Assembly: GCA_014695345.1 (NCBI GenBank)
Contig: JACJOC010000016.1
Coordinates: 1 to 64,000, forward strand
Length of the DNA stretch: 64,000 nucleotides
Source: Cyanobacteria bacterium FACHB-471
Lineage (GTDB): Bacteria; Cyanobacteriota; Cyanobacteriia; Elainellales; Elainellaceae
Direction: 5' to 3'
Below are positions 1 through 64,000 of this stretch, piece by piece; positions within the stretch are counted from its first letter, which is position 1; every line of letters starts with the position of its first letter. A program made the position numbers and the translations under genes. The notes under the pieces were generated by a model. The model made no database searches. It was given only the letters and a program-made list of their open reading frames with translations, and was not told where the DNA came from.

Positions 1-89
1 GCTATTCCAAGTCCGTAGAGATGCTCAAGCATTCGGTTCGATTGCTACTTCACTATCTGAAGTTCCGCGATGTCCCTGTCCCCACATGA

Positions 90-347
90 TTCATACCCTC
101 ATCCAGCAACGCCGACTTTGCGGATGCCTACAACAACCAAAGGTTTGTCCGTTCTGGCTTAGGCGACAAGCAGAGGGTAATCGCAGACTACACCCAGGCA
201 ATTAAATTCAAGCCCGACTATGCTAATGCCTACAACAACTGGGGGAGTGCTCACTCTGACCTAGGCAACAAGCAAGGGGCGATCGCAGGTTATCAACAAG
301 CTGCCACCCTCTATTTAAATCAAGGATCGGTACTCAACTTTTTATGA
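90..347 (+). pseudogene. TPR-repeat protein remnant (3' part)
   Basis: The open frame has no start codon and is closed by a stop just upstream (87-89). It encodes two tetratricopeptide units with the cyanobacterial signature YNNxGxxxxDLGxKQxAIADYxQAIKxxPDYA, followed by the usual QQAATLY tail. The final LNFL and stop look abnormal. A different frame from about 344 continues MTLMQIVQQSNQR, which resembles the normal C-terminus of such proteins, so a frameshift is likely. I read it as a decayed fragment of a TPR scaffold gene with no neighbouring partner. The first 90 bases hold nothing I recognise. Confidence 0.6.
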
Positions 348-480
348 CCCTGATGCAGATTGTTCAACAAAGTAATCAGCGTTAATCAACCTTTATCTCT
401 AGAAGTGCCAATAATAGCTATCGTGAACGATGATTGTTGATCTGAGATAATCTTAAAGGTCCACTGCTGCTTGAGTCTCT

Positions 481-1638
481 ATGAAATGCGTGTATGCAGG
501 TCAGCCATATCCAGAAATGTTCTTCAAGTCCCTATACTTGGCTGGTCCAACCCCTCGTTATTCCAACGTTTCCTCTTGGCGACCCAACGCTTTAAAGATA
601 TTAAAACAATTGGGATATGACGGTGTTGTTTTTATTCCTGAGTCCCAAGATGCTCAGCGTGATAGCGACTACGACCAGCAAATGGACTGGGAATTGGGGG
701 CAATGCGACGATCGGATGTGATCCTCTTTTGGATACCCGCTACGCCAGATACCTTACCTGCCAATACAACTCGCGTTGAACTTGGGCTACAAATTCACAG
801 TGGCAAGGTTATCCTGGGCCTTCCGCAAGGGGCTTATCGAACCCGCTACCTTGAAAGGCTAGCTAATCAGCGCAATATAGTGGTTCATCGCACCTTAGAA
901 GAAACGCTTAACGCTGCTTACAATCAGCTAGATGCGGGTGCAGAACGATCGCGTGCAGAGTGCTTAATTCCTTTAGAAATTTGGAAAACTAAGCACTTTC
1001 AACAATGGTATTCTTCGCAAACCGCAGCAGGTCATAGCCTTGAAGATGTCCCTAACATCGAATGGGTCTTTAGGGTCGGTGCAGATAAAGCATTTCCTCT
1101 TTGGTTAGCAATTCATGTTGCAATAAAGGTGAAAGGCGAGGATCGAATCAAATCAAATGAAACCGTTATTATTAGACCCAGCATTGTAACGGTGTGCATG
1201 TACTGCCTTGGTGAAACAAGAAAGCAAGATCGCTTTGTCCTGGTTAAGGAATACAGAACCTCTGCTATCAATGCTTATGGATTTGTCTTTGAAGTGCCAG
1301 GGGGGTCTTCCTTCAAGTCCGGCATTGAACCCTCTGCTTTGGCAATGGAGGAGTTAGAAGAAGAAACAGGAATGCGGTTTTCTCAAGATCGATTTCGGAC
1401 GGTGACCCAACGCCAAATCGCCGCAACGCTGGTTGCCAACGAAGCGCTATTAATGGCGGTAGAGCTAGAACCTGCGGAAATGGATGCGATCGCTGCCCAA
1501 GTTGGGCAAACTTATGGTAATTTCTCTGAGACAGAACGAACCTATCCGCATGTATTTACCAGAGAACAAATCATGGAAGGAGGTTTCGTCGATTTTGTAA
1601 CGTTGGGTCAAATTGCGTTAGTAGGCTTTGATGAATGA
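481..1638 (+). CDS. Nucleoside 2-deoxyribosyltransferase-like / Nudix fusion protein
   Basis: A 385-residue two-domain protein. Residues about 15-150 match the nucleoside 2-deoxyribosyltransferase-like fold: LYLAGPTPR at 18-26, a DWE motif at 69-71, SDVILFWIP at 78-86 and TTRVELG at 96-102. Residues about 220-385 form a Nudix hydrolase with VPGG at 272-275 and the metal-binding core EELEEETG at 290-297. The Nudix box carries one extra residue before the core, and the usual Arg of REUxEE is Glu. Such enzymes cleave N-glycosidic bonds and nucleoside-diphosphate linkages, so a role in making, trimming or degrading a nucleotide signal is plausible but inferred. The stop overlaps the start of the next gene by four bases (ATGA), implying translational coupling to the TIR-SLOG protein. 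Start 481 lacks a clear ribosome site; ATG 517 is also possible. Confidence 0.8.
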   Translation: MKCVYAGQPYPEMFFKSLYLAGPTPRYSNVSSWRPNALKILKQLGYDGVVFIPESQDAQRDSDYDQQMDWELGAMRRSDVILFWIPATPDTLPANTTRVELGLQIHSGKVILGLPQGAYRTRYLERLANQRNIVVHRTLEETLNAAYNQLDAGAERSRAECLIPLEIWKTKHFQQWYSSQTAAGHSLEDVPNIEWVFRVGADKAFPLWLAIHVAIKVKGEDRIKSNETVIIRPSIVTVCMYCLGETRKQDRFVLVKEYRTSAINAYGFVFEVPGGSSFKSGIEPSALAMEELEEETGMRFSQDRFRTVTQRQIAATLVANEALLMAVELEPAEMDAIAAQVGQTYGNFSETERTYPHVFTREQIMEGGFVDFVTLGQIALVGFDE

Positions 1639-3953
1639 TGTCATCTCACGTTGATCCGGTACGAATTTATGTACTCTGGCACTCAGACTGTTTACTGGGG
1701 AAGGAATTTGCAAAAGACATTTATACCTGGTTTCGTGGAAATCCCAGTGATCTCTCTCAGTGCGGGTATGGCATCCCAGTAGAGTACCGCAGTTACCCTT
1801 CAGCAGTTGCACTTGAAAAACGACGAGAAATCGAGCTAAATAACGCTGGGATGAATGTTGTCGTGCCACTCGTGGATGAACACATGGTGGTTGATGCTCC
1901 CTGGAGAAAGTACCTGAGTGAACTTGCCCGTAAAAGCTTGCAAACGGATGCGAGTTCTAAAAACAATCCGAATTCTGAGGACGATGAGCGCTCTAAAACC
2001 AAGACCTTGATTTCCCCTGTCGCATTACATCCCGCAGCTTACCAGCTTCCTAGCGACATTACTCAGCTCAACTTCCTGCGAATTGACCGGGTGAATGATC
2101 CCAAAGATTGGGATGAAGAACACCGTTTGCAAGTTCGTCGAAAACGCCTTCTGAGTCTTTTAACTCAGGTGTGTTGTCGCTTACTATGGCAACAAGATGA
2201 AACAGGAGCAATTAATATTGATGCTCCATCCTCTCCAATTAAAGTATTTGTCAGTCATGCAAAAGCTGATGGAACAGATATTGCTGAAACGATTCGCGAA
2301 CAAATTTATCAGCACGGTCAACTGCAAGCCTTTTTCGATGAAAGCGATCTGGCGATCGGTTACGCTTGGGATTCAGGGCTAAGAAACAATGCTCAACTGA
2401 ACACTGCGGCGATGATTGCAGTTCTCACTGATAGCTATGCAAGTAGACCGTGGTGCCGTCGAGAAATTCGTCTGGCGAGAACAGCAAAGCCCATTTTGCC
2501 TGAACAATTTGAAGGCGATCGCAGCACTGATATTGAGGAAGGCCCTTACGGGTGGACAGTGAAACCACTCGTTGTTGTGGATGCTCTTGTTAATGGGACC
2601 AACTCTTTTCTTCCAAACTGTGGTCATGCCCCAGTTATTAGATGGAACCCTGAGCAAGTTGAGCTTCTGATTGATCAGTTACTCCGCGAAATTCTGTTAT
2701 ATGGTTATAACGAAAAACGGGTTAGAAACTTGCTCGAATATTGTCCCAAAAGGGACGGGCAGCATTATCTAAACTGTATTCCTGATTTGCAAACCATTTT
2801 AGAACTTTGGCAAGCAACCAAAAAACTCAACTTAAAACAAGAAATAGAATCTACTCTAACTAGGGTAGTTGTTCCTCCGCCTGGTATTCCCCTCAGTGAA
2901 GAGCAAATGCTGAGGGAGTTTGTGCCATTGATGAGTGAACTTCAAATTGTGACCTTCGATGACGTACTGGAACTGGATGAGCAAACCGTCTCGTTCAGCG
3001 CAAATCAGGCTCCTCTCAAACAAAAGCTCATTGCAGTATCAATATCCGATAGTGCTGATCTAATAAAGTTCGGATACGGAATGGAACATCTGCACGAACT
3101 GACCGTTAATATCGCCCGTTTAGTTCTCCGCTTGGGTGGCAATTTAGCTTACGGTGGAGACCTGCGTCCCAGTGGGTTTACTGAAACACTCTTCCTGCTT
3201 GCCCGTGGGGAACACATGAATGCCAAAGGCTGGGAACAACGCCTTTATAGCTTCTTAGCCTGGCCCTATTATCAATATTTAACGATTGTTGAGGAAGCCA
3301 AACTCATCAACACCTGCTGTTTTGTAAGGGTTCGCCCAAAGGATGCGAGACCAGAAGAATTTGTTAATGACACCGTTGATCCAAATACTCCTGAAGGTGC
3401 CTATCAAAGTATGCACTGTCTCAGCTTTATGCGTGAATGGATGACCCGTGGTGGTGCTCCACGGTTCGATGGAGAAACAGCCCCACCTTTAGCCGCTCGA
3501 ATTCTAGTCGGCGGTAAATCCCAAGACTTTATGGGTATCATGCCTGGCTTATTTGAAGAGTATCTTCTAGCGGCTGAACACCAAATTCCAACCTATATCC
3601 TCGGCGGATTTGGCGGAGCTGCCCACATCCTAACTGAAGCCTTGAGAACACAGGATGAGCAACACGCTACGCTGTACTACGAACGTTACAAGAGTAAGCA
3701 AGCTTCCCTTTTAGCTGAGAAATACAAACTCAATCCTGCTGAGCAATATAAACCGTATCCTGATGGTCCCCATCCTGGACAGCTATACGATCGCCTCAAC
3801 TCCTGCTTAAAAACTGCTAGGGAAAACCGATTTGAATCACTCAGAAACGGTCTTACCACCGAAGAAAATGAAGAGCTAATGACCACAACAAATAGTAGAG
3901 CGATTTTATCCCTCTTGAGTAAAGGACTGATGGCAGTATTCAAGAACCAATAA
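1635..3953 (+). CDS. TIR-SLOG protein, Thoeris ThsA-like effector/sensor candidate
   Basis: A 772-residue protein. Residues 1-190 form an alpha/beta domain that may be a divergent TIR (IYVLWHSD, VVVPLVDE). Residues about 201-360 are a clear TIR domain: VFVSHAKADG, an FFDESDLAIG loop and WCRREI at 273-278, where E277 sits at the usual NAD-cleaving glutamate. Residues about 460-690 look like a SLOG nucleotide-binding domain, with GGNLAYGGDLRP at 501-512, ILVGGKSQDFMGIMPGLFEE at 623-642 and ILGGFGGAA at 655-663. In Thoeris, ThsA uses a SLOG domain to sense a cyclic ADP-ribose signal made by a TIR protein and then destroys NAD. Here TIR replaces the SIR2 domain. It is coupled by a 4-base overlap to the upstream gene and followed by a ThsB-like gene. 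The defence role is inferred from domains and context. Confidence 0.8.
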   Translation: MMSSHVDPVRIYVLWHSDCLLGKEFAKDIYTWFRGNPSDLSQCGYGIPVEYRSYPSAVALEKRREIELNNAGMNVVVPLVDEHMVVDAPWRKYLSELARKSLQTDASSKNNPNSEDDERSKTKTLISPVALHPAAYQLPSDITQLNFLRIDRVNDPKDWDEEHRLQVRRKRLLSLLTQVCCRLLWQQDETGAINIDAPSSPIKVFVSHAKADGTDIAETIREQIYQHGQLQAFFDESDLAIGYAWDSGLRNNAQLNTAAMIAVLTDSYASRPWCRREIRLARTAKPILPEQFEGDRSTDIEEGPYGWTVKPLVVVDALVNGTNSFLPNCGHAPVIRWNPEQVELLIDQLLREILLYGYNEKRVRNLLEYCPKRDGQHYLNCIPDLQTILELWQATKKLNLKQEIESTLTRVVVPPPGIPLSEEQMLREFVPLMSELQIVTFDDVLELDEQTVSFSANQAPLKQKLIAVSISDSADLIKFGYGMEHLHELTVNIARLVLRLGGNLAYGGDLRPSGFTETLFLLARGEHMNAKGWEQRLYSFLAWPYYQYLTIVEEAKLINTCCFVRVRPKDARPEEFVNDTVDPNTPEGAYQSMHCLSFMREWMTRGGAPRFDGETAPPLAARILVGGKSQDFMGIMPGLFEEYLLAAEHQIPTYILGGFGGAAHILTEALRTQDEQHATLYYERYKSKQASLLAEKYKLNPAEQYKPYPDGPHPGQLYDRLNSCLKTARENRFESLRNGLTTEENEELMTTTNSRAILSLLSKGLMAVFKNQ

Positions 3954-4065
3954 TTTACTAAAAATTTGCTAGTAAGCTCTATGAATTCTTCTGCAAACTC
4001 AACCAAGTATTAGTTTACTACTGTGAATGGGTTAGAAATAGAATCAAAACTATTGGAGAGAGCAA

Positions 4066-4647
4066 ATGTCATTTGGAAGCTATAACTTTAGTGCGTCAAG
4101 AAGTGACTCTAGCAAAATTTGTCGAAAGGTGTTTATTTCTTATCATCATGCTGATCAAGATGAAGTCCAAAAATTTATTGATGTTTTCGACCATGAGCAT
4201 AATGTATTTATTCGGCGTGCTCTTGGCGTAGATATAGCAAATGATATTGTTAATAGCACTGACACGAGTTATGTGATGCGACGCATTAGAGAAGGATACT
4301 TGAAAGATTCTACTGTAACGATTGTTCTCATTGGTAAATGTACCTGGGCACGTCGATACATAGACTGGGAAATTCAGGCTTCGCTTCGTCAGGGAGAAAC
4401 TGTAACACCAAATGGACTGATAGGAATTGTGCTTCCTTCTGCTGGCAAAAATCCTACTCCTCCTAATCGCCTTAGCTTGAACTTGTTAGGTACTAATGGA
4501 GATGAAGGTTATGCTCGTTATTATTGGTATCCATCAAGAAAAGATTTACTTGTAAATTGGATCGAAGATGCATTCCAAGCCCGTACTCAGAGGGCAAACC
4601 TAATTGCCAATCCTAGAGAAAGATTCTTTTACAATAAGGCATGCTAA
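4066..4647 (+). CDS. ThsB-like (MTH538-type) TIR domain protein
   Basis: A 193-residue single-domain protein of the MTH538/DUF1863 TIR-like family, the family to which Thoeris ThsB belongs. Visible features are KVFISYHHADQD at 21-32, the YLKDSTVTIVLIG strand at 78-90 and RYIDWEIQASL at 97-107, where E102 is the candidate catalytic glutamate. ThsB proteins sense infection and make a signal nucleotide from NAD. The gene has a good ribosome site (GGAGAG, 7 bases before ATG) and lies 112 bases downstream of the TIR-SLOG gene on the same strand, so the three genes 481-4647 are probably one functional locus. I have no direct evidence for the product it makes. Confidence 0.8.
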   Translation: MSFGSYNFSASRSDSSKICRKVFISYHHADQDEVQKFIDVFDHEHNVFIRRALGVDIANDIVNSTDTSYVMRRIREGYLKDSTVTIVLIGKCTWARRYIDWEIQASLRQGETVTPNGLIGIVLPSAGKNPTPPNRLSLNLLGTNGDEGYARYYWYPSRKDLLVNWIEDAFQARTQRANLIANPRERFFYNKAC

Positions 4648-4753
4648 GAGCAAGAGTAGTGAAAGCTGGTGAGCTAGAAGCATTCCCCCTAAAGTGAACC
4701 CATGAATTGCTACACTACTTTTGAAAGTATGATACGCGATCGCCCCCTTCCGG

Positions 4754-5641
4754 CTACTTCCTCACTCCAATCACTTCTGTTAATGCGTGAATATATTGTT
4801 CCAAGTTCTCACGAAGCAGCTTCAATTCGTTACGTAATTGGGGTTCCTCTGACCAATTTTTCTCGTGCTCTCTTGGACCTACATCGGTAGGACGCTGCGC
4901 TTCCCATGCTGATAGTGCTGGATGCCATTTGGTAAGAAAAGGGCGTAACCCGACATTCAGTACAGCGATCGCAATACCGCCAACGGATTCAAGTGATGTA
5001 CCCACATCTGGACCAGCTTCTCTAAGGATTTCTCGGGTAGATGCAAATAAGCTGTAAAGAGAGTTGAGAGCCTCTCGGAGAAGACCTTGATCATCCTCTA
5101 GAGTTTGAGTAGTAATACGAGTTGTAAGTTCGACGTATAGTGCCCATGCTGCTCTCCTCATTGCGTCATCGCTTTCCAACTCTACTTGACCCAGTCCAAA
5201 GGGTAAACTTGTAGAGACCGTTTTAACCTTAAATTTGGGTGTTTTGCGTAATATGGCAACAGCCAGCAATCCCAGTAGAGCTAATATACCTAAAATGACT
5301 AATGTATTCTTAAGGTTTTTCTGATTACTTTGCTCACTATACGCTTCGTCATAAATCCTGCTGAGTTGCGGAGAAGTGAGTCCAGCAGAATTAGGACTGT
5401 AAATCTGAACAATAAAATTTGTGCGCCTAGGAATATCATTTTCAACGTCGCTACGGGCTAGCGATTTGATCTCTTCTGCCAAGCCCTGACGGAGATCTGG
5501 TGGAGCAGCTTGAGCAAACGCTGAAATCGTTGAGCTTACAAGAAAAGGCAGCAACAGGAGCATTGCAAAAGAGGTACTGACAAGAGAAGTGTTTGTTCTC
5601 TTTTTTAAGTGATGTCTCAGTTGTTGAAACCGTTTAAGCAT
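4754..5641 (-). CDS. Membrane-anchored protein of unknown function
   Basis: A 295-residue protein I cannot assign to a family. It has a signal-peptide-like hydrophobic stretch at about 18-44 with a possible AFA-QA cleavage site, a small extracytoplasmic region, a transmembrane helix at 112-131 and a cytoplasmic C-terminal domain of about 160 residues rich in helices. The motif RPFLTKWHPALSAWE lies near residues 230-245. It is encoded 182 bases downstream of, and on the same strand as, the first STAND NTPase, so it could be a membrane effector or partner of that cassette. It converges with the ThsB-like gene. Confidence 0.6.
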   Translation of the reverse strand: MLKRFQQLRHHLKKRTNTSLVSTSFAMLLLLPFLVSSTISAFAQAAPPDLRQGLAEEIKSLARSDVENDIPRRTNFIVQIYSPNSAGLTSPQLSRIYDEAYSEQSNQKNLKNTLVILGILALLGLLAVAILRKTPKFKVKTVSTSLPFGLGQVELESDDAMRRAAWALYVELTTRITTQTLEDDQGLLREALNSLYSLFASTREILREAGPDVGTSLESVGGIAIAVLNVGLRPFLTKWHPALSAWEAQRPTDVGPREHEKNWSEEPQLRNELKLLRENLEQYIHALTEVIGVRK

Positions 5642-5823
5642 AGTGTCGTAAACTATGTACCCTTAACATTTGCCATTCAAAGTTAGCTCAGGCTCCATTA
5701 GACCCCAATATTCTGAAAATACTACTCACAAGATGTCCCCTGCAATATTGAGTAACTCGATTCTAGTCATATCAAACGCTTGAGCTTTAAAGCCTTAACT
5801 TTTGTTGCCTTCTGAAGTGGAAC

Positions 5824-8800
5824 TTAGCATTGGGCTTTGCCAACACTAAACTCACTCACCACTTTGGCGATCGCAGTTGCTTGCTGCGGATAGAGTTTTA
5901 TGAGATGAGCACACATGGCATAGGCAGCATCGAGATAGTCGGCGCAGGGAATCAGGAGTTGTTTAAAGTGGTCTCTGTCACCCGTTTCAACAAATGCAGT
6001 AGCAATTCTGGGTAGGTGTTCGTTGCGACCGCTCAAGATTTTTTCTGCGGTCGCCACAGCATGTCCACCGACTCTCGCCTTTGCCTGAGCAATCGCAATC
6101 TCCTCAAGTGCCTGTGCCTTAAAGAGTGGACTTTCAATTTGCTCAGCGGTGGTGAGGGCAGCAGCATCTCCAGCATTGACTTGTGCAATTGCAATCTCCT
6201 TCAGTGCCTCTGCCTTATCATATGGAAGTTCAATTTGCTCAGCGGTGGTGAGGGCAGCAGCAGCATCTCCAGCTTTGGCTTGTGCGATTGCAATCTCCTT
6301 CAGTGCCTGTGTCTTAAAGAGTGGACTTTCAATCTGCTCAGCGGTGGTGAGGGCAGTGTTCAGAGTCGTTTGGGCAGCAGCATCTCCAGCATTGACTTGT
6401 GCAATTGTAATGGCTATTAGTGCCTCTGCCTTGTCATCTGGATCTTCAATTTTCTCAGCGGTGGTGAGGGCAGCAGCGGCATCTCCAGCATTAGCTTGTG
6501 CGACCGCAATCTCCTTCAGTGCCCGTGTCTTTGTATACGGATTTTCAATTTTCTCAGTGGTGGTGAGGGCAGTGTTCAGAGTCGTTTGGGCAGCAGCATC
6601 TCCAGCATTAGCTTGTGCGATCGCAATCTCCTTCAGTGCCCATGCCTTGGAGGATGGATCTCTAATCTGCTCAGCGGTAGTAAGGGCAGTGTTCAGAGCC
6701 GTTTGGGCAGCAGCATCTCCAGCATTAGCTTGTGCGATCGCAATGTCCACCAGTGCCTGTGCCTTGAAGGATGGATCTCTAATCTGCTCAGCGGTGGTAA
6801 GAAGGGCAGTGTTCAGAGTCGTTTGGGCGGCAGCAACATCTCCAGCTTTGGCTTGTGCGATCGCAATCTCCTTCAGTGCCCGTGCCTTGTCATCTGGATC
6901 TTCAATTTTCTCAGCGGTGGTGAGGGCAGCAGTAACATCTCCAGCTTTGGCTTGTGCGATCGCAACTTCCTTCAGTGTCTCTGCCTTGAACGATAAATGT
7001 TCAATCTGCTCAGCGGCGGTGAGAATAGCCGAAACATCTCCAGCATTAGCTTGAGCGATTGCAATCTCTTTCAGTGTCTCTGCCTGGGAGGATGGATCTT
7101 TAATCTGCTGAGCGGTGGTGAGGGCAGCAGCAGCATCTCCAGCATTGACCTGAGCGATCGCAATCTCTTTCAGTGTCTCTGCCTGGAAGGATAGATCTTT
7201 AATCTGCTGAGCGGTGGTGAGGGCAGCAGCAGCATCTCCAGCATTGACCTGAGCGATCGCAATCTCTTTCAGTGTTGTCGCCTGAGCGATCGCAATCTCC
7301 TTCAGTGCCTGTGCCTTAAAGAGTGGATTTTCCATCTGCTCAGCGGTGGTGAGGGCAGTGTTCAGAGTCGTTTGGGCGGCAGCAACATCTCCAGCTTTGG
7401 CTTGTGCGATCGCAATCTCCTTCAGTGCCCATGCCTTGGAGGATGGATCTTCAATTTTCTCAGCGGTGGTGAGGGCAGTGTTCAGAGTCGTTTGGGCAGC
7501 AGCATCTCCAGCATTAGCTTGTGCGATTGCAATCTCCTTCAGTGCCCATGCCTTGGAGGATGGATCTCTAATCTGCTCAGCGGTGGTAAGAAGGGCAGTG
7601 TTCAGAGTCGTTTGGGCGGCAGTAGCATCTCCAGCATTGGCTTGTGCAATTGCAATGGCTGTCAGTGCGCCTACCTTAGAGGATGAATCTTTAATCTGTG
7701 CAGCAGTGGTGAGGGCAGCAGCATCTCCAGCATTGGCTTGAGCGATTGCAATGGCTGTCAGTACCTTTGCTTTGGAGGATGAATCTTTAATCTGCTCAGC
7801 GATGGTGAGGGCAGCCGAAATATCTCCAGCATTAGCTTGTGCGATCGCAATCTCCTTCAGTGCCCATGCCTTAAACAATGGATCTTCAGTTTGCTCAGCG
7901 ATGGTGAGAATAGCCGAAACATCTCCAGCATTGGCTTGTGCGATCGCAACCTCCTTTAGTGCCACTGCCTTGGGGAATGGTTCAATTTGCTCAACGGTGG
8001 TGAGAGCAGCAGCCGGGTCACCTACTTTCACCTGGGCAATCGCAATGGCTGTCAGTGCCTTTGCCTTGGAGGATGAATCTTTAATCTGCTCAGCAGTGGT
8101 GAGGGCAGTGTTCAGAGGCGTTTGGACAGCATCTCCAGCAATGGCTTGTACAATCGCAAAGTCTACCAACGCCTTGATACACCCTTCGTACAGATCCTGC
8201 AGTTTTTCATCTGCTAAAACTTGTTGAATGAATGATAGCTGATCTAGATTAGCTTCCTGTTCTTGTAGAACCTTTGGAACAAATAGGGTTTTCTCTAATA
8301 AGTAAACGGCATACTCAGCTTTCCAATCTGACAAACGGGGTAACTGCATGGTCTGCAACCGCCCTAGCGTCTTCCAGACGGGTTCTAACGATTTTGAGTC
8401 AGATTTGTTCCCGGTAAACAGTGCCCATGCCAGCAGCAAATGCCATAGAATGCAGTCTTCTCGACTAGATTGCTCTGCCAGCTTCCAGGCTCGTTCCAGG
8501 TTGCCTGCTCGCAGGGCATCCAGGGGTGATTCTTGTGCAATCTCGATTTTATGTTTGGCATGGAGCAACAAAAGCTCTGCCATTCCCCTGGCATCATCCG
8601 CTACCGCTTTACTCTGCAAAGCCAGCTTTATAGTTTTCAAAGGCAATTCTGGCTCGTCGGGGATGCCTTGCCGTTGGGCATTGGCAAAGGCTTCATTTCG
8701 GGCAAGCTCATAGAGCGGCTCTACCTGCTTTGCCTCCTGCAAATGTTCTGCATAGTACCGCAAAGCATAGGGGCTTTCGTTCTCTTGCCAGTCAGCACAG

Positions 8801-10110
8801 TAGCGCATTAACTTCGTTCGGGTTGGCTCCGTTTGCTTCTTGCCTAACACCTCCTGAAACTCATCTGCCAGCAAGGGGTGGGCAAAGTTGTAGAAATCCA
8901 ATTGACTATCCGATCGGATACTGAACCAGCGAGTCACCTGCCAGGGCAAATTGGGCAAATCAAATACGCCTAATCCCGTTAAGGCTTCAATGTCATCCGC
9001 TGATAACGCGCCCAACGCCACGGATAGTAAAACAAATAACTCCTGTACTTCTTTTTCTTGCTTCACCTCTTTTGTCAATTGCCCAAACTGCTGTTTCACA
9101 TACGCTGCAAACCCAGTGGGGCTATTGGTTAGGAATACCTGGATATCCTTTCCCTGGGCAACCGCTTGCTTCAAATCCTCCAGCAAATAACGCAGGTAAA
9201 GCGGAAAACCAAGAGTCACTTCGTCCAGCTTGACAATAAAATCAGGGTTCTGAGCATAGGGAGCCAATGGATTGATTTTTGCCACCCAGTCTGCGATCGC
9301 TTCACGAGGCAGTCGCTTCAGTAACAGCCGCTGGGCATTGGCTGTCCAACCCTTCAAATATTCCGGCTCATCCTCCTGCCCTGCCCGTGCCGATGCAATC
9401 ACATACACCCCATCCGGCAACGGTGAACTCAAAAACGGCTCAAGCGTTTCCTGTGCTTCATCCAACCCATCCAGCACAATTACTAACCGTTTGTCCGGTT
9501 GCACTCCGGCATCATCCACCAATCCCCGCAGTTGACTACGTAAATCACTAGGAAATTGCTGATCGCGCCGATTGTAATAGACATAAAGCTGCCGCAGCAG
9601 ATGACGATAGGCATTCGTCACAGATCGCAACACCGAAGAAGCGGTCCGAAAGCAGTGAAACGCAATAAAGTAATCCTCCTGCTTAGACTCCTGCCAGTGC
9701 ATGAGTAGAGACGATTTACCAAAGCCAGCCGGAGCCGTAACCAACAGCATTCCACTGGAGTTATTTGCCAGAAACTGATCAATCTGCTCCTGTTCCTGAG
9801 AGCGTCCGGCGATCGGTTGCTGAACATATTCACCGACGACCTTTCGGACTTCTGCCTCCGTTTCGTAGCCCTCATACTGTTTGCCAATGGTTTCAAGGGT
9901 GCGATCCGCCAATGCTTCAGATAAACGCTTCAACCCACTGCCGTTTGCTTCCTGCTCCAACCTGCGAATGACAGCCGTAGCCCTTAACCCTTGCTCCGCA
10001 AAAACACCTGGAATAATCCAGGGTTCAACCTCCAGGCGAAACAACACTTCCTCAAATTGAGCCAGGGAAAGCTGCTTGAGTTGGTGCAATAGGGCATTTC
10101 GATCAGCCAT
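5824..10110 (-). CDS. STAND NTPase with N-terminal effector-associated domain and C-terminal repeat array (cassette A)
   Basis: A 1428-residue protein. Residues 1-90 resemble an effector-associated (EAD/death-like) adaptor domain. Residues about 95-420 are a STAND/NACHT-type NTPase with Walker A APAGFGKS at 126-133 and Walker B VIVLDGLDE at 210-218. A helical linker follows (SPYALRYYAEHLQ), then about 21 imperfect units with consensus ALKEIAIAQANAGDAAAA, and a conserved cap (FVETGDR, QLLIPCA). STAND proteins act as ligand-triggered switches: the repeats sense, the NTPase oligomerises and the N-terminal adaptor recruits an effector through like-with-like EAD contacts. Its start lies 5 bases after the stop of the small EAD gene, which follows the TIR-GUN4 gene, so the effector is probably that TIR protein. 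It is a paralogue of the NTPase at 12722-18325. The trigger is unknown. Confidence 0.85.
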   Translation of the reverse strand: MADRNALLHQLKQLSLAQFEEVLFRLEVEPWIIPGVFAEQGLRATAVIRRLEQEANGSGLKRLSEALADRTLETIGKQYEGYETEAEVRKVVGEYVQQPIAGRSQEQEQIDQFLANNSSGMLLVTAPAGFGKSSLLMHWQESKQEDYFIAFHCFRTASSVLRSVTNAYRHLLRQLYVYYNRRDQQFPSDLRSQLRGLVDDAGVQPDKRLVIVLDGLDEAQETLEPFLSSPLPDGVYVIASARAGQEDEPEYLKGWTANAQRLLLKRLPREAIADWVAKINPLAPYAQNPDFIVKLDEVTLGFPLYLRYLLEDLKQAVAQGKDIQVFLTNSPTGFAAYVKQQFGQLTKEVKQEKEVQELFVLLSVALGALSADDIEALTGLGVFDLPNLPWQVTRWFSIRSDSQLDFYNFAHPLLADEFQEVLGKKQTEPTRTKLMRYCADWQENESPYALRYYAEHLQEAKQVEPLYELARNEAFANAQRQGIPDEPELPLKTIKLALQSKAVADDARGMAELLLLHAKHKIEIAQESPLDALRAGNLERAWKLAEQSSREDCILWHLLLAWALFTGNKSDSKSLEPVWKTLGRLQTMQLPRLSDWKAEYAVYLLEKTLFVPKVLQEQEANLDQLSFIQQVLADEKLQDLYEGCIKALVDFAIVQAIAGDAVQTPLNTALTTAEQIKDSSSKAKALTAIAIAQVKVGDPAAALTTVEQIEPFPKAVALKEVAIAQANAGDVSAILTIAEQTEDPLFKAWALKEIAIAQANAGDISAALTIAEQIKDSSSKAKVLTAIAIAQANAGDAAALTTAAQIKDSSSKVGALTAIAIAQANAGDATAAQTTLNTALLTTAEQIRDPSSKAWALKEIAIAQANAGDAAAQTTLNTALTTAEKIEDPSSKAWALKEIAIAQAKAGDVAAAQTTLNTALTTAEQMENPLFKAQALKEIAIAQATTLKEIAIAQVNAGDAAAALTTAQQIKDLSFQAETLKEIAIAQVNAGDAAAALTTAQQIKDPSSQAETLKEIAIAQANAGDVSAILTAAEQIEHLSFKAETLKEVAIAQAKAGDVTAALTTAEKIEDPDDKARALKEIAIAQAKAGDVAAAQTTLNTALLTTAEQIRDPSFKAQALVDIAIAQANAGDAAAQTALNTALTTAEQIRDPSSKAWALKEIAIAQANAGDAAAQTTLNTALTTTEKIENPYTKTRALKEIAVAQANAGDAAAALTTAEKIEDPDDKAEALIAITIAQVNAGDAAAQTTLNTALTTAEQIESPLFKTQALKEIAIAQAKAGDAAAALTTAEQIELPYDKAEALKEIAIAQVNAGDAAALTTAEQIESPLFKAQALEEIAIAQAKARVGGHAVATAEKILSGRNEHLPRIATAFVETGDRDHFKQLLIPCADYLDAAYAMCAHLIKLYPQQATAIAKVVSEFSVGKAQC
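6036..8172 (-). repeat. In-gene tandem repeat array of STAND protein A
   Basis: About 21 direct units of roughly 93-120 bp code for the helical repeats of cassette A. Two unit types mix: a short one (about 32-33 residues) and a long one with the insert QTTLNTAL (about 39-41 residues). One unit near 7270-7290 is cut to 11 residues, indicating unequal exchange. GCGATCGC falls inside many units because it encodes the conserved AIAQ segment. Long open frames on the opposite strand are by-products of the repeat. Confidence 0.9.
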
Positions 10111-10115
10111 TCACC

Positions 10116-10403
10116 CTACCTCTTCAAATGAGGAGCCACTTGATAAATTGTATTCAGCAATTCTGTAAAAGAGTTCCCTTCTTTTTGTTTCGCAAATTGG
10201 ATAACATCTTCTGCCTTCTGCACCTGCGCCGCATTTATAGGAATCTGAGATTCATCCACTTCATACAGAACAATCACTCCATCAAACTGAGCAGGCAAGA
10301 GAGACTTGAGTAAGTTAAATGCCAGAATATGGGGTGCAATCTCAGGAGTAAATTGTGCAGGGGTAGAGGTAAAAGTTGGGCTAGAAACCGGACTGGCGAT
10401 CAT
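10116..10403 (-). CDS. Small effector-associated domain (EAD) protein
   Basis: A 95-residue protein. The Pro/Ser/Thr-rich first 25 residues form a linker, and the rest (ILAFNLLKSLLPAQFD, LLNTIYQVAPHLKR) is nearly identical to the C-terminal domain of the TIR protein at 18326-19054. It is therefore an adaptor domain expected to bind its partner in the adjacent STAND NTPase. Its start lies inside the 3' end of the TIR-GUN4 gene (23-base overlap, different frame), with GGGAG just upstream. In the paralogous cassette this linker and domain are continuous with TIR, so the present split probably arose by an indel in the G-rich stretch around 10405-10425. It may be made by coupled re-initiation. Confidence 0.75.
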   Translation of the reverse strand: MIASPVSSPTFTSTPAQFTPEIAPHILAFNLLKSLLPAQFDGVIVLYEVDESQIPINAAQVQKAEDVIQFAKQKEGNSFTELLNTIYQVAPHLKR

Positions 10404-11361
10404 CCCTGCTCCCTAGCCCTGGATGTGAGAGAAGAGATAGCATGCCAACTACAACACCAGGTGGCAAGTGTCCCTTTGGGGCTGACATACTAAAAGTCGC
10501 ATCGTCATGGCTAATCCACTCGCCATTCACTTGCCAACCAATCTTGGACCCAAACTGGTTCCAAATGTTATCACCCGGATACTGGCCATCAAGTTTGGCA
10601 CCACACTCGACGTAGATTTGCTTTTGCACGCTAAACCCAAATTTACCCTTACTGTACTTCATCCATAGGCGATCAATGGTTTGTAGATCAGTATGGGGAA
10701 AGGTCAGTAGTTCTTCCGAGGTGAATCCATCCCCTAATTTCTTGCTAATCCCTTGAATCATCACTTTATAGGTTTCGTCATCCGCCGCTTTCCAGTTGCC
10801 TGCCTTCAATAGATCCCGCAGTTGAGTGTAATCTACGCCTTTCTCAGAATTTAGCTTGTCGTCTGCGTAGTCGGGAGTTACCTGTCCTGGTTGGACAATA
10901 TCTAAAGTGAGTAGTTGAACAGGAGCGTTTGATCGAGGTTTTCTTCCTGTAATGCCCCACTCCAGGAGATCGAATGTCTGCTCGTCCTCTATATCATTTC
11001 TAAAAACAACAGCCTGGTACTGTCTCAGGAAAAGTAAGTTCTCTGGAATTTCCCCTACCCCAGGCAACAGAACTGGAATCACTGGAATTTTCCGTTCCAC
11101 GCACTGGCTAATAAACACTTGCAATTCAAGAGTTTGCCATGGTCCCAGACCTGTTTGACCAATGCAAACGGCAGCAGTTTTAATCTGACCTATAGCCTGC
11201 TGAATTTGATCTTGAAAACTGGTACCTGGGGCAATCTCCTCTATATCCAACCAGGGCTTGAGCCCCCGATCCTTCAGCTTTCTATAGATTTGCTGAATCA
11301 GCGGTTTGTCTTTGCTACTATGAGCCAGAAATACATCAAATGGCCGTTCTGTTACTTTCAT
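10381..11361 (-). CDS. TIR-GUN4 protein (cassette A effector candidate)
   Basis: A 326-residue fusion. Residues 1-145 are a TIR domain (FDVFLAHSSKDKPLI, PWLDIEEIAPGTSF, and GPWQTLELQVF with the candidate catalytic Glu). Residues about 178-305 are a GUN4 domain: LRDLLKAGNWKAADDET, a TIDRLWMKYSKGKFGFSVQ helix-strand and the GWQVNGEW edge. GUN4 binds tetrapyrroles and stimulates Mg-chelatase in chlorophyll synthesis; in fusions it probably serves as a tetrapyrrole sensor or ligand-binding module. The last 15 or so residues are linker-like and out of frame with the EAD that the paralogous protein carries. It is first in a minus-strand unit with the EAD and STAND genes. NAD cleavage by this TIR is inferred. 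Confidence 0.85.
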   Translation of the reverse strand: MKVTERPFDVFLAHSSKDKPLIQQIYRKLKDRGLKPWLDIEEIAPGTSFQDQIQQAIGQIKTAAVCIGQTGLGPWQTLELQVFISQCVERKIPVIPVLLPGVGEIPENLLFLRQYQAVVFRNDIEDEQTFDLLEWGITGRKPRSNAPVQLLTLDIVQPGQVTPDYADDKLNSEKGVDYTQLRDLLKAGNWKAADDETYKVMIQGISKKLGDGFTSEELLTFPHTDLQTIDRLWMKYSKGKFGFSVQKQIYVECGAKLDGQYPGDNIWNQFGSKIGWQVNGEWISHDDATFSMSAPKGHLPPGVVVGMLSLLSHPGLGSRDDRQSGF

Positions 11362-11643
11362 CGATGCTTCGCTCCAGAAATCTCTATCAACGTCTAAGTA
11401 TAAACACTCGGTTCTTTTTTAGTTTTGCTACAGGTTTAAGTTTTCCACCTCTAGCTTATTATGAGCCATCGCACTGATCTCCTGCCTTTTTGTACCTCCT
11501 ATCTCTATAGAAGCAGAACTGATTTACGAAAGTATAGTTACAAATAACACTTGTTAAACAAAACCTAAATATCATTGCTTGTATAGACCGCAATATTTTT
11601 TGTGGTGAAAAACAGTCCCTTTTCTTCATGCGGAATGTTAAGG

Positions 11644-12675
11644 ATGGAAATGAATTCGCCTGAAACAAGTAACCCTTCTATGCCTCCCGGTCAATCTCAA
11701 CGCCCTTTTCGGATTCTAAGCCTTGAAGGGGGTGGCGTTATGGGAGCATTCTCTGCTTCTGTATTGGCAGCTCTTGAGCAAAGTACAGGCTGTCGTTGTG
11801 TTGACCATTTTGACTTGATAACAGGTACTTCTACTGGAGGGATTATTGCGATCGGCTTAGGATTAGGTCTATCTGCTGAAGAGATTCTTGAGTTTTACCG
11901 CAAGCAGGGACCCGTTATCTTCAATAATGCTGGGATTACTTATCGGCTTTTTCAGAAAATCCAGCACATTTTCCAACCTAAGCATTCTCATAACACCTTG
12001 CGGCAAGCACTAAAGGCAGCCTTTGGAGATCTTAAGTTTGGCGAGTCAAAATGTCGTCTCTTGATTCCCACCTATGATGCCATTGGGGGGCGTATCTTTC
12101 TGATGAAAACAGCTCATCATGAGAGATTTGAATATGACATTGATGCACTGGCTGTAGACGTTGCGTTAGCGACATCTGCTGCTCCTACTTACTTCTCTGC
12201 TGCGCCATTTCCGCTGCATGAGGGATCAAGCTATGTGGATGGTGGAGTGTGGGCCAATTGTCCGGCGTTGGCTGGGCTAGTGGAAGCAGTACATTTTCTC
12301 AATGTTCCTCCTGACCAGATTGATATCCTGAATATTGGGACCACTGGCTCTCCGTTTAGTGTGTCTCAAAATACCCAGGCAGGTCTTTTTGGTTGGGCTA
12401 AGAGTTTGATTAATTTGTTTATGAATTCTCAGGCCGAAGCTTCAAGAGCGACGAGTTATCTGCTCACCAAGGGGGGCTTTTTCAACATTAACTACGTAAC
12501 AACCCCAGGGAGATTCTCGCTGGATGATTCTAGTAAGGTGAGCGAACTCATCAATCTTGGGCGAGGCGAAGCAGTCAAGCGAGACAATCTGGAAACCGTG
12601 CAACGGCGCTTTCTAAATGGCAACAAGGTCAAGCCTTTTGTGCCATTACATCAGGTGAGACAGAAAACACAGTAG
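11644..12675 (+). CDS. Patatin-like phospholipase
   Basis: About 343 residues. The patatin fold is shown by the oxyanion motif EGGGVMGAF, the nucleophile elbow GTSTGG (Gly-x-Ser-x-Gly), and SAAPTYF plus DGGVWANCPA, which supplies the Asp of the Ser-Asp dyad. Patatins hydrolyse membrane phospholipids. In CBASS and related abortive-infection systems they are membrane-destroying effectors, but no cyclase gene is adjacent here. The gene lies on the opposite strand between two TIR/STAND cassettes, so a role as effector or independent defence gene is inferred from context only. An upstream in-frame GTG (11602) exists; ATG 11644 or 11650, just after AAGG, fits the family N-terminus better. Confidence 0.85.
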   Translation: MEMNSPETSNPSMPPGQSQRPFRILSLEGGGVMGAFSASVLAALEQSTGCRCVDHFDLITGTSTGGIIAIGLGLGLSAEEILEFYRKQGPVIFNNAGITYRLFQKIQHIFQPKHSHNTLRQALKAAFGDLKFGESKCRLLIPTYDAIGGRIFLMKTAHHERFEYDIDALAVDVALATSAAPTYFSAAPFPLHEGSSYVDGGVWANCPALAGLVEAVHFLNVPPDQIDILNIGTTGSPFSVSQNTQAGLFGWAKSLINLFMNSQAEASRATSYLLTKGGFFNINYVTTPGRFSLDDSSKVSELINLGRGEAVKRDNLETVQRRFLNGNKVKPFVPLHQVRQKTQ

Positions 12676-12721
12676 AGTGCACAGGGAGGATTGCGTTCAC
12701 TAGAGTAGCTTCTCATCAGGC

Positions 12722-15700
12722 TTAGCTAACGCTAAACTCACTCACCAATTTGGTAATGGGCATCACTTGGTCAGGGTATAGTTGCGCTAGATAGCCGCAC
12801 ATTTTGTAGGCTGCATCTAGGTACTCCGCGCAAGGAATCAGGAGTTGCTTGAAGCCTTCTCGATCGCCTGTTTCAACAAAGGCAGCAGCAATTTCAAGGA
12901 GGTGATGGTTGCGACCGCTTAGGATTTTTTCTGCGGTTGCCACAGCTTGCTCGCCAAGTTTTGCCTTTGCCTGAGCGATCGCGATCTCTTTTATTGTCCC
13001 TGCCCTGTCGTATGCATCTTCAATCTGCTGGGCAGTGGTAAGTGCAGCAGCCGCATCTCCAGCGTTCAATTGGGCAATCGCAATCTCTTTGAATGCTTCT
13101 AACTTTTCGTAGGCATTTTCAATTTGCTGGGCAGTGGTAGGTGCAGTGTTCAGGGTTGTTCGGGCAGCCGCCGCATCTCCAGCGTTCAATTGGGCAATCG
13201 CAATCTCTTTGAGTGCTTCTAACTTATGACGGGAATGCTCAATCTGCTGGGTGATGGTAAGTGCAGCAATCACATCTCCGGTGTTCAATTGGGCGATCGC
13301 AAGATCCTTCAGCGCTTCTGATTTTTCGTAGGCATTTTCAATCTGCTGGACAGTGGCAAGTGCAGTGTTCAAGGTTGCTTGGGCAGCCACCGCATCTCCA
13401 GCGTTCAATTGGGCAATCGCAATCCTCTTCATATAGTATGGATTGTTAATCTGCTGGGCAGCGGTAAGTGCAGCGTTCAGGGTTGCTTGGGCAGCAGCAT
13501 CTCCTACTTGAGCTTGGACAATAGCGATTTCCCTTAGTGCCTCTGCCGTGTCGGATGAATCTCCAATCTGTTGGACAATATCGAGTGCAGCAGCAGCATC
13601 TCCTGCTTGAGCTTGGACAATAGCGATTTCCCTTAGTACAGATGGCTTGCTGAGTAAACTTTCAATCTGCTGGGCAGTAGTGAGCGCAATGTTCAAGGTT
13701 ATTTGGGCAGCAGCATCTCCTGCTTTAAGTTGGGCGATCACAATCTCTTTCAGTGTCCTTGCCTTGTCAGATGAATCCTCAATCTGTTGGGCAGTGGTAA
13801 GTGCAGCAACAGCGTCTCCTGCTTGAGCTTGGGCAATTGCAATTTCCTCCAGTACAGATGACTTGTAAGATGAGTTCTCAATCAGCTGAGCAGTAGTGAT
13901 GGCAGCAGCAGCATCTCCTGCTTTGAGTTGGACAATCGCAATTTCCTTCAGTGGTTCTACCTTATGATGGGAATCCTCAATCTGCTGGACAGTGGTAAGT
14001 GCAGCAACAGCGTCTCCTGCTTGAGCTTGGGCAATTGCAATTTCCTCCAGTACAGATGATTTGTAAGATGAGTTCTCAATCAGCTGAGCAGTAGTGATGG
14101 CAGCAGCATCATCTCCTGCTTTGAGTTGGACAATCGCAATTTCCTTCAGTGGTTCTACCTTATGATGGGAATGCTCAATCTGTTGGACAGTGGCAAGTGC
14201 AGTGTTCAAGGTTGCTTGGGCAGCAGCATCATCTCCTGCTTTGAGTTGGGCGATCGCAATCTCCCTTAGTACAAATAACTTGTCGTGTGAATCTTCAATC
14301 TGTTGGGCAGTGATAAGTGCAGCATCATCTCCTGCTTTGAGTTGGGCGATCGCAATTTCCCTTAGTACAAATGACCTCCTAGATGAACCAAGCTGCTGGG
14401 TAGTAGTGAGTGCAGCATCAGCATCTCCGGTGTTCAATTGGGCGATCGCGATCTTCTGCAGTGCTTCTAACTTTTCGTATGAATCCTCCTCAATTTGCTG
14501 GGCAGCAGCGAGTGCAGTGCTCAAGGTTGTTTGGGCAGCCACAGCATCTCCCGCTTGAGCTTGGGCAATTGCAATTTCCCTTAGCACAGATGGCTTAAGT
14601 ACCAATGACTCTCTGGACAAATGCTCAATCTGCTGGGCAGTAGTGAGTGCAGTGTTCAAGGTTGTTTGGGCAGCCGCTGTATCTCCTGCTTGAGCTTGGG
14701 CAATCGCAATTTCCCTTAACACAGATGGCTGATCGTAGAAAATAATCTGCTTAGCATTGGTAAGTGCAGTGTTCAAGGTTATTTGGGCAGCAGCAGCATC
14801 TCCTGCTTGAGCTTGGGCGATCGCAATTTCCTTCAGTACTTCTATCTTGTTGTACTTTATGCCGTACGTTCCGTATGAATCTTCAATCTGCTGGGCAGTG
14901 GTAAGAGCAGTCGCTGCATCTCCTGCTTGAGCCTGGGCGATTGCAATTTCCTTAAGTGCTTCTAACTTGTCGGATGAATACTCAATCTGCTGGGCAGTGC
15001 TAAGAGCAGCATCATCATCTCCCGCTTGAAATTGGGCGATCGCAATCCCCTTGAGTGCTTCTGACTTATGGTATAAATTCTCAATCGGTTGGGCAATGGT
15101 GAGTGCAATGTTCAAGGTTGTTTGGGCAGCAGCGGCATCTCCCGCTTGAAATTGGGCAATTGCAATTTCCTTCAGTACTTCTAACTTGTTGGATGAATGC
15201 TCAATCTGCTGAGCAATGGTAAGAGCCGCCGCCGCGTCTCCCGCTTGAGCTTGGGTGACCGCAATCTCCTTCAATGCTTCTAACTTGTCGGATGAATTCT
15301 CCATCTGCTGGGTGGTGGTAAGTGCAGCAGTAGCATCTCCTGCTTGAGCTTGGGTGACCGCAATCTCTTTCAGTGCTTTTAACTTTTCGTATAAACCCTC
15401 CATCTGTTGGACAGTGGTGAGTGCAGCAGTAGCATCTCCGGCTTGAGCTTGGGCAATCGCAATTCCTTTGAGTGCTTCTGACTTATGGTATGAATTCTCT
15501 ATATGCTGGGTGGTGGTAAGTGCAGTGTTTAGGATTGTCTGAGCCGCCGCAGCATCTCCGGCTTTAAGTTGGACGATCGCAATCTCCTTGAGCGCTTCTG
15601 ACTCATAGTATGAATCTTCAATCTGCTGGGCAGTGGCAAGTGCAGCAGTATCTCCCGTTTGAGCTTGGGTGATTGCAATTTTCTTCAGTGCTTCTGACTT

Positions 15701-18325
15701 AAAGTATGAACCTTCAATTTGTTGGGCAATGGTAAGTGCAGTGTTCAAGGTTGTTTGGGCAGCGGCATCTCCCGCTTGAAATTGGGCAATTGCGATTTCT
15801 CTCAATACATATGCCTTAATTGATAGATCTTCGGTCTGTTGGGCAATGGTAAGTACAGTGTTCAAGGTTGTTTGGGCAGCCGCAGCATCTCCTGCTTTAA
15901 GTTGGGTGAGGGCAATTTCCCTCAATGCTTCTAACTTGTTGAATGAATCATCAATCTGTTGGACAGTGGTAAGTGCAGCAGCAGCATCTCCTGCTTTAAG
16001 TTGGGTAAGGGCAATCTCCTTGAGTGCAAATGATTGATAGTTTGAATCATCAATCTGTTGAACAGTGATGAGTGCAGCCGCAGCATCTCCTGCTTTAAGT
16101 TGGGTGAGGGCAATTTCCCTCAATGCTTCTAACTTGTTGGATGAATCATCAATCTGTTGGACAGTGGTAAGTGCAGCAGCAGTATCTCCTGCTTGAGCTT
16201 GGGTGATGGCAGTGGTAAGTACAACTGTATATCTTGCTTGAGCTTGAGCGATCGCAATCTCCTTCAGTACATCTGCCTTGTTGTAGTCGTATGAATATTC
16301 AACCTGCTGGGCAGTAGTAAGTGCAGTGTTCAGAGTCATTTGGGCAGCCGCCGCATTGCCAACGTTCATTTGAACAATTGCAATCTCTTTCAGTGCCTTG
16401 ATACACACTTTGTACAGATCCTGCCGTTCCTTATCCGCTAAAACTTGTTGGATGAATGATAGATCTAGCTCACCGTCTTGATCTTGTATAACCTCCGGAA
16501 CAACCAGGAATTGACTCAGCAAATAAACGGCATACCCAGCTTTCCAGTCTGATAAACGCGTTAACTGTACGGACTGCAGCCTCTTCAGCGTTTTCTTGGC
16601 AAGTTCTAATGAGTTTAATTCAGATTTGTTCCTGGTAACGAGTGACCATGCCAGCAGCAAAAGCCACAGAATACAATCTTCTCGACTAGATTGCTCTGCC
16701 AGCTTCCAGGCTCGTTCCAAACTTCCTGCTCGCAAGGCATCCAGAGGCGATTCTTGTGCCATCTCAATTTTGCGTCTGGCATGGAGCAACAAAAACTCTG
16801 CCATCCCCCCTGCTTCATCCGCTTCCGCTTTGCTCTGCAATGCCAGCTTGATAGTTTTCAAGGGCAGTTCTGGCGTGTCGGGAATGACTTGCCGTTGGGC
16901 ATTGGCAAAGGCTTCATTTCGGGCAAGGTCATAGAGCGGTTCTAACTGCTTTGCCTCCTGTAAGTGATCGGCATAATACCGCAAGGCATAGGGGCTTTCG
17001 TTCTCCTGCCAGCTAGCACAGTAATTGATTAGTTTATTTCTTGCTAAATCAGTTTCCTCTGTCCCTAAAACCTGTTGAAACTGAGCGGCTAATAGAGGAT
17101 GGGCAAAGCTATAGAAATCTGATCGGATACTAAACCAACGAGTGACTTGCCAGGGTAACCTTGGCCAATCAAATGCTCCTAATCCAGTTAATGCTTTAAT
17201 TTCGTTTTTTGATAATGCTCCCAACGCTACCGATAGTAAAACAAATAACGCTTGTACTTTTTCACTGTCTGCTGCTTCAGCCAATTGATCAAATTGCTGC
17301 TCCACATACTTTGTAAATCCTTTTGGACTATTGGTAAGGAGCATCTGAATATCTTTTCCCTGCTCGGCGGCTTGCTTCAAGTCATCCAGCAAGTAGCGCA
17401 AGTAAAGGGGAAAGCCGTCTGTTATGATGTCCAGCGCTTCAATAAAGTCAGGCTCCTCTGCATAAGCCGTTAAGCCATTAATTCTCCCAACCCAATCAGC
17501 AAGGGCTTCACGGGGCAATTGATTCAAAGGTAATTGACGGGTAGCTTTTTTTTTCCAATCTTCTAAGTATTTTGGCTCATCATCTGGTTCGGCGCGTGCC
17601 GATACAATGACATACACCCCCTCCGGCAACGAAGTAAAAAATGGTTCAAATGTCTTTTCGGCTTCATCTAAACCATCGAGAACAATAATTAGGGGACGGC
17701 AATTGTTCTGTTGTGGATCAGCAGTAATCATCTTGAAATTGAAAAGGGCGTCCCGCATCCCACTTTCATCAACCGGAAACTCTTTTTTGAGGGGTCTGTA
17801 ATAGAAATTAAGCTGCCGCAGTAGATGTCGATAGGCGTTGGGGACTGACTTCATGGCATCTGAACTGCTACGAAAGCAGTGAAAGACGACGAAATACTTC
17901 TCTTGTTGGGTCTCCTGCCAGTGACTTAATAAAGCCGATTTACCAAAACCAGCAGGAGCCGTAACCAAAAACACGCCGCTAGAGTTCTGCTCTATAAACT
18001 GATTAATTTGGTCTTGCTCCCTAGATCGCCCCGCAAAAGGTCTGCTGGTATACTCCTTAAGCACCTCCTTGACCTTAGCCTCAATTTCTAGCCCATAAGG
18101 CTGAATTTGCCTCAAAATCTCAGGGTCAGCTAGTATTTCATCTAGCCGATCGCTTTGCTGTTTTTGTTCAATTAACTTAAGGGCTGCTATAGCTCGTGAA
18201 GTCTGTGGCGCAAACGATCCTGGAAGATAGGACAACTCAATTCCAAGTTGACGAGATACGATTTCTTCAAATTCGTCGTATTCAAGGCTCTTCAGTTTGT
18301 CTAAACGCTTTGCAGGAGTATTCAT
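12722..18325 (-). CDS. Giant STAND NTPase with EAD-like N-terminus and repeat array (cassette B)
   Basis: A 1867-residue paralogue of the protein at 5824-10110. The order is the same: N-terminal adaptor domain (1-90), NTPase with Walker A APAGFGKS at 123-130 and the Walker B motif IIVLDGLDE, a helical linker (SPYALRYYADHLQ), about 32 repeats with consensus ALKEIAIAQAQAGDAAAA, and a terminal cap (FVETGDREGFKQLLIPCAEY). The ATG follows the TAA of the TIR-EAD gene with no spacing (TAAATG), so the two are coupled. The likely role is an infection-triggered oligomerising switch that brings the TIR partner together. Cassettes A and B have different repeat numbers and diverged repeats, suggesting different triggers. 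Confidence 0.85.
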   Translation of the reverse strand: MNTPAKRLDKLKSLEYDEFEEIVSRQLGIELSYLPGSFAPQTSRAIAALKLIEQKQQSDRLDEILADPEILRQIQPYGLEIEAKVKEVLKEYTSRPFAGRSREQDQINQFIEQNSSGVFLVTAPAGFGKSALLSHWQETQQEKYFVVFHCFRSSSDAMKSVPNAYRHLLRQLNFYYRPLKKEFPVDESGMRDALFNFKMITADPQQNNCRPLIIVLDGLDEAEKTFEPFFTSLPEGVYVIVSARAEPDDEPKYLEDWKKKATRQLPLNQLPREALADWVGRINGLTAYAEEPDFIEALDIITDGFPLYLRYLLDDLKQAAEQGKDIQMLLTNSPKGFTKYVEQQFDQLAEAADSEKVQALFVLLSVALGALSKNEIKALTGLGAFDWPRLPWQVTRWFSIRSDFYSFAHPLLAAQFQQVLGTEETDLARNKLINYCASWQENESPYALRYYADHLQEAKQLEPLYDLARNEAFANAQRQVIPDTPELPLKTIKLALQSKAEADEAGGMAEFLLLHARRKIEMAQESPLDALRAGSLERAWKLAEQSSREDCILWLLLLAWSLVTRNKSELNSLELAKKTLKRLQSVQLTRLSDWKAGYAVYLLSQFLVVPEVIQDQDGELDLSFIQQVLADKERQDLYKVCIKALKEIAIVQMNVGNAAAAQMTLNTALTTAQQVEYSYDYNKADVLKEIAIAQAQARYTVVLTTAITQAQAGDTAAALTTVQQIDDSSNKLEALREIALTQLKAGDAAAALITVQQIDDSNYQSFALKEIALTQLKAGDAAAALTTVQQIDDSFNKLEALREIALTQLKAGDAAAAQTTLNTVLTIAQQTEDLSIKAYVLREIAIAQFQAGDAAAQTTLNTALTIAQQIEGSYFKSEALKKIAITQAQTGDTAALATAQQIEDSYYESEALKEIAIVQLKAGDAAAAQTILNTALTTTQHIENSYHKSEALKGIAIAQAQAGDATAALTTVQQMEGLYEKLKALKEIAVTQAQAGDATAALTTTQQMENSSDKLEALKEIAVTQAQAGDAAAALTIAQQIEHSSNKLEVLKEIAIAQFQAGDAAAAQTTLNIALTIAQPIENLYHKSEALKGIAIAQFQAGDDDAALSTAQQIEYSSDKLEALKEIAIAQAQAGDAATALTTAQQIEDSYGTYGIKYNKIEVLKEIAIAQAQAGDAAAAQITLNTALTNAKQIIFYDQPSVLREIAIAQAQAGDTAAAQTTLNTALTTAQQIEHLSRESLVLKPSVLREIAIAQAQAGDAVAAQTTLSTALAAAQQIEEDSYEKLEALQKIAIAQLNTGDADAALTTTQQLGSSRRSFVLREIAIAQLKAGDDAALITAQQIEDSHDKLFVLREIAIAQLKAGDDAAAQATLNTALATVQQIEHSHHKVEPLKEIAIVQLKAGDDAAAITTAQLIENSSYKSSVLEEIAIAQAQAGDAVAALTTVQQIEDSHHKVEPLKEIAIVQLKAGDAAAAITTAQLIENSSYKSSVLEEIAIAQAQAGDAVAALTTAQQIEDSSDKARTLKEIVIAQLKAGDAAAQITLNIALTTAQQIESLLSKPSVLREIAIVQAQAGDAAAALDIVQQIGDSSDTAEALREIAIVQAQVGDAAAQATLNAALTAAQQINNPYYMKRIAIAQLNAGDAVAAQATLNTALATVQQIENAYEKSEALKDLAIAQLNTGDVIAALTITQQIEHSRHKLEALKEIAIAQLNAGDAAAARTTLNTAPTTAQQIENAYEKLEAFKEIAIAQLNAGDAAAALTTAQQIEDAYDRAGTIKEIAIAQAKAKLGEQAVATAEKILSGRNHHLLEIAAAFVETGDREGFKQLLIPCAEYLDAAYKMCGYLAQLYPDQVMPITKLVSEFSVS
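12921..16402 (-). repeat. In-gene tandem repeat array of STAND protein B
   Basis: About 32 coding units, mostly 93-120 bp, again mixing a short type and a long type with an extra xxTLNTAL helix turn. A 198-bp block (two 33-residue units) at 13797-13994 is followed by a near-identical copy at 13995-14192 with only a few base changes. That is a recent duplication and shows that the array is still changing length. Confidence 0.9.
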
Positions 18326-19054
18326 TTACCTTTTCAAATGAGGAGCTACACCATAAATCGTGTTAAGCAGATCTGCAAAGGAATCTCCCTCTTTTTGAGA
18401 TGCAAGTTTCATCACATCTTTAGCAATCTGTACCTGTGCTACATTCCTGGGCAGTTGAGATTCATCAATCTCATACAGAAAAATCACTTCATCAAACTGA
18501 GCAGGCAAAAGAGACTTTAGTAGGTTAAACGCCAGAATGCGGGGCGCGACTCCAGATGCAAATCCAGGAGTTGGGCTATAAACTGGACTAGAACTCGCCC
18601 CTGCTCCTCCCAATGGTGGCTTACCCGTTTCTCCTCGAATGCCACGCACTAACGTCTGAAATCCCTCTTCATAGTTCTGGTCATTGATACTTACGTATAA
18701 CATTGCTCCAATAAAGGGAGGGATCTTACAGCCTTGATAGAGCACCGGAATTAGGCGACGACTGGGCGGACGCGATTCCAGCTTTGCTTGCTTCTCCTCC
18801 TCTATTTGTGCCGTTAACCAGGCATCCCTCTCCCAATTGACCCACTGTGCATCAACACTTTGAGGTGAAAGCACAAAGAGGAAAACACTTGCACCGTCCA
18901 ATCCCTCTTCAATCTTTCTAGCGATGCTGTCCCCAGGTTGAATCTCCCACTTATCTAGCCAAGCATCAATACTCTCACGAGTTCGTAGGTCCGTTGCTAA
19001 CCGCTCAACAAAGGGCTTATCGACACTACTGTGGCTCACAAAGACTTTGGTCAT
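18326..19054 (-). CDS. TIR-EAD fusion protein (cassette B effector candidate)
   Basis: A 242-residue protein. Residues 1-150 are a TIR domain (VFVSHSSVDKPFVERLA, a DAWLDKWEIQPGDS loop, WVNWERDAW with the candidate catalytic Glu). A Gly/Ser/Pro linker leads to a C-terminal EAD at about 172-242 (LAFNLLKSLLPAQFDEV, LLNTIYGVAPHLKR) matching the free-standing domain at 10116-10403. The start has a strong ribosome site (AAGGAG). The stop abuts the STAND NTPase start, so effector and switch are co-translated. The EAD probably docks on the N-terminal domain of that NTPase. NAD depletion as the output is inferred from the TIR family. Confidence 0.85.
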   Translation of the reverse strand: MTKVFVSHSSVDKPFVERLATDLRTRESIDAWLDKWEIQPGDSIARKIEEGLDGASVFLFVLSPQSVDAQWVNWERDAWLTAQIEEEKQAKLESRPPSRRLIPVLYQGCKIPPFIGAMLYVSINDQNYEEGFQTLVRGIRGETGKPPLGGAGASSSPVYSPTPGFASGVAPRILAFNLLKSLLPAQFDEVIFLYEIDESQLPRNVAQVQIAKDVMKLASQKEGDSFADLLNTIYGVAPHLKR

Positions 19055-19125
19055 AGAACTCCTTCATTCCCCTCTTAGATCTAAACAATTGAAACACCTT
19101 TTTTTAAGGAGTGGCTTTAGAAGAA

Positions 19126-20082
19126 TTAACGTTCCCCTGTAATGCCCCAAATTAGCTGTTTCATTGGATCAGGTTCTAATTGACGAAAATCAACCCACAT
19201 CATGCCTTCTAAAAAGACTGGTAATCCCGGTGTCTCTTCACAATCTGGAAGAATCACAGGGATAACTGGGCACTTGCGTCTATGAAACTCTCTCAGAAAA
19301 GCATCTAATTCTGGTTCTTGCCAGGGGCCAGTATTGTTCCTACCGATAAAGACAGCCGCTGCCTTAATATTTCTAATTTGCTCCTCCAAAGCTCTTTGCC
19401 AAGGGAGACCTGGACGCAAATCCCATTCATCTAACCACGGCAAAATTCCTAATTCTTTGAGATGCTCTCCAATGCGTTTGATGGCAGGCTTATCGTCACT
19501 GTTGTGGCAAAGAAAAACGTCAAAGTCTTGGGTTGCGATTTTGCCTTGGAGCAAAGAAGTAGCAGTATCTCGATCGCGTTGCAGATCGGCAGACTTATCT
19601 ATTTCTATAAGAATAGCTGCTTCAGCTTCTGTAACTTGTTCCGTTCGTCCCTGGTCTATCAAGGAAATTCGAGTGTCACAAACACCACAAGTGATCCAAT
19701 CCAAACCGCGTTCTCGTCGCATCTGGACGTGTTGTTCAGGAATTGTGGCACCACAACCGTGACAAGCTAAAATCCGTCGGCATTGAATACTCTCCGATAA
19801 TGCTCGACGATTTAGATGAATGAAAATATAGTCTTCGAATTGCGAGCGGGTTTGTTCATTTGCTGCTTTGCCAAAAAAGAGTGTTAATTCCCCCTTACCT
19901 TCTTGAACTTCGCGTAGGAACATACCGCATAGTCCACCTGCTTTTGCTTTGTAAGTTGCAGCATTCTTCCATAAGTCTTGTTTGATAAAGAGTCCACTTC
20001 TTGTAAGCCTCACGGCTAAAGTTGCGTAAATATTGAGAACTGCACCTTCAAATTCAAAGATTACGGTAAGCAAACTCAGCAC
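19126..20082 (-). pseudogene. 5'-truncated TIR protein gene fused to the cas10d 3' end
   Basis: An open frame of 318 residues whose first codon is a GTG inside the cas10d stop region (29-base overlap, different frame). The N-terminal part (EGAVLNIYATLAVRL, CGMFLREVQEGKGELTLFF) and the zinc-ribbon-like part (ILACHGCGATIP, WITCGVCDTRISL) look like the middle and end of longer cyanobacterial TIR proteins. These normally begin with an ATPase- or ROC-type region, which is missing here. The C-terminal TIR domain is intact (FDVFLCHNSDDKPA, LPWLDEWDLRPG, GPWQEPELDAF). I read it as a gene truncated by the event that brought cas10d next to it. A functional short product made by coupling to cas10d cannot be excluded. 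Confidence 0.6.
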
Positions 20083-22906
20083 CAGACTTAACTCGATGGC
20101 GGTGTTCTTGCAAAAGGGCGCGATCGCCTTTGTACTGCCCCAGAAACAGATCCTTGATACAGGTAGTTACGAACTGATGGACTGCCTGCATCTCGTTTTT
20201 GACGCGAATTTCAATTGACAGAGACTTATCCATGATTAAAGGACGCTTGTAAGGTTCTTGGCGCTTTAGGGCATCATGCAGCCGTCCTGCTGTCTGTAAT
20301 ATGAGGGTCTCGATGGGTAAATCATTGGAGGTTGAAAGAATATCTTCCAAAACCTTTGATAGAGGGAGAACAATAGCGTGAGATGACTTCGCTACATGGA
20401 CTCGATAGAACGTGCGGTATTCCTGAACCAGCCGTTGAGTCAGTTCAAGTTGCTGTTCCATATCCAGATCTCCTGTTGCCCAAATCTGAGCAAACTCCCA
20501 ATACTGTTGAACTCTGTCATCCGAGAGACTTTGAAAACGCGAGCGGGCAAGGCTAAAAATAGCTGAGACATCCGTTACGATTGCCTGTACTGTACCTGGA
20601 AATGCTTGCCATTGAGGGTCAGGGCGTTTTGCCCGACAATCAAGATGAATAGTGTAGGCAATTAGTAAGCGATCGAGCCAATCACTCAGATGTTTGGTCT
20701 GCCCCTGCGAATGCTCCTCCAGATGAAGGGTAGTTGGCAAACTCAAAAGACTCCAGAAACTTGCAGTTTCATCTACCTGCACTGTTGCCTGAAATTCACT
20801 GCCCCTGTTATAGAACGGTACGGAGCTAGCGGTAGCAACCACTTTAACACCCAGTAGAAGTGGGAGCGCGATCGCTAGAAACGCAGGTTTAATCCAAGCA
20901 TCAGTCGTAGTTTTACCTTTTGTAGTGGTGTAAATGACTGCCAGGAAAGGGAGATCACGTTTGTCTTCCGCGTTTGGGTCGAGATCAGTTCTAAGCCAGG
21001 GGTAGAAGCGCAAAGCATTGGCATCCATCCCGTGTTCCTGCCAGAATCGGCAAATCTCCCACAAGTTGACCTGCTTGAGTTGCTTAACCAAAAGTCGAAT
21101 GGCTTTTGTGATCTGGGGAGCGTGGACAAAGGCAGGAAAAAGATACAGGAAAATAGGCTGTTGATCTTCCAGTTTGCCTGCGGGAACAGACCAGAATGCC
21201 TGCCGCAGGAGCATCTCCAATGACCAGATTTTGGAAATTCCTCGCTTAAGCTGTCGCCCTCCCAGCTGATTTTTGTTGCTGTATTGCTGCGGTTTGAACA
21301 GAACTACCGAGTCCATCTGATCCTCTGAGAGAAATTCCCCAGAACTTAAAGAGCAAATGGGCTGCTTGGCAAGCTTGGTCTTAGCATTAACATAGCCTGC
21401 CAATTCCCGTTGAAACGAGGTTGGTTGTACATCCCAGCCTTGGATTTCAAGGTATTGTGTCACATAGTCATAAAAAATTTCGCGAGTCAGATTAGGGTGA
21501 GTGGGCAACAGATGATTTTGCTCAGCCCAAGTTGCTAACTGTTCCGCTAAATCTTGAAGCTCTACCAAGAAGTAATTTGGAATTGAGTTCCTTGAGTTTG
21601 GAGTGGAATGCTTAGTAACGTAATGAGCGGCTGCATAATACCAACCTAAGTTCACTCCTCCCGCATTCCGCTGAGTCTGTTCAGGAGTGATGTCAGATTG
21701 AATCTCTAGTTTTTCAAGAATCCAGGCAATGAATTCGGGACGATTCCTAAAAAATTCTCGTTGGACCAGGATAAGAAACTCGGCTAGGCGATCGCTTCTT
21801 AAACCGGCACCCCGCGCTAAAAACTCCCGCTCGGTTGGGTCAAGACTGAGCCTTGCCAGTCGTTTTGGTGTTGCTGGTTCCTTTTCATTTCTGACGTAGG
21901 CTTTCATGATACTGGGTAGATTCCGAATCAATCGGGCAGGTGAGAATAGCTCCAGCGTTTGAGGTGCAGCTTTTAGCCCTTTACCATCTCGTTTGAAGCC
22001 AGCTTCTCCTCGAGAAATACTGTCTATTAATTGATCTCTGACCTGCTCCCATACAAACTTCTGAAATTCTATGTGAGCTGGTATCCTGCTATCTGATGGT
22101 GCAAGGTAAATAATGCCATCTGGGAAAAATAAAATTGGTTGCCAGTCCAGCTTCTCAGTAAATTGCAGTACTGCGTTGTGAATGCTATTCGTGAGTAGTC
22201 CAGTGCAGTTACGGAGGCGATGATAGATCAGAGTACGAGCAATCCCCAACTCATTCATCAACTCTTGCAGGCAATTGCCCTCTGGTGTGACAACAATATC
22301 AGCAGGACCGGAGAGTTGAGCGGCGATCGTTCCAAATAAGAGTAATTGATGTAGGGGCTGTTTCAGGCGACATTCAGAGATTTTGTAGGTATTTCTCTTG
22401 ACTGAAGAGGTATTCTTTCTTGCAATCTTAGGAGTAATTTGAGCGAGATAATTAATTTCTGACAAGTACTCACGCCACTCCATCCAAAATGCATCGAGAT
22501 TCAGTGTTTCTCCTAAAGTAATATCTGATGTAGGCAGTAAGGCTGTCGCTTTACTCAGGCAACCGTTGTTGTAGCCCTGGAAGGTAAACCCTAAGCAAAG
22601 CAACCGTTTCTCATTATCGGACAGCATAAGTTTGGCACGTAAGAACGAGAGCAGATTCCAAACAATCAGCAAGCTATTCAGAATACAAATCAACAAGCTT
22701 TGTCCAAGGTTGTTACTGCTTTGGGTTGCCTGCTGCATCCTATCCAATTCCTCGGGTTGGACGAACCAACCATTCCACGCTTTATCAAAGGCGGAAAGCA
22801 TTCCAAACTCCTGTTCCAGAGCAGGTAGTACTGTCTCTATATAAGCAAGTAACACCGGATCGAGATCGAGCGTTTGCAGGAGAAGGGTTTGGAGAAGGGT
22901 TGCCAT
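20054..22906 (-). CDS. cas10d: Cas10d/Csc3-like protein, type I-D CRISPR, HD motif lost
   Basis: A 950-residue protein matching Csc3/Cas10d, the large subunit of type I-D Cascade. Recognisable family segments are LLQTLLLQTLDLDP, VLPALEQEFGM, LSDNEKRLLCLGFT, ALIYHRLRNCTGLLTNSIHN-like text at about 230-250, a DWQPILFFPDGIIYLAP-like stretch, and GVNLGWYYAAAHY. Family members carry an N-terminal HD nuclease site (LHDYxK after CLGFT). Here those residues are FQGYNN, so His-Asp become Gln110-Gly111, and the upstream histidine position reads LLICILN. The nuclease is therefore probably dead, as in type I-D CRISPR-associated transposons. No csc1, csc2, cas6, cas3 or CRISPR array is visible nearby. It is divergent from tniQ, with 425 bp between them. 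Confidence 0.8.
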   Translation of the reverse strand: MATLLQTLLLQTLDLDPVLLAYIETVLPALEQEFGMLSAFDKAWNGWFVQPEELDRMQQATQSSNNLGQSLLICILNSLLIVWNLLSFLRAKLMLSDNEKRLLCLGFTFQGYNNGCLSKATALLPTSDITLGETLNLDAFWMEWREYLSEINYLAQITPKIARKNTSSVKRNTYKISECRLKQPLHQLLLFGTIAAQLSGPADIVVTPEGNCLQELMNELGIARTLIYHRLRNCTGLLTNSIHNAVLQFTEKLDWQPILFFPDGIIYLAPSDSRIPAHIEFQKFVWEQVRDQLIDSISRGEAGFKRDGKGLKAAPQTLELFSPARLIRNLPSIMKAYVRNEKEPATPKRLARLSLDPTEREFLARGAGLRSDRLAEFLILVQREFFRNRPEFIAWILEKLEIQSDITPEQTQRNAGGVNLGWYYAAAHYVTKHSTPNSRNSIPNYFLVELQDLAEQLATWAEQNHLLPTHPNLTREIFYDYVTQYLEIQGWDVQPTSFQRELAGYVNAKTKLAKQPICSLSSGEFLSEDQMDSVVLFKPQQYSNKNQLGGRQLKRGISKIWSLEMLLRQAFWSVPAGKLEDQQPIFLYLFPAFVHAPQITKAIRLLVKQLKQVNLWEICRFWQEHGMDANALRFYPWLRTDLDPNAEDKRDLPFLAVIYTTTKGKTTTDAWIKPAFLAIALPLLLGVKVVATASSVPFYNRGSEFQATVQVDETASFWSLLSLPTTLHLEEHSQGQTKHLSDWLDRLLIAYTIHLDCRAKRPDPQWQAFPGTVQAIVTDVSAIFSLARSRFQSLSDDRVQQYWEFAQIWATGDLDMEQQLELTQRLVQEYRTFYRVHVAKSSHAIVLPLSKVLEDILSTSNDLPIETLILQTAGRLHDALKRQEPYKRPLIMDKSLSIEIRVKNEMQAVHQFVTTCIKDLFLGQYKGDRALLQEHRHRVKSGAEFAYRNL

Positions 22907-23331
22907 AACAAATCCTATTTGGATTTGAAGTGTGAATAATTCTCAAAATGCTATTAGCAAATTCTGGAAGATCTTGGAAAAGTAATATTTCCTTTCAATT
23001 GAGAGTAAAGCTGTTTTCCATACTCATGATTCATCCGAAAAATGAGACGGAGACAATCGTTCACCGTTCAATTAACCTTTTAAGATTTTTTTGTTTCTTT
23101 CAGAAGAAAAATTTGCTAGTATTTCTTCAATGATATATTTATACTTCTGGAAGTTGTTAGGGTAAAGTTCACAGTAGTCTGACGACGAAAACTTCGATAA
23201 CTGGTGTCAGTCTCTTCCTTTAAACTAACTTTACCTGTAAAACAGTTTAGAAAACCAGTCTCTACAAAATTTCTTGCTCGGCAGAAAATTGAGTAGTAAC
23301 GGACAGCATATCAGCGATAAACCAGAAACTA
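22907..23331. other. Divergent intergenic region between cas10d and tniQ
   Basis: 425 bp, AT-rich, no credible ORF and no HIP1 site. An inverted repeat GGTAAAGTT / AACTTTACC lies near 23160-23170 and 23225-23235. I see no direct repeats of CRISPR type and no stretch matching the tRNA-Ala gene that could be a delocalised guide. It presumably holds the two divergent promoters. Confidence 0.4.
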
Positions 23332-24075
23332 ATGATTTTTGAAGAGTTAAACCCTCTAGACATTGCCAAAAGGAGCAGACTCTATCATTTACCGCCGATC
23401 GCGAACGGTACTTCATGTGCCGAAGGTTTAATCAGCTACATTTGTCGTCTTTCCGAAGCACACTGCGTTTCTCCAGGAATCCTACTTAAGAAAGAAATCC
23501 TACCTGTTTTCAGGAAAAACTACTCCATTAGCTTTGGAGGAGCTTATGCCATACAAGTGGATGGACATGGCGTTTCAGTATCTTCTGTGGCTAAGCCTAT
23601 CTACCGAAAAAATCCTAACGAATATGGATTACTGGCTTGGCAATACCTTGAAGGACTTAAGCTTTTGACATTGAGAGCAGATTTGCAAGAACTGATTATC
23701 CCCATCAATTTAAGTCTAATTTTGGAGGGTGTAGCAGAGCAAGAGCTAGGACGAGATTTGCGAGCTTGGTGCCCCGAGTGTTTTCAAGCTTGGCGAACTG
23801 TTGGACATCCCCTTTATGAGCCTCTTCTCTGGTCAATTGCTGCCATTACTGTATGTCCTTATCATTACAAGCCCTTACAGTTACGCTGTCCACACTGTCG
23901 GAAGTCACAACGCCCTCTCACGTCTAGAACACGAATCGCTCGATGTTCTCAGTGCTTTGAATGGTTGGATGTTCGTGCAGCGCCAGCATCAGAGACGGAA
24001 ATTCTAATTGCAATGCAGTTAGAACAACATCTTGAGATTGCAGAACGGGTGATGAGATTTATGAATCTGGGTTAG
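23332..24075 (+). CDS. tniQ: TniQ family transposon targeting protein
   Basis: A 247-residue protein of the TniQ/TnsD family. The N-terminal TniQ helix has SRLYHLPPIANGTSCAEGL and ISYICRLSEAHCVSPG. The C-terminal half holds the zinc-finger pattern: AWCPEC, VCPYHYKPLQLRCPHC and IARCSQCFEW. TniQ links a target-recognition complex (Cascade, Cas12k or its own DNA-binding domain) to the TnsC AAA+ regulator in Tn7-like elements. The short length and the missing large C-terminal DNA-binding domain are typical of TniQ in CRISPR-associated transposons rather than TnsD. It sits between a nuclease-dead cas10d and a broken tnsA. No tnsC is present. The frame is intact. Confidence 0.85.
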   Translation: MIFEELNPLDIAKRSRLYHLPPIANGTSCAEGLISYICRLSEAHCVSPGILLKKEILPVFRKNYSISFGGAYAIQVDGHGVSVSSVAKPIYRKNPNEYGLLAWQYLEGLKLLTLRADLQELIIPINLSLILEGVAEQELGRDLRAWCPECFQAWRTVGHPLYEPLLWSIAAITVCPYHYKPLQLRCPHCRKSQRPLTSRTRIARCSQCFEWLDVRAAPASETEILIAMQLEQHLEIAERVMRFMNLG

Positions 24076-24108
24076 CTCGTTTAGCCAACAACTAACAGAG
24101 GAAAATCA

Positions 24109-24632
24109 ATGCTGTCAGGGGAAGAATTAAAAAAGCGAATTAACTATTTGAACCTACCAGAGGCAGGTCGTGGACTTTTAGGAAAAAATACTTTCCTCTA
24201 GCCAGTACGACAGGAGGTAGAGACAATAACGCCTTTGGCTTCTACTCCAGCACAAAAATGGGTAAAACTATCGCATTTGAATGGAGCAATGTCGAACAAC
24301 CGGGTTTAGAACGATTTTACGAATATGACAATGAAGTCTTGGGATATCTCGAGCAACCATATCAATTTACACTTAAATATCTGTCAAAAGATGGCAGGGT
24401 TATGACCACAGGGTACATATCAGATTACTGCGTCTTCTATTAGAGACTTTGTTGCGACCAACAAATGGAAACTACAGAAAAAGTTAGTAGAACTGGCGGA
24501 GCAGCAACCCAATCGTTATTACCAAAATGAGAATGGACAGTAGCGGAGTCTAACTACTGAAGAAAATATACGATAATACGGCTTCCATTTCTGTATTCGC
24601 ACAGATACTGAGCTCGACGTTGAAGGAGACTA
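24109..24632 (+). pseudogene. tnsA-like (TnsA-TnsB N-terminal) transposase fragment, frameshifted
   Basis: Three frames must be joined to follow the homology. Frame one from ATG 24109 reads MLSGEELKKRINYL and GRGLLGKN and stops at about 24200. The next frame reads GGRDNNAFGFYSSTKMGKTI, then YEYDNEVLGYLEQP and a degraded HTPDF-like YISDY. A third frame has LVELAEQQPNRYYQNENG and, after an in-frame stop, SLTTEENIR and FHFCIRTD. This is the order of the N-terminal endonuclease region of cyanobacterial Tn7-like TnsA or TnsA-TnsB fusions. Everything after it (TnsB, TnsC) is gone, and the fragment runs straight into the transposon-end sequence. It is therefore a dead remnant, consistent with an internal deletion. 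Confidence 0.6.
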
Positions 24633-24665
24633 ATAAGATAAGCTTATAGTACAGCCCAAATGGTC

Positions 24666-24790
24666 GGTTAGTACAGAATTAACTGCAACAATCAATATGT
24701 GTTCATAGGGTAATACAAGCATTAAGTGGCAGTTACGGACAATTAATGCTTGTTGTCCCAAAATCGCGACATTTAATGTGCGAATGTACA
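24666..24790. mobile_element. Probable right end of a Tn7-like/CAST element
   Basis: The last six bases are TGTACA, the terminal sequence of many cyanobacterial CAST ends. Going inward there are four related AT-rich motifs around TTAA: 24671-24686, 24715-24730, 24737-24753 and 24766-24781 (for example CGACATTTAATGTGCG). They resemble TnsB binding sites. Two form an inverted repeat, ACAAGCATTAA / TTAATGCTTGT. The end abuts the tRNA-Ala gene, so a 5-base target duplication would begin AATGG. No matching left end was found in the window. Motif assignment is by eye. Confidence 0.5.
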
Positions 24791-24792
24791 AA

Positions 24793-24865
24793 TGGAGCTA
24801 AGGGAACTCGAATCCCTGACCCCTGCAATGCCATTGCAGTGCTCTACCAGCTGAGCTATAGCCCC
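24793..24865 (-). tRNA. tRNA-Ala (GGC)
   Basis: The minus strand folds as a complete tRNA. The acceptor stem pairs GGGGCTA with TAGCTCC, the D arm is GCTC..GAGC, the anticodon stem CTGCA/TGCAG encloses ATGGCAT (anticodon GGC), and the T arm is GGGATTCGAGTTCCC-like. The discriminator is A and CCA is not encoded. It is the boundary between the accessory island and core genes, and its 3' end lies two bases from the putative transposon end. Confidence 0.95.
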
Positions 24866-24990
24866 ATACTGCGCTTTTTGCACAGGCTTTTGATTATACT
24901 ACCTGAGTTTGCACTTTGCCAAGAAGATGCAGCTAGTTTTATGGTTGAGCAAATAGCGCCAAGTTGACAAGCATTTTTACTCACAACAGC

Positions 24991-25881
24991 TTAAGCAAGT
25001 TTTGTATTCTCTCGCCACACTTCCTTCAGCACGTCGAGAAACGCAAATACTGTGCGGGGTAGCAGGATGTCGGATGAGATAATCACGCCAATTGTGCGTT
25101 TTAATGGGGCGGGCAGGCTTTTGATTTGTACACCTTCGGGAATTGGCTCTGCTACCAGTCGAGCCATGACTGTTGCGCCTAATCCCTGTTGCACCATGCC
25201 AAGAATGGTTGAATCTTCTCTCACTTCGTAGTCAATCTTGAGCGTTTGACCAAACTGTGAGAAGTGGTCATGCACAGACTGATTATGTCGAGGGCTACGC
25301 AGGTTGAGAATCATTGGATAGCTGGCTAACTGTTCCCAGGTGAGGGTTGTTTCGGGTTGGATTGTTCCGGGTGGTAGCAAGGCTACAAATTCATCCTGAA
25401 ACAATTCCCAAACTTCAAAGCCAGGCGTGACAGGTAGAGACGTGAAGCCTACGTCCACTTGCCCTTCGCGAACTGCCTGCTCCACTTCAATGTAAATGTC
25501 GAATTCGGAGATGACTACGTTGATGGTCGGAAATTTGTTGCGAAACTGACGAATAATTTTGGGCAAAACATGAGTTGTGATGCTGCGGACTGAGGCAACT
25601 CGCACTTGTCCAGACTGTAATCCTCTAGCCGAACTTGCTTTTTTGTGAATTGACTCAATCAACTGGAGGATGTGACGCGCTTCCTGGATCATTTGCTCAC
25701 CTTCAGGAGTCAGGGTTGCGCCGTGCCGTCCTCTCAGGAACAAGATGATGCCTAAGTCGGTTTCCAGGGTGGCGATCGCATGGCTCACAGTAGACTGCGA
25801 CAGATTCAACTCCAAGGCAGCCGAGCTAAAGTTTCCTTGGTCGGCAACTGCAACAAAAGCCTGTAGCTGAGAAATTTTCAA
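24991..25881 (-). CDS. LysR-family transcriptional regulator
   Basis: A 296-residue protein. The N-terminal winged helix-turn-helix is classic LysR (MKISQLQAFVAVADQGNFS, LNLSQSTVSHAIATLE, GATLTPEGE). The rest is the periplasmic-binding-like inducer domain. It is divergent from the antiporter/urease genes, with a perfect 9-bp inverted repeat between them, so it probably controls that operon and its own expression. The inducer is unknown. LysR proteins of this subgroup in cyanobacteria often respond to ion or nitrogen status, but that is inference. Confidence 0.9.
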   Translation of the reverse strand: MKISQLQAFVAVADQGNFSSAALELNLSQSTVSHAIATLETDLGIILFLRGRHGATLTPEGEQMIQEARHILQLIESIHKKASSARGLQSGQVRVASVRSITTHVLPKIIRQFRNKFPTINVVISEFDIYIEVEQAVREGQVDVGFTSLPVTPGFEVWELFQDEFVALLPPGTIQPETTLTWEQLASYPMILNLRSPRHNQSVHDHFSQFGQTLKIDYEVREDSTILGMVQQGLGATVMARLVAEPIPEGVQIKSLPAPLKRTIGVIISSDILLPRTVFAFLDVLKEVWRENTKLA

Positions 25882-25939
25882 CTTAGAGTCACCCGCAACG
25901 AAGGGAGAGAATCCTATTATTTGAAGGATTCCAATAAAA

Positions 25940-25962
25940 TTCTATCGAAGCCATCGATAGAA
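25940..25962. promoter_or_regulatory. Inverted repeat, probable LysR operator
   Basis: A perfect dyad TTCTATCGA-agcca-TCGATAGAA with 9-bp arms and a 5-bp spacer, lying 59 bases before the LysR start and 77 before the antiporter start. It contains the T-N11-A core (ATC...GAT) expected for LysR binding. It is probably the shared control site of the divergent promoters. Confidence 0.65.
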
Positions 25963-26038
25963 CCCATCTATACTCTACTTTGATTTTTGTATTAGCAAAT
26001 CTTATGGTCAAATTGTGGGATGAAACAATTTTTGTGAA

Positions 26039-27370
26039 ATGGATTTACTGTTTGCGTTAGCACTGTCATTTGGGTTTCTGCTTTTTAGTGCTGTAAAGGG
26101 CTATCTTGTTGCCTATCCGCTATTATCGTCCCTGGCAATATTTACGCTTGCGCTGTTGCGTCGAGGTTTTACGTTTGATACTTTGCTGAAAATGGGTTTT
26201 GCAGGCAGTAAAAAATCGTTTTCAGTAATTAGTATTCTGCTGTTGATTGGTGCCGTAACAGCCGTTTGGATGGCAGCGGGAACGGTTCCAGCGATTGTTT
26301 ACTATGGGATTCAGTTAATTAGCCCCCAGTATTTTATTCTGGCTAGTTTTATTCTCAGCAGTATTGTTTCTTTGCTGCTAGGCACGTCATTTGGCACAGT
26401 CAGCACGATCGGAATTGCGCTGATGATCATGGCGAACAGCAGTGGGGTCAATCCTCACATGATTGCTGGGTCGATTATTGCTGGAGCCTACTTTGGAGAT
26501 AGATGTTCTCCGATGTCCTCCAGTGCAAATCTCATCGCAGTGATTACCAAAACTCGGCTTTATACCAATATTCAAAATATGTGGAAAACAGCGATGCTGC
26601 CGCTGGTTATTTCTGCGGGCTTATATGGAGTTTTATCATTATTTAATCCGGTCCAGCTAGCAGACCAAACTTTTACAGCAGAAATCAGCCGATTATTTAA
26701 TGTTGATTTAATCACGCTGCTTCCTGCCGCGGTGATTTTAATTTTCTCGATTTTACAAATTGAGGTGAGACTGTCGATGCTGATGAGCATTTTAGTGGCG
26801 ATCGCCCTCTCTTGCTTCTGGCAACACTATTCCTTCTTACAAATTCTAAAATTTACGGTTTTAGGATTTCATCTCACGGAAGACACGCCGCTAGACTCTA
26901 TTTTGCTAGGTGGTGGCGTGATTTCAATGGTCAAAGTTTCTATTGTCGTGATTATTTCTACTGCTTTTGTTGGCATCTTTGCCGGAACTCGGACCTTAGA
27001 CACAATCCAAGTGTTTTTAGAACGGTTCAAATCCCGCAGTAATTGTTTCTTGAGTACGCTTTTGGTGGGGGTGGGTTCGGCGGCCTTTGGCTGCACTCAA
27101 ACGATCGCCATTTTACTGACTCAAGAGCTTGTCGAGCAAAAGTATAAAGAAACTACAAAAGGCAACTATAAATTGGCGTTAGACCTGGAAAACACGGTGG
27201 TCGTAATTTCGCCTCTAATTCCCTGGAACATTGCTGGGTTGGTTCCTGCGACGATTTTGATGACTGATCTGGGGTTTATCCCGTATGCTTTTTATCTGTA
27301 CCTGATTCCGCTGTTAAATCTAATTCAAATCAGGCTGAGCCAACCCCCTAAGCTAAAACTATGCAACTGA
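26039..27370 (+). CDS. NhaC-type Na+/H+ antiporter family protein
   Basis: A 443-residue polytopic membrane protein with about 11-12 predicted helices. It matches the NhaC/ion-transporter superfamily: [14 protein letters not shown], the conserved [19 protein letters not shown] loop and the late [11 protein letters not shown] motif. NhaC proteins exchange Na+ for H+; substrates in this broad family also include organic anions and amino acids. The stop overlaps the ureA start by 10 bases, so urease subunits are translated from the same mRNA. Coupling to urease suggests pH or ammonium homeostasis, which is inferred. Confidence 0.85.
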
Positions 27371-27663
27371 CTCCCCAGGAAAAGGATAAATTGTTGATCT
27401 TTACAGCTTCTCTTTTAGCAGAACGTCGCAAAGAAAGAGGACTAAAGCTAAATTATCCTGAAGCGATCGCCTACATTTCAGCCGCAATTCTGGAGGGAGC
27501 CAGAGAAGGTCGCACTGTTGCAGAGTTAATGACCTACGGCACCACGCTGCTAACCCGTGAAGACGTAATGGATGGCATCGCTGAGATGGTTCATGAGGTG
27601 CAGGTAGAAGCAACTTTCCCAGATGGCACCAAACTCGTCACTGTGCATGACCCAATTCGATAG
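27361..27663 (+). CDS. ureA: Urease gamma subunit
   Basis: A 100-residue protein of full family length. It carries the conserved urease gamma signature: [41 protein letters not shown] and [20 protein letters not shown]. It forms the structural trimer of urease with UreB and UreC, hydrolysing urea to ammonia and carbon dioxide. It overlaps the antiporter gene and is 85 bases upstream of ureB. The catalytic ureC and the nickel accessory genes are not in the window. Confidence 0.97.
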
Positions 27664-27748
27664 CAAAAGTGAGCTAAATCGATAGACAGAAGACGAGCGA
27701 TCGCCGAAGATTAGCAGCAATCAACAATCTTAGTGGGGTGAGGGGAGT

Positions 27749-28123
27749 ATGACTCCGGGAGAGTTATTAGTAGAGCCGGGTGAAATTGAACTTAATACAG
27801 GTCGTGAAACGGTGACGCTGCAAGTAGCAAATACGGGCGATCGCCCGATTCAAGTAGGTTCTCACTATCACTTTTTTGAAGTCAACGAGGCGTTAAGCTT
27901 TGAGCGAGAGCAGGCACGAGGAATGCGGCTGAATATTCCGGCGGGCACTGCCATTCGTTTTGAGCCGGGGGATGAGCGAGAAGTGACGCTGGTTGCGCTA
28001 GCCGGTAGCCGTCAGGTGTATGGACTCAATGCCAAAATTAATGGCGCTTTGGATACAGAAACTGCCGAGCCAAAAGAGAGCAAAGGCAAGAAAAAAGGTG
28101 ACGGCAAAAAAAAGAAAAAGTGA
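27749..28123 (+). CDS. ureB: Urease beta subunit
   Basis: A 124-residue protein. The core is typical UreB ([64 protein letters not shown]). The last 25 residues are an unusual Lys/Gly tail (repeats of GKKK). The beta subunit is structural and holds the flap edge against UreC. The gene ends with GTGA, where the GST-like gene may start, instead of the expected ureC, so ureC must be elsewhere. Confidence 0.95.
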
Positions 28124-28131
28124 GCATAGCC

Positions 28132-28743
28132 ATGTACCGACTTTACGATTATTTGTTTTCGGGCAATGGTTACAAGGTGCGTTTGCTTTTAACTCAGTTG
28201 GGAATTCCCTTTGAATACATCGAGTTAGACATTCTCAAAGGAGAAACCCGAACGCCGGAGTTTTTGCAGAAAAACCCGAACGGCCGCATCCCTGTTCTAG
28301 AACTTGAACCAGGCGTGTTTCTCTCAGAATCGAATGCAATCTTGCTTTACCTCAGCGAAGGCACCCCTTTTTTGCCAGCAGATCGGCTGGAACGGGCACG
28401 AGTCACAGAATGGCTATTTTTTGAGCAATACAGCCACGAACCCTACATTGCCACTTCGCGCTTTTGGCTGCATAGCGGCAAAGCTGAGGAATATCGGGAA
28501 GCTCTGGCTCAAAAGCAGGCACCAGGTTACGCAGCTTTGGGTGTGATGGAAAAACGGTTGAAAGACCATCCTTTTTTGGTGGGCGATCGCTACACCATTT
28601 CGGATATTGCTCTGTTTGCCTACACCCACGTTGCAGAAGAAGGCGGCTTTAGCTTAGAAAAATTTCCAGGCATCCAGTCCTGGATTGAGCGAGTTCAAGC
28701 TCAACCTCAGCACATCCCAATTACAAGTTCTGGCAAGCATTAA
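28132..28743 (+). CDS. Glutathione S-transferase family protein
   Basis: About 203 residues. The N-terminal thioredoxin-like GST domain has YSGNGYK-type glutathione site text (LFSGNGYKVRLLL), NPNGRIPVLELEPG with the cis-Pro, and LSESNAIL. The C-terminal helical domain ends with DRYTISDIALFAYTHVA. GSTs conjugate or reduce with glutathione; the substrate here is unknown. A GTG start at 28120 would overlap the ureB stop; ATG 28132 gives the family N-terminus. It is probably co-transcribed with ureAB by read-through. Confidence 0.92.
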   Translation: MYRLYDYLFSGNGYKVRLLLTQLGIPFEYIELDILKGETRTPEFLQKNPNGRIPVLELEPGVFLSESNAILLYLSEGTPFLPADRLERARVTEWLFFEQYSHEPYIATSRFWLHSGKAEEYREALAQKQAPGYAALGVMEKRLKDHPFLVGDRYTISDIALFAYTHVAEEGGFSLEKFPGIQSWIERVQAQPQHIPITSSGKH

Positions 28744-28869
28744 TTCTATGGATACTATTTAGCCCTGCTGTCCTGCTAGATCATCAAATCTTCCGTAAAG
28801 ACTAATACCTGTGACCGTCTGGCTGTAAACTTTTTTTACGACTGCGAGTTTGGGTAGCTGTCTTTTCGT

Positions 28870-30159
28870 TTGATATCTATGAAATTGCATTTTACATTTA
28901 GGGGCTGGGCAAAGCGGAGACTTGGACAAAGGCAAATTACTACGACGGTGAGGCGATCGCTCAAATACGTGGCTCTTGCTGCTTTAGGGGCGATCGCCAC
29001 CGTACTCTTCTCTGGCGCACTGTTTGCGAACGTGCTGTCTTCCGAAGTGTCCTCTACTGGAGTCCTGCCCCCTGCGATCGCTCCGCAAACTTTTCAAGAA
29101 ATTCGCGGCGTGTGGATCACCAGCAACGACAACGATGTCATGATCGACAGCGCCAAGCTAGAAGATGCAGTAACCCAACTGGCGCGGCTCAACTTCAACA
29201 CGGTCTACCCCGTCGTGTGGAACTCTGGCTATGTGCTGTACCCCAGCGCAGTCGCACAGCGCCATGAAATTCAACCCTTTGTGCGTAGAGGATTAGAAGG
29301 TCAAGACCCACTCGCCGACTTGATTACCAAAGCCCATCAGCGAGATTTGCTGGTGATTCCCTGGTTTGAGTTTGGGTTTATGACTCCGCTTTACTCAGAA
29401 TTAGCAACCAACCATCCGGCTTGGCTGACGCAAAAGCGAGATGGGAGCCAAACTTCTATCAGCGCAGCGGGTGAGGTGATGTGGCTGAATCCCTTTCATC
29501 CTCAAGTGCAGCAGTTTATTACTGAGTTGGTCCTGGAAACGGTCACACAATATGACGTAGAGGGCATTCAGTTTGACGATCACACCAGTCTGCCCGTGGA
29601 GTTCGGCTACGATCGCTACACAATGAACTTGTACCGGCAGGAGACTAACCGGGATGTCCCTGCTAATCCTCGTGATCCAGAATGGGTACGCTGGCGGGCT
29701 GACAAAATCACCGCATTCATGACGCGACTCAATCAGGCAGTAAAGCAGCGCAAGCCCAATGCAATTTTTTCAGTTTCGCCAAACCCCTACGATGTTGCTT
29801 ACGGTAGCTATCTGCAAGATTGGTTAACCTGGGTGCGACAAGACATTGTAGATGAACTGATTGTGCAGATTTATCGCCCTGACCTGCAAAGTTTTACCCA
29901 ACAGATTTCTCGCCCCGAAATCCGTGAAGCTCAGCAAAGAATTCCAACTGCGGCAGGCGTTTTAACGGGTCTGCGAAATGCGCCAGTCCCCATGCAGCTG
30001 ATTCAGTCTAAGGTGAGGGCTGCTCGAAGTCGCGGACTGGGAGTTGCTTTCTTCTTCTATGAAAGCCTTTGGGACTCTGCCGCAGAGTCACCCGCAGAGC
30101 GACAGTCTGCATTTCAAGCGCTATTTTATAATCCAGCCGAACGTGCAGCAGCTCGGTAA
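28870..30159 (+). CDS. GHL10 (DUF187) family glycoside hydrolase, exported
   Basis: A 429-residue protein. Residues about 33-55 form a membrane/signal segment after a basic N-terminus. The catalytic barrel of the GHL10 family follows: EIRGVWITSNDNDV, FNTVYPVVWNSGYVLYPS, ADLITKAHQRDLLVIPWFEF, VEGIQFDDHTSLP and FSVSPNPYDVAY. These proteins are thought to cleave peptidoglycan glycan or exopolysaccharide; the exact linkage is not known. It stands alone, with a strong bidirectional terminator after it, convergent with the amidase gene. Confidence 0.88.
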   Translation: MISMKLHFTFRGWAKRRLGQRQITTTVRRSLKYVALAALGAIATVLFSGALFANVLSSEVSSTGVLPPAIAPQTFQEIRGVWITSNDNDVMIDSAKLEDAVTQLARLNFNTVYPVVWNSGYVLYPSAVAQRHEIQPFVRRGLEGQDPLADLITKAHQRDLLVIPWFEFGFMTPLYSELATNHPAWLTQKRDGSQTSISAAGEVMWLNPFHPQVQQFITELVLETVTQYDVEGIQFDDHTSLPVEFGYDRYTMNLYRQETNRDVPANPRDPEWVRWRADKITAFMTRLNQAVKQRKPNAIFSVSPNPYDVAYGSYLQDWLTWVRQDIVDELIVQIYRPDLQSFTQQISRPEIREAQQRIPTAAGVLTGLRNAPVPMQLIQSKVRAARSRGLGVAFFFYESLWDSAAESPAERQSAFQALFYNPAERAAAR

Positions 30160-30178
30160 GAAGGCAGCAACCCTCAAA

Positions 30179-30216
30179 ATGAAAAGGGGCACCCCGCTTG
30201 GGGTGCCCCTTTTCAT
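30179..30216. terminator. Bidirectional hairpin terminator
   Basis: A perfect stem GAAAAGGGGCACCCC / GGGGTGCCCCTTTTC (30181-30195 and 30200-30214) with a GCTT loop, extended by AT pairs, lies between two convergent genes. A-rich and T-rich flanks serve both directions. A second hairpin with nearly the same core occurs at 36334-36386. Confidence 0.85.
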
Positions 30217-30244
30217 ATCTAAAATTCTTGGAATTGCTACAGCA

Positions 30245-32032
30245 CTAGCGCGATCGCACATTCTGAACAATGCCACGAGCGATCGCCCCGGCCATCGTGG
30301 TGCGGAAGCCTGCATCCCTTAACTTAGCCGCATCATCTCGTCCAGTGACAAATCCAACCTCAACCAGAGCGGCTGGCATAGACGTGTTTCGCAGCACATA
30401 GAAATTTGCTTGCTTAACTCCACGATTATTCATATCCACATTTTGCATAATGCTGTTTTGAATCGACTGAGCCAGTTCCCGACCACTGTTGTGATAGAAG
30501 GTCTCTACCCCATTCACATCAGGGCGGCTCATATTTAGCGAATTGGCATGAATACTCACAAAATAGTTTGCATTAGCTCTTTGCGCGAGTTGCACTCGTG
30601 TCGAAAGTTCCAAACCTCGGTCATCGGAGCGAGTCAAAATCGCTTGAATGCCTTCTTGCTCCAGCAGACTTGCCACCTGTTGGGAAATTGAGAGGACAAT
30701 ATCTTCTTCTCTAAGCCCACCAATACCAATCGCGCCTGGATCTGCCCCACCGTGACCGGGATCGATCATCACGACAATCCGGTCTTTGGGCACCTCAGCA
30801 GATGGGTTGCTGGGAGATGGAACCTGCTGTGGTGGACGCACACTCGTTTCTGCAATCGGGACAATCGAAGCCTGGAGGTTCTGGCGGTTAAAAGACTGCT
30901 GTAAGGTTGCAGCGGTAGCTTGATCTCGAAATAGCCCAGCCTGCATTACCGTTTGTCCATTCAATGTGGTGCGGAAGGCATCGGGGGCGATCGCTCTCAC
31001 TCGTTGCTGCACTGCAGTTGTGCTCGCAGGCACAATGACTCGATACACCATTGCCCTGGGTGAAGAGGGTTGTGAAGGGGGCGTAGCTGTTCCAGGCGTA
31101 ACGATTATAGAAGCTCGTAAGTTCTGCTGATCAAAGGAACGCTTTAAAGCTTCTGCGGTGCCTTGATCTTGAAATAGCCCAGCCTGCATTACCGTTTGTC
31201 CATTCAATGTGGTACGGAAGGCATCGGGGGCGATCGCTCTCACTCGTTGCTGCATCGCAGCCGTGCTGACAGGCACAATTACCCGATACAGTGATCCAGC
31301 AGCAGATTGAGAAGGTTGGGGCTGAGATGGAAAAACAGGTTGAGCGGGCTGGGAGGGTTGGGAAGGAGCAACTGTTCCCCCAACTGAAACAATAGAAGCC
31401 TGCAAATTTTGCCGTTCAAGTGAGCGCTTCAGTTCCTCAGCCGGACTTTGTTCTTGAAATAGCCCGACCTGCATCACCATTTGTCCATTCACCGTTGTAC
31501 GAAATGAGTCAGGTATAGCCGTTCTTACCCGTTGCTGCACTTCAGCCGTACTTGCAGGCACAATCACTCGATACTGTCCCATTTGAGCCGCCGTTTGAGT
31601 CAGGGCAGGGGAGGAAACGGGTGATGCAGGGGAAGGCACACGCGGCAAGTCCTGTGACGTAGGTGGTACGCCAACGGTGGGTAGCTGAACTGCTGGTGCT
31701 TGGGTTGATGGAGTCGAGATAACTGGAGCCGACGGAACGGTAGGTAAGGGCGGCAGTTGAGCTTGAGACGTTGCTACATTTGAGGTTGGGGACACAGTTA
31801 CAGCAGACGCAGTTACAACAGATTTGCTGTTGCTAAAGTCAACCGTTGGCAGATCAGGGGCGATCGCCATAGGAATAGGGGCGATCGCCGCATTCATCTG
31901 CTGAGGAGCAATTGCGTTAGCCCGAGGAGATGATGTTTCGGGTTGACTTGAGCTTGCTGAAGCAGGCTCATGAGCAGCCAAAGATCCTACAGCAGCCGTA
32001 GCCGCCATCACACGATAGAGAGCAGAATTCAT
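30245..32032 (-). CDS. N-acetylmuramoyl-L-alanine amidase with three SPOR-like repeats
   Basis: About 595 residues from the chosen ATG. A signal peptide (MNSALYRVMAATAAVGSLAA) is followed by a Pro/Ser/Thr-rich linker, then three close copies of a SPOR-like domain (YRVIVPAST, QQRVRAIAPDAFRTT, QAGLFxDQ). The C-terminal amidase_3 domain has MIDPGHGGADPGAIG, SIHANS and VEVGFVTG, with the zinc His/Glu ligands. Such enzymes remove stem peptides from glycan strands and separate daughter cells; SPOR domains bind denuded septal peptidoglycan. An in-frame extension to 32092 is not signal-like, so I start at the ATG before the signal peptide. Confidence 0.92.
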   Translation of the reverse strand: MNSALYRVMAATAAVGSLAAHEPASASSSQPETSSPRANAIAPQQMNAAIAPIPMAIAPDLPTVDFSNSKSVVTASAVTVSPTSNVATSQAQLPPLPTVPSAPVISTPSTQAPAVQLPTVGVPPTSQDLPRVPSPASPVSSPALTQTAAQMGQYRVIVPASTAEVQQRVRTAIPDSFRTTVNGQMVMQVGLFQEQSPAEELKRSLERQNLQASIVSVGGTVAPSQPSQPAQPVFPSQPQPSQSAAGSLYRVIVPVSTAAMQQRVRAIAPDAFRTTLNGQTVMQAGLFQDQGTAEALKRSFDQQNLRASIIVTPGTATPPSQPSSPRAMVYRVIVPASTTAVQQRVRAIAPDAFRTTLNGQTVMQAGLFRDQATAATLQQSFNRQNLQASIVPIAETSVRPPQQVPSPSNPSAEVPKDRIVVMIDPGHGGADPGAIGIGGLREEDIVLSISQQVASLLEQEGIQAILTRSDDRGLELSTRVQLAQRANANYFVSIHANSLNMSRPDVNGVETFYHNSGRELAQSIQNSIMQNVDMNNRGVKQANFYVLRNTSMPAALVEVGFVTGRDDAAKLRDAGFRTTMAGAIARGIVQNVRSR

Positions 32033-32428
32033 ATCGAGCTTCCCGTTCTGAAGCGAGGTTGGGCAATGAATCGAGGAAGTGATGTGCGTCAATCCTCCAG
32101 TTCCGCTTCTATCGTCGTGCAGAAAACTACGCTAGTGGGAAGTAAAAGTTATAGATGATCAAGTGAACTACGCTTTCAGTTTTATCCGGAGGAATAAAAT
32201 TGCAGTCAGCGGCTAACTTGTAGCCTTATCTGAGTTATCTTGTGCGCGTCCTTTCTTCTCACTCAACGCCAGCACAGTAGTACAGTTAGAAACCTGACAC
32301 GTAGAGCGGCACTTAGCAACCGCGATTTCGTCTTACTCGGATAAAATTTTTAGGAGTCAGCCATCACCAACATCTATCCTAATTAATCCAATCCCAATTC
32401 CTAATTTCCATTACTACATCTCCTTCTC
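32033..32428. other. Divergent intergenic region between amidase and rsmD
   Basis: About 396 bp without a credible gene. It must hold both promoters. A strong ribosome-site-like GGAGGA near 32190 is followed only by a 7-codon TTG frame. I see no riboswitch or repeat that I can support. Confidence 0.4.
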
Positions 32429-32974
32429 ATGAGTCTCCGCATTTACGGCAACCGATCGCTCAAAACTTTGCCCGGACTAGCAACGCGACCCACACCAGCA
32501 CGAGTGCGAGAAGCTTTGTTTAACATTTGGCAGGGTAAGATTGAGGGTTGCCGTTGGCTGGATCTATGTGCCGGAAGTGGCGCAATGGGAGCCGAAGCTT
32601 TGAGCCGAGGGGCAAGTGCGATCGTTGGCATTGAGCAGTCGGGAGCAGCCTGTACGGTGATTCAGCAAAACTGGCAGCGAGTTGCCCACGGCAACCAGAC
32701 ATTTCAGGTGATTCGGGCAGATGTAGTGAAGCGATTGCCTGCCCTAGCAGGACAACAGTTCGACCGAATTTATTTTGACCCACCCTATGCTGGTCAGCTT
32801 TATCAGCCTGTGTTAGAGGCGATCGCCCACCACCACCTCTTGGCAACTAACGGCGAACTTGCTGCGGAACATAGCCCTGATTATGCTTTGCCAGAGGCGA
32901 TCGCCTCCCTTCAAATTTGTCGCCAAAAAACTTATGGCAATACGGCCCTGACCTTTTATCGGAATGCAGGATAA
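32429..32974 (+). CDS. rsmD: 16S rRNA (guanine966-N2)-methyltransferase RsmD
   Basis: A 181-residue protein of usual RsmD length. The N-terminus MSLRIYGNRSLKTLPG and RPTPARVREALFNIW are signature segments. The SAM site is WLDLCAGSGAMGAEALSRG and the catalytic motif is FDPPY. It methylates G966 of 16S rRNA in the 30S subunit. In many cyanobacteria rsmD lies next to petG, as here. Confidence 0.95.
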   Translation: MSLRIYGNRSLKTLPGLATRPTPARVREALFNIWQGKIEGCRWLDLCAGSGAMGAEALSRGASAIVGIEQSGAACTVIQQNWQRVAHGNQTFQVIRADVVKRLPALAGQQFDRIYFDPPYAGQLYQPVLEAIAHHHLLATNGELAAEHSPDYALPEAIASLQICRQKTYGNTALTFYRNAG

Positions 32975-33090
32975 TTGCCCAACAAAGTCCTTAAAGCCTC
33001 AGCAAACAAAGAGGGGGCGCAATATTCGGTAGATACTCGAAACGAACCGAGAACTATTGCCCGAATGCTACGCCTTTCCAAGAGACATAA

Positions 33091-33162
33091 ACCTTCTGCA
33101 TAAACCAGTTTGAAACATGAATGGTAGCGAGGCTTAGCCTCGCTACCATTCACGCAGAAGGT
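33091..33162. repeat. Palindromic interspersed element, copy 1
   Basis: Nested inverted repeat. The outer arms are ACCTTCTGC / GCAGAAGGT (33091-33099, 33154-33162). The inner perfect 17-bp stem TGAATGGTAGCGAGGCT spans 33118-33134 and 33136-33152. The segment CGCTACCATTCACGCA recurs at 62708-62723. It looks like a small MITE- or REP-type element. Confidence 0.7.
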
Positions 33163-33256
33163 CTATTTGTGACTTCTCAAACATCTTCTCAGGGATGTTA
33201 GCCAATCTGATTATCACCCAGGAATAACTAAAACCAGATGTTTTCAGCCGTCAATG

Positions 33257-33370
33257 CTATAGGTTGAGTTGGTTTCCCCGCTTGTATTGCAGGTAAGCAG
33301 CAACTAACAGCCCAGCCAAAGTCACTGGGATTAGACCCAAGACAATGCCTGAAAGCAACGGTTCTACCAT
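33257..33370 (-). CDS. petG: Cytochrome b6f complex subunit 5 (PetG)
   Basis: A 37-residue protein starting [16 protein letters not shown] and ending YKRGNQLNL, full length and typical. One transmembrane helix (about residues 5-25). PetG is a small stabilising subunit of the cytochrome b6f complex in the thylakoid membrane. The gene is preceded by GGGAG (TAGAGGGAGATTTGTC before ATG). It is divergent from the cytM-like cytochrome gene 225 bp away. Confidence 0.97.
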
Positions 33371-33598
33371 GACAAATCTCCCTCTAATGAATGCAAAGTT
33401 AGGTCAATTAATCTTTTTTACCTGACTCTCATAATACCGCTTGTCGCCATTTGCCGTTAGTAGCCCGAGAGAATTTGGCTAAAGCAGACTAGTTCACTTG
33501 CACAAGCTACGAAAAAAAAATTAAGCTGTGTAAGGAGATGAGAAATTCCTTGTACATTTGTCTCTAGTATTTTCGGTCAGAATTCTCTTGAGTCTTTG

Positions 33599-33973
33599 GT
33601 GAATAATCAGCTAGTTAACACAAACAATTTGATTCAGGGGATTGCTCTGGCAATTCTGGGAATTTTACTGGCAGTTCTGGTTGTGCTTTTGGGCATCTCC
33701 CAGTTCAGCTATTCTGACCCCTATGTGCATGATGTCTTGGAGTTGACAGGCGATACCGAGCAAGGGCAAGCCATCTTCCAGATGAACTGCGCCAGCTGTC
33801 ATGGCATGGGTGGCGATGGCCGGGTTGGTCCCAGTTTGCACCACATCTCAGACCGAAAATCCCGCGTTGGCTTAATCCATCAGGTCACCAGTGGGCAAAC
33901 TCCGCCGATGCCCCAGTTTCAGCCCAGCCCTCAAGAAATGGCAGACCTGTTGCAGTATTTGGAGAGCCTGTGA
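33599..33973 (+). CDS. Membrane-anchored c-type cytochrome, CytM-like
   Basis: About 125 residues. One N-terminal transmembrane anchor (residues about 12-38) precedes a cytochrome c domain with the haem motif CASCH, and MPQF (PPMPQF) supplies the axial Met. The size, anchor and short loop fit cyanobacterial cytochrome cM, an electron carrier linked to respiration and stress. The first codons are TTG (33596) and GTG (33599); GTG is preferred. It neighbours petG, an electron-transport gene, on the opposite strand. Confidence 0.85.
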   Translation: MNNQLVNTNNLIQGIALAILGILLAVLVVLLGISQFSYSDPYVHDVLELTGDTEQGQAIFQMNCASCHGMGGDGRVGPSLHHISDRKSRVGLIHQVTSGQTPPMPQFQPSPQEMADLLQYLESL

Positions 33974-34214
33974 TAAAGAAAGTGTTGGGCACAGGCAATT
34001 CTTCGGCATGAGCTAATAAAGATTTAGTTAACCAGGTTGAAATTTAACTCAGGTTCGATTCTGGCAGGTTACGCTAACGCTAATCCGGACTACGAAAGCA
34101 TTTTTCTGCGTGGGCTGGTCGGGCAACATATTGGCACATGCGCTTACAAGTAAGGGCGTAATTTACAGAGGGTTTAAGCAAACTCTCTGCTGGCATGATT
34201 GAGGTGAAATTTAA

Positions 34215-35276
34215 ATGAGACTGCTGTTACTCTCAACCCCGGTTGGGCCGTTAGGCTCAGGTTTGGGGGGAGGAGTGGAATTGACGCTACACAACATTGC
34301 CCAGGAATTGCATCAACGGGGACATAGCTTGCAGATAGTAGCGCCCCAAGGTTCTCAAGAAACTTTGCCGCTGGTCGAGATTGCTGGAAATCTACAAGTT
34401 ACGGCTCAAACTCTAGAACGCGATGCCCCCATTAGCCTGCCTGCCAATGCAGTGCTGGCAAACATTTGGGAATATGCCCGTCGGGTAGAAGCTGACTATG
34501 ATTTGCTGGTCAACTTTGCCTACGACTGGTTGCCCTTCTACCTCACGCCTTTCTTGCGCAGCCCGATCGCCCACTTAGTTAGCATGGGTTCCCTTTCCCT
34601 GGCGATGGATCAGGCAATTGAGCAAGTTGCCGTTCAGTTTCCGGGCACCATTGGCGTTCACAGTCAGGCACAGGCTGACACATTTGCCTTTGCCAAGCAG
34701 TGTCGCTGTTTAGGAAACGGCTTGGATCTATCCCGCTACCAGTTCCAATCTGTTCCCAATGAATTTTTGGCATGGGTCGGACGAATTGCCCCCGAAAAAG
34801 GAATCGAAGATGCGATCGCCGCCTCCCAGCAAACAGGAATTCCTCTCAAAGTATTAGGCGCAATGCCCGATCCTGCTTACTGGCAACAAGTTTGTCAGGC
34901 TTACCCAGATGCCCCAGTCAGCTACGAAGGTTTTTTGCCAACTCAACAGCTTCAGCAAGTATTAGGACAATGTCGCGGCTTACTAATGACCCCCCGTTGG
35001 GTTGAGGCATTTGGCAACGTAGCAATCGAAGCATTAGCCTGTGGTGTTCCAGTGATCGCCTACCGTCGTGGTGGCCCAGCCGAAATTGTTCAGCATGGCA
35101 AAACAGGCTGGTTAGTAGAACCCGACTCCGTTGAAGGCTTGGTTGACGCGATCGCCCATCTCGACCAGATTGATCGCTATGCCTGCCGTCAACAAGCTGA
35201 AGCGCAATACTCAATGTCTGCAATGGGCGATCGCGTTGAAGCCTGGTTTAACGATATTCTAAGAAGCGCAAATTAG
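34215..35276 (+). CDS. Glycosyltransferase family 4 protein
   Basis: A 353-residue GT-B glycosyltransferase. The N-terminal Rossmann fold begins MRLLLLSTPVGPLGSGLGGG with the usual acceptor-binding glycine loop. The C-terminal nucleotide-sugar domain has FLAWVGRIAPEKGIEDAI, the EAFGNVAIEALACGVPVIAY Glu-x7-Glu motif and GGPAEIV. It transfers a sugar from a nucleotide donor to an unknown acceptor, probably in envelope or exopolysaccharide synthesis. A short hairpin (35276-35323) overlaps its stop. Confidence 0.9.
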   Translation: MRLLLLSTPVGPLGSGLGGGVELTLHNIAQELHQRGHSLQIVAPQGSQETLPLVEIAGNLQVTAQTLERDAPISLPANAVLANIWEYARRVEADYDLLVNFAYDWLPFYLTPFLRSPIAHLVSMGSLSLAMDQAIEQVAVQFPGTIGVHSQAQADTFAFAKQCRCLGNGLDLSRYQFQSVPNEFLAWVGRIAPEKGIEDAIAASQQTGIPLKVLGAMPDPAYWQQVCQAYPDAPVSYEGFLPTQQLQQVLGQCRGLLMTPRWVEAFGNVAIEALACGVPVIAYRRGGPAEIVQHGKTGWLVEPDSVEGLVDAIAHLDQIDRYACRQQAEAQYSMSAMGDRVEAWFNDILRSAN

Positions 35277-35323
35277 TCGTTGGTCATTGATCATTAGCTG
35301 ATCATTGGCTACAAGCCAACGAC
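35276..35323. terminator. Weak hairpin downstream of the glycosyltransferase
   Basis: Arms GTCGTTGG / CCAACGAC (35276-35283 and 35316-35323) enclose degenerate GATCATT-type repeats. There is no T-tract, so its role as a terminator is uncertain. Confidence 0.35.
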
Positions 35324-35356
35324 CAGTGACTAATAACACAATGACTCCCATTCCCA

Positions 35357-36247
35357 ATGCATCTCTGTAAACCTCCCGCACCCCTCCAACCCGGCGATCG
35401 CCTCCGTGTCATTGCGCCTAGTGGCACACTACGAGAGCGAGAGGCATTTCAGCAGGGAGTGGAACTGTGGCGATCGCAAGGCTATCAGGTTGAACTCACT
35501 TCAGGTTATGACGGTCGCTGGGGCTATTTAGCGGGAACCGATTTGGAGCGGCGATCGCAGCTAGAGACGGCTCTCAAAGATCCTGACTGCCGGGGAATTC
35601 TCTGTGCAAGAGGGGGTTATGGTGGGGCAAGGCTATTAGAAAACTGGGTCTGTCCAGACTCCGAACCCAAGTGGCTAATTGGCTTCTCGGATATCACCAG
35701 CCTACTCTGGAGCCTGAGCTTACGTGGCGTTTCAGGCGTACATGGGCCACTCTTGACTACGCTAGCAGCAGAACCCAGCTGGTCAACCCAACGTTTGTTT
35801 GATTGGGTTACAGGCAAAGCGTTAGACCCCCTCCAGGGTAACGGGTGGGGTGGTGGACAAGCGATCGCTCCCCTCCTACCTGCAAACCTCACTGTCGCCA
35901 CTCATCTACTCAACACTCCCGCCCAGCCTGACCTGAAGGACATTATTCTGGCATTAGAAGACGTATCCGAAGCGCCCTACCGGATCGATAGAATGCTCAC
36001 CCAGTGGCGCATGAGTGGCGCACTCTCTCAAATTCGAGGAATTGCTCTGGGGCGATTTAGCCAGTGTCACCCTCCTACCCAAGTACCCAGCTTTACAGTT
36101 GAGGAAGTACTGCGCGATCGCCTCTCCGATCTCAACATCCCCATCGTCTCAGATTTACCCTTCGGGCACGACGGCGTGAATGCGGCCCTTCCAGTCGGTC
36201 TTCCAGTTCAGCTAGATGGCGATCGCGGCACCCTGAGCTTTGTTTAA
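35357..36247 (+). CDS. ldcA: LD-carboxypeptidase (peptidase S66)
   Basis: A 296-residue protein of normal S66 length. It has LRVIAPSG at the N-terminus, ILCARGGYGGARLL, and the nucleophile motif GFSDIT; the catalytic Glu and His come from ALEDVSEAPY and PFGHDG. It removes the terminal D-Ala from murein tetrapeptides in the cytoplasm during peptidoglycan recycling. The gene stands alone, followed by a G-rich tract and a 23-bp hairpin. Confidence 0.93.
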   Translation: MHLCKPPAPLQPGDRLRVIAPSGTLREREAFQQGVELWRSQGYQVELTSGYDGRWGYLAGTDLERRSQLETALKDPDCRGILCARGGYGGARLLENWVCPDSEPKWLIGFSDITSLLWSLSLRGVSGVHGPLLTTLAAEPSWSTQRLFDWVTGKALDPLQGNGWGGGQAIAPLLPANLTVATHLLNTPAQPDLKDIILALEDVSEAPYRIDRMLTQWRMSGALSQIRGIALGRFSQCHPPTQVPSFTVEEVLRDRLSDLNIPIVSDLPFGHDGVNAALPVGLPVQLDGDRGTLSFV

Positions 36248-36251
36248 AGGA

Positions 36252-36276
36252 GGGGATTAGGGGCTAGGGGCTAGGG
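36252..36276 (+). other. G-rich tract, possible quadruplex
   Basis: Four G runs (36252-36255, 36260-36263, 36267-36270, 36274-36276) separated by 3-4 bases, right after the ldcA stop. The unit GGGGCTA also resembles cyanobacterial heptanucleotide tandem repeats. Folding is inferred only. Confidence 0.4.
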
Positions 36277-36333
36277 TTAGAGCTTCAGGTTCATTCCTCA
36301 TCCTTCACCCCTAATACCAATTTCAAAAATTAG

Positions 36334-36386
36334 GGCTACAGATGAAAGGGCACCCCGCTCCGTGGGGTGCCCTTTCATCTGTAGCC
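36334..36386. terminator. Long hairpin terminator between convergent genes
   Basis: A perfect 23-bp stem, arms 36334-36356 and 36364-36386 around a 7-base loop, with core GAAAGGGCACCCC / GGGGTGCCCTTTC. It lies between convergent ldcA and the HEAT-repeat gene. The core matches the terminator at 30179-30216, so this hairpin is a repeated element. Confidence 0.8.
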
Positions 36387-36411
36387 TCTTTTTGGAGAAG
36401 CGTTATAACCT

Positions 36412-37089
36412 CTAATCTTCCTTTCCTTCTGCAATGCGCTTGAGTGAAATTGTTGCCGAAGCGGAAACATTCGGATGGGGGTCTTTTTCCAGGTAGTGCA
36501 GTGCAGAAATGCTCTTGGGAGTAGGCATATTTCCTAACGCTTCAGCAAGACGCTGGCGTACCAACCAGTCCTCAGACTGGGCAAAGCGCAGAATTTGATC
36601 AACAGAGCTAACGTCTTTGATTTCGCCCAAGGCAGCGATCGCCGCTTGATGCAACACGACCTCATCACTGTCGAGTGCCTCAACTAAGACATCGTGTGCC
36701 CGCTGGTCTTTCAGGTTGCCCAGCGAAACGGCTGCACTAAAACGCACTAGCCAGTCGGTATCCTCATAAAATGCTCGTACCAACGGCTCGAAGGCTCTGG
36801 GATCTTCTAAATAGCCTAGTGCACCTGCGGCATCTGCTCGAATGCCATAGTCGGGATCGGCTTCTAATAGCTTGATCAGAATGGGATAGCAGTCTTCAGT
36901 TGGCTTTAGACCCAAAGCAAATACCGCCATTGAGCGAATTTGCAGATTTTCGTCATTCAGCACTTTTTTAATCAGCGGTACGGCATCTGTCGCTGGAATA
37001 TCTCGCAAAGAAGCCAGCGCCAACATACGATCGCGCGAACTTTGGCTATCTAGCTGATTCGCAATCTGCTCCAAACTCAACTGACTCAT
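36412..37089 (-). CDS. HEAT-repeat protein
   Basis: About 225 residues of five to six HEAT repeats, with units such as DENLQIRSMAVFALG, DYGIRADAAGALGYL, DWLVRFSAAVSLGNL and DWLVRQRLAEALGNM. HEAT proteins of this size in cyanobacteria include phycobilisome lyase and NblB-like factors, but this one lacks a feature that would let me name it. It probably acts as a protein-binding scaffold. I use ATG 37089, preceded by GGGG; the longer frame to 37128 has no ribosome site. Confidence 0.8.
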   Translation of the reverse strand: MSQLSLEQIANQLDSQSSRDRMLALASLRDIPATDAVPLIKKVLNDENLQIRSMAVFALGLKPTEDCYPILIKLLEADPDYGIRADAAGALGYLEDPRAFEPLVRAFYEDTDWLVRFSAAVSLGNLKDQRAHDVLVEALDSDEVVLHQAAIAALGEIKDVSSVDQILRFAQSEDWLVRQRLAEALGNMPTPKSISALHYLEKDPHPNVSASATISLKRIAEGKED

Positions 37090-37323
37090 AACTGCCCCAG
37101 ATTTACATAAATTTACATTTGATTTCATCCATTATAAACATTTGTTCCATATACGGGAGCCTTTCAAAAATTTCGCGCTGTAGACGAACAGTTCTTTTGA
37201 GTTTGGCAATCTCAGCAGTTTTGTCAATTTCTCAAAACTTTGGTGAGGCAATCAGTTCAAAAAGAGTAGAGTTTACACTAATCTTAAGAATACCTAATTT
37301 GAGAATTTCAGCAGTGTAAGCCG

Positions 37324-40300
37324 ATGAAGATCCTTCACGGAACCTGGATTCCTCAGACAGAAAATGGATTCATTCAAACAGGTGCATTCTATCTTTGGGT
37401 AGAGACAACTGAGGGCAAAAAACAACGCTCAAAAAGTAAATCCATCCATCCACGCCAGCTTCCTAAGCCAGGGCTAGAGACGTTTCTAATGGATGAGTTG
37501 GGCATCAAAATTGCGCTTCAAAAGTCAGAAGAAGCCATCTCACCAAAATATTTTCTCCTACCTAGCGCGGCCGACCAACCTTTACCCTCTCTGGAACTTT
37601 CGCGCTATTTAGAAACAGAAACGCCAGAAAAATTTGACTTTCAGTATTGGCAAATTGACTGCTATAGGGCGATCGCTTCCGTCAAAGCCGATGTTCATCG
37701 CTACTCACTGGTTAGCAATGTCATCAACTTGCTCAACAATCTGCACTTCATCGCGCTGCACAATCTAGCAGAAGTTCAACTAGGAGCAGACCTGCTGTTC
37801 TGGTATCACTACACCCAATTTCTCAAACAAATTATTCTCACCGACCAGTACATTCCTGCACTCAAATACCGCTCATTGTCTGCGGCTGCAGCAAAGTCCA
37901 GTTCAACCAAACGGTCTACGCGAACTAAACAGGCTGCTCAAACCAAACAGACTGGAGCAACGAAATCTGTCAAAACCACTCGATCTACCAAATCCAAAAC
38001 AACTTCTGGATCGAATGGTGTCAAACAATCTACTAAATCGGATAAGTCGGAACAATCTACTAAATCAGAACAATCTGTCTCAGAATCTTTTGAAATCTAT
38101 CCAGCTTGGGAAATTGTTTCTGAACAGTACGAGACGGAGATTCAGCGATACGTCGAATATATGCCCTTAGTCTGTGTTGCAGGCTTTGAAGTGGTTCCTG
38201 ATCAACCCAGTTTTTACGTCAAAGAAACGCTGTTGCGGCACTTCTCCGAGTGCTTACTCACAGATATCGTGACGCATACTCCTTCAACCAGCGCTTTTGA
38301 CCAAAAAATAGCTGATTCGCTGGTGTATAGCTGTCTATATCTAGACAAAAGTGGAATGCCCTGGACTTCAGCCATTGCTTTGGAGCAATATCAGCAGTGG
38401 CAGGTTTGGAGCGATCGCCTCCGCCGCACTCGGACAGAAACGCCCTTTCACCTTTATTTCCAGCTGCATTCACCCGCAAAGCCCGAAGATAAATGGCAGC
38501 TTCAGTTTCAGGTTGCACCAAAACAAGATCCTTCCCTGAAAATTCCTCTGCTGGACTATTGGCGGTTGCGCTCAAGCCAGCAAAAAGAACTGCAAAAGCA
38601 GTTTGGCAAAGACTTTGAGCAAAACCTGCTGCTCAACCTGGGCTATGCGGCACGAGTTTATCCGAAACTATGGCAGGGATTGGAAACCAACGAACCCGAT
38701 AGTGCATTTTTGTCACTAGATGAAGTAGTTGATTTTTTGCGCGAATCCGCCTGGGTACTGGAAGCGGCAGGTTATAAAGTAATCGTCCCAGCATGGTGGA
38801 CTTCTAAAGGACAGCAGCGGGCAAAGGTGCGGCTAAGAGCAGCGGGTAAAAAGCCTGCGGGTGATAAAAAATCTCAGAGTTACTTTTCATTTGAAACGCT
38901 GGTGGACTACGAATATGAACTGGCAATCGGCGACCAACCCATTAGCGAAGAAGAATGGCAACAGCTCGTTGAGGCAAAATCTCCACTCGTACAGTTTCGG
39001 GGACAGTGGGTAGAGCTAAACCAGCAAAAAATGCAGCAAATGCTGGAGTTTTGGAAAACTCAACAGCAGCAAAACCCGGAAATGAGTTTGCTCGACTTAA
39101 TGAAACTGACGGCTGACTCGGAGGATGACGTAGAGCTTGACCTGGATCGAGATCAGCTTTTGTCAGAAATGTTAGAAAAGCTGAATGATAAGAGCCGCCT
39201 GGAAGCAATGCCCGATCCGGCAGGTCTAAGAGGCAGTTTGCGGGAATACCAAAAACGTGGGGTTTCCTGGCTATATTATCTGGAAAATTTGGGGCTAAAT
39301 GGCTGCCTAGCAGATGATATGGGTCTGGGCAAAACGGTGCAGGTCATTGCTCGATTAGTTCAGGAACGTGAGTTTGCTGAGCAGGAAGGTGTCGCAGTTC
39401 CCCCAACGCTGCTGGTTGCGCCCACTTCAGTTCTGGGCAATTGGCACAAGGAAATTGAAAAGTTTGCGCCTCGCCTGCGGGCAATAGTGCACCACGGCAA
39501 CCAGCGACTCCAGGCAGAAGATGAGTTTAAAGCAATTTGTCTAGAACATGATGTGGTTATTACCTCCTTTACCCTGGTGCGAAAAGATGCCAAATTGTTG
39601 AACGGTGTAGACTGGCACCGACTGGTGTTGGACGAAGCGCAAAATATTAAAAATCCTCAGGCTGCACAGACCAAAGCAATCCTAAAACTCTCAGCTCATC
39701 ACCGTCTAGCACTAACAGGAACACCTGTTGAAAACCGTTTGCTCGATCTTTGGTCAATCTTTAACTTCTTGAATCCGGGCTATCTGGGCAAAGAAGCTCA
39801 GTTCCGCAAAGGGTTTGAAATTCCAATTCAAAAGAACAATGACGTGACTCGATCTTCTACCCTAAAGAAATTGGTGGAACCGTTCATCTTGCGGCGTGTG
39901 AAGACGGATCAGTCGATCATCAAAGACTTGCCCGACAAGGTAGAGCAAAAGCTGTTTTGTAACCTGACTAAAGAACAAGCTTCTCTCTATGAGGCAACGG
40001 TCAAAGATGTGGAGAAACAGCTTCAGGAGTCCGAAGGAATTCAGCGAAAGGGGCTAATTCTTTCAACTTTGATGAAACTAAAGCAGATTTGTAATCATCC
40101 CATGCAGTTTCTTCAGGATGGCAGTGAGTTTACGCCAGAGCGATCGCACAAACTCACTCGCCTGAGCGAAATGATAACCGAAGTCATGGAGGAAGGAGAG
40201 AGCCTACTGGTATTTACCCAATTCACCGAAATCGGCGAATCTCTAGAAAAATACTTGAAACAAACACTGCACTACAACACCTATTACATTCACGGTGGCA

Positions 40301-40686
40301 CCAGTCGCAATAAGCGAGAAAAAATGATCGCTGAATTCCAAGATCCTGAAACAGAGCCGTCTGTGTTTATCCTTTCCCTCAAAGCGGGAGGAGTTGGCAT
40401 CACACTCACCAAAGCCAATCATGTCTTCCACTTTGATCGCTGGTGGAATCCGGCAGTCGAAGACCAGGCAACCGATCGCGCCTTTCGGATTGGGCAAAAA
40501 AAGAATGTATTTGTTCACAAGTTTGTGGCGATCGGTACCCTAGAAGAGCGCATTGACCAGATGATTGAAGACAAGAAGAAACTGGCAGGGGCGATCGTCG
40601 GTGCTGATGAATCGTGGCTGACGGAGCTAGACAATGATGCGTTTAGAGATCTGATTTCACTCAATCAAAGTGCCATTTTGGAATAG
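37324..40686 (+). CDS. SNF2-family DEAD/DEAH helicase
   Basis: A 1120-residue protein. Residues 1-570 form the N-terminal region of bacterial SNF2 proteins, interrupted by a low-complexity Lys/Thr/Ser insert (about 195-250). The motor follows: DDMGLGKTVQVIARL (motif I), LVAPTSVLGNW, LVLDEAQNIKN (motif II), LALTGTPVEN (III), LSLKAGGVGITLT (V) and DRWWNPAVEDQATDRAFRIG (VI). It is an ATP-dependent DNA translocase. The SWIM-domain protein follows after 18 bases, a conserved pairing that suggests a joint DNA repair or nucleoid role. Confidence 0.93.
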   Translation: MKILHGTWIPQTENGFIQTGAFYLWVETTEGKKQRSKSKSIHPRQLPKPGLETFLMDELGIKIALQKSEEAISPKYFLLPSAADQPLPSLELSRYLETETPEKFDFQYWQIDCYRAIASVKADVHRYSLVSNVINLLNNLHFIALHNLAEVQLGADLLFWYHYTQFLKQIILTDQYIPALKYRSLSAAAAKSSSTKRSTRTKQAAQTKQTGATKSVKTTRSTKSKTTSGSNGVKQSTKSDKSEQSTKSEQSVSESFEIYPAWEIVSEQYETEIQRYVEYMPLVCVAGFEVVPDQPSFYVKETLLRHFSECLLTDIVTHTPSTSAFDQKIADSLVYSCLYLDKSGMPWTSAIALEQYQQWQVWSDRLRRTRTETPFHLYFQLHSPAKPEDKWQLQFQVAPKQDPSLKIPLLDYWRLRSSQQKELQKQFGKDFEQNLLLNLGYAARVYPKLWQGLETNEPDSAFLSLDEVVDFLRESAWVLEAAGYKVIVPAWWTSKGQQRAKVRLRAAGKKPAGDKKSQSYFSFETLVDYEYELAIGDQPISEEEWQQLVEAKSPLVQFRGQWVELNQQKMQQMLEFWKTQQQQNPEMSLLDLMKLTADSEDDVELDLDRDQLLSEMLEKLNDKSRLEAMPDPAGLRGSLREYQKRGVSWLYYLENLGLNGCLADDMGLGKTVQVIARLVQEREFAEQEGVAVPPTLLVAPTSVLGNWHKEIEKFAPRLRAIVHHGNQRLQAEDEFKAICLEHDVVITSFTLVRKDAKLLNGVDWHRLVLDEAQNIKNPQAAQTKAILKLSAHHRLALTGTPVENRLLDLWSIFNFLNPGYLGKEAQFRKGFEIPIQKNNDVTRSSTLKKLVEPFILRRVKTDQSIIKDLPDKVEQKLFCNLTKEQASLYEATVKDVEKQLQESEGIQRKGLILSTLMKLKQICNHPMQFLQDGSEFTPERSHKLTRLSEMITEVMEEGESLLVFTQFTEIGESLEKYLKQTLHYNTYYIHGGTSRNKREKMIAEFQDPETEPSVFILSLKAGGVGITLTKANHVFHFDRWWNPAVEDQATDRAFRIGQKKNVFVHKFVAIGTLEERIDQMIEDKKKLAGAIVGADESWLTELDNDAFRDLISLNQSAILE

Positions 40687-40704
40687 CCATTCAGGAGAAA
40701 AATT

Positions 40705-41544
40705 ATGGCTCAATTTAGTCGTACCTGGTGGGGGAAAAAGTTTATTGAAGCGTTGGAAGCATTCACCGATTCGGGTCGGTTAAGTCGCGGTCGTTCCTAT
40801 GCTAGTGGCGGCAAGGTAAAAAGCTTTGAGATTAAAGATGGAGTGGTGACGGCGAAAGTGAAAGGCTCGGTAAATCCTTACTTTGGTGTTTATGAGGAAC
40901 CACTCTACACCACAGAGATTAGAATTACACCGATCGCCCAAGCAAAGTGGGGAAAGGCAATCGCCCACATTGCCTCCAAAGCCAGCTTTGTCTCTAAGCT
41001 GCTGCTCAATGAGATGCCGGACAATATTGAAGAGGCTTTTGCTACACCGGGGTTACACCTTTTGCCGCACAGCAAGTCAGACTTTAAGACAAGCTGTTCC
41101 TGTCCAGATTACAGTAACCCCTGTAAACACATTGCCGGAGTCTACTACCTGGTTGCCGCAGAACTCGATCGTGATCCGTTTTTGCTGTTTGAATTACGCG
41201 GTCTGAATCGAGAAACTCTCAAAACAGAATTAGCGAAGTCTCCGCTGGGCATAGCTCTGTCTGCGGAATTGACTGCTGAAAAAGCTGCACCGCGTCCCTC
41301 TTCCAGGTATTACACCCAGCCAGAAACAGTAGCGTTAGAAGGTGAGATCGATCTGAGAGAGTTTTGGATGGGCGAAAAGCGATTACCGCAAAACTTTGAA
41401 GCAACCCCTCAAACCAGCGTTCCGGCTGTATTGATCAAAAAACAGGGAGATTTTCCTCCGTTTTGGCAGAAAGATAGTTCTTTCATTGACCTGATGGAAG
41501 AGTTTTATCAGCGCGTTAAGACTAAAAATAAAGATGTGTTGTGA
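40705..41544 (+). CDS. SWIM zinc-finger protein
   Basis: A 279-residue protein. The SWIM motif CxCxnCxH is seen as SCSCPDYSNPCKHIAGVYY at about residues 131-149. N-terminal FSRTWWGKKFIEALEAF and GRLSRGRSYASGGKV are typical of the family that accompanies SNF2 helicases in bacteria. SWIM domains bind DNA or protein. It is in an operon with the upstream helicase, 18 bases away with GGAG before ATG. The exact function is unknown. Confidence 0.9.
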   Translation: MAQFSRTWWGKKFIEALEAFTDSGRLSRGRSYASGGKVKSFEIKDGVVTAKVKGSVNPYFGVYEEPLYTTEIRITPIAQAKWGKAIAHIASKASFVSKLLLNEMPDNIEEAFATPGLHLLPHSKSDFKTSCSCPDYSNPCKHIAGVYYLVAAELDRDPFLLFELRGLNRETLKTELAKSPLGIALSAELTAEKAAPRPSSRYYTQPETVALEGEIDLREFWMGEKRLPQNFEATPQTSVPAVLIKKQGDFPPFWQKDSSFIDLMEEFYQRVKTKNKDVL

Positions 41545-41555
41545 ACCTAAACCCA

Positions 41556-41840
41556 ATGTCCTCTCCTCGCGTAGAAATCACCTACTGCACTCAATGTCGC
41601 TGGCTCCTACGAGCAGCCTGGATGGCACAGGAACTTCTCACCACCTTTACGACAGAGCTAGGAGAAGTGGCTCTAGTTCCAGGTACGGGCGGCATTTTTG
41701 AAGTGCGACTGGAGCAAGAGCTAATCTTCTCACGCAAAGAGCAGGGACGTTTCCCTGAATCTAAGGAGTTGAAGCAGCTAGTGCGCGATCGCATTGCCCC
41801 CGAAAGAGACTTGGGACATAGCGATCGCCCCAAAAACTAG
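41556..41840 (+). CDS. SelT/SelW/SelH (Rdx) family redox protein
   Basis: About 94 residues. The start is VEITYCTQCRWLLRAAWMAQ, giving the thioredoxin-like CxxC active site of the Rdx family (Cys in place of selenocysteine); GTGGIFEV and FPESKELKQLVRD follow. It is probably a thiol redox protein. An upstream GTG (41541) overlaps the SWIM gene stop; ATG 41556 fits the family better. It is third in the SNF2/SWIM unit and converges with thrC, only one base apart. Confidence 0.85.
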   Translation: MSSPRVEITYCTQCRWLLRAAWMAQELLTTFTTELGEVALVPGTGGIFEVRLEQELIFSRKEQGRFPESKELKQLVRDRIAPERDLGHSDRPKN

Positions 41841-41841
41841 G

Positions 41842-42960
41842 CTAAAAACCCATAACTTGAGCTACAGCTTCTAGAGTTGGCTCAATGCCAGGCTTAAACT
41901 GATTTTGACTGTGATTGATTGCCGTATCAGGATCTTTCAACCCATTGCCAGTTAGCACACAGACAACGGTTGCCCCAGTCGGAACCTGATCTTTGACCTT
42001 TAACAACCCAGCCACAGAAGCAGCACTCGCGGGTTCACAAAAAATTCCTTCCTGGGAAGCTAGCAGTCGATAAGCATCTAAGATTTCTTCATCTGTAACG
42101 GGGTTAAACTGCCCTTGGCTAGCCTCTTTAACGGCAACGGCCTTCTGCCAACTTGCCGGATTGCCAATGCGAATCGCGGTAGCCAGGGTTTCAGGATGTT
42201 CTACAGGTTCCCCAGTCACCAGAGGCGATGCACCTGCTGCCTGAAAGCCCATCATCTGGGGCAGGCGATCGCACTTTCCGTCCTGATGATACTGGCAGAA
42301 CCCCATCCAATACGCCGTAATGTTTCCGGCATTGCCCACGGGGATGCACAGCCAATCAGGAGCGTTACCCAGTGCATCAACAATCTCAAAGGCACCCGTT
42401 TTCTGCCCTTCCAGGCGGTAGGGATTGACTGAATTCACCAGAGTCACCGGGTGGCTCTCTGCCATTTCTCGAACGATCGCCAACGCTCGGTCAAAATTTC
42501 CTTTAATCGCCAGCACCTCTGCCCCGTAGAGTAAAGCTTGAGCGAGCTTGCCCAGGGCTACATAACCATCAGGAATCAGCACAAAGGCTCGCATTCCGCC
42601 CCGCCTTGCATAAGCTGCTGCCGCTGCTGAGGTATTACCCGTGCTGGCACAAATTACCGCTTTGGCTCCAGCCTCCTTTGCCTTGGAAATTGCCATCGTC
42701 ATTCCCCGGTCTTTGAAGCTACCCGTCGGGTTGAGACCGTCATACTTTAAAAAAACCTGTACCTGTCTACCAATTGCAGCGGCGATCGCCGGGGCTGGAA
42801 TCAGCGGCGTATTGCCTTCGAGAAGTGTCACAACCGGGGTTGCTTCAGTAACAGGCAGATAGGGGCGATAGGCTTCAATCAGCCCAGGCCAACTGTTGAG
42901 CTTCGTCGAAGAAGTTACAGATACAGAGTCGGAAGGCAGGCTTAGAGTCACAGGAGTCAA
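41842..42960 (-). CDS. thrC: Threonine synthase
   Basis: A 372-residue PLP enzyme of fold II. The PLP lysine is in [15 protein letters not shown], the phosphate loop is [14 protein letters not shown], and [13 protein letters not shown] and [13 protein letters not shown] are conserved. It converts O-phospho-homoserine to threonine. Length and motifs fit the short bacterial type. It is monocistronic; the 230-bp upstream stretch has no element I recognise. Confidence 0.95.
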
Positions 42961-43211
42961 GTTAGCTTTGAGAATTAAAAATTACGGTATGGATCTTAAG
43001 TCTACCTTGGTAGGCAAGCTCTCTGATATATAATCTCTGACTTACATCGCAAAACCTCAAAGTGTAATATAAATCACTCAGAAAAAGCAGTAATATCCCT
43101 TAGTTTCAGGAAGAATTCCTACAATTAGCTGATGTGTATCAGCCAATCATCCAGATTTCATTCTTCATCCCATGAAATAGCCTGTATGTATTGATACGCG
43201 CGGCGAAACAC

Positions 43212-43709
43212 ATGAGACAAACTATTACACGCAAACCTTCCAGGAAAGATTCTCTATTTGAGCAATTTCTGGCTCATGTACCCCCTCAAACAGCAGAGAC
43301 TTTCACCGTTGCTCAAGTTGAGGCGCTAAAGCAAGCTTGTAGCCAGCTGAATTGGAAGAAGCATCCTGTAGACATTCGTTTGTCGGTTCCTGTCCCGTTC
43401 AATCGCTTTTATCTGGTGCTTTTAGCAGGTCCAGAACGGCGATCGCCGCAACGCTTGCAGACAGAGTTCCGCAAGTACCCTGTTTGGACGACTACTAACA
43501 TGATGGCGATCGCAGTAGCCATTGGTTTGATCCTGCTGTCAAGTTTGGGTTTGCAAAAAGCTTTGCTGCCTACTCTCACAAAATTGACAGAGCTTGAACC
43601 CCACGCAACCGACGTGCCTTGGATTGACAGCAAAGCCGAGTGCCAGAATACGGTTAGAACCTGGGAAGACGGAAGATGTCGAGATTGGGTAAACGACCCT
43701 AATTTCTAG
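43212..43709 (+). CDS. Single-pass membrane protein, conserved cyanobacterial hypothetical
   Basis: About 165 residues. A cytoplasmic N-terminal domain (FEQFLAHVPPQTAETFTVAQ, LSVPVPFNRFYLVLLAGPERR) precedes one transmembrane helix (MMAIAVAIGLILLSSLGLQ) and a short C-terminal tail with two Cys (SKAECQNTVRTWEDGRCRDW). I recognise the type as a cyanobacterial hypothetical but know no function. A TTG at 43191 is in frame; ATG 43212 is preferred. Confidence 0.75.
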   Translation: MRQTITRKPSRKDSLFEQFLAHVPPQTAETFTVAQVEALKQACSQLNWKKHPVDIRLSVPVPFNRFYLVLLAGPERRSPQRLQTEFRKYPVWTTTNMMAIAVAIGLILLSSLGLQKALLPTLTKLTELEPHATDVPWIDSKAECQNTVRTWEDGRCRDWVNDPNF

Positions 43710-43852
43710 AAGAAAAGTAGTCTAGATCAACCAGTTGTCAAACCGACACACCTAATTTTTGACAAATCGACATGTTTAATACAATCAAATTTAAACTTTG
43801 GGTTACAATACCCTAGTGGTGTGAATGAGTAATAATAACTAGTCAGGTTTTG

Positions 43853-44137
43853 ATGTCAAATCGTTTATCTGAGCTAACCAAATCCTCAACTGCCGTCTGT
43901 GAACCCAACCCCACGAGCAGTAAAGAGAGCGCTAAATCCGCTTCAAACCAGGGCAGCCTTCGTTTACTAGAACCTAGTAAGTTGCCTTATCGAGACAATC
44001 ATCGAGCTGAACTGCTGCACCTTCAGGCTGAAACTGAGGCTCTATTGAAGCAGCTTCAAGTGCTTCAACAGCAACGGCTCACTTCAAGTCACTCCCTTTC
44101 CCAAGTAGAGAGCGAGAAGATCGAAGCTCTCACTTAG
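43853..44137 (+). CDS. Small hypothetical protein with coiled coil
   Basis: About 94 residues. A Ser/Thr-rich N-terminus is followed by a predicted coiled coil at about 50-80 (AELLHLQAETEALLKQLQVL). There is no membrane segment and no known domain. Upstream TTG 43850 could also start. No function is suggested. It precedes desA by 346 bp. Confidence 0.55.
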   Translation: MSNRLSELTKSSTAVCEPNPTSSKESAKSASNQGSLRLLEPSKLPYRDNHRAELLHLQAETEALLKQLQVLQQQRLTSSHSLSQVESEKIEALT

Positions 44138-44483
44138 AGAAGTAGGCTTACACAGAATTCAGTCAAGATTCAGTTTTTGAAATGAGGCTATCGAGGTTTC
44201 TGAACTGAACCTGACTGATTTTTGTATGCAGATTTTGCTCTGGGTCAAGTTTCATATTCCTAAGTCTCGTCCTGCTAATTGCATAGTTATTGCTTATTGA
44301 AAATGCTTAAATCTTTTGATTTCAGTAATTTTGTGACTATTAACTAGAGATTGGATGCGACTATCTTGCTATAGCTTGCTAGAAATAGTTGAGAACCTCT
44401 CCAGAGAATCTGCAATCTGGCTCATGTAGATTTTCAGGAAAGCACGTTTAATTTCAAAACAGTTAAGGTGTTTTAACTCATTC
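44138..44483. other. Intergenic region upstream of desA
   Basis: 346 AT-rich bp with no credible ORF. It holds the desA promoter and leader; TTAAGGTG provides the ribosome site about 15 bases before the start. Desaturase genes are usually cold-induced, but I see no defined thermosensor motif. Confidence 0.4.
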
Positions 44484-45551
44484 ATGACAGCAACATCAAT
44501 CAAGTTTGACGACACGGTACAAGCCGCAAATGGCTTTGATGACTCGGTTACCGCAAAAATTCGACTGAAAGACATTCTAAAAACCTTGCCCCAGGAATGC
44601 TTTCAAAAACATCCAGTTAAAGCCTGGAGTGCAGTTCTGATTAATGTTGCGATGGTTGCTTTGGGATATGGAGCGATCGCGATCGCTCCATGGTTTTTAC
44701 TTCCCATTGCCTGGATTTTTACCGGTACAGCACTGACCGGTTTTTTTGTGCTGGGTCACGATTGCGGTCATCGCTCGTTTGCCAAGCGCCGCTGGGTTAA
44801 TGATCTAGTGGGGCATGTGCTGATGATGCCGCTGATCTACCCCTTCCATAGCTGGCGAATTCTGCATAATTTCCATCACAAGCATACGAATGAATTAGCT
44901 GTAGATAATGCCTGGCAGCCGTTTCAGCCAGAGTTTTATGACACCGTTGCACGTCCAGTGCGGTTGGGCTATGAGCTACTGCGGAAGCGCTTTTGGTGGC
45001 TTTCCTCCATCGTTCATTGGGTCGGTTTGCACTTTGATTTGTCACAGTTTGCAGCCAAAGATCGCAGTAAAGTGAAGCTTTCTATTGCAGTGGTAGTTGG
45101 GTTTGTGGCGATCGCATTTCCCCTGCTGATTGCCACTACTGGCATTTGGGGATTTGTCAAATTTTGGCTGTTGCCCTGGATGGTTTACCACTTCTGGATG
45201 AGCACTTTTACCCTGGTGCATCACACTGATCCAGACATTGCTTTTGTTGAAACATCTGAATGGGATGCAGCTCAGGCTCAGCTAGCAGGAACCGTTCACT
45301 GCGACTATCCTCGTTGGATAGAGTTTCTTTGCCATGACATCAGCGTTCACGTTCCTCATCACATTTCCACTGCAATTCCCTCTTACAACTTGCGAATGGC
45401 GCACCAGAGCCTAAAGCAAAATTGGGGTGAGCACATGCAAGAGCGGCAATTCTCTTGGAGTTTAATGAAGGAGATTACTGATCGCTGCCATTTGTACCAT
45501 CCCGAAGCGTGTTACCAATCCTTTAACGAATATCGCAGACAGGAAAAATAG
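44484..45551 (+). CDS. desA: Acyl-lipid omega-6/delta-12 fatty acid desaturase
   Basis: A 355-residue membrane diiron enzyme. The three histidine boxes are intact: HDCGH (boxed by GHDCGHRSF), HNFHHKHTN and HVPHHIS. Two pairs of hydrophobic helices flank them. N-terminal [15 protein letters not shown] and the spacing fit the cyanobacterial DesA group, which introduces the delta-12 double bond into membrane-lipid acyl chains using ferredoxin. It is single, followed by a strong terminator. Confidence 0.92.
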
Positions 45552-45582
45552 ATTGGAATCAGCGAATGTCTTCGCTTGATCC

Positions 45583-45637
45583 AGGGAAAGGGCTTAGGAA
45601 TGCTTTGAAGCGCAACCTAAGCCCTTTCCCTTTTTTT
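45583..45637 (+). terminator. Rho-independent terminator of desA
   Basis: A perfect 16-bp stem AGGGAAAGGGCTTAGG / CCTAAGCCCTTTCCCT (45583-45598 and 45616-45631) with a 17-base loop and a T run to 45637, beginning 31 bases after the desA stop. Confidence 0.85.
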
Positions 45638-45730
45638 CCTTCCCCAAGAAGTACTGGTTCACAACCCAAAATCAGGGCTATCCTTAGTGAGATGAGGCAC
45701 GAGTAAAACCTGAAAATTGGGGTGAAATGT

Positions 45731-46516
45731 ATGAGGAAGGCGCTAGGAGGAGTTTTAGGTTTGGCGGGAGCCACACTGGTTCTAACGGGTTGCGGTGGCA
45801 ATCAAGTTGCTGAAAATTCTGCGCCTGTAGCTCAGCCCCAAGCTGAGACAACGGTTGCTGTGGATGGTACCAATAGCGTGGCTACGTCTCAGGCTAACTC
45901 AACTTCCCCTGACCAAGGTGCAGCAGCCTCTCCTCAAGCTTTACCTGTGCCCAATCTGATTCCCCCGACAACACCAGGCGATCGCCTACCGACTGTAACG
46001 GTGGGACGAAGCGAACCGTTTGGGGCGATCGCCGATGCGCCAATTGTGCGCCGTAGAGTATCAGTCGCGACTGCGCCATCTAATCCTGCACCATCTGTTG
46101 CTGTTGCTCCGGCACCTGCTCCAGCACCCGCTCCGGCACCCCAAATTACAACTGTGCCGCTGCAAAATCAGCCGCTTCCGGTTCTACCCGGCAACAATCT
46201 TCCCCCTGTGGTTGTGTCGGAAACAGGTACGGCTGCGAATCCTTCTACCGTTCCTGTTTCTCCCCCTGCTCCAACGAGTCTTGCCAATGCGATCGAGGTG
46301 AGCGGAGTGATTGAGGCAGGCGGAACAGTAAGCGCAATCGTTCAGGTTCCGGGTGAGCCAACGAGCCGCTATGTGAATGCAGGAGACTATCTTGCGGGTG
46401 GCAGTGTGTTGGTCAAGCGAATCGACACAACAGGCGAACCTATTGTTATTTTGGAACAGGGTGGGGTTGAGGTGATTCGGTCAGTTGGCAGTTCTGCAAT
46501 AGCGGGTGCGCTGTAG
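45731..46516 (+). CDS. Lipoprotein with Pro/Ala-rich linker
   Basis: About 261 residues. The N-terminus MRKALGGVLGLAGATLVLTGCGG is a lipoprotein signal with lipobox LTGC. A long low-complexity Pro/Ala/Val linker follows. The C-terminal 70 or so residues form a compact beta domain (IEVSGVIEAGGTVSAIVQVP, RYVNAGDYLAGGSVLVKRI), reminiscent of PilP/type IV pilus or periplasmic assembly domains. Function is unknown. GTG 45722 is an alternative start, but ATG 45731 has GGGGTG upstream. Confidence 0.75.
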   Translation: MRKALGGVLGLAGATLVLTGCGGNQVAENSAPVAQPQAETTVAVDGTNSVATSQANSTSPDQGAAASPQALPVPNLIPPTTPGDRLPTVTVGRSEPFGAIADAPIVRRRVSVATAPSNPAPSVAVAPAPAPAPAPAPQITTVPLQNQPLPVLPGNNLPPVVVSETGTAANPSTVPVSPPAPTSLANAIEVSGVIEAGGTVSAIVQVPGEPTSRYVNAGDYLAGGSVLVKRIDTTGEPIVILEQGGVEVIRSVGSSAIAGAL

Positions 46517-46588
46517 CGGTTTCTGTATGGGTTTGGGAAAACGCTGCGGCAAAGGCAAAAATGTGGGCGTGAAGGTTCATAGGTTGGT

Positions 46589-47122
46589 ATGACGAAGCAA
46601 TTCCCAGAGCGCAAGGCTAAGAGCGATACGCTGCGATCGCCTGAAGCAACTGAAAACACTCAGCTTAGCTATCAAGGGACATATCTCTGTCCAGTCTGTC
46701 GGCATGGGCAGATTACTGAGCTAACGCTGATGGATGCTTTTGCCTGTAGTTTCTGTCGCCACATTTTTACTGCCAATCTGGAAAGTCAGACTGTTCAGGT
46801 GGTAGATAGCTCTCAACCGATGTCCTGGCGCTGGACGGGGCGGACCTGGCAGGTTGCCCATCGGGATGAGCTAAACCTGACGCTGGTGATCTGGCTGGTC
46901 GGAATTGCTGTAGCGTTGATGCCACCGTCGATTGTCTGGCTATCTGCCTACACTTTCCCCCCCTTACCCGGCAGTCGGTGGGCGTGGTTTCCCACAGTTT
47001 GGGTAGGGTGTACACTTTTTATTCACCTGCTGCTGGTGGCTTGGCTGCTGGCGGAGCATTACCAGGTTCCGTTCTATGTATCGAGTAAAATTAGGCTGCG
47101 ATCGCTATTCGATCGCAGTTAG
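46589..47122 (+). CDS. Zinc-ribbon membrane protein, hypothetical
   Basis: A 177-residue protein. A four-Cys zinc ribbon (YLCPVCRHGQ, FACSFCRHIF) occupies residues about 32-65, followed by a soluble stretch and two transmembrane segments (about 97-122 and 137-157). It resembles cyanobacterial hypothetical membrane proteins near pilus or ruvB genes. No enzymatic motif is seen. It converges with ruvB. Confidence 0.75.
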   Translation: MTKQFPERKAKSDTLRSPEATENTQLSYQGTYLCPVCRHGQITELTLMDAFACSFCRHIFTANLESQTVQVVDSSQPMSWRWTGRTWQVAHRDELNLTLVIWLVGIAVALMPPSIVWLSAYTFPPLPGSRWAWFPTVWVGCTLFIHLLLVAWLLAEHYQVPFYVSSKIRLRSLFDRS

Positions 47123-47146
47123 TCTGCCTCCTTCAAGATATAAATT

Positions 47147-48235
47147 TTAAGTTAGCAGTGAAAGCTGGCTTTCAGGAGGCTGATAGCCCAGGTGTTTCCA
47201 GGCGGCGGTAGTAGCGATGCGTCCTCTGGGAGTGCGCTGAAGGTAACCGATTTGCAGCAGGTAGGGTTCGTAGACTTCCTCAATGGTTTGGGCATCTTCA
47301 CCAGTGGAAGCGGCAAGGGTGTCTAGCCCAACTGGTCCACCACCAAAGTTTTCGATCATTACGGTTAGCATTCGGCGATCGGTCCAGTCGAGTCCGCAAG
47401 GGTCTACGTTAAATAGCTCCAGGGCTTCGGCAGCGATCGCCTCACTAATCGCGGCTCCTGTATTTTTTACCTCAACATAGTCACGCACTCGTTTGAGCAA
47501 GCGATTGGCAATACGAGGGGTGCCTCTGGCGCGACGGGCGATCTCCATTGCACCGTCGGGATCGATTGGAGTTTTGAGAATTTCGGCGGTGCGTTGCACG
47601 ATTAGGGTGAGTTCGTCCAATTCATAAAAGCGCAACCGTTGGACTAAGCCGAAGCGATCGCGCAAAGGAGAAGTCAGTGCCCCTACGCGAGTCGTTGCGC
47701 CAACCAGCGTAAACCTTTGTAGCGGTAGGCTGCGCGTGCGGGCACTTTGCCCTTTGCCAATGGTGATATCAATGCGATAGTCCTCCATTGCTGGATAGAG
47801 GATTTCCTCGGTCATTCTGGGCAACCGATGGATTTCGTCAATAAACAGAATGTCACCGGGCTGAAGATTGACCAGCAGTCCGACAATGTCGCGTGGCCGT
47901 TCCAGTGCTGGGGCTGTCGTGATTTTGCAGCCAACGCCCATTTCTGCCGCCAAGATCAGCGACATGGTTGTTTTTCCTAATCCAGGTGGGCCGTAGAGCA
48001 ATAGATGATCTAGAGTTTCTTTGCGGGCTTGGGCGGCTCGGATGGCGATATCAAGCACTTCCTTCAGCGCTTTCTGCCCAATGTAGTCTGCCAGCTTTTG
48101 GGGACGCAGGCTTTCCTCCTGTTTCCCCAACTCATCTACATCAACCTCTGGCTTCAGTAAGGTGGTTGTCGTCTCTAAGGGTTCCGCCTTGTGGCGACGG
48201 TTGGGTTCAGGCTGTTTAGAAGAAATAATTGCCAT
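47147..48235 (-). CDS. ruvB: Holliday junction branch migration helicase RuvB
   Basis: About 362 residues. Motifs: [11 protein letters not shown], Walker [13 protein letters not shown], Walker [11 protein letters not shown], sensor 1 VGATTR, and a C-terminal winged helix ([29 protein letters not shown]). RuvB hexamers drive branch migration with RuvA. The longer frame to 48349 is not conserved-looking; the start MAIISSK at 48235 is chosen. Confidence 0.96.
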
Positions 48236-48361
48236 AACGTACCAGCAAGATGGGCCTTCCTCACCCGAATAGAATTTGCGTGTATTGAGGACAGGCAAAC
48301 ACTGCCCATCATACGGAACATTCTGCAATACAAATGAACGTACTACCACCGTACTATCAAA

Positions 48362-49027
48362 TTACCAGGGCAACACCTCGCCATTTGCGTGCCAGAAGGT
48401 GCCAGTGTTCTCTAATGTCAACTCGTCGATCCGTCGCAGCAAGCCCTTGACAGACTCTTCTGGAGTAATGCCGCCCGTTGTAAAGTTCGTCATGCGAGTT
48501 TGCACTAAACCGGGATGCAGAATTGCGACGGCAATTCCTCGCGGTTTGAGATCGTGGGACAGGGACTTGCCTGCCATCGACAACGCCACCTTTGACATGC
48601 GATAGCCGTAGGAACTGCCAGAGGTGTTATCATCAATCGATCCCATGCGGCTTGTCATCAAGATAATCTTGGAGCCTGATTTGAGAAGTGGAAGTAGCAC
48701 ACTGGTTACTCGTAATGCACCCAGAGCATTCACCTCAAACTGTTCTCGAATGCTGTTAAAGTCCAGGTTTTCTAAGGTGACACGCTTGATAATACCAGCG
48801 TTGTTGATCAGCACGTCGATCGCCGTATCACCTAAGCGAGTGCGTAAACCTGCTACAGACTCATCTGAGGTAATATCAATTTCTTCCTCAACTTGTACTC
48901 CTAACTGCTGCAATTTCTCAGAAGCATTGCGACAGATGGCAATGACGCGATCGCCCCGTGCTTGCAGTTGACGGCAGTATTCGTAACCAATGCCTCGATT
49001 TGCACCTGTGATTAAATAAGTTGCCAT
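48362..49027 (-). CDS. Short-chain dehydrogenase/reductase
   Basis: About 221 residues of the classical SDR fold. The NAD(P) site is TGANRGIGYEY, NNAG is conserved (LINNAGIIK), and the catalytic YxxxK is YRMSK. The substrate is unknown. The ATG at 49027 has GGAG five bases upstream; it starts 11 bases after the dihydropyrimidinase stop, so the two are probably one operon. Confidence 0.9.
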   Translation of the reverse strand: MATYLITGANRGIGYEYCRQLQARGDRVIAICRNASEKLQQLGVQVEEEIDITSDESVAGLRTRLGDTAIDVLINNAGIIKRVTLENLDFNSIREQFEVNALGALRVTSVLLPLLKSGSKIILMTSRMGSIDDNTSGSSYGYRMSKVALSMAGKSLSHDLKPRGIAVAILHPGLVQTRMTNFTTGGITPEESVKGLLRRIDELTLENTGTFWHANGEVLPW

Positions 49028-49038
49028 GAGAACTCCAA

Positions 49039-50451
49039 TCAAATTACCCGACCCGAAGCAGATCGCTTTTGATATCGACCGTTGCCCGGTTTCCCCAGCC
49101 AGCGATCGCCATCCACAACTAATTCACCTCTGAGAAACACCTTCTCAACTTTGCCCGTTACCTGTCTCCCTTCAAACAGTGAGTAATCTACGTTGGAATG
49201 GTGAGTGCTAGCGCTGAGAATATGAGGTTTTTGTGGATCAAACAGTACGAGATCGGCATCACTACCAACAGCGATCGCTCCCTTTTGTGGGAATAGCCCA
49301 AACATCTTGGCAGGTGCGGTAGACGTAAGCTGAACAAAGCGATTGAGTGAAATTTTGCCGCCACCTACACCACCGTCATAGAGTAGTGGAACACGAAACT
49401 CTACTCCCGGTGCGCCATTCGGAATTTGGGAGAAATCACCTTGTCCTAACTGTTTGGAGCGATGGATACCAAACGGACGTTCACTGAAGCAAAACGGACA
49501 GTGATCGGTAGAGACAATTTGCAGGTCATCGAACTTTAGCCCACGCCACAGCGCATGTTGGCAGGTGTGATCGCGCAAAGGAGGAGTCATTACATATTTT
49601 GCGCCATCAAAGTCGGGGCGATCGTACTCTTCAATGGTGAGAAATAAGTAGTGAGGACAGGTTTCCGCAAAGGCAGAAATGCCGCGATCGCGGGCTTCCA
49701 CTACCGCATCTAGTGCTTCTTTTGCTGACAGATGCACCAGATAAACTGGAATCTCTGCCAGTTCTGCCAGTCGAATTGCCCGATGAGAAGCTTCCCCTTC
49801 CATAATTGAGGGTCGAGTGAGAGCGTGATATTTGGGTGAAGTGTTGCCCTGCGCCAGTGCTTCCTCAATTAACACTTGAATCACACCCCCATTCTCAGCG
49901 TGTAAATTTACCATGCCGCCGTGAGTGCCCACCTTTCGCATCGTTCTAAAGATGCCTGCGTCATCCACCATCAGCACACCGGGATACGCCATAAACATCT
50001 TGAAGCTGGACACACCATCCTGATTGATCAGATCGGGCAGTTCGCTCAGCGATTCGGGAGTAACTTCGGTGAGGATGATGTGAAAACCATAGTCTACGCA
50101 AGCTTGCGGTTCGGCTAAGGCAAGGCGGCGATCGAGTGCCTGTTTGGGCGTTTCTCCCTGTTTTTGGAGAGCGAAGTCAATGATTGTGGTGGTGCCACCA
50201 AAAGCGGCCGATCGCGTCCCCGTCTCAAACGTGTCGCAAGTTTCCGCTGGTCCGAGAGGAAATTCCATGTGAGTGTGAACATCTACCCCACCAGGTAACA
50301 CCATCAACCCTGATGCATTGTGAACCTCAGCGTCGGAGTTGGGGAGATGTCTGGCGATCGCCTCAATTTGCCCATCCTTCACTAAGATATCGGCAACATA
50401 ATTATCTACCGCTGTAACAATTCGCCCGCCTTTAATCAGCACCTCACCCAT
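49039..50451 (-). CDS. hydA: Dihydropyrimidinase / D-hydantoinase
   Basis: A 470-residue amidohydrolase. Metal ligands are visible in DVHTHMEFP, in the carboxylated-lysine region SFKMFMAYPG, and in NLHAENG, LVHLSAKEALD and STDHCPF. It opens dihydrouracil and hydantoin rings in reductive pyrimidine breakdown. The start has AGGAGT upstream. It is followed by the SDR gene. No dihydropyrimidine dehydrogenase lies in the window. Confidence 0.93.
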   Translation of the reverse strand: MGEVLIKGGRIVTAVDNYVADILVKDGQIEAIARHLPNSDAEVHNASGLMVLPGGVDVHTHMEFPLGPAETCDTFETGTRSAAFGGTTTIIDFALQKQGETPKQALDRRLALAEPQACVDYGFHIILTEVTPESLSELPDLINQDGVSSFKMFMAYPGVLMVDDAGIFRTMRKVGTHGGMVNLHAENGGVIQVLIEEALAQGNTSPKYHALTRPSIMEGEASHRAIRLAELAEIPVYLVHLSAKEALDAVVEARDRGISAFAETCPHYLFLTIEEYDRPDFDGAKYVMTPPLRDHTCQHALWRGLKFDDLQIVSTDHCPFCFSERPFGIHRSKQLGQGDFSQIPNGAPGVEFRVPLLYDGGVGGGKISLNRFVQLTSTAPAKMFGLFPQKGAIAVGSDADLVLFDPQKPHILSASTHHSNVDYSLFEGRQVTGKVEKVFLRGELVVDGDRWLGKPGNGRYQKRSASGRVI

Positions 50452-50632
50452 TTTCTACTCCTGATTTTATTGCTGGCAAATACTCTAACCAGGTTGTTAT
50501 ACCGCGCAAGTTCAAGGAGTTTTGAACAGGTTAACAATTCCTAATCCACCAATGCTTGAGTAATCCAGGCGATCGCTGAAACAAACGATAAAAGAGGGAA
50601 CCGGGCTTCATAGCTTAGCCTAGTTTTACGTT

Positions 50633-51031
50633 GTGCTAAAAGCTATTATCAGTTCAGCCCTCCAGCCCCAACAACTTATGCCAGAAGATTACATTGTGCT
50701 TGTGACTGAGGATACAGATCCATCCTCTGCACCCGTTGAAGGTCAAAGAGGATGGGGTGAAGAAGTTCGTAAGCGCATTTCTTGCCTTAAAGAAGTCAGA
50801 TTACCTGTCTCCCAGCTAGAGCAAAACATGAACCAGTTCTTGCATCTGATTGGGCGTTTATTCAAGCAGGTAGACCAGCAGATTGGCTCTGAGTCTGATA
50901 TGAGACTAGATGAGGTAGAGCTTTCGGTTGAAATTAGTGGGGAAGGGGAAGTTAAATTAGTGGCAGGAGGCAAAGCGGCTGGGAAAGGAGCGATTACGCT
51001 TAAGTTCACGCGATCGAATGCGGCAAAGTAG
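50633..51031 (+). CDS. Pepco-like peptidase-associated protein
   Basis: A 132-residue protein. The C-terminal half (VELSVEISGEGEVKLV, GKGAITLKFTR) forms the beta-rich module seen in proteins that co-occur with caspase or trypsin effector proteases, where Pepco/Trypco-type domains are described. The N-terminal 60 residues have no clear motif. The TAG stop is immediately followed by the caspase ATG (51032), so both are translated as a pair. It probably senses or regulates the protease; this is inference from position and family. Confidence 0.65.
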   Translation: MLKAIISSALQPQQLMPEDYIVLVTEDTDPSSAPVEGQRGWGEEVRKRISCLKEVRLPVSQLEQNMNQFLHLIGRLFKQVDQQIGSESDMRLDEVELSVEISGEGEVKLVAGGKAAGKGAITLKFTRSNAAK

Positions 51032-52609
51032 ATGGTAAGTAACTGGGCAATCGTCATTGGTATTAACGAATACGAATTTTTGCAGCCGCTCAAGTACGCC
51101 AAGCGGGATGCAGAGATGATGGGTGAGTTCCTGATCAGTGAAGCAAAATTCGATCGCATCTTCCTGTTTACTGCCGATTCTCCCCCCGTCAATGGCAAAT
51201 CTACTAAGCCCTTTCGAGCAAATCTGTTGCGGGTCTTACGCGAAATCTTTGCAACGCCCTTCATGAAAGATGGCGACAACTTTTGGTTCTTCTTCAGCGG
51301 ACATGGAATTCGGCACCATGAGCAAGATTATCTGATGCCTCTGGATGGCGACCCGGAAGATGTTGAGAATACAGGTATTCCTACCTATCTCATCACCAAC
51401 TACCTGCGGAGTTGTGGAGCCGATAATGTTGTTCTGATTTTGGATGCCTGCCGCAACGGTGGTAGGAAAAGTGGGGAAGGTATCGGCAGACAAACCGAAG
51501 CAGAAGCCCGCCAAACGGGAGTAATCAGCATCTTCTCTTGCAGTCCCGACCAGTATTCCTATGAACTGGAAGCGATTGAACAGGGAGCTTTCACCTGTGC
51601 CTTAATTGAAGGACTGGGAATTCAAGGTAGATGTGCAACCGTAGAGCGATTGAATCAGTATTTAGAGAATCGAGTTCCTAGTTTGGTCAACCGATATAGG
51701 GATCGGGTCAGGCAAACTCCTTACACAATTGTTGAACCTCTGAGGCGATTGCACCTGATCCTGATGCCTCAACACGCTAGCCTAGCCGATATCGCAACGT
51801 TAAAGAATGATGCATATCATGCTCAAACCGATGAGAATTGGGATTTAGCAGAACAGCTATGGATTCGAGTCTTAGCGGCTGCATCAGGGCAAGATGCAGA
51901 TGCAGTTAAAGCGTTGCAGAGGATTGCGGTCAAGCGTCATACCAAATCTACCCCTGATCCATCAGATGAGCCAAATCGTCAAGCAACGCAAGAATCACAA
52001 CCATCTACTAATTCCACTTACAAGCGAGAGACAGGGCAAAGCCCACAACAGTCAACATCTCCACCGCCTGTTGATCCAACCTACAAGCGGGAGTTCTTTT
52101 TTGCTCCAAAATCAGATGAGCAGGAAAACAGGTCCCAAAAAGACGATTCAAAGCAATCTACTTCTCCAGAAACAAATCGCACAGCATGGCAGCAATCCTC
52201 AGCTTCTCAACCTCAACCGCCAATTGAACCGCTATCCAAGGTGTCCCCGCGAAGAGAAGCAGAATCAATTCCGTGGAGAGCGCTAACAGTAGTGTTGCTA
52301 GGATATATCACTATAGGTAGCATCCTTTCGCTCACTTTTGCTCCGTCTTTGATCTGGAGTGTAATTTGGGCTTGGGCTGTAATCTGGACTTGGGCTGTGG
52401 TTTGGATCGGGGCTATGGCTGTGGTTGGGAATGGGGTTATGGCTGGGGTTATGGCTGGGGCTGGAGCTTGGGTTATGGCTGTGGCTGTAGCTGTAGCTGG
52501 AGAAGATCTGTTGAAAGCCTTCAGCAAGTTGCAAACATTCTTCATCCTAATCGGAATTGCATTTGTAGGTTTGGTATTGGGCTGGTTAGTTACCACTGAA
52601 CTCCGTTAA
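51032..52609 (+). CDS. Metacaspase (C14 family) with C-terminal membrane region
   Basis: A 525-residue protein. The caspase-like p20 domain starts VSNWAIVIGINEYEFL and holds the catalytic dyad FFSGHG (His91) and LDACRNGG (Cys140). The middle (about 290-405) is a disordered Ser/Pro/Gln linker with repeated STYKRE/PTYKRE. The C-terminus (about 410-525) carries three or more hydrophobic helices with the repetitive text MAGVMAGAGAWVMAVAVAVAG, so the protease is membrane-tethered. It is downstream-coupled to the Pepco-like gene. In bacteria such caspases act in abortive defence; a defence role is inferred. A hairpin follows the stop. Confidence 0.9.
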   Translation: MVSNWAIVIGINEYEFLQPLKYAKRDAEMMGEFLISEAKFDRIFLFTADSPPVNGKSTKPFRANLLRVLREIFATPFMKDGDNFWFFFSGHGIRHHEQDYLMPLDGDPEDVENTGIPTYLITNYLRSCGADNVVLILDACRNGGRKSGEGIGRQTEAEARQTGVISIFSCSPDQYSYELEAIEQGAFTCALIEGLGIQGRCATVERLNQYLENRVPSLVNRYRDRVRQTPYTIVEPLRRLHLILMPQHASLADIATLKNDAYHAQTDENWDLAEQLWIRVLAAASGQDADAVKALQRIAVKRHTKSTPDPSDEPNRQATQESQPSTNSTYKRETGQSPQQSTSPPPVDPTYKREFFFAPKSDEQENRSQKDDSKQSTSPETNRTAWQQSSASQPQPPIEPLSKVSPRREAESIPWRALTVVLLGYITIGSILSLTFAPSLIWSVIWAWAVIWTWAVVWIGAMAVVGNGVMAGVMAGAGAWVMAVAVAVAGEDLLKAFSKLQTFFILIGIAFVGLVLGWLVTTELR

Positions 52610-52624
52610 TGGAAATTTATAACT

Positions 52625-52657
52625 CCTCGTTAACCAAGCTCCAGCTTGGTAACGAGG
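52625..52657. terminator. Hairpin after the metacaspase gene
   Basis: Stem CCTCGTTA-CCAAGCT / AGCTTGG-TAACGAGG with one bulged A, 16 bases after the stop. It lacks a T-tract, so it may be a palindromic repeat or an RNA-stabilising structure rather than a classical terminator. Confidence 0.5.
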
Positions 52658-52812
52658 AATTCCTCCCTGGAAGCTTTGGGTGAGGAAAGTTAAGCATTAT
52701 ACGGAATACGCACCTGCTTAAGAAGCTGTGTTTGCCTCGGCTGGAAGGTTGATCGTTGCTGTTGACTAACCTCCGGGCATCCTAAACAGGTAATTTATCT
52801 GGGAGCATCTTT

Positions 52813-53289
52813 ATGCCTACCAACCGAGTTAGCGTTAACCTGTCTGCTGAGGAACAACAAGAGGTGATGACAGCGATCGCCACCATTCGCCAGAAGCTAT
52901 CCTTTTTGATTCCGATGAGTCCAGAAGAACGCCGCGCCACCGTCAGGTTAGGCGATCGCAATCGTGCTTTTACCCGCAAGGCGCTAGAGATTGCAGCGCA
53001 AAATCCTGAATTTCTGCCCCGCTCTTTTGACCTCGAAGAAATGCGTCACGACCTGGAATTGTTTGAAGCTCTGCAACCTATGCTTTTGGCACTGACTCAG
53101 TTGCAAGAGTTGATTGATGATACAGCGGTCGCAGCAGGCGGCGAAGCATACTCGGCTGCCCTAGAAGTCTACCGCTATGCTAAAGCGAACGGGACAGTTG
53201 CCGGATTAGATAACCTTGTAGAGGCAATGGGGCAACGGTTTACTCAACAGTCTGGACGAGGGCGATCGTCTTCTACCACTTCTAGCTAA
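52813..53289 (+). CDS. Conserved cyanobacterial hypothetical protein
   Basis: A 158-residue, mostly helical soluble protein (VSVNLSAEEQQEVMTAIATI, DRNRAFTRKALEIA, LPRSFDLEEM, VYRYAKANGT). I have no domain for it. The upstream sequence GGGAGCATCTTTATG supplies a ribosome site. A terminator hairpin follows 28 bases after the stop. Confidence 0.75.
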   Translation: MPTNRVSVNLSAEEQQEVMTAIATIRQKLSFLIPMSPEERRATVRLGDRNRAFTRKALEIAAQNPEFLPRSFDLEEMRHDLELFEALQPMLLALTQLQELIDDTAVAAGGEAYSAALEVYRYAKANGTVAGLDNLVEAMGQRFTQQSGRGRSSSTTSS

Positions 53290-53316
53290 GACAGCTTCCC
53301 ACTAGCATCGTCTACT

Positions 53317-53353
53317 AGGCTGGCTTCAATCGTAGTGAAGCCAGCCTAATTTT
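53317..53353 (+). terminator. Rho-independent terminator
   Basis: Stem AGGCTGGCTTC / GAAGCCAGCCT (53317-53327, 53337-53347) with a 9-base loop and a following T run. The stem sequence resembles the 21-bp repeat units that follow. Confidence 0.8.
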
Positions 53354-53377
53354 TTAGCTAGCTGACTTAGCCCAGAG

Positions 53378-53563
53378 TGAAGTCAGCCTAGTTAGTGATG
53401 AAGCTAGGCTAGTCAGCGATAAAGTCAGCCTAATCAGTAGCGAAGCTAGCTTAGTCAGCGGTGAAGCTGGCCCAGTCAGTGGTGAAGTTAGCCTAGTTAG
53501 TGATGAAGCTAGGCTAGCTAGTGACGAAGCTAGGCTAGTTAGCAGTGAAGCTAGCTTCACTAG
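53378..53563. repeat. 21-bp tandem repeat array
   Basis: Eight full and one partial direct repeat of a 21-bp unit, consensus TGAAGCTAGGCTAGTTAGTGA. Units differ at a few positions, and each contains near-palindromic GCTAGGCTAG. It lies between a terminator and the potA promoter. A minus-strand 68-codon frame inside it (repeated SLAS/LT heptads) is not a credible gene. Confidence 0.85.
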
Positions 53564-53707
53564 AAACCAAGTCAGCTTAGCAATCGTTCCTCCCCCTTCT
53601 CCGTAACTGCTATTTCAAGCTTGGGATTAATTAATGTAGCTAAAAAGACAATTCGCTACCGTAGAAGCCGTTTAATGACTAGTTAAGTGAACGCTTCGGG
53701 TAGCAAC

Positions 53708-54865
53708 ATGATCACAGGAACGACGCAACAAGCGCAGACAGTTAGCACTCCGTATGTGGCTCCTGTCCATGCTGAGGGGGTGATGCTGCGATCGCTCACC
53801 AAAAAGTATGGCTCCTTTGTCGCGGTCGAAAACATTAACCTGGACATTCCTGCGGGTTCCTATTGCTGCCTGCTGGGGCCAAGTGGCTGTGGCAAAACTA
53901 CCACGCTGCGGATGATTGCGGGTCATGAGGAGGCGACCAGTGGCGATGTGATCATCGGCGATCGCCGTGTGAATGACCTGCCGCCTGCCAAACGCAACAC
54001 GGCAATGGTGTTTCAAAACTATGCCCTGTTCCCGCACAAGACGGTGTGGCAGAATGTGGAATTTGGGCTGAAGATGCGCGGCGTGAAGGTGAGCGATCGC
54101 GCCCAGCGTGTGAACGAAATGTTGGAAGTGGTGGGGCTGAGTAAGTTTGGCGATCGCAAGCCCACCATGCTCAGCGGCGGACAGCAGCAGCGCGTTGCCC
54201 TCGCCAGAGCCTTGGTGACTCGCCCCCAAGTCTTGCTGTTAGATGAACCGCTCAGCGCTCTAGATGAATCCCTGCGCGTCAAAACCAGAAGCGAACTCCG
54301 CAAGCTTCAGCGGCAGTTTGGCATGACCTTCATTCAGGTGACTCACGCTCAGGATGAAGCTTTTTCCCTGGCAGACCAGATTGTCGTAATGGATCACGGT
54401 CACATTGACCAGATTGGCACTCCTGCCGAGATCTTCAGCGCTCCGGCTTCTCGCTTTGTTGCTCGGTTTGTCGGAGACAACAATATTTTTGTGGGCAAAG
54501 TCACACACGTCACACCCGACACAAATGCTGCTCTAATTCAGCTTGAGGTAGATGGGCTAGGTACATTCCTCTGTCACGGACAAGCCGCAGATGTAGGTAT
54601 GACGGCTGCCTGCTCGGTGCGAGCCGATCGAATGGTGCTAAAGCCTCACACCCCTGATTCACACGCTTCTAACCAAATCTCTGTGCGAGTTGCGGCTGTG
54701 GAATTTACCGGATACGTCACGCGAGTTTCCCTGTTGTTAGAAGCGACAGGAGAAGAAGCGCTATACAAAGTCCGTACTCAAGACTGGATGTCTCAACCGC
54801 TCCAGGAGGGAGAATCGGTGGTTCTCGGTTGGTCAACCGAGGACTGCATTTTCTTACCCCACTAG
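53708..54865 (+). CDS. potA: ABC transporter ATP-binding protein, PotA-like
   Basis: About 385 residues. Walker A GPSGCGKTTT, Q-loop FQNYALFPH, signature LSGGQQQRVALARAL and Walker B VLLLDEPLSALDE are complete; a TOBE domain follows. It is the ATPase of a polyamine- or organic-substrate-type importer. The first gene of a four-gene operon; GTG 53687 is an alternative start. The exact substrate cannot be read from the sequence. Confidence 0.9.
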   Translation: MITGTTQQAQTVSTPYVAPVHAEGVMLRSLTKKYGSFVAVENINLDIPAGSYCCLLGPSGCGKTTTLRMIAGHEEATSGDVIIGDRRVNDLPPAKRNTAMVFQNYALFPHKTVWQNVEFGLKMRGVKVSDRAQRVNEMLEVVGLSKFGDRKPTMLSGGQQQRVALARALVTRPQVLLLDEPLSALDESLRVKTRSELRKLQRQFGMTFIQVTHAQDEAFSLADQIVVMDHGHIDQIGTPAEIFSAPASRFVARFVGDNNIFVGKVTHVTPDTNAALIQLEVDGLGTFLCHGQAADVGMTAACSVRADRMVLKPHTPDSHASNQISVRVAAVEFTGYVTRVSLLLEATGEEALYKVRTQDWMSQPLQEGESVVLGWSTEDCIFLPH

Positions 54866-54981
54866 TACCGTCAGTTTGCATTTGTGATGTTCGATACATC
54901 CTGGAGTGCAGTCCCGTTTGAGAATGCAATTTTCTCGGTTGAATTGAATCATTGGCGATCGCCCCTTAGATCAGGAAAACT

Positions 54982-56283
54982 ATGGCAAAAATTACTCGTC
55001 GTCAGCTTTTGAGAACCGGACTGGCAGCTGGGGCAATGGTTACAGCGACTCAATGTGCGCGTGGCACCCCCAACAACCCGGCTCCTGGACCCACCGTTAA
55101 CACCAATCAAATTAAAGATGTCACCTTGCGCTTCATTGGTACGGGTGTGTCTCAAATTAACGAAATTCGCCAAAAGGCTGAGGAAGATCTGGGCTTTAAG
55201 TTAGAGATGCGGGCACTAAGTACCGAAGAAAATAACCAGATCGCGATTACTCAGCCGGGACAGTACGACGTGTTTGACGGCGAATATTTTAGCCTGCCTT
55301 TAGTTGTTCCCTCAGGAAATCTTCAGCCGGTCGATGTTACCCGTATCTCTGCCTTCGACAAAATTGTTCCTATCTTTACTACGGGAGAACTGTACAACGG
55401 GGCAAAGGTCAACTCTTCTCAGGGAACTGCGCCACACCGAGTTATGTTTCTCCCTGACCAGGAATCTACCGAATTTGCGCCTGAACCGACTAATTGGGCG
55501 ACGCTAATCCCCTTCCAGTACAATGCCGACACACTAGGATATCGTCCTGACCTGGTTGGGCGTGAAATCACTAGTTGGGGGGAACTGTTCAACGAAGAAT
55601 TTCGCGGCAAAACATCAATTCTAGATATTCCCTCCATTGGCATTATGGACGCAGCAATGGTGGTGGAAGCGCTAGGACTCATGACCTTTGGTGACAAAGG
55701 CAACATGACTCGTGAAGAATTAGATCAAATCACCCAAATTCTGATTGAGCAAAAACGGGCTGGGCAATTCCGTGCCTTTTGGAAAACCTTTGATGAGTCC
55801 GTTAACCTGATGTCATCGGGTGAAGTGGTGCTGCAATCCATGTGGTCGCCTGCCGTTACTGCGGTAAAAGCGCAGGGAATTGAATGTATTTACGCACCCT
55901 TAAAAGAAGGCTATCGTGCCTGGGGGGGCGGCATTGGGCTTTCCAAAAACCTCTCTGGGATTGAGTTGGATGCTGCCTATGAATACATCAACTGGATGTT
56001 AGACGGCTGGGTTGGTGCCTTCCTAGGGCGGCAAGGCTACTACAGCGCTGTGCCTGAAAACGCCAAAAAGTTTATGTCACAAGCAGAATGGGACTTCTGG
56101 TATGAAGGTAAAGCCGCTGCCGAAGACATGATCGATCCCTTTGGTACCAAGCTAGAATCCGCTGGAGCCGTGCGCGATGGCGGTTCCTTTGACGATCGCA
56201 TGGGCAACGTTGTCGTCTGGAACTCCACAATGGATGAGCAAACCTACCTCGTTCAAAAGTGGAATGAGTTTGTAGCGGCGTAA
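54982..56283 (+). CDS. potD: Extracellular solute-binding protein, PotD-like
   Basis: A 433-residue protein with a Tat-type signal (MAKITRRQLLRTGLAAGAMV) and an iron/polyamine-binding fold typical of PotD/FAB-type receptors (TSWGELFNEEFRGKTSI, YINWMLDGWVGAFLGRQGYY). It delivers solute to the permeases encoded downstream. The ligand is unknown: polyamine is the family default. Second in the potABCD-type operon. Confidence 0.88.
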   Translation: MAKITRRQLLRTGLAAGAMVTATQCARGTPNNPAPGPTVNTNQIKDVTLRFIGTGVSQINEIRQKAEEDLGFKLEMRALSTEENNQIAITQPGQYDVFDGEYFSLPLVVPSGNLQPVDVTRISAFDKIVPIFTTGELYNGAKVNSSQGTAPHRVMFLPDQESTEFAPEPTNWATLIPFQYNADTLGYRPDLVGREITSWGELFNEEFRGKTSILDIPSIGIMDAAMVVEALGLMTFGDKGNMTREELDQITQILIEQKRAGQFRAFWKTFDESVNLMSSGEVVLQSMWSPAVTAVKAQGIECIYAPLKEGYRAWGGGIGLSKNLSGIELDAAYEYINWMLDGWVGAFLGRQGYYSAVPENAKKFMSQAEWDFWYEGKAAAEDMIDPFGTKLESAGAVRDGGSFDDRMGNVVVWNSTMDEQTYLVQKWNEFVAA

Positions 56284-56299
56284 GAGGTTACTGGTTATT

Positions 56300-56452
56300 C
56301 GTGAATCCGGACGTAGGTTGGGTGAAGCAAAGCAAAACCCAACTTACAAAATCAGATCAGGTGTAAGGTGTGTTAGGCAAAGTCGAACGCACCGTGCTTA
56401 TAAGACTTGATGCGTTACGCTACCGCTAGCACATCCTACGACTATCTATTTC
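56300..56452. repeat. Decayed MITE-like repeat
   Basis: The sequence GTAGGTTGGGT...AACCCAACTTAC forms an inverted repeat, followed by GTGCGTT/GATGCGTTACGCT-type text common in cyanobacterial intergenic repeats. It fills most of the potD-potB gap and overlaps the upstream extension of the potB frame, which supports the internal start 56533. Confidence 0.45.
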
Positions 56453-56532
56453 ACGAGGCAGTCTTTATTGACATCGCCAGCCACGCCTGGAAGCGAGTTC
56501 AGCTCAAAAATATATTTATTCAAAAAATCTTT

Positions 56533-57390
56533 ATGTTCAAAAGCTGGAAATCCGTTGAGCCTTATCTTCTAGTTACACCACAAACCCTGGTGTTTCTCCT
56601 GTTTCTGGTATTTCCGATCGCCACTATCTTCATCGTTAGCTTCTGGGAATTTACGGGCTATTCCATGACTCCCGGATTCACGTTAGATAACTATCGCAAT
56701 ATCTTTACCTCACAGGTTTCCTTAGCCACCTATCTCAACACCTTCAAATTTGTTGGACTGGTTTGGTTTTTCACGCTGATTATTGGCTTCCCAGTTGCCT
56801 ACTTTCTGGCGTTTTATATTGACAGTTTGCGCTGGCAAATCATCCTATTTTTAGTTTGCACCATCCCTTTTTGGACATCCAATATCATTCGTATGATCTC
56901 CTGGATTCCTTTTCTGGGGCGGGAAGGATTACTGAATAAACTGTTGATTGGCATCGGTTTAACTCAACAGCCGATCGATATTTTCCTGTTCTCAGATTTT
57001 GCTGTGGTGTTGGCGATGGTGCATCTCTATACCTTGTTTATGATCGTGCCCATCTTCAACAGTCTGATGCGAATTGACCGCAACCTGATCGCAGCGGCAG
57101 AAGATGCGGGTGCGTCAGGCTTTCAAGTATTCAAAGAGGTGATTTTGCCACTGTCATTACCTGGAATTGCGATCGGTTCTATCTTTGTAGTGACTCTGAC
57201 AATGGGTGAGTTTGTCACCGTGCGGCTGATGAGTGGCGGACAGGCAGCTTCCGTGGGTTACCTGATTCGTAACCAGATTGGCAGTTTGCAATATCCCTTA
57301 GCCGCCGCCAATGCGGTAATTTTACTCATCGTGACATTAGCAATCATTTTTGGGATTCTTCGCACCATTGATATTCGTAAGGAGCTGTAG
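56533..57390 (+). CDS. potB: ABC transporter permease, PotB-like
   Basis: About 285 residues with six transmembrane helices. The coupling loop EDAGASGFQVFKEVILPLSLPG matches the EAA motif of the binding-protein-dependent permease family. The ATG at 56533 (MFKSWKSVEPYLLV) is the likely start; the longer frame begins inside a repeat element. It lies three bases before potC. Confidence 0.9.
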   Translation: MFKSWKSVEPYLLVTPQTLVFLLFLVFPIATIFIVSFWEFTGYSMTPGFTLDNYRNIFTSQVSLATYLNTFKFVGLVWFFTLIIGFPVAYFLAFYIDSLRWQIILFLVCTIPFWTSNIIRMISWIPFLGREGLLNKLLIGIGLTQQPIDIFLFSDFAVVLAMVHLYTLFMIVPIFNSLMRIDRNLIAAAEDAGASGFQVFKEVILPLSLPGIAIGSIFVVTLTMGEFVTVRLMSGGQAASVGYLIRNQIGSLQYPLAAANAVILLIVTLAIIFGILRTIDIRKEL

Positions 57391-57392
57391 TT

Positions 57393-58211
57393 ATGGGACT
57401 GAAAAAGCGATCGCCCACTTTCTACATTCTCGCTGCCTTCTTTGCCCTATTCGTCCTGTTCATGTACGGTCCGATGTTCGCTATTTTCACCCTGTCACTT
57501 CAGGGGCAAAATGGAGCACTCACTTTCCCCGTCCGCAGTTTTGGCTTTTACTGGATCAAATCTTTATTTCTTCAACAGCAGCGGATTGGTGACTTTGGCG
57601 CAGCCTTTCAGCGATCGCTCCTGCTGGGACTGCTGGTCATGGCACTTACCGTCTTAATTGGGTTGATGGCAGGTTTAGCCTTCCGTCGTCGCTTCCCCGG
57701 CTCGCGCGTCATCTTTTATCTCACCATCTCTAGCCTGATCGTTCCTAGTGTTCTGGTTTCCCTGGGTATTGGTATCGCTTTTAGCTTGCTAGGAATCGAA
57801 ACTAACTGGTATTCCTCTGGTTTGGCAGGACATCTCACCTGGACGCTGCCCTTTGCTTTCCTAATCATGATCGGTGTGTTCAATCGCTTTAACCTGTCCT
57901 ATGAAGAAGCCGCACGAGATCTTGGCGCAAGTGAGTGGCAGGCATTCAAAGAAGTAATTTTGCCGCTAATTGCGCCCAGCTTGATCGGAGTTGCTTTGTT
58001 CGGCTTCACACTGTCCTATGACGAATTTACCCGCACCTCGTTAATCTCTGGCGGCAGGAACACACTGCCCCTGGAAATCTTTGGCATGACCACCAATGTA
58101 ACGACTCCAGCACTTTACGCCCTGGGAACCGTCACAACCGTATTTTCATTTTGTATCATTGGAATTGCCTTTGCTGCCTTCCAGTTCTTTTCACGTCGCC
58201 AGCAGCAGTGA
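57393..58211 (+). CDS. potC: ABC transporter permease, PotC-like
   Basis: A 272-residue permease with six helices and the EAA-type loop AARDLGASEWQAFKEVILPL. It pairs with PotB to form the channel. It starts three bases after the potB stop. Last gene of the operon, followed 14 bases later by the threonine aldolase gene. Confidence 0.9.
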   Translation: MGLKKRSPTFYILAAFFALFVLFMYGPMFAIFTLSLQGQNGALTFPVRSFGFYWIKSLFLQQQRIGDFGAAFQRSLLLGLLVMALTVLIGLMAGLAFRRRFPGSRVIFYLTISSLIVPSVLVSLGIGIAFSLLGIETNWYSSGLAGHLTWTLPFAFLIMIGVFNRFNLSYEEAARDLGASEWQAFKEVILPLIAPSLIGVALFGFTLSYDEFTRTSLISGGRNTLPLEIFGMTTNVTTPALYALGTVTTVFSFCIIGIAFAAFQFFSRRQQQ

Positions 58212-58225
58212 ACCCCTAAAAACTA

Positions 58226-59251
58226 ATGATGATTGATCTCAGAAGCGATACGGTGACTCAACCCACGCCAGCAATGCGAGAGGCGATCGCCCATGCTCAA
58301 GTAGGCGATGACGTGCTGGGTGACGATCCAACCGTGAAAGCGCTGGAGAGTTATGTAGCGCAGCTTGTGGGTAAAGAGGCAGCTGTTTTCATGCCTTCTG
58401 GCACCATGACAAACCAGATTGCTTTGCGTGCCCACACAGAGCCTGGAGATGAAGTCATTCTAGAATCGCAAGCTCACATTTACTACTACGAAGGAGGCGC
58501 ACCTGCCGCTTTGTCGGGTGTCATGTGTCGCTTGATCCCAGGCAATCACGGGATTTTTACGGCTAGCGATTTAACAAAAGTTTTACGTCCTACTGATGAG
58601 CATTTCCCACGAACCAAGTTGGTTTGTCTAGAAAACACTCACAATCGTAGCGGTGGACGGATTTATCCACTCTCTGAGATACAGGCGATCGCTCAAGTAT
58701 GCCAGGAGCGGGAACTTAAACTTCATTTAGACGGAGCAAGGCTTTGGAACGCTTGTGTTGCCACAGGTATTTCTGAAGCAGAGTATGCTCAACCCTTTGA
58801 TACGGTAAGCGTCTGTTTTTCTAAAGGGTTAGGCGCGCCAATTGGTTCTGCTTTGGCGGGCTCTAGAGAATTTATTGAGCGATCGCGCCGCTTCCGCAAA
58901 ATGTTTGGTGGAGCAATGCGCCAAGCCGGAATACTGGCAGCAGGAGCGTTGTATGCATTGAAACATCATCGAGAACGATTGCAGGACGATCACATTCACG
59001 CCAAAATTTTGGCAGAAGGATTGGCTCAACTTGAGGGGATTGAAATTGCTCCTGAAGAGGTTCAAACCAACATTGTGGTGTTTCATACACCAACCATTTC
59101 AGCTCAAGTATTGGTAGACCGGCTCAAAGAGAAGGGAGTAGCCGTTTTAGCGATCGGTCCAAACTCTATCAGAGCGGTTACAAATTTGATGGTTAACCAG
59201 GAGCAGATTCAACAAGTACCAGGTTCAATTGAATCTGCCATAAACATGTAG
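58226..59251 (+). CDS. ltaE: Low-specificity threonine aldolase
   Basis: A 341-residue fold-type I PLP enzyme. DLRSDTVTQPTPAMREA, NQIALRAHT, HLDGARLWNA and the PLP-Lys motif VCFSKGLGAPIGS are present. It splits threonine or allo-threonine to glycine and acetaldehyde. It follows potC by 14 bases, so may be transcribed with the transporter. Confidence 0.94.
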   Translation: MMIDLRSDTVTQPTPAMREAIAHAQVGDDVLGDDPTVKALESYVAQLVGKEAAVFMPSGTMTNQIALRAHTEPGDEVILESQAHIYYYEGGAPAALSGVMCRLIPGNHGIFTASDLTKVLRPTDEHFPRTKLVCLENTHNRSGGRIYPLSEIQAIAQVCQERELKLHLDGARLWNACVATGISEAEYAQPFDTVSVCFSKGLGAPIGSALAGSREFIERSRRFRKMFGGAMRQAGILAAGALYALKHHRERLQDDHIHAKILAEGLAQLEGIEIAPEEVQTNIVVFHTPTISAQVLVDRLKEKGVAVLAIGPNSIRAVTNLMVNQEQIQQVPGSIESAINM

Positions 59252-59355
59252 ACCTAATTGCTTGTAGGTAAGCGATCGCCCCACTACGCCAGCTATCAGT
59301 CAGATTCGCTATAAATGGGTGAAGTTAGGATTGAACGCTGCTACCGATCGCCGTT

Positions 59356-61209
59356 ATGAGTCATTGCTTAAATCCTCATTGCCCAAAGCCTGAAAACTCA
59401 GTAGATGCCAGGTTTTGTCAGAATTGCGGAACGGAGTTACTGCTGGGCGATCGCTATCGGGCAATTCGGCTAATTGGTCAAGGTGGGTTTGGCAAAACCT
59501 TTTTGGCTGAAGATGAGTACAGCACAACAGAAACTCAGTCTGCCACGTGTGTGGTTAAGCAGTTTCACCCTGCGGGTGAGGCAAACGCACCCAAAGCGGC
59601 AGAACTGTTTGAGCGCGAAGCAGCACGACTAGAGCAGCTAGAGCATCCGCAGATTCCAAAACTGTATGCCTACCTGGAGCAAGACCAGCGGCAGTACATT
59701 ATTCAAGAATTTGTAGAAGGGCAAACGTTGGCTGATGAACTGGCAGAACACGGTCCCTTCTCAGAACCACAAATTACAAACTTGCTGCAAGATTTGCTGC
59801 CCGTACTGCAATTTGTTCACCGGGGTGGCGTAATTCACCGAGACATTAAGCCGGAAAATATCATTCGTCGTCGAGATAATAGGCTAGTACTGGTTGATTT
59901 TGGCGCAGCCAAGTACGCTACTGCAACTGCCTTGGAGAGAACAGGAACGGTGATCGGCAGCGCTGAATACACAGCACCGGAGCAGACACGAGGTAAGGCG
60001 ATTTTTGCCAGCGATGTTTACAGTCTGGGCGTCACCTGTTTGCATTTGCTCACACAGATGTCGCCTTTTGACCTATTTGATGTGAGTGAAGATGCCTGGG
60101 TTTGGCGACAATATTTGATAGATCAGGCGGTGAGCGATCGCCTCGCTGCTATCCTCGACAAAATGGTGCAAAATTCTCTTAAAGAGAGGTGGCGATCGCC
60201 CAGAGAAGTATTGCTTGCGCTCAATAGTGATTCTGCTGCGCCTGCTCCCGGACAACTGCTCAGCCTTGCTGAATCTGCATCTAAGACGCTTCCTACGACA
60301 ATTCAAGGAAACTGGCGCTGTGTTCGCACGCTCAAAGGGCATGAAGGAAAAGTGTATGCGATCGCCTTTAGCCCTGACGGACAAATTTTAATCAGTGGCG
60401 GTGGCGATAACTTGATCAAACTGTGGCACACCTCCACGGGGAAGGAATTTCGCACTCACTATCCGGGCTGGTTCTCGGGACACTCTAATCTAATTTCCTC
60501 GGTTGCTTGTAGCCCCGATGGAAAAACCTTTGCCACGGGCAGTTGGGATAAAAGTGTAAAACTGTGGGACTTACAGACGGGCAAGTCACTTCAGAGTTTT
60601 AATGAGTATCCGTTTGTGTCGAATGCGATCGCCTTTAGCCCTGACGGGAACGTGATCGCCAGCGGCAGTTCTGATAAGACGATAAAGCTGTGGCGAGTGG
60701 GCGACCACCACAGTCCACACATTCTACAGGGACATAATGGACTGGTGAATTTTATTGCTTTCAGCCCCAATGGTAAAATTCTTGCCAGCAGCAGTTTTGA
60801 CAAAACCGTTAAGCTCTGGGACATTGCCAACAGGCAAGAACTTCGTACTCTGCGCGGCTACGCTAATACCATTAACTCGATCAGCTTTAGCCCCAACAGT
60901 CGCTTTCTCGCAACAGGCGGTTGGGACTGTGAGATTAAACTATGGAACTTTTGGAGTGGACAACACTTTCGCGCCCTTGTGGATCAGCCCAATTGCCCGC
61001 ATCCAGCCTGCATTAGCCCTGATGGACAAACTCTCGCTAGCGCCAGTGAAAACCACACGATCAAAATCTGGAACGTTTACAGCGGAACTCAACCCCAACA
61101 GCTTAGCGGTCACTCAAGTTGGATTAATGGAATTGCGTTTAGCCCTGATGGAAAATTACTCGCCACTTGCAGTAGCGACAAAACGATTAGACTATGGCGA
61201 TGTGATTAG
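59356..61209 (+). CDS. Ser/Thr protein kinase with N-terminal zinc ribbon and WD40 repeats
   Basis: A 617-residue protein. A zinc ribbon (CLNPHCPKPENS, FCQNCGTELL) precedes a Hanks-type kinase with GQGGFGKTFLAEDE, the Lys in CVVKQF, the catalytic HRDIKPEN loop and DFGAAK. The C-terminal half has seven WD40 blades (units ending SGGGDNLIKLWH, SGSSDKTIKLWR, CSSDKTIRLWR), probably a beta propeller. Such cyanobacterial kinases relay signals; the target is unknown. Confidence 0.93.
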   Translation: MSHCLNPHCPKPENSVDARFCQNCGTELLLGDRYRAIRLIGQGGFGKTFLAEDEYSTTETQSATCVVKQFHPAGEANAPKAAELFEREAARLEQLEHPQIPKLYAYLEQDQRQYIIQEFVEGQTLADELAEHGPFSEPQITNLLQDLLPVLQFVHRGGVIHRDIKPENIIRRRDNRLVLVDFGAAKYATATALERTGTVIGSAEYTAPEQTRGKAIFASDVYSLGVTCLHLLTQMSPFDLFDVSEDAWVWRQYLIDQAVSDRLAAILDKMVQNSLKERWRSPREVLLALNSDSAAPAPGQLLSLAESASKTLPTTIQGNWRCVRTLKGHEGKVYAIAFSPDGQILISGGGDNLIKLWHTSTGKEFRTHYPGWFSGHSNLISSVACSPDGKTFATGSWDKSVKLWDLQTGKSLQSFNEYPFVSNAIAFSPDGNVIASGSSDKTIKLWRVGDHHSPHILQGHNGLVNFIAFSPNGKILASSSFDKTVKLWDIANRQELRTLRGYANTINSISFSPNSRFLATGGWDCEIKLWNFWSGQHFRALVDQPNCPHPACISPDGQTLASASENHTIKIWNVYSGTQPQQLSGHSSWINGIAFSPDGKLLATCSSDKTIRLWRCD

Positions 61210-61258
61210 AGATAACAAAGTCTTGTGTAGTACCATTTCCATCTGAAAACCAACCGTT

Positions 61259-61888
61259 ATGTATAGACCTACCGCTTTTCAAGAAGACAATGTCGATAAA
61301 CTGGTTGCTTTCATGAGAGCCAACAGTTTTGCCACGTTGGTATCGATTGTAGAGGGTGTACCTTATGCTTCACATGTTCCTCTTGTGGTTAAGGTGCAGG
61401 AAGATGTAATTCAACTCATTGGTCATCTAGCAAAGCCGAATCCCCAATGGCAAGCCTTTGAAACAGTTGAATCGCTAGCTATCTTTACTGGAGCGCACGC
61501 TTATATCTCTCCTGCTCTGTACGAAAAACATGAGAATGTCCCAACCTGGAACTATATTGCAGTTCATGCTTATGGTATTCCCAAAGTTATTACACTCAAC
61601 CATTCACCCGAATCAATGGACCAGATGATCGATGAGATGATAGACACCTATGAGGCGGACTACAAATCTCACTGGCATGGCTTATCAGATGGCTATCGGC
61701 AGGGCATGATGAATGGCATTGTTGGCTTTGAGATGACGGTGACTGGTCTAGAAGGAAAGTACAAGCTGAGTCAAAACCGTAGCCAAACCGATCAAGAAAC
61801 GGTGTCAGCTGCACTATTGCAAAATCCAGATCCAGCTATTCGGGCTGTGGGTGAGGAGATGAGGCAGAATCTTTCGATGGATAATTAA
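61259..61888 (+). CDS. PaiB-like FMN-binding protein
   Basis: A 209-residue split-barrel flavoprotein of the PaiB family (MYRPTAFQEDN, RANSFATLVSI, ASHVPLVVK, GHLAKPNPQWQAFE, VPTWNYIAVHAYG). PaiB was described as a regulator in Bacillus, but the family fold suggests FMN-dependent enzymatic activity. Regulatory function is not supported by sequence alone. Confidence 0.9.
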   Translation: MYRPTAFQEDNVDKLVAFMRANSFATLVSIVEGVPYASHVPLVVKVQEDVIQLIGHLAKPNPQWQAFETVESLAIFTGAHAYISPALYEKHENVPTWNYIAVHAYGIPKVITLNHSPESMDQMIDEMIDTYEADYKSHWHGLSDGYRQGMMNGIVGFEMTVTGLEGKYKLSQNRSQTDQETVSAALLQNPDPAIRAVGEEMRQNLSMDN

Positions 61889-61922
61889 TCAAGCTCCATT
61901 GGTCAGCGATCGCCTCACACCG

Positions 61923-62627
61923 TCACCAAGGCAAGGGCTTACCATCGCGAAAGAACCCACCTGTAGGTCCATTGTCAGGCAGCATTACCCCCCAAACTAT
62001 ACTTGCAGCGCCATCTTCAACGGGTCGTCCGCCTGCGCCACCCATATCAGTCGCGACCCAACCCGGACAGATTGAGTTGACCAAAATTCCAGAGCCTTTT
62101 AGCTCAGCCGCTAGGGTGCGAGTGAAGGCATTGAGTGCAGTTTTAGAAACGCTGTAAGCTGGCGCAGTGCTACCCATGCTAGTGAGAGACCCCGCTTCAC
62201 TAGAAACGTTGACGATCCGACCCTGCTGACTCCGACGCAGCAATGGCACAAATGCTTTACACATTTGCCAGGGTCCAAAGGTGTTGGTGGCGATCGCCTC
62301 CTGCACTGTATCAAGGTTTGCGTTACTCGCTTGCTGCCAAGTGTCGTATAGGATGCCTGCGTTGTTAACTAACACATCCAATCGCCCAAACTCCTGCTCT
62401 ACCTGAGTTGCAAGCTGGGCAATACTGTCAGGATCGGTAACATCTAGATGGCGAGGAATTACCTGGAGTCCTTCATCTGCTAGTTTTGCTGCTGCCGCTG
62501 TTCCTTTCTCTAAATCACGCGACCCTAAGATCACGGTCATGCCTTTGTGAGCAAGCTGGCGTACAACTTCCAGTCCAATGCCACGATTTGCGCCAGTCAC
62601 GATTGCAATTCGCTGTCCTTGCGTCAT
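61923..62627 (-). CDS. Short-chain dehydrogenase/reductase
   Basis: A 234-residue SDR with TGANRGIGLEVV (NAD(P) site), LVNNAGILYD, SSEAGSL and YSVSK (catalytic Tyr-x3-Lys), ending in PGWVATDMGG. It is related to carbonyl-reductase-type SDRs. The substrate is unknown. It is convergent with the PaiB-like gene. Confidence 0.92.
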   Translation of the reverse strand: MTQGQRIAIVTGANRGIGLEVVRQLAHKGMTVILGSRDLEKGTAAAAKLADEGLQVIPRHLDVTDPDSIAQLATQVEQEFGRLDVLVNNAGILYDTWQQASNANLDTVQEAIATNTFGPWQMCKAFVPLLRRSQQGRIVNVSSEAGSLTSMGSTAPAYSVSKTALNAFTRTLAAELKGSGILVNSICPGWVATDMGGAGGRPVEDGAASIVWGVMLPDNGPTGGFFRDGKPLPW

Positions 62628-62680
62628 CTAATTAATCTCCAATTCTGCTCCATAGGACTCCTGCATGAATCACTTTTTTC

Positions 62681-62723
62681 TGCGTGAGTGGTAGCGCAAC
62701 TCCGCCACGCTACCATTCACGCA
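62681..62723. repeat. Palindromic interspersed element, copy 2
   Basis: Stem TGCGTGAGTGGTAGCG / CGCTACCATTCACGCA (62681-62696 and 62708-62723, one mismatch, 11-base loop). The second arm equals a segment of the element at 33091-33162. Confidence 0.7.
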
Positions 62724-62771
62724 AGAGCTCTAAATTTCTAGCAACGATATCAAGCTGTACGTAGCCTAGAA

Positions 62772-64000
62772 TTAACGCAGTGCCTCCACTTCGCCATGCT
62801 GAGGATGCAACGAGTTGCCGTGCTGTAACGCCCCATAGAGGCGATTAAGCGCATTCATGTAAGCCTGAGCTGAGGCGACAATGATATCCGTGTTGGCTGC
62901 ATGCCCCGAAAAGAGCCGTCCCTCATACCGGAGCCGAATCGTCACTTCCCCGATCGCATCAATCCCAGCCGTGACCGACTGCACCGAAAACTCAATTAGC
63001 TCATTCGGAATCTCAACCACGCGGTTAATTGCCTTGTACACTGCATCGACTGGTCCCGTGCCGATCGCCGCATCGGTTAACTCTTGGCCATCGGGAGTGC
63101 GAAGGGACACCGTCGCAGTCGGGCAGGCATGGTCGCCACAGGAAACCTGCACCCGCTCCAGCCGAAACATCTCTGGCGACTGCTGGATCTCGTCATTCAC
63201 GATTGCCTCTAGATCCCAGTCGGTGACTTCTTTCTTCTTGTCGCCTAACTCCTTAAACCGCAGGAAGGCTTTGTTTAGCTCCTGATCTGCCAGTTCAAAG
63301 CCCAACTCCTTTAGACGAGTGCGGAAGGCGTTGCGTCCCGAATGCTTACCCAAAACAATCTGGTTATCCGTCAGCCCGATTGACTGAGCGTCCATGATTT
63401 CGTAGGTGAGCTTGTGCTTTAACACGCCATCCTGGTGAATGCCCGACTCATGAGCAAAAGCATTTGCACCGACGATCGCCTTATTCGGCTGCACCAACAT
63501 TCCTGTCAGGTTAGAAACTAACCGGGAAGTCTTGTAGATTTGGCGAGTATCAATATTCGTCAGTGGGGCTTCAGAATCCGCCGGACGACCCAGGAATGGG
63601 TTAAAGTACTGCCGCCGCACATGCATCGCCATTACCAATTCTTCTAGTGCGGCGTTGCCTGCCCGTTCGCCAATGCCGTTAATCGTGCATTCAAGCTGCC
63701 GCGCCCCATTCTTGACCGCTTCCAGGAAACTGGCAACCGCTACGCCCAGGTCGTCATGCCCATGAACAGAAATAATCGCCTGGTCAATATTTGGAACGTT
63801 TTCCTTGATGCCTTTGATTAGCGCCCCAAACTCTGATGGCATCGTGTAGCCCACCGTATCGGGGATGTTAATTGTGGTTGCACCAGCGGCGATCGCCCGT
63901 TCCAGCACTTCATACAAAAACTCCGGGTCAGAGCGACCCGCATCTTCGGGTGAAAACTCTACATCATCCACAAATGATTTGGCATAGGCAACCATTTCTG
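62772..64000 (-). CDS. leuA: 2-isopropylmalate synthase (partial, cut by window end)
   Basis: The C-terminal 400 or so residues of LeuA; the 5' end lies beyond the window. The catalytic TIM barrel shows [16 protein letters not shown] and [14 protein letters not shown], with His and Asp metal ligands; the LeuA_dimer regulatory domain follows ([29 protein letters not shown]). The enzyme condenses acetyl-CoA with 2-oxoisovalerate, the first step of leucine synthesis, and is inhibited by leucine through the C-terminal domain. Confidence 0.95.

What the first reader, a model, noticed from the sequence alone, without database searches (positions are those of the whole stretch)
20054..24790. Decayed type I-D CRISPR-associated transposon
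Seen: cas10d/csc3 with the HD motif changed to QG, tniQ of the short CAST type, a frameshifted tnsA-like fragment and a TGTACA end. Known: cyanobacterial type I-D CASTs use a naturally nuclease-inactive Cas10d and fused TnsA-TnsB. Inference: this is an internal-deletion remnant lacking tnsB, tnsC, csc1, csc2, cas6 and the array.
Basis: partly seen in the sequence, partly recalled or inferred. Interest (0 to 1): 0.87.

Follow-up and report, generated by a model that had tools for sequence, protein, structure and literature searches.

The report
Broken remnant of CRISPR-guided jumping gene
Beside a tRNA-alanine gene this cyanobacterium carries the remains of a CRISPR-guided transposon whose transposase is ruined while two of its target-finding genes are still readable, and which probably landed inside the tip of a second CRISPR transposon that used the same spot.

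Summary
20054-22906(-) is Cas10d/Csc3 with HD changed to QG, 23332-24075(+) a full-length short TniQ, and 24109-24618(+) the first ~171 codons of a fused TnsAB with 3 stops and 2 frameshifts. Two same-family genomes carry type I-D CASTs with the same layout: cas6-csc1-csc2-cas10d facing tniQ-tnsAB-tnsC-tnsD, then tRNA-Ala(GGC). In the window the rest of tnsAB, tnsC and tnsD (~5 kb) is gone on one side; on the other, cas10d runs into a TIR gene and csc2-csc1-cas6 are gone. Genome-wide searches found no csc2, no second TnsAB, no cas1.

Corrections: right-end homology stops at 24760 (TGGGACA), 32 bp from the tRNA, the homing distance published for CyCAST. The outer TGTACA block (24761-24790) matches type V-K CAST ends, so the I-D element most likely landed inside a V-K end. 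No left end was found, so "internal deletion" is not strictly shown.

Added: Cas10d and TniQ of I-D CASTs are single clades, while their TnsAB and TnsC are not (AU p 8e-6, 3e-51): the targeting module changed transposase cores. Cas10d and tniQ carry no stops although tnsA is badly decayed, so the transposase probably died first.

The parts
20054..22906 (-). cas10d (csc3), 950 codons, open; about 20 residues shorter at the C-terminus than the G185 protein
   Evidence: TIGR03174 E 3.1e-164; PADLOC 1231.6 bits; clade with three I-D CAST Cas10d, 100/98; 67.5% identical to G185 over 920 columns
22574..22579 (-). codons 110-111, Gln-Gly in place of the His-Asp of the HD nuclease motif
   Evidence: alignment; the other three CAST proteins read QN, NP and HL there
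22907..23331 (.). intergenic stretch between divergent cas10d and tniQ, as in G396 and G388
   Evidence: gene order; a 55-bp piece 76% identical to G396, E 0.022 only
23332..24075 (+). tniQ, 247 codons, open, the length of the G396 and G388 TniQ
   Evidence: Pfam TniQ E 2.8e-12; 67.5% to G388, 58.9% to G396, 57.3% to G185; clade 100/100
24109..24618 (+). remnant of tnsAB: the first ~171 codons (TnsA part), 3 stops and 2 frameshifts
   Evidence: 58.4% to G396 over 166 columns
24631..24760 (-). right end of the I-D CAST, terminus TGGGACA at 24760, with TTAATGCTTG-type repeats
   Evidence: aligns with the G388 right end from its first base, score 81, best of 1000 shuffles 28; repeat cluster only here in the window; no similarity above shuffles to the G396, G185 or G368 ends
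24761..24790 (-). tip of a type V-K CAST end (TGTACATTCGCACATTAAATGTCG plus 6 bp), 2 bp from the tRNA
   Evidence: 24-mer in 22 of 386 genomes at up to 3 mismatches; same block bounds a Cas12k element in G019; 29 bp identical to an end at G185:C23
24792..24866 (-). tRNA-Ala (GGC), attachment site
   Evidence: ARAGORN, Rfam RF00005
19126..20053 (-). TIR gene, probably cut at its 5' end where cas10d is joined to it
   Evidence: Pfam TIR_2 E 4.8e-24; the one relative covering its N-terminal part is a 1149-aa protein matched from about codon 834 on

Best explanation
A dead remnant of a type I-D CRISPR-associated Tn7-like transposon. Inferred history: (1) a V-K CAST inserted 2 bp past tRNA-Ala(GGC); (2) an I-D CAST with the order cas6-csc1-csc2-cas10d facing tniQ-tnsAB-tnsC-tnsD homed through TnsD to the same tRNA and inserted 32 bp past it, inside the V-K end; (3) about 5 kb was lost between codon ~171 of tnsAB and ~130 bp inside the right end, and the tnsA stump decayed; (4) a second loss joined the 3' end of cas10d to the middle of a TIR gene and took csc2, csc1, cas6, any array and the left end. 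In the ancestor a crRNA-guided Cascade with nuclease-dead Cas10d would mark a target and TniQ would bring TnsC and TnsAB there; now this locus can complete neither Cascade nor transposition. Shown: gene identities, missing genes, order, site, right end, junction sequences. Inferred: the nesting, the order of events, the ancestral activity.
For: Family and clade of Cas10d and TniQ; same gene order and same tRNA-Ala(GGC) in G396 and G388; tnsAB stump with stops and frameshifts; right end homologous to G388 up to its terminus; 32 bp from the tRNA against 30-33 nt for CyCAST homing (PMC10293859 section 9); V-K end block at the same 2-bp spacing at two other tRNA-Ala, G185:C23 and G233; own genome without csc2, second TnsAB or cas1; same-genus genomes match only from 24792 rightward.
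Against: No left end and no target duplication found, so the left extent is unknown. No V-K gene was identified in the window. cas10d and tniQ are open although the tnsA stump is badly decayed, which one episode of neutral decay does not explain. The right end does not resemble that of G396, although the tnsAB stump does, so the ancestor was a mosaic or the sampling is thin.
Confidence: 0.88

Rival explanations
1. Retained pair: after the transposase died, cas10d and tniQ were kept by selection, as a target-binding pair without transposition or as parts lent to another element.
For: Five disabling changes in ~510 bp of tnsA, none in ~3.6 kb of cas10d plus tniQ: predictive probability about 1e-5 at one shared rate, 0.005 counting frameshifts alone. 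Cas10d end branch 0.29 against 0.31 for its sister; 38 of 254 invariant columns changed against 40, 42 and 41 in the three other CASTs.
Against: csc2 is gone from the genome and the locus lacks csc1 and cas6. The contrast is explained equally well if tnsAB died first and Cascade was cut recently. Second-position counts hint at relaxation in one of three settings (p 0.049; others 0.42 and 0.21). No close strain was available.
Confidence: 0.1
2. The TGTACA block is the I-D element's own terminus, and the element ends 2 bp from the tRNA with no V-K element involved.
For: The block is directly joined to the right end and close to the tRNA; in G042 a TnsAB element is flanked on both sides by such blocks, so they might travel together.
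Against: The homology with G388 stops exactly at TGGGACA; the block bounds a Cas12k element in G019; in G340 and G157 the bases between tRNA-Val and the TGTGA-type end are unrelated to it (by eye).
Confidence: 0.12
3. A remnant of an ordinary defensive type I-D CRISPR-Cas system that happens to lie near a Tn7-like remnant.
For: Cas10d is the large subunit of both; csc2, csc1 and cas6 are missing, so the context is poor.
Against: HD motif lost; clade with CAST Cas10d; divergent tniQ-tnsAB directly beside it, as in G396 and G388; no cas3, cas1, cas2 or cas4 in the window, no cas1 in the genome.
Confidence: 0.02

Closest known systems
Type I-D CAST with inactive Cas10d (McCAST, Tn7575; and CyCAST, Tn7745)
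   Same: Cas10d of an HD-dead clade, short TniQ, fused TnsAB (stump), tRNA attachment site; the right end lies 32 bp past the tRNA, against 30-33 nt for CyCAST.
   Different: Only cas10d and tniQ are open; no TnsC, TnsD, Csc2, Csc1 or Cas6 here; no left end. McCAST and CyCAST sequences themselves were not compared.
   Same: G396 and G388: same gene order and same tRNA-Ala(GGC). Nearest relatives: Cas10d to G185, TniQ and right end to G388, TnsA stump to G396.
   Different: They keep all eight genes sought (tnsAB, tnsC, tniQ, tnsD, cas10d, csc2, csc1, cas6); in G388 cas10d is split over two contigs. G185 has tniQ between tnsC and tnsD and lies at tRNA-Leu.
Type V-K CAST
   Same: The 30-bp block beside the tRNA matches V-K ends, with the same 2-bp spacing as at other tRNA-Ala genes.
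   Different: One end block only; no Cas12k or V-K TnsB, TnsC or TniQ was identified in the window. V-K genes lie on other contigs of this genome.
[quoted passage not shown]
   Same: Cas10d family.
   Different: No HD, cas3, csc2, csc1, cas6 or adaptation genes.

Membership tests
Type I-D CAST | Cas10d (Csc3) that groups with CAST Cas10d | tested here: met
   TIGR03174; clade of 4 CAST rows among 20, 100/98
Type I-D CAST | Inactivated HD nuclease of Cas10d (reported for McCAST, not for CyCAST) | tested here: met
   QG in place of HD; 17 of 17 non-CAST rows keep HDY[ND]K
Type I-D CAST | Short TniQ of the RNA-guided pathway | tested here: met
   247 aa; clade with three I-D CAST TniQ, 100/100
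Type I-D CAST | Fused TnsAB transposase, intact | tested here: not met
   only ~171 codons with 3 stops and 2 frameshifts; no second TnsAB in the genome
Type I-D CAST | TnsC and TnsD | tested here: not met
   no match in the window; the one TnsD hit in the window is TniQ itself. TnsC not sought genome-wide; three TniQ-family genes in the genome, the other two V-K type
Type I-D CAST | Csc2, Csc1, Cas6 and a CRISPR array | tested here: not met
   none in the window; no direct repeats of 24 bp or more at 18000-25000; csc2 absent from the genome; csc1 and cas6 not sought genome-wide
Type I-D CAST | tRNA attachment site with the right end about 30-33 bp past it | tested here: met
   tRNA-Ala at 24792-24866; right-end homology stops at 24760
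Type I-D CAST | Two transposon ends and a target duplication | tested here: inconclusive
   right end only; no left end found in the window
Type I-D CAST | RNA-guided transposition | not testable with these tools
   needs an experiment
Type V-K CAST (for 24761-24790) | TGTACA-type terminal sequence beside a tRNA | tested here: met
Type V-K CAST (for 24761-24790) | Cas12k and V-K TnsB, TnsC and TniQ between two such ends | tested here: not met
   one end block at up to 3 mismatches in the window; no such gene identified there, though V-K proteins were not searched against the window as a set; they exist on C11 and C63
[quoted passage not shown]
   none in the window, HD lost, no cas1 in the genome

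The most novel reading that the evidence does not exclude
Cas10d and TniQ outlived their transposase and remain under selection as a stand-alone pair without Csc2, Csc1 or Cas6, with a role other than transposition, for instance occupying or guarding the tRNA site that I-D and V-K CASTs share.
Probability: 0.1. Interest if true: 0.8.

Novelty: new member of a known kind. Interest (0 to 1): 0.5.

Why it matters
Type I-D CASTs are described as very few (PMC11406308 section 30). This locus and the three relatives found with it show how such an element dies; that TniQ plus the nuclease-dead I-D Cascade is one lineage carried by at least three transposase lineages; and that I-D and V-K CASTs probably stack at one tRNA gene with different spacing. 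If cas10d and tniQ prove to be under selection without transposase or the rest of Cascade, that would be a new fate for CAST parts.

Tried and rejected
Rejected: TGTACA as the I-D element's own end (homology with G388 stops at 24760, and the outer block matches V-K ends); a single internal deletion (there are two losses with different junctions).

Led nowhere: the resident left flank. The two same-genus genomes share with window 400-20053 only seven pieces of 0.18-0.26 kb at 68-72%, and beside their tRNA-Ala lies what looks by eye like a tyrosine-recombinase element (no profile run). A left end was sought by motifs and repeat clusters. The one genome-contig scan gave two canonical I-D systems. 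The plasmid collection gave no Cas10d or TniQ hit of 60% or more. Polarised codon counts on relaxed selection were mixed. That the TIR gene is cut at its 5' end rests on one homolog covering its N-terminal part; the family hits match mostly the TIR domain.

Rows dropped or weak: of the 61 of 386 genomes with a Cas10d match, the tree uses those of about 46% identity or more; G172 (cut at a contig end) and G406 (cut) were left out. For 8 of the 17 non-CAST rows (G155, G255, G245, G149, G340, G127, G066, G298) the neighbouring genes were not examined; the other 9 have cas3 beside cas10d. TniQ loci that were fragments, had stops or were weak (G103, G022, G308, G278, G385), and G167:C5, twin of the G167:C7 copy used, were left out. 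The TnsAB and TnsC trees use 13 rows. One identity (Cas10d against G396, 25 columns) came from a wrong frame and was discarded; searches use the right one. Two rows blank (G155, G245) were remade.
Full report
What is there. The 950-residue product of 20054-22906(-) is Cas10d/Csc3 (TIGR03174 E 3.1e-164; PADLOC Cas10_Id 1231.6 bits). Its HD motif reads QG at residues 110-111. In the alignment 17 of 17 I-D proteins outside CASTs read HDY[ND]K (15, 2), while the three other CAST proteins read QN, NP and HL: the change differs in each of the four. 23332-24075(+) is TniQ, as long as the short TniQ of G396 and G388. 24109-24618(+) is the first ~171 codons of a fused TnsAB, with three stops and two frameshifts. 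tRNA-Ala(GGC) lies at 24792-24866(-).

Relatives. Searches of 386 cyanobacterial genomes and of 36 genomes of the same order, all of the same family, led to three I-D CASTs with all eight genes sought. G185 has tRNA-Leu, tnsD, tniQ, tnsC, tnsAB, a cargo region, then cas10d-csc2-csc1-cas6. G396 and G388 have cas6-csc1-csc2-cas10d facing tniQ-tnsAB-tnsC-tnsD, then tRNA-Ala(GGC); in G388 cas10d is split over the ends of two contigs, and joining them is my inference. The ends and arrays of these elements were not fully mapped. The window has the G396/G388 order and site. By the coordinates, about 4.8 kb (G396) or 5.1 kb (G388) is missing between codon ~171 of tnsAB and the right end.

Right end. 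Window 24631-24760 aligns with the G388 right end from its first base, TGGGACA (score 81; best of 1000 shuffles 28). It shows nothing above shuffles with the G396, G185 and G368 ends. It stops 32 bp from the tRNA. CyCAST homing inserts 30-33 nt past its tRNA (PMC10293859, section 9 read), and McCAST-type elements have non-TGT ends (PMC11406308, passage read).

The outer block. The next 30 bp, 24761-24790, are something else. The 24-mer TGTACATTCGCACATTAAATGTCG occurs at up to 3 mismatches in 22 of 386 genomes, the own one included; I count nine inverted pairs 0.6-34 kb apart in eight genomes. The backward control pattern gave one hit, in the own genome. In G019 such a pair, next to a tRNA-Thr, bounds TnsB, TnsC, TniQ and a 632-aa Cas12k; in G091 it bounds TnsB, TnsC and TniQ (Cas12k not looked for). 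In the other regions fetched no V-K gene was seen (several are short). The first 29 bp of the window block are identical to an end at G185:C23 that sits 2 bp past the 3' half of a tRNA-Ala, and in G233 an exact 24-mer sits 2 bp past a tRNA-Ala(CGC): the spacing seen here. I read the block as the tip of a V-K CAST into which the I-D element homed. In G042 a TnsAB element at tRNA-Val also lies just inside a pair of V-K-like ends, with no V-K gene found on its left side, so the stacking is not unique to this window. Not excluded: that such tips travel with the inner element.

Left side. The cas10d frame ends about 20 residues earlier than in G185 and overlaps a TIR gene. The one relative covering that gene's N-terminal part, on a Calothrix plasmid, is a 1149-aa protein matched from about codon 834 on. 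csc2, csc1 and cas6 are absent from the window, and no left end was found. The 20 kb to the left hold TIR, SLOG, patatin and NPHP3/TPR genes of which the two same-genus genomes share only short pieces. Their contigs at this site match the window only from 24792 rightward.

Rest of the genome (7.15 Mb in 118 contigs). No csc2 (the control rings in 1 of 14 genomes), no second TnsAB, no cas1 (the control rings in 9 of 14). Of three TniQ-family genes the other two are V-K type: one beside TnsB and a TnsC-like gene at the end of contig C11, one beside a Cas12k frame that covers only positions 1-263 of 623 on C63. No complete I-D element able to act in trans was found; csc1, cas6 and tnsC were not sought genome-wide.

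Module exchange. Cas10d of the four I-D CASTs is one clade among 20 rows (100/98), and their TniQ one clade among 23 (100/100). TnsAB of G185, G396 and G388 is not a clade among 13 cores (AU p 8.3e-6), nor is TnsC (AU p 3e-51, with G388 on a long branch). The window's TnsA stump groups with G396 (100/100), its TniQ is nearest to G388 (67.5%; fork 89/58), its right end matches G388, and its Cas10d groups with G185 (100/100). TnsD of G396 and G388 falls with that of G368 (92/90, not starred), and all three lie at tRNA-Ala(GGC). So TniQ plus Cascade behaves as an exchangeable targeting module. The review seen here already speaks of promiscuous exchange of TniQ partners in this branch (section 30). 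The primary I-D report (Hsieh and Peters) is not held, so I cannot say whether it shows this.

Order of decay. The tnsA stump has five disabling changes in ~510 bp; cas10d and tniQ have none in ~3.6 kb. At one shared rate the predictive probability of none is about 1e-5, or 0.005 counting frameshifts alone (a simple gamma-Poisson estimate that pools stops and frameshifts). Cas10d has no longer end branch than its sister (0.29 against 0.31) and departs at 38 of 254 otherwise invariant columns, against 40, 42 and 41 in the other CASTs. Against this, one of three second-position tests hints at relaxation (p 0.049; others 0.42 and 0.21). Amino-acid change in the stump exceeds that in Cas10d clearly in one of three settings only (p 0.011; others 0.061 and 0.107). 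The simplest reading is that the transposase died first and Cascade was cut later; selection on the remaining pair is possible but unproven.

Literature. Searches of the held library for I-D CAST, TniQ and Cas10d (8 papers), for CAST remnants in cyanobacteria with TniQ (1 paper) and for nested V-K insertions at tRNA genes (none) listed no title on this kind of locus. Of PMC10293859 and PMC11406308 I saw passages and one section each; of all others only listings. Whether G185 or another relative is McCAST itself was not tested.

Verdict. A genuine remnant of a type I-D CAST, a new member of a known kind, most likely nested in a V-K end. As a dead element it is ordinary; the stacked homing, the module exchange and the survival of cas10d and tniQ make it worth a specialist's look.

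Noticed in passing
window 481-19054: A run of conflict-type genes: Nuc_deoxyri_tr2, TIR with SLOG (LD_cluster2), ThsB-like TIR, TIR-GUN4, patatin and two large NPHP3/TPR proteins; nearly absent from the two same-genus genomes.
   Followed up: partly
own genome contigs C11:1-3529 and C63:~279400-281000 (L044, L006): Type V-K CAST parts: TnsB, a TnsC-like gene and TniQ on C11; TniQ and a Cas12k frame that stops after 263 of 623 model positions on C63.
   Followed up: partly
own genome C14:~13443-13802 and 14477-14500 (L164): A TnsD C-terminal fragment (37.5% to residues 334-451 of the G185 TnsD) with a V-K-like end block about 0.7 kb away.
   Followed up: no
G385:C1:~4306135-4312918 (L139): A type I-D operon beside a WYL gene, with cas10d, csc2, csc1 and cas6 broken into several frames.
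   Followed up: no
L091 and L161 (G042:C1:2272385-2297610): A TnsAB-type element at tRNA-Val whose two ends both lie just inside an inverted pair of V-K-like end blocks.
   Followed up: partly
L120 and L121 (G406:C319, G407:C374): At the same tRNA-Ala site the two same-genus genomes carry what looks by eye like a tyrosine-recombinase element instead.
   Followed up: partly
L077 and L036 (G185:C116, cargo of the I-D CAST): Between tnsAB and cas10d lie a Cas1, a Cas2, an array of about 42 repeats and genes that look by eye like type III CRISPR genes.
   Followed up: no
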